Of a stretch of DNA of 44,038 nt, positions 1 through 44,038 are shown one piece after another (within the stretch, counting starts at the first letter, position 1; every line of letters begins with the position of its first letter). This DNA is from Phormidium tenue FACHB-886 (GTDB lineage: Bacteria > Cyanobacteriota > Cyanobacteriia > Elainellales > Elainellaceae): assembly GCF_014764505.1 (NCBI RefSeq), contig NZ_JACXWX010000037.1, forward strand, positions 1 through 44,038. Reading direction: 5' to 3'. The position numbers and the translations under genes are program-made. The notes beneath the pieces were generated by a model. The model had not been told where the DNA came from. It did not search any database and saw nothing but the letters and a program-made list of their open reading frames with translations.

Positions 1-791
1 TACCAATTGAAAAACGCTTGGCAGAAACTGCGGGCATCTTCAATGGAGCCAAACTGCTTGGGAAACTGAGGTTGGTACTTGAGGGTTTTGAACTGAGATT
101 CGGAAAAAGGGTTGTCATTAGAGACATGGGGACGAGAATGGGTTTTGGTCACGCCGAGATCACTGAGCAACAGGGCAACTGCCTTGGAGGTCATGGCAGC
201 GCCTCGGTCGGCATGGATGGTCAATTGTCCGGGCTGAATCTGTTGTTTTTCGAGGGTTTGTTCAATCAAGCGCTCTGCCAGAGTCGCTGCTTCCCGATGA
301 GTCACCATCCAGCCCACGACATAACGACTGAAGACATCGAGGATGACATAGAGATAGTAGTACGTCCATTTGCAAGGTCCATGTAATTTGGTGATGTCCC
401 AGGACCACAACTGATTTGCCCCGGTTGCTAACAGTTCAGGTTTCTGGTAGCTGGGATGGCGCAATTGGTTGCGTCGTTCCCTCACTTCGGCATGGTCTGC
501 CAAGATGCGGTACATCGTGCGAATCGAACACAGAAATGTGCCTTCGTCGAGTAAGGTGGCATACACCTCCTGTGGCGATTGGTCTACAAATCGTTCACTG
601 TGCAATACCTCCAAGACCTGTTGTCGTTCCTGATCGCTCAAGGCTCGGACAGGTTTTGGTTTCACTTTTGGTTTCGGCTTGAGTTCTTGCTTGGACTTTT
701 GCTTGCGATAATAGCCGGCACGGCTGACTCCTAATCCCGCACAGACGGGGGCAGCCCCAAGGGTGGGCGCGAGTTGTTCGACGGCATTCAT
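1..791 (-). CDS. IS3-family transposase OrfB (DDE integrase), partial
   Basis: This is the catalytic part of an IS3-type transposase, which cuts and joins DNA as an RNase H-like DDE enzyme. Reading the minus strand from ATG at 791 gives an open frame to the window edge. It has the HTH_21-like segment, then the rve core. The catalytic triad is visible: Asp in WSWDITKL, Asp in HADRG, and Glu in NPFSESQFKT, with exactly 35 residues between the second Asp and the Glu (D-35-E). The ATG overlaps the orfA stop by one base (TGATG), but the main product is probably an OrfAB fusion made by frameshift at 848-855. The last residues and stop codon lie beyond position 1. Confidence 0.92.
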   Translation of the reverse strand, partial: MNAVEQLAPTLGAAPVCAGLGVSRAGYYRKQKSKQELKPKPKVKPKPVRALSDQERQQVLEVLHSERFVDQSPQEVYATLLDEGTFLCSIRTMYRILADHAEVRERRNQLRHPSYQKPELLATGANQLWSWDITKLHGPCKWTYYYLYVILDVFSRYVVGWMVTHREAATLAERLIEQTLEKQQIQPGQLTIHADRGAAMTSKAVALLLSDLGVTKTHSRPHVSNDNPFSESQFKTLKYQPQFPKQFGSIEDARSFCQAFFNW

Positions 792-1228
792 CAATCGCTG
801 TTGTCGTTGTTGTTCATCTCCACTGTGATGTTTAAGATCGCTGAAGCTTTTTTTTGGATGTCAATAATCAACTCGGCTTGTTGCAACCGTTGGCTCAATC
901 GTTCATTTTCCCGTCGCAGCCGTTCGACCTCAGCACTCAAAGGGTTGGCAGGAGTTGGTTTGCGTCCTCGCTTGTTGTCACTTAACGCAGCTAATTGTCC
1001 TGCCTGTCGTTGCCGTCGCCAAGTCGTCAAGTGTGACGAGTACAGCCCCTGCCGTCGCAAAATCGCCCCAATTTGTCCTTCGCTACAGGTATCAGTTTCC
1101 TGGAGAATTCGCAGCTTGTACTCGGCTGTGTAAATCCGACGTTGCGCTTTTTCTAGCACTTCGGGATTGGGGACACCTGATGTAGCAGAACCGTTGTTGT
1201 GAGAAGCAGAAGGTGGAGGCATGACCAT
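791..1228 (-). CDS. IS3-family transposase OrfA (helix-turn-helix)
   Basis: OrfA is the DNA-binding part of an IS3-family transposase and recognises the element ends. The 145-residue protein has a helix-turn-helix around residues 30-75 (YKLRILQETD, then LRRQGLYSSHLTTWRRQ), followed by a leucine-rich coiled coil (about 95-128) that usually mediates multimerisation. Near the C-terminus the codons run over eight A residues (848-855 on the plus strand as T), a -1 slippery site. The frame ends at 791, where it overlaps the orfB ATG by one base. Length and layout match the family. Confidence 0.9.
   Translation of the reverse strand: MVMPPPSASHNNGSATSGVPNPEVLEKAQRRIYTAEYKLRILQETDTCSEGQIGAILRRQGLYSSHLTTWRRQRQAGQLAALSDNKRGRKPTPANPLSAEVERLRRENERLSQRLQQAELIIDIQKKASAILNITVEMNNNDNSD
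848..855 (-). promoter_or_regulatory. -1 programmed frameshift site of the IS3 element
   Basis: On the minus strand a C is followed by eight A and then GC. In the orfA frame this reads A AAA AAA, a slippery heptamer. Moving back one base gives a frame with no stop through KKSFSDLKHHSGDEQ into orfB, passing through the orfB ATG at 791. This is the layout IS3 elements use to make the OrfAB transposase. Confidence 0.8.
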
Positions 1229-1307
1229 AGAAGTTCACCTGAACTAGACAGTAATTTTGGAGGGGTCAGGTGTCTCATTCATATTGTCACAGAGGGATTC
1301 GCACCAT

Positions 1308-1703
1308 CTAAATTCGCGCTATAGAGAGAAGAATCTCACCGCTGTTGTCTTCCAGGTGCGTATCAAAAAAGAAAGCGCAGAGCGTTACAGGTTCTTTGAC
1401 AATGAGCGTTAGTGTGTCGTCGTAGCCGTTAAGAGATGACCAAGTTGCACTGACTTCTACATTGGTCTTTTGATTGACTACTTTGCCACCGTAAATCCAG
1501 AACAACACCAGCGGTTCGCCTTGCTGATCTGCACCAGCCCCGTAGCCAAACGAACCTTCTGTGATCCTGACAATATTCGTGCCTGGTTCCAAAACAATAG
1601 AAACAGCGATCTCACTTTGGAGGCTCTGCATTTGCTCAGGACTGAATCTGTAGCAGTTGCCCCTGCTATGAACTTTCAAATCTGTAACAACACACCCTTC
1701 CAT
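1308..1703 (-). CDS. Conserved-looking hypothetical protein, possible beta-sandwich/lectin-like fold
   Basis: I do not recognise the family with certainty. The 131-residue protein has no signal peptide or membrane helix. After a short N-terminal part (to about residue 35) it is rich in predicted beta strands with many Gly, Thr, Val and Ile. The C-terminus has the motif DTHLEDNSGEILLSI; a D-x-x-x-DNSG-x-x-x-x-x-I ending resembles the calcium/sugar loop of PA-IL-type lectins, but this is an inference from one motif. Start ATG at 1703 follows a GGGG stretch 6-10 bases upstream. It sits 30 bp from the IS end, on the same strand as the transposase. A stress or carbohydrate-binding role is only a guess. 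Confidence 0.6.
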   Translation of the reverse strand: MEGCVVTDLKVHSRGNCYRFSPEQMQSLQSEIAVSIVLEPGTNIVRITEGSFGYGAGADQQGEPLVLFWIYGGKVVNQKTNVEVSATWSSLNGYDDTLTLIVKEPVTLCAFFFDTHLEDNSGEILLSIARI

Positions 1704-2174
1704 TCTGATAACCCCACTGTGCAGTGCTGTATGACTTTACATAACCCTACCGCTCGTTCTCAGGCTTCTCAGTTTGCGCCTCTTAAGGGCTTTTTCTGGC
1801 CTTGCCACTCTACAAACTCACAAGGCTTCGTTTAGCTGAACTGCATTTTCAGGAGTATCGTAGCGGCACATTAAACTTTTGTAAAGGTTTATTCAAATAA
1901 GCTTTACAAATCATAGAGATCGCCACGATTAGGACAAGGACATTTTTGAGGACAGCGTGCTCAAAAAATGCCTTAGCTGTAATAGCGACAGCTATATGTA
2001 GCGATTCTATTTGAGTTGTGAAATGGTTTGTGAGAGGTGGAGTGGGCGAAGCCCACTCCACCTCTCACAAACCATTTAAGGTTGCTATCTCTGCAGAATA
2101 TCTGCAGAGCAACGATCGAGCATCAGGACGAGGTGTTTTGTGACTTTAAGCCTTGCAAATGATTTAATCGGGGA
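1704..2174. other. Intergenic stretch with a perfect 27-bp hairpin
   Basis: No credible gene is visible here. The main content is the perfect inverted repeat at 2021-2077. The 70-codon minus-strand frame that crosses this hairpin is not a convincing gene. The remainder is AT-rich and lacks recognisable promoters or RNA genes. Confidence 0.6.
2021..2077. repeat. Perfect 27-bp inverted repeat with GAA loop
   Basis: The left arm at 2021-2047 is the exact reverse complement of the right arm at 2051-2077, leaving a 3-base GAA loop inside GCGAAGC, a very stable mini-hairpin. It lies about 100 bases past the stop of the minus-strand gene ending at 2175 and upstream of the gene starting at 1703. It may act as a factor-independent terminator, although there is no clear T-run on either side, or it may be a mobile palindromic element. 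Confidence 0.85.
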
Positions 2175-3503
2175 CTAGCGTTGAAAGCCTGACGCTGCTT
2201 TCTTCTTGGCTTTGGGCTTTGATTTGTCTTTGTTGACTTCCAACAAAGCCTCTTGAAAGAGATTGTGCAAATGTAGTGGCACGCTAGCAATTTCGGGAAG
2301 CTCTGTGTCAATTGGTTTATCAAACTCCTGCAGGAGTGCGTCTAAATCAGTTTGGAGATTGAAGGCTGGGCGATCGAGTGCCTCGCGTAGCAGCGACTGT
2401 AGCGGGGTGGGGTATTGTTCGGCAAGGCGATACCAGACAAAGCTATTGATGTTAGCGTCTTTGAGGTGACGGAGAATGATTTCTTTGGCGTTGGAGGGCA
2501 TTTCCCCATCTGCCTCCAGCAGCGATTTGAGCTGTGTGTAGGTGGGTAGAAACATTTGCCCCCAGCGAGGGTGGGTGAGAACGGTGACTTGCTCTGCTTT
2601 CTTGAGGTGGGGCGGCAGTTCAATGGTTGGCGCAATCATTTTTGTTTTGTCTTTGTTCTGCAAGAGCTGCGCCACAGTTTTTTCGTCGGCTCCCATCGCT
2701 TGGGCGGCTTCTGCAATCTCCTCTTGAGAAACGCCTGCTTCTTCAGCTAGCTCTTCTAACGACTTAGAGGAATCAATGCCAGATGCTTCCAGGCTTTTTT
2801 TGGTGGTGACTTCCTGAAATTCGGCGAGCTTTTTGCTTAGCTGGTATCCTGGCAGCGTCACCTCCTCGCTGCCAAAAAATTCTACAAACGTTTGGTGATG
2901 CTTCTCGACTGAGCGCCAAGCTTCTTCCAGCAGATCGGGCGCATCGCTATATAGATGCTTTTTGTAGTTGTCTTTAAAGTTGCCGATCGCCACTGCTAGC
3001 TTGGGCTTTCCTAGTTTTCCAAGCGAGGTCCACGGGCTAAAAAACATCCACTCATTCTCGGAGAGAGGAGCAATTTGGGTCAGCAGAATTTCGCCAACGC
3101 CCAGCCGCGCCATTTTCTCTAGCTCTTTCGGACCGGGTTGCCTCACAACGTACTGCTTAGCCGTTGTCCAGTTCATCAGCTTAAACCCATCTGCGAGCAC
3201 TTCAACAATGCTGAACAGCCCTACAAAACTCCGCTTCCAACCAACTAACAGCTGGCGATCGGACGGAGACAGCTCTGGATGCTCAGCGATAAAGCAATCG
3301 ATCGGAGTTTGGTCGCCTACTTCGCCTTCAGCAATGAAGCGATCGATAACTAAACTGCGGCGCTGCATATCATGATGGGGCGTTTTTGCAAGCTGAGCTG
3401 CGCTAAAAGACTCTAGAGATACTGCCAAATCGTCTTCTGCATCCAATACAAAATCTGATAGGTCTTGCTTCAGTTCCTTAGCTCGATTGAGAACAGTATC
3501 CAC
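2175..3503 (-). CDS. Hypothetical protein, 442 residues, function unknown
   Basis: I do not recognise a named family. The protein is soluble, mostly helical, with no signal peptide. The N-terminal two thirds (about 1-215) carry a compact region with conserved-looking aromatic and Trp positions (LVGWKRSFVGLF, NWTTAKQYVVRQPGPKE, WMFFSPWTSLGKLGKP). A helical linker with the repeated pattern EELAEEAGVSQEEIAEAAQ follows (about 250-280). The C-terminal part ends in a Lys-rich tail (KDKSKPKAKKKAA). The start at 3503 gives a natural N-terminus. The tail suggests nucleic-acid or membrane-surface contact, but that is inference. A single-gene transcript is likely; the hairpin at 2021-2077 could end it. 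Confidence 0.75.
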   Translation of the reverse strand: MDTVLNRAKELKQDLSDFVLDAEDDLAVSLESFSAAQLAKTPHHDMQRRSLVIDRFIAEGEVGDQTPIDCFIAEHPELSPSDRQLLVGWKRSFVGLFSIVEVLADGFKLMNWTTAKQYVVRQPGPKELEKMARLGVGEILLTQIAPLSENEWMFFSPWTSLGKLGKPKLAVAIGNFKDNYKKHLYSDAPDLLEEAWRSVEKHHQTFVEFFGSEEVTLPGYQLSKKLAEFQEVTTKKSLEASGIDSSKSLEELAEEAGVSQEEIAEAAQAMGADEKTVAQLLQNKDKTKMIAPTIELPPHLKKAEQVTVLTHPRWGQMFLPTYTQLKSLLEADGEMPSNAKEIILRHLKDANINSFVWYRLAEQYPTPLQSLLREALDRPAFNLQTDLDALLQEFDKPIDTELPEIASVPLHLHNLFQEALLEVNKDKSKPKAKKKAASGFQR

Positions 3504-3514
3504 GCTTTACCTCG

Positions 3515-3793
3515 TTAGATATCAGCCTTTTCCAAGGTAGGAGTTGGGCAGAGCAAGCGGTAAGCCCCTCTAGATAGAACTAAGGGTAGAGGATCTGTAC
3601 CTAAAGGGGGATATACTTTCCTCAGAATATTATAATTTGGGGTGGGTGCTGTTGAAGTTTGTAGCAGAGGGTTTAATATTATCGATCGCTGACACATCGC
3701 TGAATACCGGTGTGTGAGTTTAGCGATTGTGTATAGCTGTTGAATTTGATCCTCTAAACAGGTTGCACTTGTGTGAAAATCCTGGTAATTCAT
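3515..3793 (-). CDS. Doubtful small ORF, 92 codons
   Basis: This open frame has a plausible first half (MNYQDFHTSATCLEDQIQQL, then a Cys/Arg-rich helix) but its second half (YPPLGTDPLPLVLSRGAYRL) has the proline-rich look of translated non-coding DNA. Its ATG overlaps the hairpin at 3793-3819 and no Shine-Dalgarno sequence is seen. It may be a gene remnant or chance. I give it low weight. Confidence 0.2.
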   Translation of the reverse strand: MNYQDFHTSATCLEDQIQQLYTIAKLTHRYSAMCQRSIILNPLLQTSTAPTPNYNILRKVYPPLGTDPLPLVLSRGAYRLLCPTPTLEKADI

Positions 3794-3819
3794 AGGAAGT
3801 TAGAGGTGCTAACTTCCTA
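3793..3819. repeat. Hairpin with 11-bp perfect stem
   Basis: The arms TAGGAAGTTAG (3793-3803) and CTAACTTCCTA (3809-3819) flank the loop AGGTG. No T-run follows on either strand, so a terminator role is uncertain. Confidence 0.6.
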
Positions 3820-4142
3820 ACGGCTTTATTTTGAATTGCTTCTAAGCTTGCTATGAGCAGTTAAGGCATTATGCATCAAGCAAATTCATCAAGTGTAGTC
3901 GGCGCTACAGCTGATCGAACTTGTTAGCGAAGTAAGCTACTTATGTTGCACTTTGCAAATACAGGAACTATGCTGCTGGAAAGCTATAGCTCCAGCTTCA
4001 GCCTGTGATGTCTGCTTCTGCTTTTGCCCAAAAGAGCTGCGGCACAAATCGCAGTGTTCGCGTTGGGCTTGCATTAGTCTAGGATGAATTGAATAAATTG
4101 GGTTACCCGTTGGGTTGCCCTAAGTTCAATAGATCTAAGGTT

Positions 4143-4192
4143 CAATTAGATCAAACAAGTAGATCAATTAGATCAAACTCAATTAGATCAAA
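4143..4192. repeat. Three direct repeats CAATTAGATCAAA
   Basis: Exact copies of CAATTAGATCAAA begin at 4143, 4165 and 4180, with a degenerate relative just upstream (TCAATAGATCTAAG). They lie 70-120 bp before the glycosyltransferase start at 4262, the place where a regulator would bind, but no regulator is implied by the sequence itself. Confidence 0.55.
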
Positions 4193-4261
4193 GTTCGCTT
4201 AAACAGGGTCGCAGACGTTAAAAGTTTCAATGTTAGGGTGAATTAGTTTACAGGGGTACTG

Positions 4262-5740
4262 ATGCTCACAGCAACGTCAAAGAATCAGAATGTTCTCGCG
4301 ATCTCAGCGTTGGTTGCTTCTATTGTATTTTGTGTTGCGCTCTCAGTGGGTGGTATAACGGGGTATTTCGATAGTCTCGCAGTTGGAAAGTTTCGCTCTG
4401 ATATCTTCAATGGCATCACCCTGCCGCGCCTCTTTGCAACTACTGCCACGATCTGCTTGAGTATTTTTTATGTAATTTGGCTAGTTCAAAGCCGATCGGC
4501 TCCTCGTACCTTTTCTACCTGCTTGAAAATTGCGGCTCCGTTTCTAGCGATCGCCTATTTTACTTATCCGCTCAGCAGCGATGTCTATCTCTACTTGCAG
4601 TATGGGCGAATGGCAGTAGAGGGCGTTAACCCTTATTTAACCGGTCCTTTTACGTTTAGTTCGGCGTTGACTCCTTTTCTCTACTGGGGTCAAACCTCGA
4701 CTTACGGGCCGATCTCGATGCTATTTTTCATGATTTCGGCGTTGGTGGTGCCAGTTAGCCCTATATTAGGCATCTACACCTTCAAGCTGTTTTGCCTCCT
4801 GTTTCATATCTTCAATGCGGCGTTAATCTGGCGCATTATAGCTCCGGTAGCAAATCGCAACAAAATTACGATGGCGTATTTGATTAATCCGGTCTTGCTG
4901 ATTTCTCATATTGCCGATGCCCATGTGGATGTGTTTCTCTGTACTACTACTATTTTGCTAATTGGCTGCCTTTATTACCGCCATGCGGTCGGTGCAATTT
5001 TGGCAATCTTTGCCGGGTTTTTGACTAAAACCCTGCCGATCGTTTGGGTGCCGCTGGTGATTGGCTTTCTGGTCAAACGCCGTCGTTGGAAAGCGTTAGG
5101 AATTGCTGCTTTCCTGTGCATATTGGTTGTGTTTTTGCTAAGCCAAACCGTTTTTCCTACGTTTGCCTCTTGGAAGAGCTTGATCAACCCGGGCGTATCT
5201 GGACAAACCGCCCGCTCGATTCACCATTTCATTAACCTGCTGATCTTCATGGCAAACCCAAACCTGGAAATTTGGGATCTAAAAGCCTGGGCAAGTTTTA
5301 CAAGTAGCATCTCGCGGGTGACGCTGCTTTGTTTCGCGGCTTACTACCTCTGGACATTGCTCAAGCCGTACCTCAGACGCGATTATTCTGAAATGGATTT
5401 AGTGGCGGATATCGGGTGGGTAACAGTGGTGCTGCTGCTGGTGGCAACGCCCTGGTTTATGCCCTGGTATCCCTCTATCCTGCTGCCGATCGCGTTTCTC
5501 AGCATTAATGCTCCTGGGCTTTTGCTCACCAGCATCACTTTTGGCATGTTCACGAACTTTGTCCCAGGTGCCGGCAGCGGCAAAACGTTTATTAGCTTGT
5601 TTAGCAGTTTCGCAACGATCGGTCCGGCAGCTATAACCGTGATTTTCCGAGATAGGCTTGTGCCGCTGCTGCCCAAACAAATTGTTGCGACCCAGCCGCC
5701 TACTACCCGTAGTTTGGCAGATCCAGTCCATAGCCGCTGA
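4262..5740 (+). CDS. GT-C fold membrane mannosyltransferase-like protein (MptA/B-like)
   Basis: This is an integral membrane glycosyltransferase of the GT-C type that uses polyprenyl-phosphate sugars. The 492 residues hold roughly eleven to thirteen hydrophobic segments. The first long extramembrane loop contains the acidic motif YPLSSDVYLYLQYGRM, followed by VEGVNPY, which is typical of the alpha-(1,6)-mannosyltransferase/MptB-like families, and later TYGPISM and INPVLLISHIADAHVD. In GT-C enzymes the loop Asp is catalytic. The acceptor in cyanobacteria is unknown; a cell-envelope glycan or glycolipid is likely. The start ATG at 4262 follows AGGGGT. The gene converges with the oxidase at 5785 with a 44-bp gap. 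Three direct repeats lie upstream. Confidence 0.78.
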   Translation: MLTATSKNQNVLAISALVASIVFCVALSVGGITGYFDSLAVGKFRSDIFNGITLPRLFATTATICLSIFYVIWLVQSRSAPRTFSTCLKIAAPFLAIAYFTYPLSSDVYLYLQYGRMAVEGVNPYLTGPFTFSSALTPFLYWGQTSTYGPISMLFFMISALVVPVSPILGIYTFKLFCLLFHIFNAALIWRIIAPVANRNKITMAYLINPVLLISHIADAHVDVFLCTTTILLIGCLYYRHAVGAILAIFAGFLTKTLPIVWVPLVIGFLVKRRRWKALGIAAFLCILVVFLLSQTVFPTFASWKSLINPGVSGQTARSIHHFINLLIFMANPNLEIWDLKAWASFTSSISRVTLLCFAAYYLWTLLKPYLRRDYSEMDLVADIGWVTVVLLLVATPWFMPWYPSILLPIAFLSINAPGLLLTSITFGMFTNFVPGAGSGKTFISLFSSFATIGPAAITVIFRDRLVPLLPKQIVATQPPTTRSLADPVHSR

Positions 5741-5784
5741 GCGGTTTGACGCTGGATCAAGGTAAATCTAAAAGGTAAATTTAA

Positions 5785-6924
5785 TCAGTCGCTGAAGCGC
5801 GAGTAGCTGAATAATCGAATGTCCAACGGCGTGCTGCCTTCTAGCAGCAGCTCGGTTAGGAGGTTGCCCACCAGCGTGGTGAATTTAAAGCCATGCCCCG
5901 AAAAGCCTGTTGCAAAGGCAATGTGGGGGTATTCGGGGTGGCGATCGATCACAAAATGCTTGTCTGGGGTCAAGCTGTAGAGGCAACGGCGGCTGCTCAA
6001 CAATTTGCCGTTGGCACCGGGTAGATAGCGGTTGAGAAAGGCCTGAATTTCTTTAATCCATGCTTCGCTGGGTGTGTAGTCTACCTGGCTGGGATGCGCT
6101 AGCGTTTCCCAGCCATAGAACGTAGAAAACTTGACCCCTGTGTTGTCAACCATCGGCAACCCATAATGTCCATTCTCATCTTCGGTTTGAATCATAAAGA
6201 CTGGAAAGCGGCCGGGCTGATAGTCTGCCGCACAGTTGGGCTGGAAAAATGCCAATTGAGCAGGCATGACCTGCAGAGGCAGATCAATGCCGAGTGTGGA
6301 GAGTAGCTCGCCTGCCCAACTGCCAGCGGTAATGACTAGCCGCTCAGCGTGGTAAGTTTCTTTGGATGTGTAAACGGTGACGCTGCTCGCCTGCGGCAGT
6401 AGCTTGCAAACCGGGGTGCGATCGCAGATCACTGCCCCTTTTGCCTGGGCCAATCGCAGATGTGCCCAGACGCAGCGAGAGGCCGCCAGCATTCCGGCAG
6501 CGGGTTGATAAACGCCTTCCATGCCGTTGTCTAGACAGAATTGGGGAAAACGATCGCGCACAGCGGCAGGGGACAGCAGCTCATAGGGAATCTCGGCTTG
6601 CGTCATGCTGGCTTTGAGCCTCTGAAATGAAGGTAGCTCTGGAAGCCCAATGTCTAAGCCACCGGTCTGGGTATACAGCGCTTCTCCGGCAGCTTCTTCT
6701 AGTGCAAACCATAGCGCAAAGGCAGCCCGGACTAGCTCGATATAAAGCGGATGATCGTAAGCGTAGCGAATCACCCGCGAAACCCCATAGGATCCGCCTT
6801 TCTGGTGGTCTAATTCAAACTGCTCTAGCACCAGTACGCGCTGCCCTGCTTTTGCTAAATAGTAGGCTGCTGCGCTGCCCATGCCGCCTGCACCTAAGAC
6901 GATCGCATCAAAAGATTGCGCCAT
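5785..6924 (-). CDS. FAD-dependent amine oxidase of the sarcosine/N-methyltryptophan oxidase family
   Basis: The protein belongs to the DAO/MSOX-MTOX family, which oxidises secondary amino acids such as sarcosine or N-methyltryptophan to imines with release of H2O2. The Rossmann FAD motif VLGAGGMGSAAAYYL lies at residues 9-23, ending in the ribose-binding Glu of LEQ. Near the C-terminus RRCLYSLTPD places a Cys at 314, the same setting as the Cys that binds FAD covalently in monomeric sarcosine oxidase, and GFSGHGFKF is the family's late FAD motif. Length 379 is typical. The substrate cannot be decided; a glycine-betaine/sarcosine salvage role is possible. ATG at 6924 is the only good start. 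Two short tandem duplications lie just upstream (6927-6981). Confidence 0.88.
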   Translation of the reverse strand: MAQSFDAIVLGAGGMGSAAAYYLAKAGQRVLVLEQFELDHQKGGSYGVSRVIRYAYDHPLYIELVRAAFALWFALEEAAGEALYTQTGGLDIGLPELPSFQRLKASMTQAEIPYELLSPAAVRDRFPQFCLDNGMEGVYQPAAGMLAASRCVWAHLRLAQAKGAVICDRTPVCKLLPQASSVTVYTSKETYHAERLVITAGSWAGELLSTLGIDLPLQVMPAQLAFFQPNCAADYQPGRFPVFMIQTEDENGHYGLPMVDNTGVKFSTFYGWETLAHPSQVDYTPSEAWIKEIQAFLNRYLPGANGKLLSSRRCLYSLTPDKHFVIDRHPEYPHIAFATGFSGHGFKFTTLVGNLLTELLLEGSTPLDIRLFSYSRFSD

Positions 6925-7226
6925 AGTGTGTTGCTTTGGGTGTGTTGCTTTGGGTGTTGTCGAAATTGAGTCGAAATTGAGGTTTCTCCCAGCCTAAGCG
7001 CTTCTTCTGATTTCGAAAACAGTGCTGCCCTAGACGTATTCCGTATTCACGAGTATTCACGCAAATTCTTCACTAATAGCACTTTAAACCGCTTGTTTAG
7101 CCAATTTCTTCACATTACTCTGGCGGTAAGCAAGTTATGGCGCTTCTTAACAAAGTGCATGCTTGAGCACATCCTCCTTAAGTTGTAAAACCTTAAAATA
7201 AAATATAGCTTTAGACGAGGGTTGCC
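6925..7226. other. Divergent intergenic region between oxidase and hybrid kinase
   Basis: It must contain promoters for both neighbours. Just before the oxidase start there are two back-to-back duplications: TGTGTTGCTTTGGG at 6927-6940 and 6941-6954, then TCGAAATTGAG at 6960-6970 and 6971-6981. Beyond that I see only AT-rich sequence; GAGG at 7217-7220 is the likely ribosome site for the GTG start at 7227. Confidence 0.6.
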
Positions 7227-10200
7227 GTGCGATCAAGCTCTACAGTGACGATTCCTGGCTATGAAATTTTTAGTCGAATCCACGAAAGCAGAAATTCGCT
7301 AGTCTATCGAGGGCAGCGCCTCTCTGACGGCCAGCTCGTGGTGATCAAGCTATTGAGACGAGAGTATCCTACGCTTACAGAATTAGCGCGGTTCCATAAC
7401 CAGTACACCATTGCTAAAACTCTAAATCTTGAGAATATTGAGCAGCCTTTGGCGCTGGAAACCTATGGAAACAGCCTTGTGCTGGTTATGGCTGACGATC
7501 GATCGGTATCGCTGAAAACGTACATTGGCAATTACACGCTTAAGGTAGACACTTTTCTGGGAATCGCAATCCAGCTGGCTCAAATTCTGGAAGGACTCTT
7601 CGCTCATGGTGTGATTCATCGAGATATCAAGCCACAAAATCTTTTGATTCATCCAGAAACTGGGCGAGTCAAGCTAATTGACTTCAGCCTTGCCGTAGCG
7701 CTGTCTCAGGGGCAGAACGGACAATCCTCTAACCGGTTGGAAGGAACGATCGCCTACATTGCGCCAGAGCAAACTGGGCGAATCAATTGCAGCATTGATC
7801 ACCGCACAGATTTTTATGCGCTGGGTGCAACTTGCTACGAACTCCTGACCCGACAGCTGCCGTTTTTGAGTGAGGATGCCAGTGAATTGGTGCATTGTCA
7901 TCTTGCCCAAGCACCAGTGCCGCCTCACCTGGTTGATCCCGCTATTCCACTCGTGCTGTCGGCGATCATCCTTAAGTTAATGGCAAAAACTCCAGAGGAG
8001 CGCTACCAGAGCGCAACTGGGTTGCGGCGCGATTTGGAGAACTGCCTGCACCAATGGCAAGCCTCTGGTCAAATTTTGCCTTTTCCGTTAGATGCTCAGG
8101 CTGCCTCAAGCTTCTCAACCCTGCAGCCGCCTCCTGCCATTTCCCAACCCGCTCCAGCCGAGCAGCTGCAGACCGCGCAATTACTTTTAGAGCGCTGTAC
8201 CTGCGAGTACTTTAAAGGACAAGCGCTGTCTTCGCTGGCGCTAAATCTTCAGCGTTGTGCTGGGCTATGGGCAGAGCTGAACCAAGAGGCAACAGAACTG
8301 CATCTACTGCACCAAACTGTTCTGAATTTATTGGGTGAATCTGCCCAGCCAACGCAGCTCATAGGTGAACACTTTCACGTGGACAGCATGATACCGGTGT
8401 TGGAGCAACAGGGCAATCGCCGTCTGCTGTCTCGGATTCACGTCATGCAGCTAATGTTGAGCAGCCTGTTTGACAACCCCGCTGAAGCAGTAGCGATTGC
8501 TGATCGCGGAAGAGCCTACCTAGATGCCGATGTAGATCCTCGGCTAGCGATCGAGTTTTATAGCCATGATGCGCTGGCAAGGTTAGCCATCTATGCCGAT
8601 GTAGATGTCTCCACTCAAACCCAATGGCTGCAAACTGTAAATGACGATCAAGCTCAAATTCGCCATGCCCAAGCTCAGGATGCTCAAGCTCAGGCTTCTC
8701 CAGAACATTGTTTCTGGCTACCTCTAATCGAGGCAGAACGATACAGAGTGATGGGAGACTACATCTCCGCCATGGTGGAGTACGATCGCGCCATTGCTCA
8801 AGCCAGCGCCTTCCCCAAGGCAGCGGCAATCGCGAATGAACTGGCAGCCAAATTTTACCTGGCTTGGGAGAGAGAAAAAATTGCCCAAACCTATTTCACT
8901 GATGCCTATTACGCCTATGCTCGCTGGGGGGCAATTGCCAAAGTTGGCGATCTAGCGCGGCGTTACCCCACGCTATTGACCCCATTAATGCTGGCTCAGA
9001 TGCAGTCGCAGCCAAATCCGTCTACTGCCACCACCGCTGTTACCACTGCTAGTGAGGTCATCACATTAACTAGCTCCGTGAGTGCTGCATCTTTAGATCT
9101 CACGGCAGTGATTAAAGCTGCCCAAGCGCTTTCTGGGCAGGTTCAATTGGAACAGCTGCTGTCTACGCTGATCCAGGTGATGCTGGAAACTGCCGGAGCA
9201 GAAAAGTGTACTTTAATACTGCCGCCAGCTTCCGAAGCAGCAGAATGCCAGCTAGACCACTGGCGAGTGGCAGCTGTAGGCGATCGATCTTCGTTCGCTC
9301 ATTTGGCAGTACCACTTCATGATTATCTGGATCTACCTTTTTCAATTCTTCAATCTGTTCAGCAAAATCGGCAGACTATTGTAATTGAAGATGCTCGAAA
9401 GACGGACTTGAATGTGGTAGATGAATATATTCAAAATGTTCATCCTCGCTCAATCCTTTGTATTCCTGCAATTAATCAAGGTAAGCTAGTGGGTGTTCTT
9501 TATCTAGAGAACAATTTGATTCCTGGCGCGTTCGGCGCCGATCGCGTTGAAATTTTGAAGCTTCTGTGTACTCAAGCGGCAATCGCTCTGGAAAACGCCC
9601 AGCTCTATGCGCGTCTAGAAGAATACTCTTGCACATTAGAACAGCGCGTTGCCGAGCGGACTCAACAGCTCCAGGAAGAAACCCACCGTAGTCAAACAGC
9701 GCAAGCAGTGGCGCAAGCTAGCCTCTTAGAGCTAGTAGAATGGCAAGACCGCTATCAAGCGGCCGGACGTGCCAGCGGGCAAATGCTCTATGAATGGAAT
9801 GCCGCCACAAATCGCAGCCGTTGGGGGCCAAATACTGAAGAAATCTTGGGCTATACGGCAGCAGAGATGCCGCAAAATCTGGAGGAATGGGTGGAATTGA
9901 TTCATCCAGCCGATCGGGCAGCATTTCTGAAAGCTATTGAGCAATTCACGCTGAACGGAAAGCCCCTCTGCGAGGAATATCGGATCCACCGCAAGGATGG
10001 TATTTACATTTACGTCCTCGATCGCAACAGCAAATTCGTAGATGGGGTAGGCAAAGCCGTGCGTGTGGTGGGGCTGATCTGGGATATGACCGCCCGCAAG
10101 CGAGCTGAAGTTGCTTTGCAGCGGAGCGAGGCTGGGCTGCGGCAAGCTCAGCGAATTGCCCATCTGGGCATCTGGGAGCTAGATATTGCCACTCAAACGG

Positions 10201-13052
10201 TGACGCGATCGGAAGAACTACTTCGCATTTATGGCTGGGATTTAAAGCCACCTCAATCTGCTGATGCTGAGGTAGTGCGATTGCTGCATCCAGACGATCG
10301 GGAAACCTTGTACAGCGCCCTTCAAAAGGCAATTGACCATGGACTCCCCTACGATCTGGAATATCGGATTGTACGTGACGATGGGCAAGTTCGCTTGCTG
10401 CTGGCGAGAGGAGAAGCAATCGCTGACCGTGCTGGGCAGGCGATTAAGCTGCTTGGAACCGTAATGGATATCACGGAGCGCAAGCAAATTGAGCAAGAGC
10501 TAAAGGATTCTAAAACCTTTCTCGATAAAGTGCTGAATACGGCTCGCGATCCAATTTTTGTGAAAGACGAACAGCATCGCTGGGTACTGGTTAATGATGC
10601 TTTTTGTGAGTTTGTTAACTTCACTGCAAAAGAAATATTAGGCAAATCAGATCATGATCTATTTCCCGAAGCCCAAGCAAATGTGTTCTGGGAAAAAGAT
10701 GATTTGGCAATCAACAGCAGTACAGAAGTTTTGAATGAAGAACTGGCAACTCATGCAGATGGAACAGTTCGGATTCTGGAAACAAAAAGAATTAGCTTTC
10801 AGGATGCATCAGGCAAGCGTTTTTTGGTCGGCAACATTCGGGATATTACCGATCGTATCCGGATTGAAGAAGCACTGCGCCAAAGCGAACTCCGCAACCG
10901 AGCTATCTTAGAAGCAATGCCTGATCTAATGCTGCGGGTTCAGCGGGATGGAACTTGCCTAGACTGCTTCTATCCCAAAAACGCGAATCCTGGATATTTT
11001 GTCCTAGCTCAAAATTACCTTTCAGAAGTTTTGCCTGAAGTGGCACTTCAAAGAGAACTGGAAGCGATCGATGGGGCACTAACAACGGGGGAACTACAGG
11101 TTTATGAACAGCAGATCGACAAACTCGGCAAGCTGAGCTATGAAGAAGTTCGGGTGGTGGCGGCAGGCAAAGATGAAGCGCTAATTATCATCCGCGATAT
11201 TACTGAGCGTAAGCTAGCGCAAGAAGCGCAGCAAGACCTGTTGGATATCCTGGAGTCAACCACAGATATTATTGCCATGGTGAACCGGCAGGGACAGATC
11301 CTGTATCTCAATCAGGCGGGCCGTCGGTTCGCCAAACTGACCGAAACGGAGGATTTAACCAGGGTCAGTGCTGATGATTACTATCCACAATGGGTAAAAG
11401 ACAAACTGAAAGCTGAAATTTTACCGGCTGCGATCGCTCATGGGTCATGGGTTGGAGAAACGGCATTGCTGAAGCGATCGGGGGAAGAAATTCCAACTTC
11501 GCAAGTCTTGGTGGTACACAGAAATAGCGATGGCTCGATCAAATTTTTCTCGACTATTATGCGAGACATTAGCGATCGCAAACAGGCTGAGCTGGAGCTT
11601 CGGCAGGCAAAAAGAGCGGCAGAATCTGCCAATCGCGCCAAAAGCGAATTTCTGGCAAATATGAGTCATGAACTGCGAACTCCGCTCAATGCCATCCTCG
11701 GCTTTACGCAGCTGCTGAGCCGCGATCGCTCTCTTAGCGCTGAACATGGCAAACAGCTAGAGATCATTCTTCAAAGCAGCGAACACCTGTTGGGACTAAT
11801 CAACAATATTTTGGAGATGTCAAAAATCGAAGCCGGACGCATGACGCTCGATGAAACTCGCTTCGATCTCTATAGCCTCTTGGACAACCTGGAGGAAATG
11901 CTCCGTCTCAAAGCGGTTCTTAAAGGGCTACAGTTTGACTTTAAGCGGGCGGCTGATGTGCCACAGTTTATCCAGGCAGATCAAGGTAAACTGCGGCAAA
12001 TTCTCCTAAATTTGCTGAGTAATGCGGTTAAGTTTACGCAGACAGGCGGGGTAATGCTGCGGGTGGGAGCGGAGCGGCAGCCAGGAGAAGCAATAAAACT
12101 ATATTTTGAGGTAGAAGACACCGGGATTGGCATTGCTGCTTCAGAGCTGCATGAATTGTTCAATACCTTTGTGCAAACTGCGGCGGGACGGCGATCGCAG
12201 CAAGGAACCGGTTTAGGGCTAGCAATTAGTCAGCAATTTGCCCACATGATGGGGGGTGACATCACAGTCAGCAGCCGCTTGGGGCAGGGTTCAATCTTCC
12301 GGGTGCACCTTCTGGTGCAGCCTGCAAGTACAGCGGACGCTCAGCTCCAGCCAGCACTGGGGCAAATCACGGCGCTGGCAGCCTCTCAGCCCACCAGCCG
12401 CATATTAGTTGCAGAAGACCACCCCGCCAATCGCCAGCTTGTAGTGCAGCTGCTAACCCGTGTTGGATTTGAAGTGCAGCAAGCTGCGAATGGACAAGAA
12501 GCGATCGCCCTCTGGCAGCGTTGGTCGCCTGATCTAATCCTCATGGATATGCATATGCCCGTGCTGAACGGGTATCAGGCAACGCAGCAGATCAAAGCTC
12601 TACCCGCTGGACAAACAACGGTGATCATTGCGTTGACGGCAAGCGTATTTGAAGAACAACGGGCACAAATTCTGGCGGCAGGCTGCAACGATTTCATCTA
12701 CAAACCATTTGATGCCGACCATCTCCTGCAAACGATCGGGAGTCATCTCAATGTGCAATATACCTATGCTGCAGTGGATGCCGCAGAGTCAGCTGAGGAC
12801 GGTGCTGCAGCTATCCAGCCGCTTCAAACAATCGATCTCAGCCATCTGCCAGAACACTGGCGGTCGGCACTCTACGAATCAGCAACTCAGCTAGATTCTC
12901 AGGACTGTCTAAGACTAATTGCTCAACTGCCATCCGGTGCTGCGCTTTTAGCGCGTACCCTGGTCGATCTACTCGATGAGTTTCGGTTTGATATCATCGC
13001 CGAACTTGTTCAACCTGAAAGTGTTCAAGCTGAAAGTGGCTTTGAGCGATGA
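7227..13052 (+). CDS. Ser/Thr kinase-GAF-PAS(x5)-hybrid histidine kinase-receiver
   Basis: This 1941-residue signalling protein joins a eukaryotic-type protein kinase to a two-component system. Order: Ser/Thr kinase (about 10-275; Lys41 in VVIKLL, HRD at 131-133, DFS in place of DFG, then APE); a helical TPR-like region (about 310-590); GAF (about 630-795); a short coiled coil; five PAS/PAC units (about 846-960, 971-1085, 1095-1208, 1222-1328, 1338-1451); HisKA with His1481 in SHELRTPLN; an ATPase domain with N box (NLLSNAVKFT), EDTGIGI and GTGLGLAIS; and a receiver with phospho-acceptor Asp1774 in LMDMHMPVLNG. The AAA-type ATPase module usually found between kinase and GAF in such proteins is absent. 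DFS is normal in this subfamily. Start GTG at 7227 after GAGG. No transmembrane helix; cytosolic. Confidence 0.93.
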   Translation: MRSSSTVTIPGYEIFSRIHESRNSLVYRGQRLSDGQLVVIKLLRREYPTLTELARFHNQYTIAKTLNLENIEQPLALETYGNSLVLVMADDRSVSLKTYIGNYTLKVDTFLGIAIQLAQILEGLFAHGVIHRDIKPQNLLIHPETGRVKLIDFSLAVALSQGQNGQSSNRLEGTIAYIAPEQTGRINCSIDHRTDFYALGATCYELLTRQLPFLSEDASELVHCHLAQAPVPPHLVDPAIPLVLSAIILKLMAKTPEERYQSATGLRRDLENCLHQWQASGQILPFPLDAQAASSFSTLQPPPAISQPAPAEQLQTAQLLLERCTCEYFKGQALSSLALNLQRCAGLWAELNQEATELHLLHQTVLNLLGESAQPTQLIGEHFHVDSMIPVLEQQGNRRLLSRIHVMQLMLSSLFDNPAEAVAIADRGRAYLDADVDPRLAIEFYSHDALARLAIYADVDVSTQTQWLQTVNDDQAQIRHAQAQDAQAQASPEHCFWLPLIEAERYRVMGDYISAMVEYDRAIAQASAFPKAAAIANELAAKFYLAWEREKIAQTYFTDAYYAYARWGAIAKVGDLARRYPTLLTPLMLAQMQSQPNPSTATTAVTTASEVITLTSSVSAASLDLTAVIKAAQALSGQVQLEQLLSTLIQVMLETAGAEKCTLILPPASEAAECQLDHWRVAAVGDRSSFAHLAVPLHDYLDLPFSILQSVQQNRQTIVIEDARKTDLNVVDEYIQNVHPRSILCIPAINQGKLVGVLYLENNLIPGAFGADRVEILKLLCTQAAIALENAQLYARLEEYSCTLEQRVAERTQQLQEETHRSQTAQAVAQASLLELVEWQDRYQAAGRASGQMLYEWNAATNRSRWGPNTEEILGYTAAEMPQNLEEWVELIHPADRAAFLKAIEQFTLNGKPLCEEYRIHRKDGIYIYVLDRNSKFVDGVGKAVRVVGLIWDMTARKRAEVALQRSEAGLRQAQRIAHLGIWELDIATQTVTRSEELLRIYGWDLKPPQSADAEVVRLLHPDDRETLYSALQKAIDHGLPYDLEYRIVRDDGQVRLLLARGEAIADRAGQAIKLLGTVMDITERKQIEQELKDSKTFLDKVLNTARDPIFVKDEQHRWVLVNDAFCEFVNFTAKEILGKSDHDLFPEAQANVFWEKDDLAINSSTEVLNEELATHADGTVRILETKRISFQDASGKRFLVGNIRDITDRIRIEEALRQSELRNRAILEAMPDLMLRVQRDGTCLDCFYPKNANPGYFVLAQNYLSEVLPEVALQRELEAIDGALTTGELQVYEQQIDKLGKLSYEEVRVVAAGKDEALIIIRDITERKLAQEAQQDLLDILESTTDIIAMVNRQGQILYLNQAGRRFAKLTETEDLTRVSADDYYPQWVKDKLKAEILPAAIAHGSWVGETALLKRSGEEIPTSQVLVVHRNSDGSIKFFSTIMRDISDRKQAELELRQAKRAAESANRAKSEFLANMSHELRTPLNAILGFTQLLSRDRSLSAEHGKQLEIILQSSEHLLGLINNILEMSKIEAGRMTLDETRFDLYSLLDNLEEMLRLKAVLKGLQFDFKRAADVPQFIQADQGKLRQILLNLLSNAVKFTQTGGVMLRVGAERQPGEAIKLYFEVEDTGIGIAASELHELFNTFVQTAAGRRSQQGTGLGLAISQQFAHMMGGDITVSSRLGQGSIFRVHLLVQPASTADAQLQPALGQITALAASQPTSRILVAEDHPANRQLVVQLLTRVGFEVQQAANGQEAIALWQRWSPDLILMDMHMPVLNGYQATQQIKALPAGQTTVIIALTASVFEEQRAQILAAGCNDFIYKPFDADHLLQTIGSHLNVQYTYAAVDAAESAEDGAAAIQPLQTIDLSHLPEHWRSALYESATQLDSQDCLRLIAQLPSGAALLARTLVDLLDEFRFDIIAELVQPESVQAESGFER

Positions 13053-13197
13053 ACTCTTTCCTGATTAGTGTCTCAAGAATCGATCGCCTCAACTCAAAAA
13101 CGCTACGATAGGTAGCCGAAACCTTGTTTGTAGCGATGCAGTCCTTGAAGCAGGCGATTGCCTGTATGCCAGATTCAACACAGCTCTAGGGAAGTGG

Positions 13198-15411
13198 ATG
13201 CTAAATCGATATAGAAAGCAAGTTTTGGGCGCTGGCGCGGTGCTGGCGATCGGCGCAACAGTCTCAGCCTTGATGCTAAGCGGCACTTTCACTCAGCTGC
13301 CAATTGTTGGGCAGTGGCTTTTGCCCTCTGGCAGCGTTGCCCCCACAGGCAGCGATTCAACCCCGCAGAACTCCTCTGTTCTGGGGCTGGTAAAACTGTC
13401 GCCCTCTGAACGAGCCGCCGCGCTAGAAAAAATTGCCAATGGTGCTAATTCAATCGATCGTGCCCGTGCTCGCTACCTGCTGGCAACCGATCTGATTCAG
13501 CAAGACCGTGGGGGGCAAGCCTTGCCGCTGCTCGACGGGCTCGAAAAAGACTATCCGACGATCGCTCCCTATGTTCTGGCAAAACGAGCGCAGTCCTACA
13601 CCGCTACCGGCAACAACGCCAAAGCCACCGAAACCTGGAATAGTTTGGTTCGGCAGTATCCTAAAGACCCTGCCGCGGCTGAGGCGCTTTATGCTTTGGG
13701 CAAAACGAACCCCCAATACTGGGATCAGGCACTACAGCAGTTCCCAACTCATCCCCGCACGATCGAGATTGCCCTCGCCCGCCTTGAAAAGAAAGCCGAC
13801 CAGCCCCAGCTTTTGCTGCATATCGCCCGGCACGGCATCTACACGCCCGGCATCCTCAATGTCTTGAACCGACTTAAGACAGAATACGCCACCCAGCTTA
13901 CAGCTGCTGATTGGGAGGCGGTCGGCTTTGGCTTCTGGGAAGAAGGCTTCTATGGCAGCGCCGGAGCCGCCTACGACAAAGCGCCCAATACACCGCTCAA
14001 TCTCTACCGTACGGGACGCGGTGCACAGCTAGGCGAGCGCTACAGAGATGCTGTTGTGGCGTACCAGCAGCTGATTCAGGCATATCCCACCGCCAAAGAA
14101 ACGGGGCAAGCTTTGCTAAAGATTGCCGAAGTCGTGGAAAAGCCCCAAGAAGCAATTCCCTATCTCGATCGGGCAATGGAGCAGTTTCCCGATCGAGCAG
14201 CAGAAGCGATGGTCATAAAAGCCGAGATTCTGCAGGGACTCGGCAGCCCTGATACAGCCTTGCAGTTGCAGCAGGCGGTTCTCAAGCAGCACGGCAGCTC
14301 AGAAGCTGCCGCCAAGCTGCGCTGGGACCAAGCAGAAGCCAACTTCAAAAAAGGTGATGTCAAGGCTGCTTGGGAGTGGGCACGTCAGCTCGCTCAAGAG
14401 AACCCTGACAGCGAACTGGCTCCCCAAGCTTCGTTCTGGGTGGGCAAATGGGCATCGCAGCTTGGACAACAGGAAGATGCCAAGCAGGCGTTTGAGTATG
14501 TCTTGAGCAAATATCCAGAGTCGTATTACGCCTGGAGATCGGCGAGCCTGCTGGGCTGGCAGGTCGGCGATTTTACGACGGTGCGATCGCAGATGCCCGA
14601 AATCCTGAAGCCCTCGCAGCAGGCAGCCCCGCCTGCGGGATCGGCTACGCTCAAAGAGCTGTATCTGCTGGGTCAACATCGGGACGCTTGGACGCTGTGG
14701 CAGACCGAATTTACCAACCGCGTCCAGCCTACGGTTGCCGAACAGTTTACCGATGGCTTGATGCGGCTGGGCGTGAATGACAACCTGGATGGCATTTTCA
14801 TGCTCTCTAGCCTCTCCTTCCGAGAGCCAGCCGCCGAAAAAGCAGAGTATAAAACGATTCGGCAGCAGATCGGCTACTGGCAGTCTCTCTATCCGTTTCC
14901 CTTTGAGGAAACGATCGAGCGATCGGCGCAGGAACAACAGCTCAATCCCCTGCTGGTTACCGCCTTAATCCGCCAAGAGTCTCGGTTTGAACCGGCGATT
15001 GAATCTTCGGCTGGAGCCGTTGGGCTGATGCAGGTCATGCCCGAAACGGCAGAATGGGTCGCCTCACAGGTAAAGCTCAAAGAGTACAAGCTGAGTAACC
15101 CGCTCGACAATATCAAGCTGGGAACCTGGTACTTGGACTATACCCACCGGGAATACGAGAACAATTCTCTGTTTGCGGTCGCTAGCTACAACGCTGGACC
15201 TGGCAGCGTTGCCGATTGGATCAGTCGATTTGGCTTTAGCGATCCCGATAAATTTATCGATCAGATTCCTTATCCAGAAACCAGAGGATATGTTGAATCG
15301 GTATTCGGAAACTACTGGAATTACCTGCGGCTTTATAATCCAGAAATTTCTAAAAAGCTATCGCAACACTCACCGGAGCATTCAGAAGTACTCAATCCTG
15401 GTAAGCAATAG
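13198..15411 (+). CDS. Soluble lytic transglycosylase, Slt70-like, membrane-anchored
   Basis: This enzyme cleaves the MurNAc-GlcNAc bond of peptidoglycan with formation of 1,6-anhydroMurNAc. An N-terminal hydrophobic segment (about residues 8-28, VLGAGAVLAIGATVSALML) acts as signal or anchor and directs it to the periplasm. Residues about 60-560 form a long helical/TPR-like superhelix, and the SLT catalytic domain follows at about 575-720. The catalytic Glu is 594 in LIRQESRFEP, followed by GAVGLMQVMPETA and the conserved ASYNAGPG. Length 737 matches the family in cyanobacteria. AGGGA precedes ATG at 13198. The gene ends 17 bp from the convergent ABC exporter, so the two transcripts probably overlap. 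Confidence 0.93.
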   Translation: MLNRYRKQVLGAGAVLAIGATVSALMLSGTFTQLPIVGQWLLPSGSVAPTGSDSTPQNSSVLGLVKLSPSERAAALEKIANGANSIDRARARYLLATDLIQQDRGGQALPLLDGLEKDYPTIAPYVLAKRAQSYTATGNNAKATETWNSLVRQYPKDPAAAEALYALGKTNPQYWDQALQQFPTHPRTIEIALARLEKKADQPQLLLHIARHGIYTPGILNVLNRLKTEYATQLTAADWEAVGFGFWEEGFYGSAGAAYDKAPNTPLNLYRTGRGAQLGERYRDAVVAYQQLIQAYPTAKETGQALLKIAEVVEKPQEAIPYLDRAMEQFPDRAAEAMVIKAEILQGLGSPDTALQLQQAVLKQHGSSEAAAKLRWDQAEANFKKGDVKAAWEWARQLAQENPDSELAPQASFWVGKWASQLGQQEDAKQAFEYVLSKYPESYYAWRSASLLGWQVGDFTTVRSQMPEILKPSQQAAPPAGSATLKELYLLGQHRDAWTLWQTEFTNRVQPTVAEQFTDGLMRLGVNDNLDGIFMLSSLSFREPAAEKAEYKTIRQQIGYWQSLYPFPFEETIERSAQEQQLNPLLVTALIRQESRFEPAIESSAGAVGLMQVMPETAEWVASQVKLKEYKLSNPLDNIKLGTWYLDYTHREYENNSLFAVASYNAGPGSVADWISRFGFSDPDKFIDQIPYPETRGYVESVFGNYWNYLRLYNPEISKKLSQHSPEHSEVLNPGKQ

Positions 15412-15428
15412 CGACGATTGAACAAAAT

Positions 15429-17147
15429 TTATTGAAACTGCTGGGCATAAAACCGGGCATAGCGACCACCCTGTGCCAGCAGCTCTGCATGGGTTCCGGC
15501 TTCGGCAACCTGACCCTGTTCCAGCACCAAGATGCGATCGGCGCGGCGCACGGTTGCTAAGCGATGCGCGATGATGAATACCGTGCGGTTTTGCATCAGG
15601 CGTTCTAACGCTTCTTGCACAAGCGCTTCTGATTCCGAATCGAGCGCTGAAGTAGCTTCATCCAGAATCAGGATACGCGGATTGAGCAAGACGGCACGGG
15701 CGATCGCAATACGCTGACGTTGCCCACCAGATAGGTTCACGCCCCGCTCGCCCACCCAGGCATAATAGCCGTTAGCAAACTGGCGAATGAATTGGTCGGC
15801 GTTGGCAACTTTGGCGGCAGCTTCCACGGCTTCTAGATCAAATTTCTTTTGCCCAAAGGCGATGTTTTGGGCGATCGTTCCGGAAAACAGCGTCGTTTCC
15901 TGAGGCACAATGCCGATTTGACGGCGCAGGCTGGGCAGCGTCACGTCTCGGATATCTGTCCCGTCGATCAGAATTTGTCCGGCTTGGGGGTCGTAGAAGC
16001 GGGGTAGCAAATTGACCAGCGTAGTTTTGCCTGCGCCTGATGCCCCGACTAGAGCGATCGCTTCTCCCGGATATGCCATGAAGCTAAGATCGTGCAGAAC
16101 GGGCTGGTTTGCTTCGTATTGAAACGAAATGTGGCGGTATTCCACTTTTCCAGTCACGGGCGGCAGCGGCAGCGCCCCGATCTTTTCCCGAACGGCAGGC
16201 TGGAGGGCAAGCAGCTCAAAAATTCGATCGACCGAAGCCTGCCCCTGTTTGTAGGCATTGTAATTTTCGGTGAGGTGGCTAATTGGGTCAACCAGCATAG
16301 CGACTGCCACCACATAGCTGCCAAACTCTTCGCCTGTGAGGTTGCCTGAGGCGATCTGCCATCCGCCCAAAACCAGCAGCAGCAGCACGCTCAGGGCATA
16401 CATAAAGCCCACTGCTGTAAACTGAATTGCCCTTAGCCACTCGGCAGCATATTTTGCCTGCCGATTGCGCTCGGCTTCCTGACTAAAGCGTTCAATCTCA
16501 TACGCTTCTGCCGCAAATGCTCGCACCAAACGAATACCGCTAAATACCTCTGTCATCTGCGAAGAGAGATCAGAGATTAGATTCTGGCTGCGGCGCGAGA
16601 GCTGCAGTATTCGTTCACCAAACCAGCTAATCAGCACCCCCATCAGCGGCACAACCAGAAAGCTAGCTAGGGTTAGCTGCCAGTTGAGGTAGACCATGTA
16701 GCCAAAGACGGCAACCAGCTGCAGCAGGCAAGGGGTAGAGTCGTGGAAGATTTTGTTGATCACCTCGCCAATTCGATCGATGTCTTCCGTCAGCCGATAG
16801 GATAAGTCCCCCGTTTGCGCCTTCTCAAAGTAGCTGAGGCTAAGCGTCTGCAGATGGGCATAGACGCGCTTCCGCAGGTCAAGGGCGATCGCCAATGCCG
16901 CTTTTGCCATCAGCGAGTCTTGCCCATACTGAGCAAACTTTTGAACAAAAAAGATGCCTGCCACCACTCCCGCTGCCTTTGCCAACGATGGCACATCCCC
17001 TTTAACTAGAAAGCCCAAGAGCTGCCCTGCCAACGCTGCCAGCAGGGGCCAGCAGACTGTGAAAACGACGGTGCAACCCAAAGCCAGGACGATCGTCCGC
17101 CAGTGGGGACGCAGGTAAGGCAGCAGATCGACGTAGCTACGTTTCAT
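15429..17147 (-). CDS. ABC exporter half-transporter (MsbA/HepA-like)
   Basis: This is a type-I exporter with a fused membrane and nucleotide-binding domain that acts as a homodimer. Six membrane helices span about residues 15-300. The ATPase domain has Walker A GASGAGKTT (about 366), signature LSGGQRQR (about 470), Walker B ILILDEATSALDS (about 498) and the H-loop IIAHRLAT (about 525). Length 572 is standard. Relatives export lipids, envelope glycolipids or peptides; the substrate is not shown here. The start ATG at 17147 gives the natural MKRSYVDLLPYLRPH N-terminus. It lies downstream of ftsH but is separated by the ftsH terminator at 17267-17294, so it has its own promoter. Confidence 0.92.
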   Translation of the reverse strand: MKRSYVDLLPYLRPHWRTIVLALGCTVVFTVCWPLLAALAGQLLGFLVKGDVPSLAKAAGVVAGIFFVQKFAQYGQDSLMAKAALAIALDLRKRVYAHLQTLSLSYFEKAQTGDLSYRLTEDIDRIGEVINKIFHDSTPCLLQLVAVFGYMVYLNWQLTLASFLVVPLMGVLISWFGERILQLSRRSQNLISDLSSQMTEVFSGIRLVRAFAAEAYEIERFSQEAERNRQAKYAAEWLRAIQFTAVGFMYALSVLLLLVLGGWQIASGNLTGEEFGSYVVAVAMLVDPISHLTENYNAYKQGQASVDRIFELLALQPAVREKIGALPLPPVTGKVEYRHISFQYEANQPVLHDLSFMAYPGEAIALVGASGAGKTTLVNLLPRFYDPQAGQILIDGTDIRDVTLPSLRRQIGIVPQETTLFSGTIAQNIAFGQKKFDLEAVEAAAKVANADQFIRQFANGYYAWVGERGVNLSGGQRQRIAIARAVLLNPRILILDEATSALDSESEALVQEALERLMQNRTVFIIAHRLATVRRADRILVLEQGQVAEAGTHAELLAQGGRYARFYAQQFQ

Positions 17148-17266
17148 GGGAAGGCGGGGAATAGAGTAGAAAGTATGTTTAGCGTACCGGAGAATGCGAT
17201 CGCTGGTGATCTAGGATTGTCATTTTGCGACAAGGTTCCTCGTCGCATTGAAGGGCGGCTTGCCAC

Positions 17267-17294
17267 AAAAAAAGCAGGGTGAAATGCACCCTGC
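17267..17294 (-). terminator. Rho-independent terminator of ftsH
   Basis: On the minus strand GCAGGGTG and CACCCTGC form an 8-bp GC-rich stem around a 5-base loop, followed at once by seven T. It lies about 108 bases after the ftsH stop. Confidence 0.88.
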
Positions 17295-17323
17295 AAAGTT
17301 ATGGACACCGCTGGTTAAGGGGA

Positions 17324-17363
17324 GACATTTTGTAGACGCACTTCACACGTCCACAGAAATGTC
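17324..17363 (-). repeat. 40-bp imperfect palindrome, copy 1 of 2
   Basis: The arms GACATTTTGTAGACG and CGTCCACAGAAATGTC pair with one bulge and one mismatch around CACTTCACA. Read on the minus strand it closely matches the palindrome at 29841-29880, sharing the core GAAGTGCGTCYACAAAA and both outer ends. It lies between the ftsH stop and its terminator. Confidence 0.7.
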
Positions 17364-17401
17364 CTTAGCGGACTGGCGATCGCTTTAGATAATCAGCGAA
17401 T

Positions 17402-19291
17402 CTAAACGCCAGCCGCGACTTGATCCATCGGTTGTGTTTCTCCGGTTTTCACCTGATTCAGCAGCTCGTGAAGCTCTTTGCCTTCGATCACTTCTGTTTC
17501 CAGGAGTTTGGTGGCGATCGTCTCTAGCAGCTCACGATTCTGGGTGAGAATATTGATTGCCTGCTGATGAGCGTTTTCAACTAGCGCTTTCACTTCTTGG
17601 TCGATCGCTTCTGCCGTTTGAGGGCTGACTAAGCGACGTGGGTTTGGCGCTTCGCCTCCCAAAAATTGGCTAGATTGCCCTTGCTGATAGGCCAGCGGAC
17701 CCAACACCTTGCTCATGCCGTAGGTTGTCACCATGCGCTCAGCCAGATCGGTGGCCCGCTGCAGGTCGTTGGAGGCTCCAGTGGTGATGCTGCCAAACAC
17801 GACTTCTTCTGCCGAGCGCCCACCCAACAGCGTGGCGATCTGCCCTTGTAGTTCGGCTTCACTCAGCAAGAAGCGATCTTCGGTAGGCAACTGCAGCGTG
17901 TATCCTAGCGCTGCCATACCGCGCGGCACGATTGAGATTTTCTCAACCTGGTTGCCTCCCGTCATGGTTGCCCCCACCATTGCATGCCCTACTTCGTGGT
18001 AGGCAACAATCTTCTTCTCTTTGTCATTCAAGACGCGGCTCTTTTTCTCTAGTCCCGCTACCACCCGCTCGATCGCCTCAGCAAAATCTGCCTGAGCGAC
18101 TTGGGTGCGGTTATTGCGGGCAGCCAAGAGTGCTGCTTCATTGACTAGGTTGGCGAGGTCGGCTCCGGCAAATCCGGGGGTGCGAGTAGCGATTGCCCTC
18201 AGGTCAACATCCTGCCCCAGCTTGACTTCCTTCGCGTGGATTTCCAGAATAGCGAGCCGTCCGCTCAGGTCGGGGCGATCGACCAAGACTTGGCGATCGA
18301 AACGACCGGGACGCAGCAGCGCTGGATCTAGCACTTCAGGGCGGTTGGTGGCAGCCAGCACAATCACGGTCGCTCCTGCTGCAGCAAAGCCGTCCATTTC
18401 AGTCAGCAGTTGGTTCAGCGTTTGCTCGCGCTCGTCGTTGCCGCCGTAAAAACCGCCAGAAGAGCGAGATCTACCGATCGCATCTAGCTCGTCAATAAAG
18501 ATAATGCAGGGCGCTTGCTTCTTGGCTTGCTCAAATAGATCGCGGACGCGAGAAGAGCCAACCCCCACAAACAGCTCTACAAACTCCGAGCCAGAGATAC
18601 TGAAGAAGGGAACCCCTGCTTCACCTGCTACGGCTTTTGCCATCAGGGTTTTTCCGGTTCCCGGCGGACCAACTAGCAGCACCCCTTTAGGAATGCGAGC
18701 GCCAATCTGGGTAAAGCGTTGGGGACTTTTTAGGAAATCTACGATTTCCACTAGTTCAGCCTTCGCTTCTTCAACGCCTGCCACATCAGCAAACGTAATT
18801 TTTCCAGAATCACCTTCGACATAGACCTTGGCGCGGCTTTTGCCAATCGACAGGACGCCTTGCTGTCCGCCGCTGCCGCGATTCAGGAAGAACTGCCAAA
18901 TGCCGACAAAGATCAGCGGCGGGATGACCCAGCTAAGGGCCGTTCCAAACCAGCTATTGCGGGGGGGTGGAGTGGCAGCAAACTCAACGCCGTTTGCCTC
19001 TAGGCGCTTGGGCAACTCCAGATCAAAGATCGGAGTTGTAGCTAGAACTTGCCCTGCCTCTCCCGCTTTGTCTTTTAGCTGGTAGCGAATTTCGTTTTGC
19101 CCTACCGAAGCCCGTGCCACTTCCTGGTCTTGGACTTGCTCAATAAATAAGCTGTAGGGAACTTTGGGAATGGAAGGACCAAATAGATTGGGTAAGAAAA
19201 TGTTAGCGAGTAGGTACAGCCCAGACACTAGCAGCAGAATGTTGCCAATCTGCCGAGAGCGGGGGGCCTGCGGTCGGTCTTTAATCGCCAT
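17402..19291 (-). CDS. ftsH: ATP-dependent zinc metalloprotease FtsH
   Basis: FtsH is a membrane-anchored hexameric AAA protease that degrades membrane proteins; in cyanobacteria, family members handle photosystem turnover and stress. Two membrane helices lie at about residues 16-34 and 118-137 with a lumenal/periplasmic domain between. The AAA module has Walker A GPPGTGKT (208-215), Walker [10 protein letters not shown], and the arginine finger region RPGRFDR. The zinc site HEVGH is at 432-436. The N-terminus ([19 protein letters not shown]) resembles from memory the FtsH4 type of Synechocystis rather than the FtsH2/3 type; this is a recalled comparison. Length 629 is typical. It is transcribed alone and ends at the terminator at 17267-17294. 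Confidence 0.96.
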
Positions 19292-19686
19292 GCTTCAGCG
19301 TTCCTCTTGATTTAACGGATTTTGGGCGCATGTCGCCTGTTGAGTCTTTTGAAGAGTCAGGGGGTAGACGCAGTCTACCGGCTCAGAACCTGACGCTTGC
19401 TTTAGTGCTAGAACTTGTGTGTTGATATCTCGGTCTTTTCTAAGAAAGCCGATCGCTCACGACTCCGCCTCAACAGAACCAAGCATTATCGAACCCACAG
19501 TCCTAAACCATTAAGGGGGTATGAACTTATTTTAAGAGTTTTGCTTCATCCCCTTTGAGTACGGAGATTACGCTAATTCACGGGTTGTAGAATCCCAACA
19601 GGCGTGTCTGCCAAATGCTTTTACAGACGTACAGCCGATCGCCAGACTGTTGCAGCGGGCTGGCGAGGTGATCTGTTGCGCCAATA
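19292..19686. other. Intergenic region upstream of ftsH
   Basis: It should hold the ftsH promoter and the 3' end of the DUF2949 transcript. I see no gene, RNA or strong hairpin in it. Confidence 0.5.
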
Positions 19687-19881
19687 CTAAGCGGTTTCCA
19701 TCCAATCAAAAATTTGGTTGAGCTGGTCAAGCGTAATCAGCCCATACTGCAACAGCACCATCGGCAAATTTGTAGCTTGTTCGGGTTGCCGCAGCGCAAA
19801 AGCGATCGCCGTTGCTGGAACTGCCAAATCTTCTCGAAGAAACTTTATCAATCGTGTTTGGGTAGAGGTTTCAGCTGCCAT
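19687..19881 (-). CDS. DUF2949 small cyanobacterial protein
   Basis: This 64-residue protein matches the cyanobacteria-restricted DUF2949 family: an N-terminal helix TRLIKFLREDLAV, then AIAFALRQ, then the family signature PMVLLQYGLITLDQLNQIFDW. The function is unknown. No signal peptide or membrane segment is present. It stands alone on the minus strand between ftsH and a 380-bp gap. The start ATG at 19881 is the natural one; the upstream sequence is AT-rich (AGTAAATAAGATG), and no strong ribosome site is visible. Confidence 0.85.
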   Translation of the reverse strand: MAAETSTQTRLIKFLREDLAVPATAIAFALRQPEQATNLPMVLLQYGLITLDQLNQIFDWMETA

Positions 19882-20261
19882 AGCGTTTAACTCATTAAGT
19901 AAAGTAAATAAGATGTTAAGTTGTGTAAACTAATTTCAGAATTTATTGTAGGAAATTATAGCGAGAATCTCGGGAAGTAGCGATCATTTTCTCAGTAAAT
20001 CTACGATTGCATCAAATTCAGTCCCGATGCTACTTTCAAGGGTTTTGTCACCCAGCTAGCTGGATAAGATCCGCCGAAAGGCAGACTTTAAGAGCATTTT
20101 ATTTCTTATCACAAAATAAGAACTTTAAGGAAACAGCTAGAAAATTTCTCAGAAAGTAAAGCTAGCCAGTCCATTTCCTTCTAGCAGCCTGCCAGCCGCT
20201 CTAATATTGCTTTCAAGTGCAAAGCTCAACTGAAAGCAACTTGATTAAACGCTCGGCTGCT
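19882..20261. other. Intergenic region, 380 bp
   Basis: I see no gene. There is a weak hairpin with TTCTTAT/ATAAGAA arms near 20104-20123. The region is AT-rich and probably carries the DUF2949 promoter. Confidence 0.5.
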
Positions 20262-20837
20262 TCAGGCTTCCTCAGAAGCTTTCAAGTAATCAATCGCCGC
20301 TGCCACTCGCGATTCATAATTAGCCGCAAATGCCTCAAACCAAGCGCTCTCGCCGCTCCGCGTATCAAGCGTCTTTAGCCAAGCTTCTGCCCGTTGCACC
20401 AGAGCCTGCTGGCGCCGCCGCTGTGCCTGAGCTTGGTGCTGCTGTTCTGCTTGCTGCTGCTGTTGGCGTTTGAGTGCTTCTGCCTGATCTTGTGCCGCGT
20501 ATTGAGCTTTTAGATGCGCCAAAAGTGGGTCGGTATTAGGAGTGGCTGCTGACGAGTGGGGTGGCGGTTGGTGATTGGTAACAGTGCCTTGTCCAGCGAT
20601 CGCGTCTAGGGGTGGATGAGCGCTTGCTGTTACTCGGCTGTGAGGTGAATGAGCTTTGGGCAGGGAGGGAGCTTGGAGATCCGCCAAAAGGTTTTCGATC
20701 GCATCAGCAGCAGGGGCATCAATTGAGGCAGGCGTGGCTGAAGGCGGGCAGGGGGGCAGGGGAGGTGCGATCGGTAGCTCAGATTGGTTGTATTTGGCTT
20801 TGACCTGCGCCAGCAAATCTTCTACCGAGTCTGACAT
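20262..20837 (-). CDS. Slr1339-like salt-stress family protein
   Basis: The pattern fits the cyanobacterial Slr1339-type proteins, which were linked to salt stress; the molecular role is unknown. The N-terminus MSDSVEDLLAQVKAKYN is a short helix, repeated in style at DAIENLLADLQ and DPLLAHLKAQYA. Between them lie Pro/Ala-rich disordered linkers. A Gln/Arg-rich coiled coil (about 130-165) leads to the conserved C-terminus AEAWLKTLDTRSGESAWFEAFA, ending in AAIDYLKA. I chose ATG at 20837 over the upstream ATG at 20879, because the 14 extra residues are unlike the family and AGGA lies just before 20837. It may be co-transcribed with the vWA gene, 94 bp upstream. Confidence 0.72.
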   Translation of the reverse strand: MSDSVEDLLAQVKAKYNQSELPIAPPLPPCPPSATPASIDAPAADAIENLLADLQAPSLPKAHSPHSRVTASAHPPLDAIAGQGTVTNHQPPPHSSAATPNTDPLLAHLKAQYAAQDQAEALKRQQQQQAEQQHQAQAQRRRQQALVQRAEAWLKTLDTRSGESAWFEAFAANYESRVAAAIDYLKASEEA

Positions 20838-20931
20838 GTCCTGCTGCTCCCAACGCCTATCAATCCGTGAGCCTATCAATCTAACAATCGATCAACCTAA
20901 ATGCATAGAGTGAGACAACTGCCCAAAAGCT

Positions 20932-21534
20932 CTAATCGCTGATGGCGCTAACCAGCACTTCTGATAGGCTCATATCGCCCATATCATCCATTGTCATGGT
21001 GTCACAGATGTCAAACTTCGCGCCCACTCCTTCTAGCTGATCGTCTAATGCCTTGAGAAACTTCATGGCTTGGGCATCAGAGCCAATTTGGATGAAGGAA
21101 ATCGCTAGCTCTTCGTCGCGCTCCATTTTGCGGGTAGCATTGACGATGACTTCCATGACAGCACGCCGATCGTCTGGTTCTCCATCGGTGATGACTAAGA
21201 TAGTCTCGCCTGCGGGCTTGGTTTTTCCTGCGGCTTTGTTTTTAAAGTATGCTTCAGTCGCATCCTGCAAGACCGCCGCTAAATTGGTTGTGCCTGCCGG
21301 ATCATTTTCAATAAAGACTTGCTCAACTTTGCTAGACGTGACATCTTCGTAGCGCCGAAAGCGCCCAGAAAAGACATAAACGGTGATGCCATCCGGGTCA
21401 AACTGTTCGCACTTACGGGCAAGCGCCAGCGTAGATTCTTGGGCTTCTACCCAGCGTGTTCTGCCGCCGCGTTGGTCGGGCGTAGACATGCTGCCGCTTT
21501 TGTCGATGATCAGGGTATAGTCTCGATCTTTCAT
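20932..21534 (-). CDS. von Willebrand factor type A domain protein
   Basis: The whole 200-residue protein is one vWA domain. The metal-ion-dependent adhesion site is complete in outline: D11-x-S13-x-S15 in LIIDKSGSMS, the Thr in PAGTTNL, and the Asp in VITDGEPDD. It has no signal peptide, so it acts in the cytosol, probably as a protein-interaction platform. Closely similar tellurium/stress-type vWA proteins exist, but no ter partner is visible. ATG at 21534 follows GGAAG. It is on the same strand as, and close to, the Slr1339-like gene. Confidence 0.9.
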   Translation of the reverse strand: MKDRDYTLIIDKSGSMSTPDQRGGRTRWVEAQESTLALARKCEQFDPDGITVYVFSGRFRRYEDVTSSKVEQVFIENDPAGTTNLAAVLQDATEAYFKNKAAGKTKPAGETILVITDGEPDDRRAVMEVIVNATRKMERDEELAISFIQIGSDAQAMKFLKALDDQLEGVGAKFDICDTMTMDDMGDMSLSEVLVSAISD

Positions 21535-21680
21535 GATCTTCCTTCCAAAAATATTTGCTAGAGAACCTGATTAAAGCCTCGAATTTTATGGCGCTTTGGT
21601 TAAGCCTTAGCGGTTGTGGAGGCCGCCTGCCCCATCGAGATAGCTTGTAACCCAGGTCGGTGAGACGCTCTACTTAAAAT

Positions 21681-21705
21681 GCGCTGATCCAAACTGGATC
21701 AGCGC
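21681..21705. terminator. Terminator-like hairpin after the DUF760 gene
   Basis: GCGCTGATCC (21681-21690) and GGATCAGCGC (21696-21705) form a perfect 10-bp stem with loop AAACT. On the minus strand it is followed by ATTTTAAG, a weak T-run. It lies about 100 bases past the DUF760 stop at 21804. Confidence 0.65.
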
Positions 21706-21803
21706 TAAAAGCTTGATTTTCAATTCACCAGCAGAATCGCCTCTAATCTAGCAACCCTGATTTGCCTTTGCCCAACTTTTTAAGCTGGAGTTAGCTTTAT
21801 CAA

Positions 21804-22145
21804 TTATTCCGCGTCAGACGTGCTGGATTCCAGGCTTTGGAAGGAGCGCTCAAAGTTCATCCGCTGCTCAACGTTTCGCAAGAAGTAGCCGCTCATCATT
21901 GCGGAAGCCATCAGCCGACCCAGGCTCTCCCTGCTGGTGGTCACAGTAATATCAAATTGCTCAGAGGGCAGCCCACCCAGTAAGCCAATAATGTTGCGTT
22001 CCATGACCTGCAGCACTTCCGGGGATTCCGGCTTAGAAAGCTGCGCCATCGCTTCAGGACTCATCGACTGAACGTAGTGCCAAAGGGTGTTGGGTTTGTC
22101 GGCATTTTCAAAAAATCCTGAGAGGCGGTTAGTTGCATCGTTCAT
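21804..22145 (-). CDS. DUF760 domain protein
   Basis: The 113-residue protein fits DUF760, found in cyanobacteria and chloroplast-bearing organisms. The family core is clear: LWHYVQSMSPEAMAQLSKP, then SPEVLQVMERNIIGLLGGLP, then TTSRESLGRLMASAMMSGYF and RNVEQRM. It is soluble and helical. The function is not established; plant relatives were reported in chloroplast regulation, which does not settle this case. ATG at 22145 gives the usual N-terminus. It is a single-gene unit with its own downstream hairpin. Confidence 0.87.
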   Translation of the reverse strand: MNDATNRLSGFFENADKPNTLWHYVQSMSPEAMAQLSKPESPEVLQVMERNIIGLLGGLPSEQFDITVTTSRESLGRLMASAMMSGYFLRNVEQRMNFERSFQSLESSTSDAE

Positions 22146-22527
22146 TGTGCTTACCTCATCAAAGTGATTAAGTCTCGAAGTAGGAGTACCGAAGCATCAA
22201 AGGAGCGATCGCCTTGGCCATCTGCCTCAGCCGTTTGCCTCAGTGGACTCGCAGCTTGATAACTTCTGTCTTCTGTCGTTTGTCTTTGTAAATTTAATGT
22301 AACAACCTTCTTGCGCGACTCGAAGTGAGAGGAACCGAACCCCGATATGCGGGTTGACGTACTTCCTTCTTTTACAGATTTTTTCAGACTTGCCGCTTCC
22401 AAAACCTACCGAAGCTGTGACTCCTCCATTCGAGATGATTATCTGAATCGAGCTGAAAAGTTGAGTCCAAGATCCAAGAAGCTGTTGTAAGTTAGAAAAA
22501 ACCGCCTGAAGCCAGCGTGAGTATTCA
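22146..22527. other. Divergent intergenic region
   Basis: It separates DUF760 (minus) and DUF3146 (plus) and should hold both promoters. An 83-codon frame on the minus strand inside it has a serine/glutamine-rich composition and no family look; I regard it as chance. Confidence 0.5.
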
Positions 22528-22788
22528 GTGAGTAAGCATCTGCCCCAAACTACTGCCCATGTCCGGATTACCCAGCAATCGTGGCTGCAAGGCGCGATCG
22601 TGGGTGAAGTGCGGGCAGGAGAATATGAATGGCAATTTCAATGGCGATTTCGGCAAGGCAAGCTGTCGATCGAGCCATCGCTAGGGCGGGCGCTCATCAA
22701 AGAGCCGCTCAGCCGCTTTCTAGAGCAGTCTGATTACCAGCTGGAGCCAGGCGGAGATTACTGCTTCACAATCCGGGCAGAGATCTAA
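22528..22788 (+). CDS. DUF3146 small cyanobacterial protein
   Basis: This 86-residue protein fits the cyanobacteria-restricted DUF3146 family. Recognisable segments are LPQTTAHVRITQQSW, EYEWQFQWRFRQGKLSIEPS, LGRALIKEPLSRFL and the end QLEPGGDYCFTIRAEI. It is a compact beta-rich soluble protein of unknown function. The start is GTG at 22528; a later in-frame start would delete conserved residues. It converges with the GNAT gene; a hairpin at 22824-22847 lies in the gap. Confidence 0.82.
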   Translation: MSKHLPQTTAHVRITQQSWLQGAIVGEVRAGEYEWQFQWRFRQGKLSIEPSLGRALIKEPLSRFLEQSDYQLEPGGDYCFTIRAEI

Positions 22789-22823
22789 AGATCGCATGAT
22801 AGGGCAGGCAGAGAACGGCGATC

Positions 22824-22847
22824 GCCTTCGGAGTCTGAACCGAAGGC
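22824..22847. terminator. Hairpin between convergent genes
   Basis: GCCTTCGG (22824-22831) and CCGAAGGC (22840-22847) form a perfect 8-bp stem with an 8-base loop, 35 bases past the DUF3146 stop. No T-run follows, so termination is plausible but not proven. Confidence 0.5.
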
Positions 22848-22863
22848 AGCAGACCGCGCATTT

Positions 22864-22902
22864 ACTGTAGGAAGCTACTGCAGTAAGCTACTGCAGCAAG
22901 CT
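22864..22902. repeat. Three tandem 13-bp repeats over the GNAT stop codon
   Basis: The units are ACTGTAGGAAGCT (22864-22876), ACTGCAGTAAGCT (22877-22889) and ACTGCAGCAAGCT (22890-22902). The GNAT stop codon at 22888-22890 sits across the second and third units, so a change in copy number would alter the C-terminus of that protein. Confidence 0.75.
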
Positions 22903-23508
22903 AGTAGATGGATTGAACTGAGATGGACGATCCTGTCCTTCAGGCTCCAAGAAGTTCAAGCCGATTCCCAAGCCCAGTAAGCCCAGCATCCCCACCATTA
23001 ACAGGATGCGGTGGCGATACATCCAGGCAATAGCAGGATTAGGCGGAATCAACCGCTTCTCCAAAATCTGACAGGGAACCTGCACTTTTGACAGAGTCAT
23101 CAGCCCGTAGGAGCGCTGCGGAGCTATATAACCCTGCGATTGATAAAAGGGAATGGCAGTTAACGAGCTGATAACGCGCAGCACCCGACAGCGTCTAGGA
23201 ATTGCCTCCTGCTCGACGGCTGCCAGTAGCTGTGTGGCGATGCCTTGCCTTGTCCAGTCAGGGTGGACGTAGATTGCACCAATTTGCGCTGCCCCATTTG
23301 ACAGCGTCGCAAACCCAACAATTTTGCTATCTGCCTCTGCCACAAACAGCGTTTCATAGTTTCCCCTCGCCCTAGATTGGCTCTCAACCAGCGCAGCGAT
23401 TTGGCTGAAATCGTAGTCTTTGCGGCACAAGGTTTCCAGTGACAGCGTTTGTAGCGCAATCAATTCGGGCAGCTCATTCCAAGAACCACGGCGGATCTGA
23501 ACTTCCAT
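22888..23508 (-). CDS. GNAT N-acetyltransferase with C-terminal membrane anchor
   Basis: The N-terminal 150 residues are a GCN5-related acetyltransferase domain that uses acetyl-CoA: strand beta4 AAQIGAIYVHPDW is followed by the pyrophosphate-binding loop RQGIATQLL, and then FYQSQGYI. After a linker, residues about 168-190 (ILLMVGMLGLLGLGIGLNFL) form one membrane helix preceded by the basic stretch YRHR, so the enzyme domain should face the cytosol. The tail is short and polar. The acceptor (protein, polyamine or antibiotic) is unknown. ATG at 23508 is the natural start. Confidence 0.85.
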   Translation of the reverse strand: MEVQIRRGSWNELPELIALQTLSLETLCRKDYDFSQIAALVESQSRARGNYETLFVAEADSKIVGFATLSNGAAQIGAIYVHPDWTRQGIATQLLAAVEQEAIPRRCRVLRVISSLTAIPFYQSQGYIAPQRSYGLMTLSKVQVPCQILEKRLIPPNPAIAWMYRHRILLMVGMLGLLGLGIGLNFLEPEGQDRPSQFNPSTSLLQ

Positions 23509-23935
23509 CGGCTAGGCTGCACCTATAGAGGTTTTCACAGAATTTACTCCGGAGCTAGTTTCATTTCAGTCCCAACAACACAACCAGTGTGGCAATTAAT
23601 TCTGTAGCGCGGAGGCTTGGGGCTTTGCCTCCTGAAAAACTTTGGGTCTGGTCTACTGGCGATCGTTCGATTGCTCCGTCACGATTATAGAACCTGTCAG
23701 TTTGCTTCAGGTAAATATTCAGAGTGACAGAAATCTGCCCTGTAACGTTTAGGTGCCAGCTCCGGAATCTAAAGCGGTTTCTGATCCCGCGAGGTACTGG
23801 TTTTCAGTTGTGCGCGGAGCGCCATAAAGTTCCCTAACGAGACAAATTGCCCTATTGAGTAGAGGACTTGCATAGATCCTAGAACTATAATTCTCGCATC
23901 TAAGTTTCTAGTCGGCCTCTCCGTTTCAAAGGCTT
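23509..23935. other. Divergent intergenic region, 427 bp
   Basis: It lies between the GNAT gene (minus) and the TspO-like gene (plus) and should hold both promoters. AAAGG about 8 bases before 23936 is a ribosome site. I see no gene or strong hairpin. Confidence 0.5.
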
Positions 23936-24733
23936 ATGAATGCATCTACCCAACCCACTCGCCCAAATGTTGTGCAACCGATCGTGACGCTTGTGGCAAT
24001 CTTGGCCACACTGGGGGTCAATATTTTCTCCAATCTCTATCCGCTTAACGGTGCGAATATTGGCGAAATCTCTAACACGCTTTTTGCGGACGTGCTGATC
24101 ATTCCAGCAAATTATGCCTTTGCTATTTGGGGATTGATCTATCTGGGGCTGATTGGATTTGGCATCTACCAACTGTTGCCAAGCCAGCGGCAAAACCCAA
24201 GACTACGGCGAGTTGGCTATTGGCTTGTAGTTGCTTGCCTTGCTCAGATCGTTTGGGTCTATCTGTTTCTATCGCGCCAGTTTGGGCTGTCGGTCGTGGC
24301 GATGCTGTGGATCTTGCTGCCGCTAATTGGGATCTATGAGCGGTTGGAGATCGGTGAACGGCGAGTGCCGCGATCGGAAAAATGGCTGGCGCAGGTGCCG
24401 CTTAGCCTGTACTTGGGTTGGATTAGCGTGGCAACTGTAGTCAATATGGCATCAGCACTGTTTGCATCGAACTGGAGCGGTTGGGGCATCGATCCACAGG
24501 GCTGGACGGTAATCATGCTGGGTGTAAGTGTGACGCTCGCTGCTGTCGTTGCCATTACTCGTCGAGATGCAACCCTGCCCCTAGTCATTGTTTGGGCGCT
24601 TGTGGCGATCGCTATCCGCCAAGCCAGATTTCCGTTCATCGCTATTGCAGCGATCGGTTTGGCAATTATTCTAGTGCTGTTTGTTCTGTTTGGGCGGTGG
24701 CGATCAACTCGTCCTACGGTTAAAGGACGTTAA
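23936..24733 (+). CDS. TspO/MBR-like tryptophan-rich membrane protein
   Basis: The protein resembles the long cyanobacterial TspO/MBR-like family, membrane proteins tied to tetrapyrrole or stress signalling in other organisms. It has about eight hydrophobic helices in 265 residues. The family-like segment is IPANYAFAIWGLIYLGLIGF (about 61-80), corresponding to the P-x-x-x-F-x-x-W-x-x-L/I-Y pattern of TspO. Classical TspO has five helices and about 160 residues, so this is an extended relative and ligand binding is uncertain. AAAGG precedes ATG at 23936. It converges with ruvB. Confidence 0.72.
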   Translation: MNASTQPTRPNVVQPIVTLVAILATLGVNIFSNLYPLNGANIGEISNTLFADVLIIPANYAFAIWGLIYLGLIGFGIYQLLPSQRQNPRLRRVGYWLVVACLAQIVWVYLFLSRQFGLSVVAMLWILLPLIGIYERLEIGERRVPRSEKWLAQVPLSLYLGWISVATVVNMASALFASNWSGWGIDPQGWTVIMLGVSVTLAAVVAITRRDATLPLVIVWALVAIAIRQARFPFIAIAAIGLAIILVLFVLFGRWRSTRPTVKGR

Positions 24734-24770
24734 CGAAACGATAGGCGATCGGCTGAATGAGGCAGATGCC

Positions 24771-24877
24771 GTTATAGCAATTGACACAGCATTGGATACT
24801 CTGAAGGAACTGCTTAGAGAAGAAAAAATATATGCTACAGAAAAGATCAGGCGATCGTTATAGCAACTGCCACAGCA
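24771..24877. repeat. Two copies of a GTTATAGCAAYTGMCACAGCA repeat
   Basis: GTTATAGCAATTGACACAG (24771-24789) recurs as GTTATAGCAACTGCCACAG (24857-24875). Both lie between the convergent TspO-like and ruvB genes. A third relative, GTTATAGCAGTTCCACTTC, is at 43909. This looks like a dispersed short intergenic repeat. Confidence 0.5.
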
Positions 24878-24926
24878 GTTAGAGAAGGTACATTAATGTT
24901 TATCTAGTCCTGCATCTAGTCCTGCA

Positions 24927-26114
24927 TTAGTCCTGATTGACAACGTCAGGTTCCATCCCACCGGGCAGCAGCGTAAGCTGACTCTCTGGTGGCTGATAGC
25001 CCAAATGTTTCCAGGCGGCAGGCGTGGCGATCCGTCCTCTGGGTGTGCGCTGCAAATAGCCGATCTGCATCAAGTACGGCTCATACACTTCTTCGATCGT
25101 CTGGGCATCTTCACCGGTGACGGCGGCTAGCGTATCCAGCCCTACCGGACGACCACCAAAGCTTTCGATCATCACGGTAAGCATGCGGCGATCTGTCCAG
25201 TCGAGTCCACAAGGGTCGACGCTAAACCGTTCTAAGGCTTCGGCAGCGATCTCTCCGGTAATCGACTCTCCAGAGCGCTTCACCTCCACATAGTCGCGCA
25301 CTCGTCGCAGCAGGCGGTTGGCGATCCGGGGTGTGCCTCTGGCGCGGCGGGCTATTTCGGCAGCTCCTTCTTCAGTGATCGGCGTTGAGAGAATTTCAGC
25401 CGTTCGCAAAACGATCGGGGTGAGTTCATCCAGTTCGTAGAAGCGCAGCCGTTGGATCAAACCGAAGCGATCGCGCAGTGGTGAAGTGAGTGCCCCAACT
25501 CGCGTGGTTGCGCCAACCAAAGTAAACCGCTCCAGGGGTAAACAGCGGGTTTTGGCGCTTTGTCCTTTGCCAATTGTGATATCCAGCCGAAAGTCTTCCA
25601 TTGCTGGATAAAGGATTTCCTCCGTCACGCGCGGCAAGCGATGAATCTCATCGATGAACAAAACATCGCCCCGCTGCAGCCCCACCAGCAAGCCCGCAAT
25701 GTCTCTCGGACGCTCTAAGGCAGGGGCCGTAGTGATCTTGCAATTGACCCCCATTTCTTGCGCCAAAATGAGCGCCATTGTGGTTTTGCCCAACCCCGGC
25801 GGACCATACAGCAGCAGATGATCTAACACTTCGCGGCGTGACTGCGACGCTTTGATGGCGATCTCCAACACTTCTTTCAGGTCTTTCTGCCCAATGTATT
25901 CGGCGAGACGCTTGGGACGGATGCTTTCCTCTTGCCTGCCCGTTTCATCGACTTGGGCAGTAGAGTCTAGCAGAGCTGCGCTGACTTCAGGGGGGACTTC
26001 CGCATTCGTTGGATCGCTCTTAGGCGAGGAACGCGGTGGACGCGGCAGCTTGGCAGCGTCATCCGGTTGGCGATCCTCTGGGTCAGGGGGAGTTTGGGAA
26101 GAGATAATTGCCAT
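24927..26114 (-). CDS. ruvB: Holliday junction branch migration helicase RuvB
   Basis: RuvB is the AAA motor that, with RuvA and RuvC, drives branch migration during recombination and repair. Residues 1-62 are a Pro/Ser-rich N-terminal extension common in cyanobacteria. The core starts at [12 protein letters not shown]. Walker A is GPPGLGKT (104-111), Walker B FIDEIHRL (153-160), followed by sensor GATTRVG and the C-terminal winged helix with [12 protein letters not shown] and PRGRIAT. Length 395 fits. ruvA and ruvC are not nearby, as is usual in cyanobacteria. ATG at 26114 is the natural start. Confidence 0.96.
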
Positions 26115-26334
26115 GTCCTTATGGTACAGGCGTATTTAGGCTTTGGGAAAGGGGGGGAGGGGATTTTGAGTTGAACGGTAAAGAATCTTGAAGTTTGTTC
26201 GGCTGAGCTGATACTGTGTCGCTGTGGGCTGTGCTTCAGCCTTTAAGCCTCAGGTCGCAGCGCTCAGTTGGTAGACTGGGATCGCTGGAGCCATTCTGAA
26301 ATTTGAGAACTGTTGTGAATGTGGATTAAGTGCC

Positions 26335-26886
26335 ATGTCAGAGCCTTCTTTGGTCGTTCCCGATACCGTTACCTTTGAGCAGGCGATCGCCATTAGCCAG
26401 TCGCTTTTAGCTGGGATGGAGCAAGGCAGCCTGACTGAGCCACAAATCAACAGCGTGGTCGCCTCCCTAGTCAGCAGCGAAAATGGCGCACGTGGCTTTT
26501 TCGTCACCTACCTGACAGATGAACGCCCTTTCGCCGACCAACCCACTGATGCTGTTATGCAAGCGCTGGCTTCCTCGCCTGAGGTGGTTTCAGAGCTGCT
26601 AGTGAAGAATCTAGCGATGTCTACCGCGATGGCAATTGCCCACCGTCGCAATGAGAACGAAGTGATGGCGCAAGGCTCCGATCGCGTCCAGCGGCGCACA
26701 CTGCGACTATTGCAGCTCATACAGCTGCCAGAAGCCGCCCAGAAAGCTCAAACCCTGCATGAAAGCGCAACGACGGGCATTGGCAGCTATCAAGCCTTTC
26801 TCGATCGCTGGAACTATGACGCCGAGCAGCGACAGCAAATTGCTGAAACGGTGAAGGGAGTTGTGGCGGAGCAGGATAAGGGATGA
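26335..26886 (+). CDS. Conserved hypothetical protein, translationally coupled to the ligase
   Basis: I do not recognise a named family. The 183-residue protein is soluble and helical. The first half (FEQAIAISQSLLAGMEQGSL, INSVVASLVSSENGARGFFV) and the second (SPEVVSELLVKNLAMSTAMA, QGSDRVQRRTLRLLQLI) look like a compact helical bundle. The gene ends 6 bp before the ATG of the OleC-like enzyme, with GAGGAGGG in the gap, so the two are almost certainly one transcript and work together. Any role as a regulator or carrier-like partner is inference. ATG at 26335 is supported by the conserved-looking start; the upstream spacing is AT-rich. Confidence 0.72.
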   Translation: MSEPSLVVPDTVTFEQAIAISQSLLAGMEQGSLTEPQINSVVASLVSSENGARGFFVTYLTDERPFADQPTDAVMQALASSPEVVSELLVKNLAMSTAMAIAHRRNENEVMAQGSDRVQRRTLRLLQLIQLPEAAQKAQTLHESATTGIGSYQAFLDRWNYDAEQRQQIAETVKGVVAEQDKG

Positions 26887-26892
26887 GGAGGG

Positions 26893-28593
26893 ATGTCAGC
26901 GGGTCTCACGATTGCTGATTTGCTGCAGGCGCAAGCGCGAGCTTATCCTCAAGCGATCGCGCTGATTGTTCCTGGCAAAACAGGGAAAGGGATTAATCGG
27001 GCTTCATTGCCAGAGCAAACGCTGACTTTTGCCGAACTAGAGCAGGCAGTTTGCCAAACGGCTGCCCAACTGCAGCAGGCGGGGCTGCGATCGGGTGAGG
27101 CGGCGTTGGTGTTTCAGCCCATGTCGATTGAGCTATATGTCCTGCTGCTGGCGCTGTTTCAGATGGGCGCGATTGCGATGTTTGTAGATCCTTCTGCGGG
27201 ACGCGATCATCTGGAGCAATGCTGTGCGCTTTATCCGCCGAAAGCTCTAATTGCCAGCGCTAAGGCACACTGGCTGAGGGTGCGATCGCCTGCGTTGCGC
27301 TCAATTCCTCTCAAGTGGGCAGTTCAAAGCGCTGCCAAAGGTTGGCTGCCCGTTCCCGGCGCAACGCCTTGGCGATTACCTAACCCAGATTCCCCTGTCC
27401 TGCCTTGTTGTTCGCCTGCACCCACCGCTCCAGCGCTGCTCACCTTTACCAGCGGCAGCACCGGACAGCCCAAAGCCGCTCTGCGGACGCATGCCTTTCT
27501 GTTGGCACAGCATCGATCGCTTTCTGCCAGCTTGCGGCTAACGGCGGGTGAGGTTGATTTATCCACACTGCCGATCTTTGTGCTGGCAAATCTGGCTTCT
27601 GGAGTAACAAGCCTGATTCCTAGAGTGGATTTGCGATCTCCAGGCAGGATCGATGCTGCTACTCTGATGGCGCAGATTCAGCGCTGCTTGCCGCATAGCA
27701 CAGCAGCTTCCCCAGCTCTGCTAGAGCGGCTGGTAGATTACTGTGAAGCAAATGAAATTCAGCTCTCCAGCTTTCAAAGAATTTTTAGTGGCGGTGCGCC
27801 TGTGCTGCCCAAATTGCTAGAGCGGCTGCAAAGGCTGGCTCCGCAGGCAGAAGTTAGCGCTGTCTACGGCTCCACAGAGGCAGAGCCGATCGCCCACATC
27901 GCCTATCGTCAATTCCAATCTGAGGACGTGACGGCGATGCAAAACGGAGCGGGGCTACTGGTGGGAAAGCCCGTTGCTGAAATTCGGCTGCGAGTGGTGG
28001 TCAATCAGTGGGGACAGCCGATCGACCCGCTCAGCGCAGCAGCGTTTGCAGCAATTGAGCAAGCACCCCATGCTGCCGGTGAAATTGTGGTGAGTGGTGA
28101 TCATGTCTTGCCCGGATATTTAAACGGGCAGGGCGATCGAGAGACTAAGTTTCAGGTGGAGGGGCAAGTGTGGCACCGTACGGGTGATTTGGGCTATCTG
28201 GATACTGATGGGCGGCTGTGGTTGCTGGGTCGCTGTAGTGCGGCGATCGCTGATGAGCAGGGCGTTTTGTATCCGTTTGCAGTGGAGGTTGCAGCTAGTT
28301 TTGTGGAGGGGATTCGCCGCACAGCCGTTGTCAGCCAGCCTGGAAAACGACTGTTGGTAGTGGAGCTAGCGCCCGACCGGCTATCCAGCCAACAACCCAG
28401 TCAACAGCCCAGTCAACAGCCCAGCCAACAGTCCAGTCAACAGCAGATAACCTGCCTAGAGATGCTACGACGATCGTTGGCTTGGGCAGCCCTTCAGGAG
28501 TACCGAGTTATCGCTGAAATTCCAGTCGATCGGCGGCACAACGCCAAAGTGAACTATCCAGCCTTGTTTAAGCTGCTGTCGATGAAATCTTAA
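26893..28593 (+). CDS. OleC-like AMP-dependent synthetase/ligase
   Basis: This is an adenylate-forming enzyme of the ANL superfamily that activates a carboxylic acid with ATP. The A3 core LLTFTSGSTGQPKAA, A5 VYGSTEAEPIAHI, A7 WHRTGDLGYLD and A10-like VDRRHNAKVNY are clear. FSGGAPVLPKLL and the A10 form match the OleC group, which makes beta-lactones in olefin synthesis, but no oleA, B or D is visible, so the product is open. A flexible insert of five SQQP-type units (residues 499-518) sits in the C-terminal domain. Length 566. ATG at 26893 follows GGAGGG and the gene forms an operon with the 183-residue protein. Confidence 0.85.
   Translation: MSAGLTIADLLQAQARAYPQAIALIVPGKTGKGINRASLPEQTLTFAELEQAVCQTAAQLQQAGLRSGEAALVFQPMSIELYVLLLALFQMGAIAMFVDPSAGRDHLEQCCALYPPKALIASAKAHWLRVRSPALRSIPLKWAVQSAAKGWLPVPGATPWRLPNPDSPVLPCCSPAPTAPALLTFTSGSTGQPKAALRTHAFLLAQHRSLSASLRLTAGEVDLSTLPIFVLANLASGVTSLIPRVDLRSPGRIDAATLMAQIQRCLPHSTAASPALLERLVDYCEANEIQLSSFQRIFSGGAPVLPKLLERLQRLAPQAEVSAVYGSTEAEPIAHIAYRQFQSEDVTAMQNGAGLLVGKPVAEIRLRVVVNQWGQPIDPLSAAAFAAIEQAPHAAGEIVVSGDHVLPGYLNGQGDRETKFQVEGQVWHRTGDLGYLDTDGRLWLLGRCSAAIADEQGVLYPFAVEVAASFVEGIRRTAVVSQPGKRLLVVELAPDRLSSQQPSQQPSQQPSQQSSQQQITCLEMLRRSLAWAALQEYRVIAEIPVDRRHNAKVNYPALFKLLSMKS
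28387..28446 (+). repeat. Five tandem 12-bp units coding SQQP
   Basis: Units begin at 28387, 28399, 28411, 28423 and 28435 with consensus AGTCAACAGCCC. They are in frame and encode SQQP SQQP SQQP SQQS SQQQ. The 12-base unit allows length change without a frameshift. Confidence 0.9.
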
Positions 28594-28695
28594 ATGCTTC
28601 ACAGCCTCCAAAAATTGGGCTACTCTAAATAGCGAAGAACATCACGCATAACCAAACCGATGGCGCTTTTACCGCTAGTCCACTACACACCGCCA

Positions 28696-28804
28696 GTCCT
28701 TGCCGTTGCATTTCATTAAGGCAGGACGTTCGGCTTTACAAAGTTTTTCTCACTGGAATTTAGCTATCTGCGTTAGTTAAATTCCAGCTTATACCGTCCT
28801 GCCT
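28696..28804 (+). promoter_or_regulatory. Leader with alternative hairpins before the first EamA gene
   Basis: Three related segments lie here: GTCCTTGCC (28696-28704), AGGCAGGACG (28719-28728) and CGTCCTGCCT (28795-28804). The middle one can pair with the first (one bulge, 14-base loop) or perfectly with the third over 10 bp. Enclosed by the long pairing is a perfect 10-bp stem CTGGAATTTA (28753-28762)/TAAATTCCAG (28778-28787). The last arm is 38 bases before the ATG at 28843. This layout fits a switching leader RNA, but it matches no riboswitch class I know. It could also be a palindromic element. Confidence 0.45.
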
Positions 28805-28842
28805 GCTCGCTTCATCCAATACTCAAGGCGGACAGTTTTACC

Positions 28843-29745
28843 ATGAAAATTCAAGATACGGCTCAAGCGTCTGGACGCTCTGGGCTGCTGTTGATTTTGC
28901 TCGCAGCGGTGCTGTGGGGCACGATCGGTTTGTTTGTGCAAACGCTCTATCGGCTGACGGAAACGAATCCGCTGTCGATCGGCTTCCTGCGGTTGGCAAT
29001 CTCAGTCCCGGTGCTGCTGCTAGCCTGTTGGCTCAGCGTGGGGCGGCAAATGTTTCGGGTGGCGCGAGCCGATTTTGCTCTAATGCTGCTGATCGGGGGG
29101 ATGATGGCGCTTTACCAGGTTTGCTATTTTGGGGCGATCGCTCAAGTTGGCGTAGCGGCTGCCACTCTGATTACGCTCTGCACAGCTCCGGTGTGGGTCG
29201 TGCTGTTGGCGGCGGTGCTGCTGCAAGAGCGCTTAACCCGAACAGTGCTGCTATCGGGGGGGCTGGCTGTTGCCGGAACGAGTCTACTGGTCGGGCTGCA
29301 GCCTAACTCAAGCCATGCAAACCCACTTCTGGGTCTGGTCTTGGCGCTGGGTTCTTCATTCGGCTATGCGCTAATCGTTTTGCTGAGCCGCAGACTGTCT
29401 GGGCGCTACCATCCGCTGCAGCCACTGACGATCGGCTTTACGGCAGGAGCCATCTTTCTGTTTCCGTTTACCGTGGCAACGGGCTGGGTGATGACGTATC
29501 CGGCGATGGGCTGGGCTGCTCTGCTGTATCTGGGTCTTGTGCCCACGGCGCTAGCCTATATGCTCTACTTTGTGGGGATTCGCACGATCTCAGCCACTAC
29601 TGCCAGCATTGCAACGCTGCTTGAACCCTTGACCTCTACGCTGCTGGCAGCTTGGCTGCTGGGTGAGCAATTGGGGTCGTGGGGGCTGGCAGGAGCTGTG
29701 CTGCTGGGAGGCGCGATCGCCTTGCTGTATCGATCGCAGCGCTAA
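28843..29745 (+). CDS. EamA/DMT-family transporter
   Basis: This is a ten-helix drug/metabolite-type exporter with two EamA repeats, residues about 14-146 and 161-295. Each repeat starts with the typical pattern (LLAAVLWGTIGLF in the first, LALGSSFGYALIVLLSR in the second) and ends in a charged loop (LLQERLTR, LGEQLGSWG). It sits in the plasma membrane and exports an unknown metabolite. Length 300 is standard. ATG at 28843 follows AAGG at about 17 bases, so the ribosome site is weak. A structured leader lies directly upstream. Its codon use is like its neighbours. Confidence 0.9.
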   Translation: MKIQDTAQASGRSGLLLILLAAVLWGTIGLFVQTLYRLTETNPLSIGFLRLAISVPVLLLACWLSVGRQMFRVARADFALMLLIGGMMALYQVCYFGAIAQVGVAAATLITLCTAPVWVVLLAAVLLQERLTRTVLLSGGLAVAGTSLLVGLQPNSSHANPLLGLVLALGSSFGYALIVLLSRRLSGRYHPLQPLTIGFTAGAIFLFPFTVATGWVMTYPAMGWAALLYLGLVPTALAYMLYFVGIRTISATTASIATLLEPLTSTLLAAWLLGEQLGSWGLAGAVLLGGAIALLYRSQR

Positions 29746-30202
29746 AGCTCCTGCTGGAGGGGCGGCGTTCTGTGCCTGTTGCAGACTGCGAAGACCCTCG
29801 CTGAGAAAATTTCTGACAACTGCCCCAGCAGCCAGATTAAAACATTTTTTGTGGGCGTGAAGTGCGTCCACAAAAATGTTAAACCCAATGGCAACAGCTA
29901 TAGAGGATTCGAGAAAGTATTTTCAGATACAACTGCCAAGCTCAAAAACTTTCATTCTTGCTGATACGTAGAACAAATTTTGCAATGGTATTGAACCCTG
30001 CTTAGATATGGTGGCGCTACTCAATTTGAGATCGCCTATCAACTGCCAGCTTATTCAAGTGGGAGCTGCAGGAGAAATTGCCCGCGTTTTTCCGCCGCCT
30101 GGCTATCAGGCTCCTGCGCTACAGCTTCCAGCTTAGCCTTCATGCCAAAGCCAATTCCTTAAAGACCTGTCCTTAATTTTAGATCTTGGACGAGAAATTC
30201 TT
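29746..30202. other. Intergenic region with palindromic repeat
   Basis: It holds the second copy of the 40-bp palindrome (29841-29880). Beyond that there is no gene. The binding-protein promoter probably lies in the last 150 bp; ACGAGAAAT precedes ATG at 30203. Confidence 0.55.
29841..29880 (+). repeat. 40-bp imperfect palindrome, copy 2 of 2
   Basis: AACATTTTTTGTGGGCG and CGTCCACAAAAATGTT pair with one bulge and one G-T pair around TGAAGTG. The sequence matches the minus-strand reading of 17324-17363. It lies about 95 bases past the EamA stop and could also end that transcript. Confidence 0.7.
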
Positions 30203-31291
30203 ATGAACCAACGCGATCGTACCTCTCCTAAAGCGCTAGGGATTAATCGTCGCAAGTTTATTCAGTATGGCTCTCTTGCCGTTGGAACCAGCCTTGTTGC
30301 AGCCTGTTCCGGTACCAATACAGCTTCCAGTACGAATGCAGCCTCCTCTAGCCCTGCCAGCCCCCAAGCGCTCGACAAGATCAGGTTTGGCACAAGCTGG
30401 TATGCCCAGGCAGAGCATGGCGGCTTCTATCAAGCAGTTGCAGAAGGGATTTACAAAGCACATGGGCTGGATGTGGCGATCCAGATGGGGGGTCCGCAGG
30501 TCAACACGACTCAGCTTTTGATGGGAGGTGCTGTGGATTTTGTGATGGCGACGGACTGCCTGGTAACACTCAATTCCATTGCGGAAAACATCCCCAAGAT
30601 CGCAGTTGCCGCTATGTTCCAGAAGAGCCCCAGGGTGCTGATCGCTCATCCGCAGGTGAATGATCTGAGTCAGATGAAGGGCAAACCCATCTTCATTGCT
30701 ACCTCCGCCAACACCTCCTACTGGCCCTTCCTGAAGGCGAAGTATGGGTTCACAGATGACCAGAAACGCGCCTACAACTACAACATCGCCCCATTTCTAG
30801 CGGACAAAACTTCTGCTCAGCAGGGCTTTGTCTCCTCTGAGCCGCTGACGATCGCCCAAAAAGGCGGTTTTGAACCCAAGGTGTTTCTGTTGGCAGACTT
30901 GGGCTACCAGCCCTATGCCAACATGATCGAAACCCAGAAAGAACTTGTTGAACAGAATCCAGATTTGGTGCAGCGTTTTGTAGATGCCTCTATCAAAGGC
31001 TGGTATAGCTACCTGGAGAACCCAGCGCCTGCCAACGAGTTGATCAAAAAAGACAATCCAGAAATGACTGATGAGCAGCTAGCCTACAGCGTCTCCAAGC
31101 TCAAAGAACATAACATTTTGACGAACGGCGAAGCTGGCAGTCTGGGCATTGGCGCGATGACCGAGCAACGCTGGCAATCCCTTTTCAATGACATGGTGAA
31201 GGTTGGGGTACTGAAAGCCGAAACGAAATATCAGGATGCTTTCACGCTGCAGTTTATCAATAAGGGAACCGAAGCCTACAGAACCGCTTAA
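30203..31291 (+). CDS. Tat-exported lipoprotein, NMT1/THI5-like ABC substrate-binding protein
   Basis: The protein captures a small ligand for an ABC importer at the outer face of the plasma membrane. The N-terminus has a Tat motif NRRKFIQYG (about 15-23), a hydrophobic stretch and a lipobox LVAAC with acylated Cys35, followed by a Ser/Thr/Ala linker. The mature part begins KIRFGTSWYAQAEHGGFYQA, typical of the NMT1/THI5 (SsuA/ThiY/TauA-like) fold, with GLDVAIQMGG and GAVDFVMATD. Relatives bind pyrimidines, sulfonates, nitrate or riboflavin; the ligand here is unknown. No permease or ATPase gene is adjacent. It sits 75 bp before the tandem Rieske oxygenases on the same strand, suggesting a shared substrate. 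Confidence 0.87.
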   Translation: MNQRDRTSPKALGINRRKFIQYGSLAVGTSLVAACSGTNTASSTNAASSSPASPQALDKIRFGTSWYAQAEHGGFYQAVAEGIYKAHGLDVAIQMGGPQVNTTQLLMGGAVDFVMATDCLVTLNSIAENIPKIAVAAMFQKSPRVLIAHPQVNDLSQMKGKPIFIATSANTSYWPFLKAKYGFTDDQKRAYNYNIAPFLADKTSAQQGFVSSEPLTIAQKGGFEPKVFLLADLGYQPYANMIETQKELVEQNPDLVQRFVDASIKGWYSYLENPAPANELIKKDNPEMTDEQLAYSVSKLKEHNILTNGEAGSLGIGAMTEQRWQSLFNDMVKVGVLKAETKYQDAFTLQFINKGTEAYRTA

Positions 31292-31366
31292 GCGTATCCT
31301 GCAAACCAACTTACTGAAAGGGATACCATCGTTTCTCTTTAAGTCATACCAGCGAGGATATTTCTG

Positions 31367-32377
31367 ATGCAAGTCATGCAACATCCTGTCTTTAGACGAT
31401 TCTGGTATCCCGTGATGCCGATCGCCCATCTCTCAGCGAATCAACCGCAGTCTTTTGAACTGCTTGGACAAAAGCTGGCGCTGTGGCTAGACCAGAGCGG
31501 AAAACCTGCCGCTGTAGAAGATCGCTGCTGCCATCGATCGGCAAAGCTTTCCAAAGGTGAGGTGATCGATGGCAACTTGCGCTGTCCCTATCATGGCTGG
31601 GTGTTTAATGGGGTAGGCACCTGTGTCAAGGTGCCGCAGTGCCCCAACCAACCTATTCCTAAAACCTACTGTGTTCAATCGTTTCACTGCACAGAGCGTT
31701 ATGGCTATGCCTGGGTTTGTTTGGATGAGCCGATCGCCTCTATTCCAGAGATTCCGGAAGCAGCCGATCCAGACTTCCGATTAATTCATGAGTTCTATGA
31801 ACCCTGGCAGTGTAGCGGGCTGCGAATGATGGAAAACGCCTTTGATGGCGCTCATCCGCACTTCGTTCATGCTAATACTTTTGGCGATCGTGATAATCCC
31901 GTACCACCCCCTTACGACCAGATTGAAGAGACAGCGACTGGGCTGCATGTCACCAACGTGCTAGAGGTGCTGAACCCAGCTCTCCAGCAGCAGAATCTCC
32001 GGATCGCAGCGCAGAAAACCCTGCGGTCTTACGATCGCGTCTGGTATCTCCCCTTTACTGCCAGAGCTGCCATTTCTTACCCAACAGGATTGACGCATGT
32101 GATTGTTCTAACTGCCACCCCAATCAACGATCAAGCTTCGCAACTAGTTCAGTTTTGTCTTCGGAATGATACAGAAACGGATGCTAAAGCCAGCGACGTA
32201 ATTGCATTTGATCGGGCAGTGACGCTAGAAGATCGAGCCGTTTTAGAATCAACCGATCCTGACGTTGAGCTTGCTAGTGCAGCAGAGCAGCATATGGTTT
32301 CAGATAAACCTGGTATTTTGATGCGACAGCGGTTGGCGACTTTGTTGAAAACTCACGCTGAGGCAGCAAGTTACTAG
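31367..32377 (+). CDS. Rieske non-heme iron oxygenase, VanA/PaO-type, copy 1
   Basis: This is the oxygenase component of a Rieske-type mono- or dioxygenase, which uses O2 and electrons from a ferredoxin to oxidise an aromatic or similar ring, or to demethylate. The [2Fe-2S] ligands are Cys54-x-His56 (CCHRSAKL) and Cys73-x-x-His76 (CPYHGW). The bridging Asp160 and iron ligands His163 and His168 appear in ENAFDGAHPHFVH. Length 336 is typical. There is no membrane helix, unlike plant PaO. No reductase gene is nearby. AGGAT precedes ATG at 31367. It follows the binding protein by 75 bp and precedes its paralogue by 89 bp. Confidence 0.93.
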   Translation: MQVMQHPVFRRFWYPVMPIAHLSANQPQSFELLGQKLALWLDQSGKPAAVEDRCCHRSAKLSKGEVIDGNLRCPYHGWVFNGVGTCVKVPQCPNQPIPKTYCVQSFHCTERYGYAWVCLDEPIASIPEIPEAADPDFRLIHEFYEPWQCSGLRMMENAFDGAHPHFVHANTFGDRDNPVPPPYDQIEETATGLHVTNVLEVLNPALQQQNLRIAAQKTLRSYDRVWYLPFTARAAISYPTGLTHVIVLTATPINDQASQLVQFCLRNDTETDAKASDVIAFDRAVTLEDRAVLESTDPDVELASAAEQHMVSDKPGILMRQRLATLLKTHAEAASY

Positions 32378-32466
32378 CCTGGATATGGCTGTAAAAGTCA
32401 GTAATGTAAAATCATTAGCTCTCAGATATTCATTCAAAATACGGTAAACCAACTCTCAAAAATCAT

Positions 32467-33480
32467 ATGCTCGTTACCCAACAACCTGTTCTCAAGCGCT
32501 TCTGGTATCCCGTGATGCCGCTCGCCCAGCTGCAAACCCCGCAGTCGTTTCAGCTCCTGGGGCAGCGGCTGGCAATCTGGATTGATGAAGAGGGTCAGCC
32601 TGCGGCTGTAGAAGATCGCTGCTGCCATCGATCGGCAAAGCTTTCGCAGGGTGTGGTCAGTAATGGCAATATCCGCTGTCCTTATCATGGCTGGGCGTTC
32701 AATGCAGCAGGGGTGTGTGTAGATGTGCCGCAGCGCCCTGAGCAGCCAATCCCCAAAACCTATTGCGTCCGGTGGTTTCGGGCGGCAAAACGGTATGGAT
32801 ATGTTTGGGTGTGCTTGGGTGAACCGCTGACAGATATTCCAGAGATTCCTGAAGCATTTGATCCGCAGTTTCGGCTGATTCCACAGTTCTATGAGGTTTG
32901 GCGCTGCGCAGGGCTGCGGCTGATGGAGAACTCGTTTGATAATGCGCATCCGCAATTTGTTCATGCAGATACGTTTGGCGTTCAGCAAGAACCGATTCCA
33001 CCTGAGCCTGACTCATTCGAGGAAACCGAATTTGGGCTGCGCATGACCTACGTTCTACCCGTTTTTAATACCGATCTTCAAAAGCAAAACTTAAACCAGA
33101 GCGAAAGCAGGACCGTGCGAATCAGTGAAGGAACTTGGTTTATGCCCTTCATCCGCACGCTAAAGATTAGCTATCCGAATGGCTTGGTTCATCTAATTTT
33201 CACGGCTGCCACGCCGATCGATGACAACACCTCCCAGCTCGTGCAGTTCTGCTTGCGAAACGATACTGAAGCAGAAGCGAAAGCAGAAAATATCATCGCG
33301 TTTGATCGCGCCGTCACTCAAGAAGATCAGGAGATTTTGGAAGGTACTGAGTTTGATGTGCCGCTCAGCATCGGTGAAGAACAGCATATGAGTACAGACA
33401 AGCCTGGGATCGTAATGCGGCACAAACTTGCTGCACTGCTCAGGGCACATGGAGAAGTAGAACAGCGCGCTAGCAGATAA
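32467..33480 (+). CDS. Rieske non-heme iron oxygenase, VanA/PaO-type, copy 2
   Basis: This is a tandem paralogue of the preceding oxygenase, similar along its full length. The Rieske ligands are Cys52-x-His54 and Cys71-x-x-His74; the mononuclear iron site is Asp158, His161 and His166 in ENSFDNAHPQFVH. All ligands are intact, so both copies should be active. The two proteins match best in the Rieske domain and differ more at the substrate-binding C-terminal half (for example AADPDFRLIHEFYEPW against AFDPQFRLIPQFYEVW), so their substrates may differ or they may form a mixed trimer. A 41-base stretch is identical in both genes. It is probably co-transcribed with copy 1. Confidence 0.93.
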   Translation: MLVTQQPVLKRFWYPVMPLAQLQTPQSFQLLGQRLAIWIDEEGQPAAVEDRCCHRSAKLSQGVVSNGNIRCPYHGWAFNAAGVCVDVPQRPEQPIPKTYCVRWFRAAKRYGYVWVCLGEPLTDIPEIPEAFDPQFRLIPQFYEVWRCAGLRLMENSFDNAHPQFVHADTFGVQQEPIPPEPDSFEETEFGLRMTYVLPVFNTDLQKQNLNQSESRTVRISEGTWFMPFIRTLKISYPNGLVHLIFTAATPIDDNTSQLVQFCLRNDTEAEAKAENIIAFDRAVTQEDQEILEGTEFDVPLSIGEEQHMSTDKPGIVMRHKLAALLRAHGEVEQRASR

Positions 33481-33544
33481 AGCGATCGCAGCGTCCCGCA
33501 AACCAGTAAGATTCTAGAGTGCGGGTTTTGAGGATATTTTTTAG

Positions 33545-34090
33545 ATGTTGAAGCGACTGGCGGTAGTGCTGCTGATTGTGCTGAGTTTGACCTTGCAGAG
33601 CTGTGTTCCTACCGCAGCCGGAGCCGGGCTCAAGAGCTACGTAAACAGCTACAAAGGCTACGAATTTCTTTATCCCAACGGCTGGCTGCCCGTAAACGTG
33701 GCAGGCGGACCGGATTTGGTGCTGCATGACCTGGTCGAAGAAACTGAAAACGTCAGCGTCATTATTAGCGATGTCGCGGAGGGCAAAACCCTCCAAGAGC
33801 TAGGAACTCCAACCGAAGTTGGCTATCGCCTCTCAAAAAGCTCGATTGACCCAAAGCAACAGGGTCGATCGGTGGAGCTCGTTGATGCCCAAGAGCGGCA
33901 GGTAGGCGATGAAACCTACTATCTGCTGGAGTATGTTGCCACATTGCCCAGCCAAACTCGACACAACCTGGCTAGCGTGGTCGTTCGGCGTGGACAACTC
34001 TTCACGTTTAACCTGTCCACCACCGAGAAGCGCTGGGAGAAATCCGAAGATCGATTCCGTCAGGTGGTGAAGTCGTTTTCAGTGTATTAA
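33545..34090 (+). CDS. PsbP-like lipoprotein (CyanoP)
   Basis: The protein belongs to the PsbP family; in cyanobacteria CyanoP is a thylakoid-lumen lipoprotein that helps photosystem II assembly. The signal MLKRLAVVLLIVLSLTLQSC ends in a lipobox with Cys20. The mature domain starts with LKSYVNSYKGYEFLYPNGW, the family signature, and continues with VSVIISDV, PTEVGYRL, YYLLEYVATLP and the end FRQVVKSFSVY. Length 181 fits CyanoP. ATG at 33545; GAGG lies about 12 bases upstream, a rather long spacing. The gene stands 64 bp after the Rieske pair, probably unrelated to it. Confidence 0.92.
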   Translation: MLKRLAVVLLIVLSLTLQSCVPTAAGAGLKSYVNSYKGYEFLYPNGWLPVNVAGGPDLVLHDLVEETENVSVIISDVAEGKTLQELGTPTEVGYRLSKSSIDPKQQGRSVELVDAQERQVGDETYYLLEYVATLPSQTRHNLASVVVRRGQLFTFNLSTTEKRWEKSEDRFRQVVKSFSVY

Positions 34091-34133
34091 GCTGCCGGAG
34101 TAAGCTGGATTTTGTAGGGGCAATGTTGCTTGA

Positions 34134-34238
34134 ACATAGTGCCTTGAACCTAATGCTTGGACATAGTGCTTGGACACATTACTTAGACGTAGTGCTTGGA
34201 CATAGTCCTTAGAGGTAGTACTTAAACGTAGGGCTTGG
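34134..34238. repeat. Tandem array of eight 13-bp units before maf
   Basis: Eight degenerate units with consensus ACRTAGTGCTTGG run without gaps. Starts: 34134 (14 bp), 34148, 34161, 34174, 34187, 34200, 34213, 34226. The array ends 6 bases before the maf ATG at 34245 and therefore occupies its ribosome-binding and probably its promoter region. Confidence 0.88.
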
Positions 34239-34244
34239 ACAGAT

Positions 34245-34838
34245 ATGGGTATTCCTCCTTTTATCCTGGCTTCGGCATCTCCAGCGCGACGACGGCTGTT
34301 GCAGCTTGCTGGCATCGAAGTGATTGCCCGTCCTAGCAACTTTGATGAATCACAGATCGCGGTGACAGATACGGCAGTGCTGGTGCGGACGCTGGCACAG
34401 GGCAAGGCAGGCGTGGTAGCGGCACAGGTGTCGGAGTCGTTGATTTTGGGCTGTGATTCTGTACTGGCGCTGAATGGGGAGATCTACGGCAAGCCTGCGG
34501 ATGCAGAAGAGGCGATCTTCCGCTGGCGGCAAATGCGGGGGCAAGTGGGCGAGTTGTTTACCGGACATACGCTGATCGACCAAACGCAGCATAAAACGCT
34601 GGTGCGGCATCAGATGACGCGAGTGCATTTTGCCAACATCAGCGATCGCCAGATCGCCGCCTACGTTGCCACAGGTGAACCCTTGCACTGTGCAGGCTGC
34701 TTTGCCCTAGAGGGGAAAGGAGGGTTATTTATTGAAAAGATTGAAGGCTGCCATAGCAATGTGATTGGGCTGAGCCTGCCTTTGCTGCGGCAGATGCTGG
34801 CGGAGCTGGGCTATGATGCCATAGATTTTTGGCGGTAG
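34245..34838 (+). CDS. maf: Maf-family nucleoside triphosphate pyrophosphatase
   Basis: Maf proteins hydrolyse non-canonical or excess nucleoside triphosphates (dTTP/UTP or m7GTP-type) to monophosphates and influence septum formation. The N-terminal motif is [18 protein letters not shown] (6-23), where Ser-x-Ser-x-x-Arg contacts the triphosphate. Further motifs: [18 protein letters not shown] with the catalytic Asp, and [17 protein letters not shown], ending in [13 protein letters not shown]. Length 197 is normal. No Shine-Dalgarno sequence precedes ATG at 34245, because the 13-bp tandem array runs to 6 bases from it; translation may therefore depend on the array or be leaderless. Confidence 0.93.
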
Positions 34839-35339
34839 GTTCAGCAGATTGGCTGAGCGATTAGAGCTTGTTCAAATCCTGCTGAGCACTTTATAAGATA
34901 TTTATCTCGCTACCGTAATTGTACTGAGCCGTTGGATTTCAAGCCTTCACTGGGTTGTAGCGTTTAACTTGTTCAAGTCTTTACTGCGCCTTTATGCCGT
35001 CATCAGAACTACGGATGCTATAGTGCGTGTCAAGACAAGACAATTTTAAGGGGATGTGAGAGGTATTCAATGTTCTGCATTAGCTCCCTAAATCTCCTGG
35101 CTAAGAGGACTGTCTATTTGGTTTCCTCTGCGTGAGAGGGCGGGGGCGGTTCGGAAACTGCCACTCAAAACATCCTTTTGGGTGTCGGACGCACTCTAAC
35201 CCGTTTCTATAAATTCTGATTGAGTTCCCTTTTTCGCTATCGTCCGGATCTACCATTGGCTGACGGTGTATTCTGTCTACTCTGACAGCAGAAAACGCTA
35301 ACGGCAAGGAACGTTTAACCTTTTATTCCTGCACATCCA
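34839..35339. other. Intergenic region, 501 bp
   Basis: I see no gene, RNA or strong hairpin. A minus-strand 68-codon frame is proline/arginine-rich and unconvincing. The kinase promoter should lie in the last part. The 500-bp length leaves room for a small RNA, but no structure points to one. Confidence 0.45.
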
Positions 35340-36419
35340 ATGGATTCATCAGTTCCAAGACTCGATAACCAGCGGTCTTCATCCCAGCATCAGACTCAGC
35401 TCGGTCAGATGTGTGGAACCAACCACTTGTTCCGCGATCGCTACAGGCTCCTTCGCACTCTGGGACGGGGCGGTTTTGGGGTCACTTTCCTCAGCAGAGA
35501 TATGGTTTTGCCGGGCCATCCGCTCTGTGTCATCAAGCTGCTTTGTCCCAAAGTGAGTAATCCCGTGGCGCTACAGCGGGCCTGTCAGCGCTTTGAGCGG
35601 GAAGCCAAAATCTTGAGCCAGCTGGGCAGCCACGCTCAAATTCCGCGCCTGCTTGATTACTTTCAGGTAGACGGCGAATTTTATCTGGTTCAGGAGTACA
35701 TTAAGGGGCGCACCCTAGCTAGAGAAGTCAAAAGCAGAGGAACATTGACTGAGCTGGAGGTCAAGCGGTTTTTGATGGAAATTTTGCCTGTGCTGGACTA
35801 CGTGCATCAGCATAACGTGATTCATCGTGATATCAAGCCTCCTAACATCATTCGCTGTCAGGACGATGGGCGCTTGGTGCTGATCGACTTTGGTGCAGTC
35901 AAAGAGCATTTCTTCAGAATGGAAGACAGCACCCAACGCGGCACTACCACACACTTTGTCGGAACGTTGGGCTTTGCACCCCCAGAACAATTAGCGCTGC
36001 GATCGACCTTTTCTAGCGATGTCTTTGCGCTCGGTGTGACTTGCCTCTATCTGCTAACGGGCAAACCGCCGATGGAATTTGACTATGACCCTGCTACGGG
36101 CGAAGTCAATTGGCGCAGTGCCGTTCATGTCAGTGCTCCCTTTGCCAAAATCCTCGACAAGATGCTGAAGGTTGTTGCTCAGGAGCGCTATCAGTCTGCC
36201 CAAGAGGTGTATCGCGTCCTGGAGCTAGAGCCATATTTCGACTCGCTTGTTGAGTGCATGAGCACCCATCCGCTGGGTGTGATCGAAGAAGAAGAAATTC
36301 CCGAAGGCTATATCTCGCCGTTTCAGCGGACAGCGATCGCCATTCGCCGCTGGCAGGCTAGACGCAAGGTGCGCGAACGACGACGCAAAGTTGATCCAAA
36401 TAATCTCATGGTGAATTAG
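35340..36419 (+). CDS. Eukaryotic-type Ser/Thr protein kinase
   Basis: A single soluble kinase domain at about residues 35-300. The glycine loop is LGRGGFGVTFL (41-51), the ATP-binding Lys is 66 in CVIKLL, the catalytic loop HRDIKPPNI has Asp164, and DFG is at 183-185. The activation segment contains the TQRGTTTHFVGTLGFAPPEQ pattern usual for cyanobacterial kinases. The Cys-rich zinc-like N-terminus found in many Spk kinases is missing (only one Cys, 25). The C-terminus is basic (RRWQARRKVRERRRK). No membrane helix is present. The substrate is unknown. ATG at 35340; the transcript ends at the hairpin at 36448-36479. Confidence 0.95.
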   Translation: MDSSVPRLDNQRSSSQHQTQLGQMCGTNHLFRDRYRLLRTLGRGGFGVTFLSRDMVLPGHPLCVIKLLCPKVSNPVALQRACQRFEREAKILSQLGSHAQIPRLLDYFQVDGEFYLVQEYIKGRTLAREVKSRGTLTELEVKRFLMEILPVLDYVHQHNVIHRDIKPPNIIRCQDDGRLVLIDFGAVKEHFFRMEDSTQRGTTTHFVGTLGFAPPEQLALRSTFSSDVFALGVTCLYLLTGKPPMEFDYDPATGEVNWRSAVHVSAPFAKILDKMLKVVAQERYQSAQEVYRVLELEPYFDSLVECMSTHPLGVIEEEEIPEGYISPFQRTAIAIRRWQARRKVRERRRKVDPNNLMVN

Positions 36420-36447
36420 ACGTAATTATTCAGTTGCGACAGCATAG

Positions 36448-36479
36448 AAGGGCGAACCGTGGAAACACGGTTCGCCCTT
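36448..36479 (+). terminator. Terminator hairpin after the Ser/Thr kinase
   Basis: AAGGGCGAACCGTG and CACGGTTCGCCCTT form a perfect 14-bp stem with a GAAA loop, 29 bases past the kinase stop and followed by TAGCTTT. Confidence 0.85.
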
Positions 36480-36502
36480 TAGCTTTCACACAAGTTTAAT
36501 CT

Positions 36503-36526
36503 AAGCCTATGGAGATCCATAGGCTT
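36503..36526. terminator. Hairpin downstream of the BamE-like gene
   Basis: AAGCCTATGGA and TCCATAGGCTT form an 11-bp inverted repeat. It lies 21 bases past the stop of the minus-strand gene at 36547, back to back with the kinase terminator. A perfect 14-bp palindrome ATGTAGCGCTACAT (36534-36547) touches the stop codon. Confidence 0.65.
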
Positions 36527-36546
36527 GTCATGCATGTAGCGCTACA

Positions 36547-37011
36547 TCACTCAGTCTGCTCAGCGGGCACGGGCGTTTGTTCTGTTTCGCTTGGCTGCGT
36601 GGTGCTTGCCGCCTGTCCTGGAATGGTCGGTGCAATTGGCATGACCCAGGTGGTTCGTCCGACGACTCGCCCATTGTAAAAGACAACTTGGGCAATTCGA
36701 TCGCCTGTTTCAGCGGAAATTTGCCACTGGTAGGTGGCTGTGCCAGCATCTGCTGTTGTCCAGCTCTGCACTCCATTCCCCTGCCCCAGCAGCGTTCTCA
36801 CCTGCAAAACCGTCATTCCTAGCCGCACTTGGCTAAATTGGCTGGGGGTTGTTTGCGGTAGAGATGGAGGAGCTGGAACGGGCGCGGGAGCGGTGGCAGC
36901 GGTGGCAGCGGGAGCAGGGGCTGTTTCAGCGCTTGCCGGAGCACTGAGCGAACCAAATGCAGTTAGGGCAATTGCCCCTAGAGCGAAACCTAGAGAGAAG
37001 ACAATTTTCAT
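36547..37011 (-). CDS. Exported BamE/SmpA-like protein
   Basis: The N-terminus (MKIVFSLGFALGAIALTAFG, cleavage after ASA near residue 28) is a Sec signal peptide, so the protein is periplasmic. An Ala/Pro-rich linker follows. The folded part (about 57-122) opens with FSQVRLGMTVLQVRTLLGQG, matching the G-M-T-x-x-x-V-x-x-L-L-G pattern of the SmpA/OmlA (BamE) fold, and continues with the Trp and Tyr strands TATYQWQI and RIAQVVFYNGRV. The tail is Thr/Glu/Pro-rich. No lipobox is present, so it is not a typical BamE lipoprotein; it may bind peptidoglycan or assist outer-membrane assembly. It is on the same strand as GH8, 72 bp away. Confidence 0.75.
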   Translation of the reverse strand: MKIVFSLGFALGAIALTAFGSLSAPASAETAPAPAATAATAPAPVPAPPSLPQTTPSQFSQVRLGMTVLQVRTLLGQGNGVQSWTTADAGTATYQWQISAETGDRIAQVVFYNGRVVGRTTWVMPIAPTIPGQAASTTQPSETEQTPVPAEQTE

Positions 37012-37083
37012 AGGAATGAACAGAAATAGGGGGAGACTTTAATACCCTTAATACGGGCGCTGTGGCTTAGAACCGGAGCTTCT

Positions 37084-38343
37084 TCAACCTGCTGGGCTCA
37101 GCAAACTAGCGGCAACTTCGCTAGGTGGGAACAGCCCAAACCAAGCCAGATTTTGAACGTAGTAGGCAGAATTGTTGTCCCAGATGCCGTCTTTGTAGGT
37201 GGGCATCAGTTTTTGCTGACGAATTTGCTCGGCAATTGCCGGGTCAACAATCTGGAAGGCGGCATAAAGCATGGCATATTGGCTGGTTGCTTCATAGCTG
37301 GCGATCGGTGTTCCCAGCAGCGTAATTCGAGCCGGAATTGCCTGTTGCGACTGCCATAGCGCTTGCAGCGGCTGGAGGCGCTTTTTGAGGAAGGCGGTTG
37401 CTCGTGGCTCATTGAACCAAGTCGCATCCAGCGACAAACGCCACCAAACGCGGAAGGCATCGAAACTATACATGCTGCGCAGTGAGGTTGTGACCGGAAC
37501 AGCAGAGAATCTGCCCGTTTCGGTGTTCAACGCCACCCAATCGCTCGGCAACCCCACCAGCGAGACTTGGCTAGAGGCTTCTAATGCCCAGTAACCGCTG
37601 TCAATCATGCCCAGCCAGTCGCGATCTCGATCTATTTGAGCAAACAGACGATAGGCGTAAGGCGCGAAGTAAGAGGGATTAAGATACACCACGTTGGGCT
37701 GTGGCTGGAAGGTGTTGAGTTCACCAGGAATCAGGTAACGACGGGTTTGGGGCTGTGGGGCTGCGGTAGGGCGAACTTCGATCGTGGCGATCGCCCAGAG
37801 GTCTTTGAGTTTGGCTTGAGCGAGCTGCAGATAGTCAGGACGATTCCAGCGGCGGGAGGCAAGAATCAGCGCCGTGATCGCATCAACATCGGCATCACTC
37901 GCAAAATTGTTATCTAAGATGCCCCAGCTTGGCTCGCCGTTCTGCTCCTGTTGTCCCCATTTCCATGCCCAGAGCTGATCAGAGCGAGTATTGCCGTTGC
38001 GCCGCTGTAAGTTATTTTCTGCCCATTGCAGAGCGAGATCAAAGGTGGCTGGATCGTCAGTAAATACCGATCGCAGCATGGCATAAGCTTGCCCCTCTGA
38101 GGTCGATCGCCCGCCCTGCTCCCAGTCAATCACTCGCCCATCCGGCTGAATGAAGCGTTGTTTGTAAGCGATCCAACTCTGCTGCAACATCTCATTAGTA
38201 AATTCATCGCTGGCAGGAGCAGTAGCCAAGGGAAGTGGAGTTGAGGAGTGATCAACAGGCGTTGCCCTTCCTGCTTCTGCAAACCAGAGAGGCAGCGCCA
38301 AAACCAGCAGCCGGACTAGGGAAAGGATTAGGGGGTTTGCCAT
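37084..38343 (-). CDS. Glycoside hydrolase family 8 (endoglucanase-like), exported
   Basis: GH8 enzymes cut beta-1,4 glucans (cellulose, chitosan, xylan) by inversion. I chose ATG at 38343 because it gives a clean signal peptide (MANPLILSLVRLLVLALPLW). A TTG 63 bases further up also has a possible ribosome site (GGAG) but adds an unlikely N-terminus. Counted from 38343, the general acid Glu83 is in RSTSEGQAYAM and the Asp pair 150/152 in ASDADVDAITAL matches the family's S-D-x-D-x-D block. Later MYSFDAFRVWWRLSLD and EATSQYAMLYAAF fit the (alpha/alpha)6 barrel. Cellulose synthase genes are not visible, so it may act on the cell's own glucan or sheath. Confidence 0.88.
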   Translation of the reverse strand: MANPLILSLVRLLVLALPLWFAEAGRATPVDHSSTPLPLATAPASDEFTNEMLQQSWIAYKQRFIQPDGRVIDWEQGGRSTSEGQAYAMLRSVFTDDPATFDLALQWAENNLQRRNGNTRSDQLWAWKWGQQEQNGEPSWGILDNNFASDADVDAITALILASRRWNRPDYLQLAQAKLKDLWAIATIEVRPTAAPQPQTRRYLIPGELNTFQPQPNVVYLNPSYFAPYAYRLFAQIDRDRDWLGMIDSGYWALEASSQVSLVGLPSDWVALNTETGRFSAVPVTTSLRSMYSFDAFRVWWRLSLDATWFNEPRATAFLKKRLQPLQALWQSQQAIPARITLLGTPIASYEATSQYAMLYAAFQIVDPAIAEQIRQQKLMPTYKDGIWDNNSAYYVQNLAWFGLFPPSEVAASLLSPAG

Positions 38344-38663
38344 ATTTATGCTTAGCGCTGGGTTTAAGTTGAACCACGGGTGTTGAACCACTATTCTCCC
38401 AATCAACTGTATTTCTCCGGTAAAAGCCGTTGGCGATCCATAAAGTTTTAGTAAAATCTGCCTGCCTAAGCCCGTAAAAATATGGAGTCGCTAATTTTGA
38501 AAAAACTTTATGATCTGCCGAAAGCGCAGCGGTTTTGCTAAAAAGCCTTGGAATAAGTAATAAGGTGGGGTAACTCTCTCATCCAAATTCTTTTTCCGAT
38601 CGGCAGGGGTTACGGTACCATGGCTGGAACGTTCTTCCCTCTTACTCTTTCTCACCTCCCTTT
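38344..38663. other. Divergent intergenic region between GH8 and ftsQ
   Basis: It should contain promoters for both genes. AT-rich stretches occur around 38480-38515. The sequence before ftsQ (CTCACCTCCCTTT) contains no Shine-Dalgarno motif. I see no gene or hairpin of note. Confidence 0.5.
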
Positions 38664-39677
38664 ATGATGGCGGATATACCCTCCGTTTCTCGATTGGAAC
38701 TAGCAGAGCGACGGCGCAAACTTCGTGGGCAGCGGCGTTGGCGGATTATGCAAACGAGCTGGCGTGCAGTTGCAGTCAGCGGTTTTGCGGTGGGTTTGGT
38801 TTGGGTGGCGACGCTGCCCGATTGGATGCTGCGTGATGCCAACCAGGTTGAAGTGGAAGGCAATAAATTTCTGGCTGCTGATACGATTCGTCAACTGCTG
38901 CCAATCAAATATCCACAGTTTTTGCTAACACTGCAGCCCAAAACACTAACGCAACATCTAGAAGCGCAGGCACCGATTGCTGAAGCCACAGTTTCGCGTC
39001 ATCTGTTTCCGCCCGGTTTGACGGTGCGCATCCAAGAGCGCTATCCAGTAGCGATCGTCTATTCCAGTCCGGCAGAGATCGCCCAGCCGCCGCTCTCTAC
39101 GGCCGGTCAGCGCCCCGTTCAAGCGGCAACGCAGCCCACGCCGATCGCTCTGCTGGATGAGCGAGGCACGTTTATTCCCTATGAGGACTACATGGCGCTG
39201 AATCGATCGCGCCAGCTCCCTAGCCTCAAAATTATTGGGATGCAGGAACAGTACCGCACGCAATGGACAAATCTCTATCAGCAGGTGAGCCGTAGCCCGG
39301 TCAAAGTTCACGAAATTGACTGGAGAGAGCCAGGCAATCTGATTTTGCGAACCGACCTAGGAACAGTGTATTTCGGTTCTTATGGCGCTTGGTTCTCCGA
39401 ACAGTTAAGAACGCTCGACCAGATGCGGCAATTGCCAGATAAAGTGGATGCCCGCGAAGTGGAATATATCGATCTGAGGGACCCACAGGCGCCTCTCATT
39501 AATCTAGTTGGTTCAAAGGCAATTGCCCTTCCTCAAACCGAAGCTGAGCAAGAAGAACAGGTAGACGCATGGGAAGCCGAGCAGGCAGAAGGTGAACAGG
39601 CAGAAGGTGAACAGGCAGAAGATGAACAGATAGAGAATGAACAGGCAGGAGGCGAGCAGCCCAGCGACCTGCCTTGA
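38664..39677 (+). CDS. ftsQ: Cell division protein FtsQ (POTRA domain)
   Basis: FtsQ is a bitopic membrane protein of the divisome that bridges early and late division proteins. A basic N-terminus (ERRRKLRGQRRWRIM) precedes one membrane helix (about 34-52). The POTRA domain starts at NQVEVEGNKFLAADTIRQLL (about 59-78) and is followed by the FtsQ domain with FPPGLTVRIQERYPVAIVY and FIPYEDYMAL. The C-terminus (about 300-337) is an acidic tail made of EQAEG-type units. The start may be either ATG at 38664 or the next codon at 38667; no ribosome site is evident. The order ftsQ-ftsZ is typical of cyanobacteria, here with a 610-bp gap. Confidence 0.92.
   Translation: MMADIPSVSRLELAERRRKLRGQRRWRIMQTSWRAVAVSGFAVGLVWVATLPDWMLRDANQVEVEGNKFLAADTIRQLLPIKYPQFLLTLQPKTLTQHLEAQAPIAEATVSRHLFPPGLTVRIQERYPVAIVYSSPAEIAQPPLSTAGQRPVQAATQPTPIALLDERGTFIPYEDYMALNRSRQLPSLKIIGMQEQYRTQWTNLYQQVSRSPVKVHEIDWREPGNLILRTDLGTVYFGSYGAWFSEQLRTLDQMRQLPDKVDAREVEYIDLRDPQAPLINLVGSKAIALPQTEAEQEEQVDAWEAEQAEGEQAEGEQAEDEQIENEQAGGEQPSDLP
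39579..39653 (+). repeat. Five in-frame 15-bp repeats in ftsQ
   Basis: Units at 39579, 39594, 39609, 39624 and 39639 have consensus GAACAGGCAGAAGGT and encode EQAEG EQAEG EQAED EQIEN EQAGG, followed by a degenerate EQPSD. Confidence 0.9.
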
Positions 39678-40287
39678 GGAATTAGTACTAGGACTGCCCT
39701 AAACTTGACTAAAGCTGTTTGGGTAAGAAGGATAGAACATAAGGCTAGATGAACCTTTTTAAGGAAGGAGGATTGAAGTAAAACTTTAGAGGAATGACGG
39801 CTTAACCTTTAATCTTTAATAATTGTCTTGTTTAGCTTTGACACAGTTGATTAGTACAGCCAAAATCAACATCTACTTAGTTCGATCTGCAAGGTTAAAT
39901 GAGAAGTCAGTAAATAGTCTTTAAGCGGCTCTTTGGCTTTTGCTATTAACCTCCTAACTCCGGCTGTAGAACTAACGCGTTAAGCTAATGCGCTCAGCAG
40001 AGGATTTGTCACAAAGTATTTGAATTACGGCGTATTCAGGCTTAATGTTCAGCAGAGCAGGGTTTACTTGTGATCCCGCATGTATTGCGACAATATCGTA
40101 AAAATCCACTACAAATGATTACGGGTGCAGCTGTTAGTTTTCTTTTATAAAAATTAACTGCAATTAAAGGAAGAGAACCAGAATGAAATGAACTGACAGC
40201 TAATAGTTAGAGTTTGGTTTTTCTAGCAACTTACCCTATAGTTGTCTAGAGCTAAAAAATCTTTGTATCGATCGTTCCTTAATTCCA
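39678..40287. other. Long AT-rich ftsQ-ftsZ intergenic region (610 bp)
   Basis: There is no gene. The region is clearly more AT-rich than its neighbours and should contain the ftsZ promoter(s) and a long leader. Weak inverted repeats lie around 40128-40163 (TTAGTTTT...AAAATTAA). I cannot point to a firm -10 or -35 element. Confidence 0.55.
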
Positions 40288-41598
40288 ATGGTATTTGATC
40301 CTAAATTAGTCACTACCCATTTAGAACCACCTGGCTCAGATCAGGGAAATTTTTTGCCAATGAACAACGCTAACCCTTTCACTAACTCTGGGGTACACTT
40401 GGGTCAAGTTCGTGATCTTAAAGGCGGAATGGTGGGAGAGGAAACCAGAGGCGACGGAATTATGCCTAGCAGCGTCGCTCGGATTAAAGTCATTGGCGTA
40501 GGCGGCGGCGGGTGCAACGCCGTAAATCGAATGGTCGCCAGCGGTTTGGCTGGTGTCGAGTTTTGGTCGGTCAATACAGACGCTCAGGTTTTGAGCCACG
40601 TCGCCAACACCCACACGCTACAAATTGGGCAAAAGTTGACCCGTGGTTTAGGGGCAGGCGGCAACCCGGCAATTGGGCAGAAGGCAGCCGAAGAATCGCG
40701 CGATGAGGTGGCGGCCGCCCTAGAAGGCTCGGACCTCGTCTTTATCACGGCAGGTATGGGTGGCGGCACGGGTACGGGTGCTGCGCCGATCGTTGCTGAA
40801 GTGGCGAAGGAAGTCGGTGCATTAACGGTGGGTGTTATCACTCGTCCTTTTACCTTTGAAGGCAGACGGCGCACGGGGCAAGCCGATGAAGGTGTTTCGG
40901 CGCTGCAAACTCGTGTCGATACGCTCATCATTATTCCAAACGACAAGTTGCTCAGTGTCATCTCCGAACAAACCCCAGTACAGGAAGCTTTTCGGGTTGC
41001 TGATGACATCCTGCGGCAGGGCGTTCAGGGCATCTCAGATATCATCACGATTCCGGGCTTGGTCAACGTAGATTTTGCTGATGTAAGAGCGGTTATGGCA
41101 GACGCAGGCTCAGCGCTGATGGGCATTGGCATTGGTTCTGGTAAGTCTAGAGCACGAGAAGCGGCCTCTGCAGCGATCTCTTCTCCTTTGCTAGAGTCTT
41201 CGATTGATGGAGCTAAGGGTGTTGTCTTTAACATTACGGGCGGCAGTGATCTGACGCTGCATGAAGTTAACGCTGCCGCTGAAATTATTTACGAAGCCGT
41301 TGATCCAAACGCCAATATTATTTTTGGTGCAGTTCTTGATGAGCGAGTCCAGGGGGAAATCCGGATCACCGTAATCGCAACTGGCTTCACAGGCGAGATT
41401 CAAGCCCCTCCGCAGCAGCAGGCAGCCCGCGTTTCACCGCTAAGACGATCGCCAGCGCCCAGCACTCCACAGCCGCCGTTAAGCAGACCCCAAACGCAAG
41501 CTCCGCCCCCTACAACGCCGCCACCACCAGAGACACCGCCCTCAAAGCCAGGGCTAGATATTCCAGAGTTCTTGCAGCGTCGTAGACCTCCCCGCTGA
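40288..41598 (+). CDS. ftsZ: Cell division GTPase FtsZ
   Basis: FtsZ polymerises into the division ring with GTP. A non-conserved N-terminal extension of about 62 residues precedes the core, which starts at [19 protein letters not shown]. The tubulin signature GGGTGTG is at 158-164; the T7 loop [11 protein letters not shown] supplies the catalytic Asp. A Pro/Gln-rich linker (about 372-420) leads to the C-terminal peptide [10 protein letters not shown] (423-432), which binds partners such as SepF or ZipN. Length 436 is normal for cyanobacteria. ATG at 40288 lacks a clear ribosome site; an internal ATG at residue 25 (after GGGAAA) is an alternative. A perfect 28-bp hairpin follows the stop. Confidence 0.97.
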
Positions 41599-41618
41599 AA
41601 TTTTCCCGCTAGAACTTG

Positions 41619-41680
41619 TAAACCCGGTATTGTGTTGGGAAAGGACAGAACCGTCCTTTCCCAACACAATACCGGGTTTA
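41619..41680. terminator. Perfect 28-bp hairpin between ftsZ and the second EamA gene
   Basis: The arms 41619-41646 and 41653-41680 are exact reverse complements with the loop AGAACC. It starts 21 bases past the ftsZ stop and ends 7 bases before the EamA ATG at 41688. It may terminate ftsZ transcription, but it is much longer than a normal terminator and lacks a T-run. Confidence 0.85.
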
Positions 41681-41687
41681 GCTTAAT

Positions 41688-42608
41688 ATGCTTGGTTCGT
41701 CTAAGCCTTCGCAGGGACAGGTCATTGCTGTTTTAACGATCGGTGTGCTTTCGGTTTCCACGGCGGCTGTGTTCATTCGGCTGGCGCTAGCCGCATCAGG
41801 AACGGTAGGAGTTGGCTTTAGCTTGGTGCTGGCGGCTTCTCGGCTGGCGCTGGCAGCCCTGTTTCTGGCTCCGGCTTGGCGCAGCTTTCGTACCGCTTCA
41901 TTTCAGCAGCGTGCGCTCTATTATTCGATCGCGGCTGGGGTCTTTCTGGCGCTGCATTTTGCAACTTGGATTTCATCCCTGTCCTACACGTCAGTCGCTG
42001 CTTCTGCCACGCTGGTTACGACAAACCCAGTTTGGGTGGCACTGCTCTCTTGGGTTTGGTTTCGGGAGAAACCGACTCGGCTAACGAGCCTTGGGATCGG
42101 CATCACGCTAGCGGGTAGCCTGCTGATCGGGATTGCAGATGCGGGAGGTGTGCAGTCGGCTAGCAATCCGCTGCTGGGTAATTTTCTGGCGCTAGTTGGC
42201 TCTTGGGCAGTCAGCTTTTATTTCTTGCTAGGACGGGAAGCCCAGCGACATGGGCTTGGGATCGGCAGCCACGTGGCTCTAACTTACACCACAGCGGCGA
42301 TCGTTCTCTTGCCGCTGCCTTTTCTATTCAACACTGCCTATACGGGCTACCGCGCCGAAGTTTATCTCTGGATTCTGCTAATGGCAGTGTTTCCGCAGCT
42401 GATTGGGCATACCAGCTTCAATTGGGCAGTCCGCTGGATTTCGCCGACTCTGGTTACGCTGACGATCTTGGCAGAACCGGTAGGCTCTAGCATTTTGGCG
42501 GCGATTATCTTCCGCGAAAACCCTGGAATGCTCGTTATTCTGGGTGCAGTTGTAATTCTGGCAGGTGTAGCGATCGCGGCAGTTGGAGCCAGGAAATCTA
42601 GTGTATGA
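41688..42608 (+). CDS. EamA/DMT-family transporter (second copy)
   Basis: This is a ten-helix exporter with two EamA repeats (about 10-146 and 163-300). Typical pieces are VSTAAVFIRLALAAS in the first helix, TTNPVWVALLSWVWFREKP at the end of repeat one, and LAEPVGSSILAAIIFRENPG at the end of repeat two. It is only distantly similar to the EamA protein at 28843, so the two are not a recent duplication. ATG at 41688 is the only reasonable start, since the next candidates fall inside the first helix; no ribosome site fits between it and the hairpin. The exported compound is unknown. The gene converges with galE. Confidence 0.9.
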   Translation: MLGSSKPSQGQVIAVLTIGVLSVSTAAVFIRLALAASGTVGVGFSLVLAASRLALAALFLAPAWRSFRTASFQQRALYYSIAAGVFLALHFATWISSLSYTSVAASATLVTTNPVWVALLSWVWFREKPTRLTSLGIGITLAGSLLIGIADAGGVQSASNPLLGNFLALVGSWAVSFYFLLGREAQRHGLGIGSHVALTYTTAAIVLLPLPFLFNTAYTGYRAEVYLWILLMAVFPQLIGHTSFNWAVRWISPTLVTLTILAEPVGSSILAAIIFRENPGMLVILGAVVILAGVAIAAVGARKSSV

Positions 42609-42675
42609 GGGGGTGCTGTATAAGGGGCATTACGTGCTTAAATTGAGATTCTTTTTGCGCTGAAATTCAGATAGA

Positions 42676-42716
42676 GATAGTTTTGTAGGCATCCTTCGCG
42701 TGCCTACAAAACTATC
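42676..42716. terminator. Bidirectional terminator-like hairpin between EamA and galE
   Basis: GATAGTTTTGTAGGCA (42676-42691) and TGCCTACAAAACTATC (42701-42716) form a perfect 16-bp stem with a 9-base loop. It lies between convergent genes, 68 bases after one stop and 43 before the other. Confidence 0.75.
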
Positions 42717-42758
42717 AAGGGTAAAAATTTCAAGGTGATGTCAACAGCTAGATAACGG

Positions 42759-43745
42759 CTAACCGTGACGTTTCTGATGCCAGTTCCAAGCGTGAGTCAA
42801 GATCTCATGCAGATCGGCATATTCGGACTGCCAGCCTAAGAGCTGCTTGGCTTTGTCGCTGCTGCCAACTAGCGCAGGTGGATCCCCAGGACGGCGATCG
42901 CACTCTACTACCTTGATCTCGCGCCCTGTAACCTGCTTGGCAGCTTCGATCACTTCTTTGACCGAGAAGCCGCTACCGTTGCCCAGGTTAAACACGTCGC
43001 TATCGCCACCGTTGAGGAGGTATTGCAAACCCAGCACATGAGCATTGGCTAGGTCCGTGACATGGATGTAATCGCGAACGCAGGTTCCATCGGGGGTAGG
43101 GTAGTCTGTGCCAAAAACGGAGATGGCATCTCGTTTGCCTAATGCTGCCATCAGCACCAACGGAATCAAGTGGGTTTCGGGGTTGTGGTCTTCACCCAAT
43201 CTGCCTTCAGGATCAGCTCCGGCAGCGTTGAAATAGCGGAAGCAAACGGATCTAAGATCATATGCCACGCCAAAATCTGCCAGCATTCGCTCCACCATCA
43301 GCTTAGTTGCGCCATAGGGATTGATTGGGTTTTGCGGATGTTCTTCTGGAATGGGAACAGATTTGGGAATGCCGTAGGTGGCACAGGTGGAAGAAAAAAT
43401 GAACTTTTTAATATTGGCGGCAACCATTGCCTCCAGCAGGGTCAGTGTTGCTGTGACGTTATTGCGGTAATACTTAGCAGGATCACTCACAGACTCGCCG
43501 ACATAGGCGTAGGCAGAGAAATGCATCACTGCATCAATCTGCCGATCGGCAAACAGTTGATCGAGCAGAGCGCGATCGCCAATATCCCCCACCACCAGTT
43601 CTGCTTTTAGTGCCTCGACTAGCTCCCGGTGCCCATACACCAGGTTGTCTAGCACAATGACGCCAAATCCTGCCTGCTGCAGCGCCAGCACTGCATGGGA
43701 GCCAATGTAGCCTGCTCCACCCGTGACCAAAATTGTCTGTGACAC
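42759..43745 (-). CDS. galE: UDP-glucose 4-epimerase GalE
   Basis: GalE interconverts UDP-glucose and UDP-galactose with bound NAD, supplying galactose for galactolipids and envelope polysaccharides. The NAD motif VTGGAGYIGSHAVLAL is at residues 7-22. The extended SDR catalytic set is present: Ser/Thr in SSTCATYG and the YGATK motif (Tyr and Lys). Substrate loops FRYFNAAGADP and CVRDYIHVTDLA are typical. Length 328 is normal. The start is GTG at 43745, preceded by GAGGA on the minus strand. The gene is monocistronic. Confidence 0.96.
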   Translation of the reverse strand: MSQTILVTGGAGYIGSHAVLALQQAGFGVIVLDNLVYGHRELVEALKAELVVGDIGDRALLDQLFADRQIDAVMHFSAYAYVGESVSDPAKYYRNNVTATLTLLEAMVAANIKKFIFSSTCATYGIPKSVPIPEEHPQNPINPYGATKLMVERMLADFGVAYDLRSVCFRYFNAAGADPEGRLGEDHNPETHLIPLVLMAALGKRDAISVFGTDYPTPDGTCVRDYIHVTDLANAHVLGLQYLLNGGDSDVFNLGNGSGFSVKEVIEAAKQVTGREIKVVECDRRPGDPPALVGSSDKAKQLLGWQSEYADLHEILTHAWNWHQKRHG

Positions 43746-44038
43746 GATCGCCGTCCTCGCTCTCTAAAAACTACAGCACGTTCCAATATCACAACTGCAG
43801 CAATCCCCTATCTGCCAAACGCAGAACGCTGTGAGGAATGTTTCCACAATGAATGCTGAGCTTGTGACTGGGTTAGGATAATAATTTCGCCCGAATCAAA
43901 TCAAAGAAGTTATAGCAGTTCCACTTCACAGATCTCTAGTGAATCTCCCGGACTCCAACATAACTTCGTTTTGTCTTCACGGTGGATTTAAGTAAATTCA
44001 CTGCAATAAAGGTTGGCGGCGAGCGTAGTACGCTCGCC
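43746..44038. other. Intergenic region to the right window edge
   Basis: It should contain the galE promoter. It holds a relative of the GTTATAGCA repeat (43909-43930) and ends exactly on a hairpin at 44018-44038 (GGCGAGCGTA / TACGCTCGCC, 10-bp arms around one G). No gene is visible. Confidence 0.55.

Follow-up and report, generated by a model that had tools for sequence, protein, structure and literature searches.

Three neighbouring genes in the 44,038-nucleotide stretch of Phormidium tenue FACHB-886 DNA analyzed here (the window), encoding a binding lipoprotein and two Rieske oxygenases, R1 and R2, probably form the capture and first-oxidation part of a multi-locus network scavenging purines or purine-like N-heterocycles; we put the probability of this reading at about 0.6. 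The lipoprotein would bind a base outside the inner membrane, R1 and R2 would use O2 to hydroxylate the purine ring or to demethylate it oxidatively, presumably with electrons from general ferredoxins, and the products would enter the amidohydrolase / xanthine dehydrogenase / HpxO route to urate and ureides, so that the cell would gain nitrogen. Purines are a nitrogen source which can be shared among aquatic microbes, as is generally known and as parts of PMC11698098 describe. The sequence-only reading had proposed a module capturing and oxidising one class of compound; we infer that this class can be restricted to purines or bases resembling them.

The binding lipoprotein and the two oxygenases

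The three genes are separated by intergenic gaps of 75 and 89 bp, in agreement with the earlier description of the trio. Their features are:

30203..31291, + strand: substrate-binding lipoprotein, NMT1/THI5-like (NitT/TauT), 362 aa (Pfam NMT1, AlphaFold model, fold matches)
30248..30259, + strand: twin-arginine motif RRKF, residues 16-19 (motif scan; conserved among relatives)
30296..30307, + strand: lipobox VAAC, residues 32-35 (motif scan)
31367..32377, + strand: Rieske non-haem iron oxygenase R1, 336 aa (Rieske 83.9 bits, VanA_C 66.3 bits)
31526..31594, + strand: R1 Rieske cluster motif CxH...CxxH, residues 54-76 (motif scan)
31844..31870, + strand: R1 mononuclear iron site D160..H163....H168, with D289 at 32231-32233 (motif scan; NdmA alignment)
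32467..33480, + strand: Rieske non-haem iron oxygenase R2, 337 aa (Rieske 79.9 bits, VanA_C 68.1 bits)
32620..32688, + strand: R2 Rieske cluster motif, residues 52-74 (motif scan)
32938..32964, + strand: R2 mononuclear iron site D158..H161....H166, with D287 at 33325-33327 (motif scan; NdmA alignment)

The NMT1/THI5 binding fold assigned from the letters alone is borne out both by Pfam (NMT1 at 90.2 bits, E 2.4e-25, against a curated cut-off of 20.5) and by the AlphaFold model (pLDDT 85.9), a periplasmic-binding-protein fold whose closest solved counterparts are the thiamin-bound 4nmy (Z 30.1) and ThiY, 3ix1 (Z 28.9). Compared with ThiY/Thi5-type pyrimidine-binding proteins as a group (3ix1, 4nmy and 4esx), the fold is alike (Z 25.8-30.1) and the NMT1 domain is shared, but identity is just 17-20% and, in contrast to those systems, no thiamin genes were seen in the operons examined. 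The protein also deviates from its own family at residues 114-123, a loop that is otherwise conserved. The twin-arginine motif and the lipobox are both present in the sequence; the use of Tat export, formerly listed as odd, is ordinary, since the arginine pair occurs in all 18 aligned relatives having an N-terminus (18 of 21 aligned proteins, the other three input rows being N-terminally truncated).

In the trees, the binding protein lies outside a five-member operon clade (support 100/100), and its position is otherwise not fixed. The second of these trees contains a paralogue from the same genome (C112, see below), which the first lacks, and omits six rows that were long or distant (L041 twice, L043, L048, L060 and L068). 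Plasmid relatives amount to 147 records, 110 of them from Rhizobium, while no match to the window protein was found on viral contigs.

R1 and R2 were confirmed as intact VanA-type oxygenases, with Rieske and VanA_C domains above the curated cut-offs in both. The CxH...CxxH and D..H....H motifs and a downstream ED motif are kept at NdmA-aligned positions, and the D/H/H/D residues are those which we take to be the metal ligands. The two proteins share 62% identity. Recent tandem duplication was considered and rejected, a tree with R1 and R2 as sisters being excluded by the AU test (p 0.0002); the two are old paralogues. The tree neighbour of R1 is a sequence in genome G008, and the R2 clade includes members from G060, LEGE 07170, Lyngbya HA4199 and G177; plasmid relatives of R2 (67 records) all fall below 60% identity.

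Among solved structures, R1 is closest to NdmA (4.4e-42), followed by SxtDIOX (3.3e-36), SxtT (6.7e-35) and NdmB (1e-28), and R2 to NdmA (2e-37). The match to the methylxanthine N-demethylases NdmA and NdmB (6ick, 6icl) is the top one and nearly full length, but remote, at 148 bits for R1 and 132 bits for R2; unlike NdmA/NdmB, the trio has no demethylation pathway genes seen near it. The purine reading is supported by the fact that the nearest enzyme of solved structure demethylates methylxanthines. The same list of relatives would also suit demethylases acting on N- or O-methyl groups, or hydroxylases that tailor a secondary metabolite, similar to SxtT and SxtDIOX, with the lipoprotein capturing the compound or its precursor, and an AMP-binding enzyme encoded nearby fits such a role. 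We regard this alternative as quite unlikely: apart from that enzyme, the 28 window ORFs scanned contain no domain typical of biosynthetic clusters (such as NRPS or PKS), relatives are found in catabolic operons, and the ranking of relatives depends on which structures happen to be solved.

Operon context, importer and reductase

Gene content of the window was defined by a Pfam scan of 28 ORFs, which placed the AMP-binding enzyme at 26893-28593 and, as the sole ABC protein, an exporter-type fusion at 15429-17147. As noted previously, permease, ATPase and reductase are missing: neither a binding-protein-dependent permease nor a reductase domain was found among these ORFs, and the same scan detected no purine gene. 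PsbP, a photosystem gene on this strand, starts 64 bp after R2; because this spacing is equally short, the short gaps within the trio do not prove a single operon. A promoter and terminator scan was not informative here, with no promoter-like sites as against 3.4 in shuffled sequences. Co-transcription of the trio, we infer, is probable.

Orthologues of the binding protein and of the Rieske oxygenases occur together in 9 of 292 cyanobacterial genomes, where 1.0 would be expected. In five cases (L032, L033, L036, L039 and G005:C60) the two families share an operon with an ATPase and a permease, and two contigs from alphaproteobacteria (L040 and L057) likewise have them together. The full cyanobacterial operons carry a divergent GntR/FCD regulator. 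The proposal of a single module gains independent, if partial, support from this co-occurrence above expectation and from the joint operons. Against it, both genes are side by side in only two of the nine genomes, the window's own and G005, and none of the remaining Rieske loci in the 292 genomes shows the exact trio. This absence, together with the 25 NMT1 matches in the genome and the spacing of PsbP, could indicate that an orphan binding protein merely lies beside two orphan oxygenases of unrelated role. Such a fortuitous neighbourhood is very unlikely in view of the joint operons in other cyanobacteria, of the shared location in the two contigs, and of the excess of co-occurrence.

Descent of the trio from the full cyanobacterial operon was likewise considered and not adopted. 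Grouping R2 with that operon's second-Rieske clade is disfavoured at a weak level of rejection (p 0.034), while a grouping of R1 with its first-Rieske clade passes the test (p 0.26). The second Rieske tree comprised 39 cyanobacterial rows and 4 outsiders, taken from a 79-row tree.

The lack of permease and ATPase proved to be ordinary, the search for an orphan importer having found a complete ABC set elsewhere in this genome, at locus C112, whose binding protein is 65% identical to that of the window. Since the window protein has no permease of its own, C112 suggests itself as the partner, and the window protein most likely feeds its importer, the two binding proteins sharing one permease. The lack of a reductase is no more peculiar: the full operons found in relatives (L033, L036, L039 and G005:C60) contain no further operon-strand ORF of at least 100-110 aa that might encode one. 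In this respect the window oxygenases differ from vanillate O-demethylase VanAB, in which the VanB reductase adjoins.

The last gene of the C112 operon encodes an amidohydrolase matching NCBIfam PRK07583, 'cytosine deaminase' (645 bits, cut-off 403), which could point to pyrimidines. Two Rhizobium plasmids carry a closely similar set, to which creatininase, RidA and an NAD(P)H-dependent oxidoreductase are added; both plasmids also match an FAD oxidase. Import of a pyrimidine-like base, such as cytosine, a derivative of it or a relative of the thiamin pyrimidine, with the oxygenases acting on the same class, would account for this amidohydrolase and for the similar plasmid-borne set, and the closest solved folds do bind thiamin and aminopyrimidine. 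We consider it unlikely, although less so than the alternatives above: the oxygenases associate with urate-pathway genes, family names such as 'cytosine deaminase' may include other N-heterocycles, and the window protein departs from its family at loop 114-123.

Association with urate and purine genes

Support for purines comes from the genomic company of the oxygenases. Relatives of R2, at 57-61% identity, lie inside cyanobacterial urate-degradation operons. Their companions there are the urate hydroxylase HpxO (600.7 bits; cut-off 500), together with HIUase, OHCU decarboxylase, xanthine permease, 8-oxoguanine or guanine deaminase and the allantoinase PuuE. Over the 292 cyanobacterial genomes, HpxO is above cut-off in 13 of the 15 Rieske genomes, all but G091 and G177, where 1.1 would be expected (p 3.6e-15); counted by genus, it is found in 13 of 15 Rieske genera, out of 116 (p 4.6e-11). 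The binding protein accompanies HpxO in 9 of 20 genomes (1.5 expected). A urate-pathway gene adjoins the Rieske gene in 5 of the 15 genomes (G121, G129, G172, G286 and G215), but not in the window. Elsewhere in the window's own genome there are HpxO (609 bits), a third Rieske gene (C1) accompanied by an 8-oxoguanine-deaminase-like amidohydrolase, and a fourth (C88) adjoining a ureidoglycolate-lyase-family protein.

According to PMC7373994, the xanthine ('NMT1 motif') riboswitch controls genes for NMT1-like binding proteins, for dioxygenases of the Rieske and 2OG types, and for deaminases that act in purine oxidation. The proteobacterial gene set described there has in common with the present one an NMT1-like protein, a Rieske oxygenase and an amidohydrolase of the 8-oxoguanine/guanine-deaminase group, but the window lacks the riboswitch, and the full cyanobacterial operons have the divergent regulator instead. 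RF03054 gave no match up to E 5 at positions 24000-38000, and none at gathering score at 29 related loci, three of them from the same genome. Of 22 genomes with Rieske relatives, 21 lack it; G307 alone carries one, preceding a 2OG dioxygenase gene and not the Rieske gene. In the proteobacterium G420, a 46% relative of R1 does lie 33 bp downstream of a xanthine riboswitch. None of the other genomes in a sample of 143 has this riboswitch, and among 229 genomes of its class G420, itself the search centre, is alone in having a close Rieske relative; within about 14 kb it has matches to OHCU decarboxylase (37%), PuuE (58%), HIUase (52%) and xanthine permease (29%).

Xanthine dehydrogenase and the proposed role

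In other cyanobacteria, one Rieske subclade looks like a replacement for the molybdenum xanthine dehydrogenase: a Mo-hydroxylase is found in none of the seven HpxO genomes carrying this subclade, versus 13 of 15 other HpxO genomes (p 0.0002, for a division chosen after seeing the tree). Over all HpxO genomes, no significant trade-off between Rieske gene and Mo-hydroxylase emerges (Fisher p 0.20). R1 and R2 are not members of the subclade, grouping of R1 with it giving an AU p of 0.09, and their genome encodes a true xanthine dehydrogenase (xdhA and xdhB above cut-off), so that neither oxygenase is needed for plain xanthine oxidation. These two facts speak against the purine reading, as do the absence of a riboswitch and, among the scanned ORFs, of a purine gene from the window, the amidohydrolase of the C112 operon, the near-absence of the riboswitch from the genomes with Rieske relatives, and the two Rieske genomes without HpxO above cut-off.

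Rieske-type oxidation of hypoxanthine and xanthine is carried out by HpxDE of Klebsiella, as stated in PMC7373994. Compared by description and not by sequence, the two systems share a Rieske-type oxygenase, and relatives of the window genes are likewise tied to HpxO, HIUase, OHCU decarboxylase and guanine deaminase; unlike HpxDE, the window genes have no adjoining reductase, and their genome keeps xanthine dehydrogenase.

Tentatively, reductase-less, ferredoxin-driven Rieske purine hydroxylases may have evolved in cyanobacteria, one subclade replacing xanthine dehydrogenase and others, R1 and R2 included, oxidising further purines (methylated, 8-oxo or amino) supplied by a binding protein which borrows its sister's permease. 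A purine-breakdown role of Rieske oxygenases in cyanobacteria is not named in the titles and abstract openings among the listed matches from the open-licence PMC literature. If this proposal is true, HpxO genomes without a Mo-hydroxylase should need their Rieske gene for growth on hypoxanthine, a Rieske clade with only general annotation would gain a function, and a molybdenum-free, O2-dependent entry of purines would change how cyanobacterial nitrogen use is read from genomes.

The trio and importer genes of the same genome

ORF calling and Pfam recovered the three genes under study with the coordinates, strand, gaps and domains that the sequence-only reading had given:

30203-31291, + strand, binding protein (Pfam NMT1, above cut-off)
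31367-32377, + strand, R1 oxygenase (Pfam Rieske and VanA_C, above cut-off)
32467-33480, + strand, R2 oxygenase (Pfam Rieske and VanA_C, above cut-off)

The gaps are 75 and 89 bp. By motif scan, the binding protein carries an RRKF motif and a lipobox, and R1 and R2, which are 62% identical, retain intact Rieske and mononuclear-iron motifs. A PsbP gene follows the trio after 64 bp, equally near and on the same strand, so that short spacing is weak evidence for an operon; a promoter/terminator scan of the trio was uninformative in this respect. Among the 28 window ORFs scanned by Pfam, neither a binding-protein-dependent permease nor a reductase partner was found, which confirms the absence noticed earlier, and the sole ABC protein is an exporter-type fusion (15429-17147).

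The genome, an 8.9 Mb assembly in 255 contigs, contains 25 NMT1 matches and 15 R2 matches; two of the latter, at C1:515875 and on contig C88, share 66% and 51% identity with R2. A full importer set lies on contig C112, where a binding protein 65% identical to that of the window is followed by an ATPase, a permease and an amidohydrolase exceeding the cut-off of PRK07583 'cytosine deaminase'. The importer parts missing at the trio thus exist elsewhere in the genome, and we infer that the C112 importer serves the window binding protein. On C1, a TRZ/ATZ amidohydrolase lies downstream of the Rieske gene, its top NCBIfam match being 8-oxoguanine deaminase, below cut-off (249 vs 532 bits); on C88, a ureidoglycolate-lyase-family protein (34.2 bits, cut-off 23) adjoins the Rieske gene. 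The genome also encodes the urate hydroxylase HpxO (609 bits, cut-off 500) and a true xanthine dehydrogenase, XDH (xdhA 520 vs 467, xdhB 1002 vs 849.5 bits).

A second purine-type island of this genome (G000:C203:1-20000, L238; several names assigned by eye) contains a fused Mo-hydroxylase of 916 aa, a GntR protein sharing 53% identity with the regulator found in the binding-protein/Rieske operons described below, and an apparent nucleoside-type ABC importer. Three binding lipoproteins of the Tat type, a Rieske-type protein of 424 aa and a fragment of a 2OG dioxygenase also lie there.

Operons, urate genes and riboswitches around related genes

Neighbourhoods were laid out for 47 (L029-L075) of 80 loci, several of them short contigs, and 12 of the 47 contain a binding-protein match at E <=1e-12. 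Full operons, on three GTDB contigs (L033, L036, L039) and in G005:C60, begin with a divergent GntR/FCD regulator, binding protein, ATPase and permease, and continue with two Rieske genes and an amidohydrolase; no extra operon-strand ORF of 110 aa or, in a second scan, 100 aa was found inside them. L032 has the same start and one Rieske gene, without the amidohydrolase; in L035, which lies at the edge of its contig, the downstream half is present. In G005:C60 (L168) the amidohydrolase is in two pieces, perhaps through a frameshift.

Binding protein and Rieske also occur together on two alphaproteobacterial contigs, with a permease, FAD_binding_4 oxidase, 'cytosine deaminase' and creatininase (L057) or with a 2OG dioxygenase and 'cytosine deaminase' (L040). 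In G011 a distant Rieske gene (33%) follows a binding protein, ATPase, permease and 'cytosine deaminase'. Two Rhizobium plasmids (L241, L242) carry, in order, a binding protein about 51% identical, ATPase, permease, 'cytosine deaminase', FAD oxidase and NAD(P)H oxidoreductase, and genes for creatininase and RidA lie close by; this conserved operon, for which a literature search found no match, is an N-heterocycle pathway common to Rhizobium plasmids and cyanobacteria.

Cyanobacterial urate operons contain Rieske relatives 57–61% identical to R2. HpxO, HIUase, OHCU decarboxylase and xanthine permease are found at L183 (each above its NCBIfam cut-off) and at L182, together there with 8-oxoguanine deaminase (688.7, cut-off 532); L187/L239 combine HpxO, HIUase, an 8-oxoguanine-deaminase relative, OHCU decarboxylase and PuuE; L189 has HpxO and guanine deaminase, and at L184 HIUase adjoins the Rieske gene. 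A urate-pathway gene is adjacent to the Rieske gene in 5 of 15 Rieske genomes, and not in the window.

A survey of 292 cyanobacterial genomes found the binding protein (E <=1e-40) in 20, the Rieske (E <=1e-70) in 15 and HpxO (over cut-off) in 22. Binding protein and Rieske co-occur in 9 genomes (1.0 expected, p 1.8e-8), Rieske and HpxO in 13 (1.1 expected, p 3.6e-15; HpxO over cut-off is absent in two Rieske genomes, G091 and G177) and binding protein and HpxO in 9 (1.5 expected, p 1.4e-6). Leaving out the window's own genome, the figures are 8/14, 12/14 and 8/19, respectively; counting by genus (116 genera), which takes out shared ancestry only in part, gives p 1.0e-5, 4.6e-11 and 1.4e-4.

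Yu and Breaker (PMC7373994) identified the 'NMT1 motif' as a xanthine/urate riboswitch preceding NMT1-like binding proteins, guanine/8-oxoguanine deaminases, and Rieske and 2OG dioxygenases resembling the hpxD/hpxE products. It was found neither at 24000-38000 of the window (up to E 5) nor, at gathering score, at 29 related loci. Of 143 sampled genomes of one proteobacterial class only G420 has it, one copy preceding by 33 bp a Rieske gene that shares 46% identity with R1 and 45% with R2; none of the 228 other genomes of that class (229 with G420, the centre of the sample, included by design) has a close Rieske relative. Its neighbourhood has matches to the binding protein (26%), to an ATPase (38%), to a permease (26%) and to a xanthine permease (29%), and 11–14 kb further to OHCU decarboxylase (37%), PuuE (58%) and HIUase (52%). 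In another class it occurs in 1 of 240 genomes, G582, as two riboswitches in series (G582:C1:835239-836813, L246), one before a PRK12393 amidohydrolase (613 vs 543 bits) and one before a 2OG dioxygenase; among 22 genomes with Rieske relatives it was found in one, G307, upstream of a 2OG dioxygenase gene.

Possible substrates of the trio

The trio is probably a purine-type nitrogen-scavenging module. The earlier idea of uptake and oxidation gains support, narrowed to this class; the Tat-type signal, absent ABC parts and absent reductase, regarded as oddities, are not anomalies. The main rival is that the binding protein takes a pyrimidine. In a fold comparison its predicted structure comes nearest to proteins that bind thiamin and aminopyrimidine (Z 30.1 and 28.9), sulfonate/taurine binders being less close (SsuA 2x26 Z 21.7, TauA 19.1). 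The end branch of the binding protein is long (0.49 vs 0.18 for the C112 paralogue), and residues 114-123 (30542-30571) read VMATDCLVTL, in a loop with one residue more than most aligned rows, the family having mostly xMGYxxDAI; both features would fit a possible change of ligand.

In a 43-row tree, one branch (98/95) splits 39 cyanobacterial Rieskes from four outsiders. R2 falls with G060, LEGE 07170, Lyngbya HA4199 and G177 (99/99), and R1 pairs with G008 (89/83), both outside the two operon clades and the putatively XDH-replacing subclade treated below; neither a placement of R1 in that subclade (p 0.09) nor one in the first operon clade (p 0.26) is firmly rejected. Grouping R1 and R2 together is rejected (p 0.0002). 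Because the genome already has XDH, we think that, within the purine-type module, R1 and R2 act on other purines or purine-like bases, not on xanthine itself.

A Rieske subclade and xanthine dehydrogenase

Mo-hydroxylases (PF02738, E <=1e-10) were read against Rieske trees of 79 and 43 rows. Seven HpxO genomes, spanning 6 families, have their Rieske in a single supported 9-row subclade (99/91 and 99/92); none of these has a Mo-hydroxylase, compared with 13 of the 15 other HpxO genomes (Fisher p 0.0002, n=22, for a subclade picked only after the tree was seen). When Rieske genes of all clades are counted, they do not trade off significantly against Mo-hydroxylase (p 0.20). NCBIfam was applied to 11 of the 13 Mo-positive genomes, all but G070 and G262: xdhB is over cut-off in 10 (the window's own and nine others), and G005 has a related type below it. 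G091 has both a subclade Rieske and a Mo-hydroxylase, with HpxO not over cut-off.

The two remaining HpxO genomes, G185 and G289, belong to one genus and have neither Mo-hydroxylase nor Rieske at the thresholds used; they may possess another purine-oxidising enzyme.

The pattern matches what an XDH substitute would show. This related subclade, outside the window, looks like a molybdenum-free substitute for XDH in cyanobacteria, for which Klebsiella HpxDE is a known precedent, and represents a broader and more interesting point than the window trio itself.
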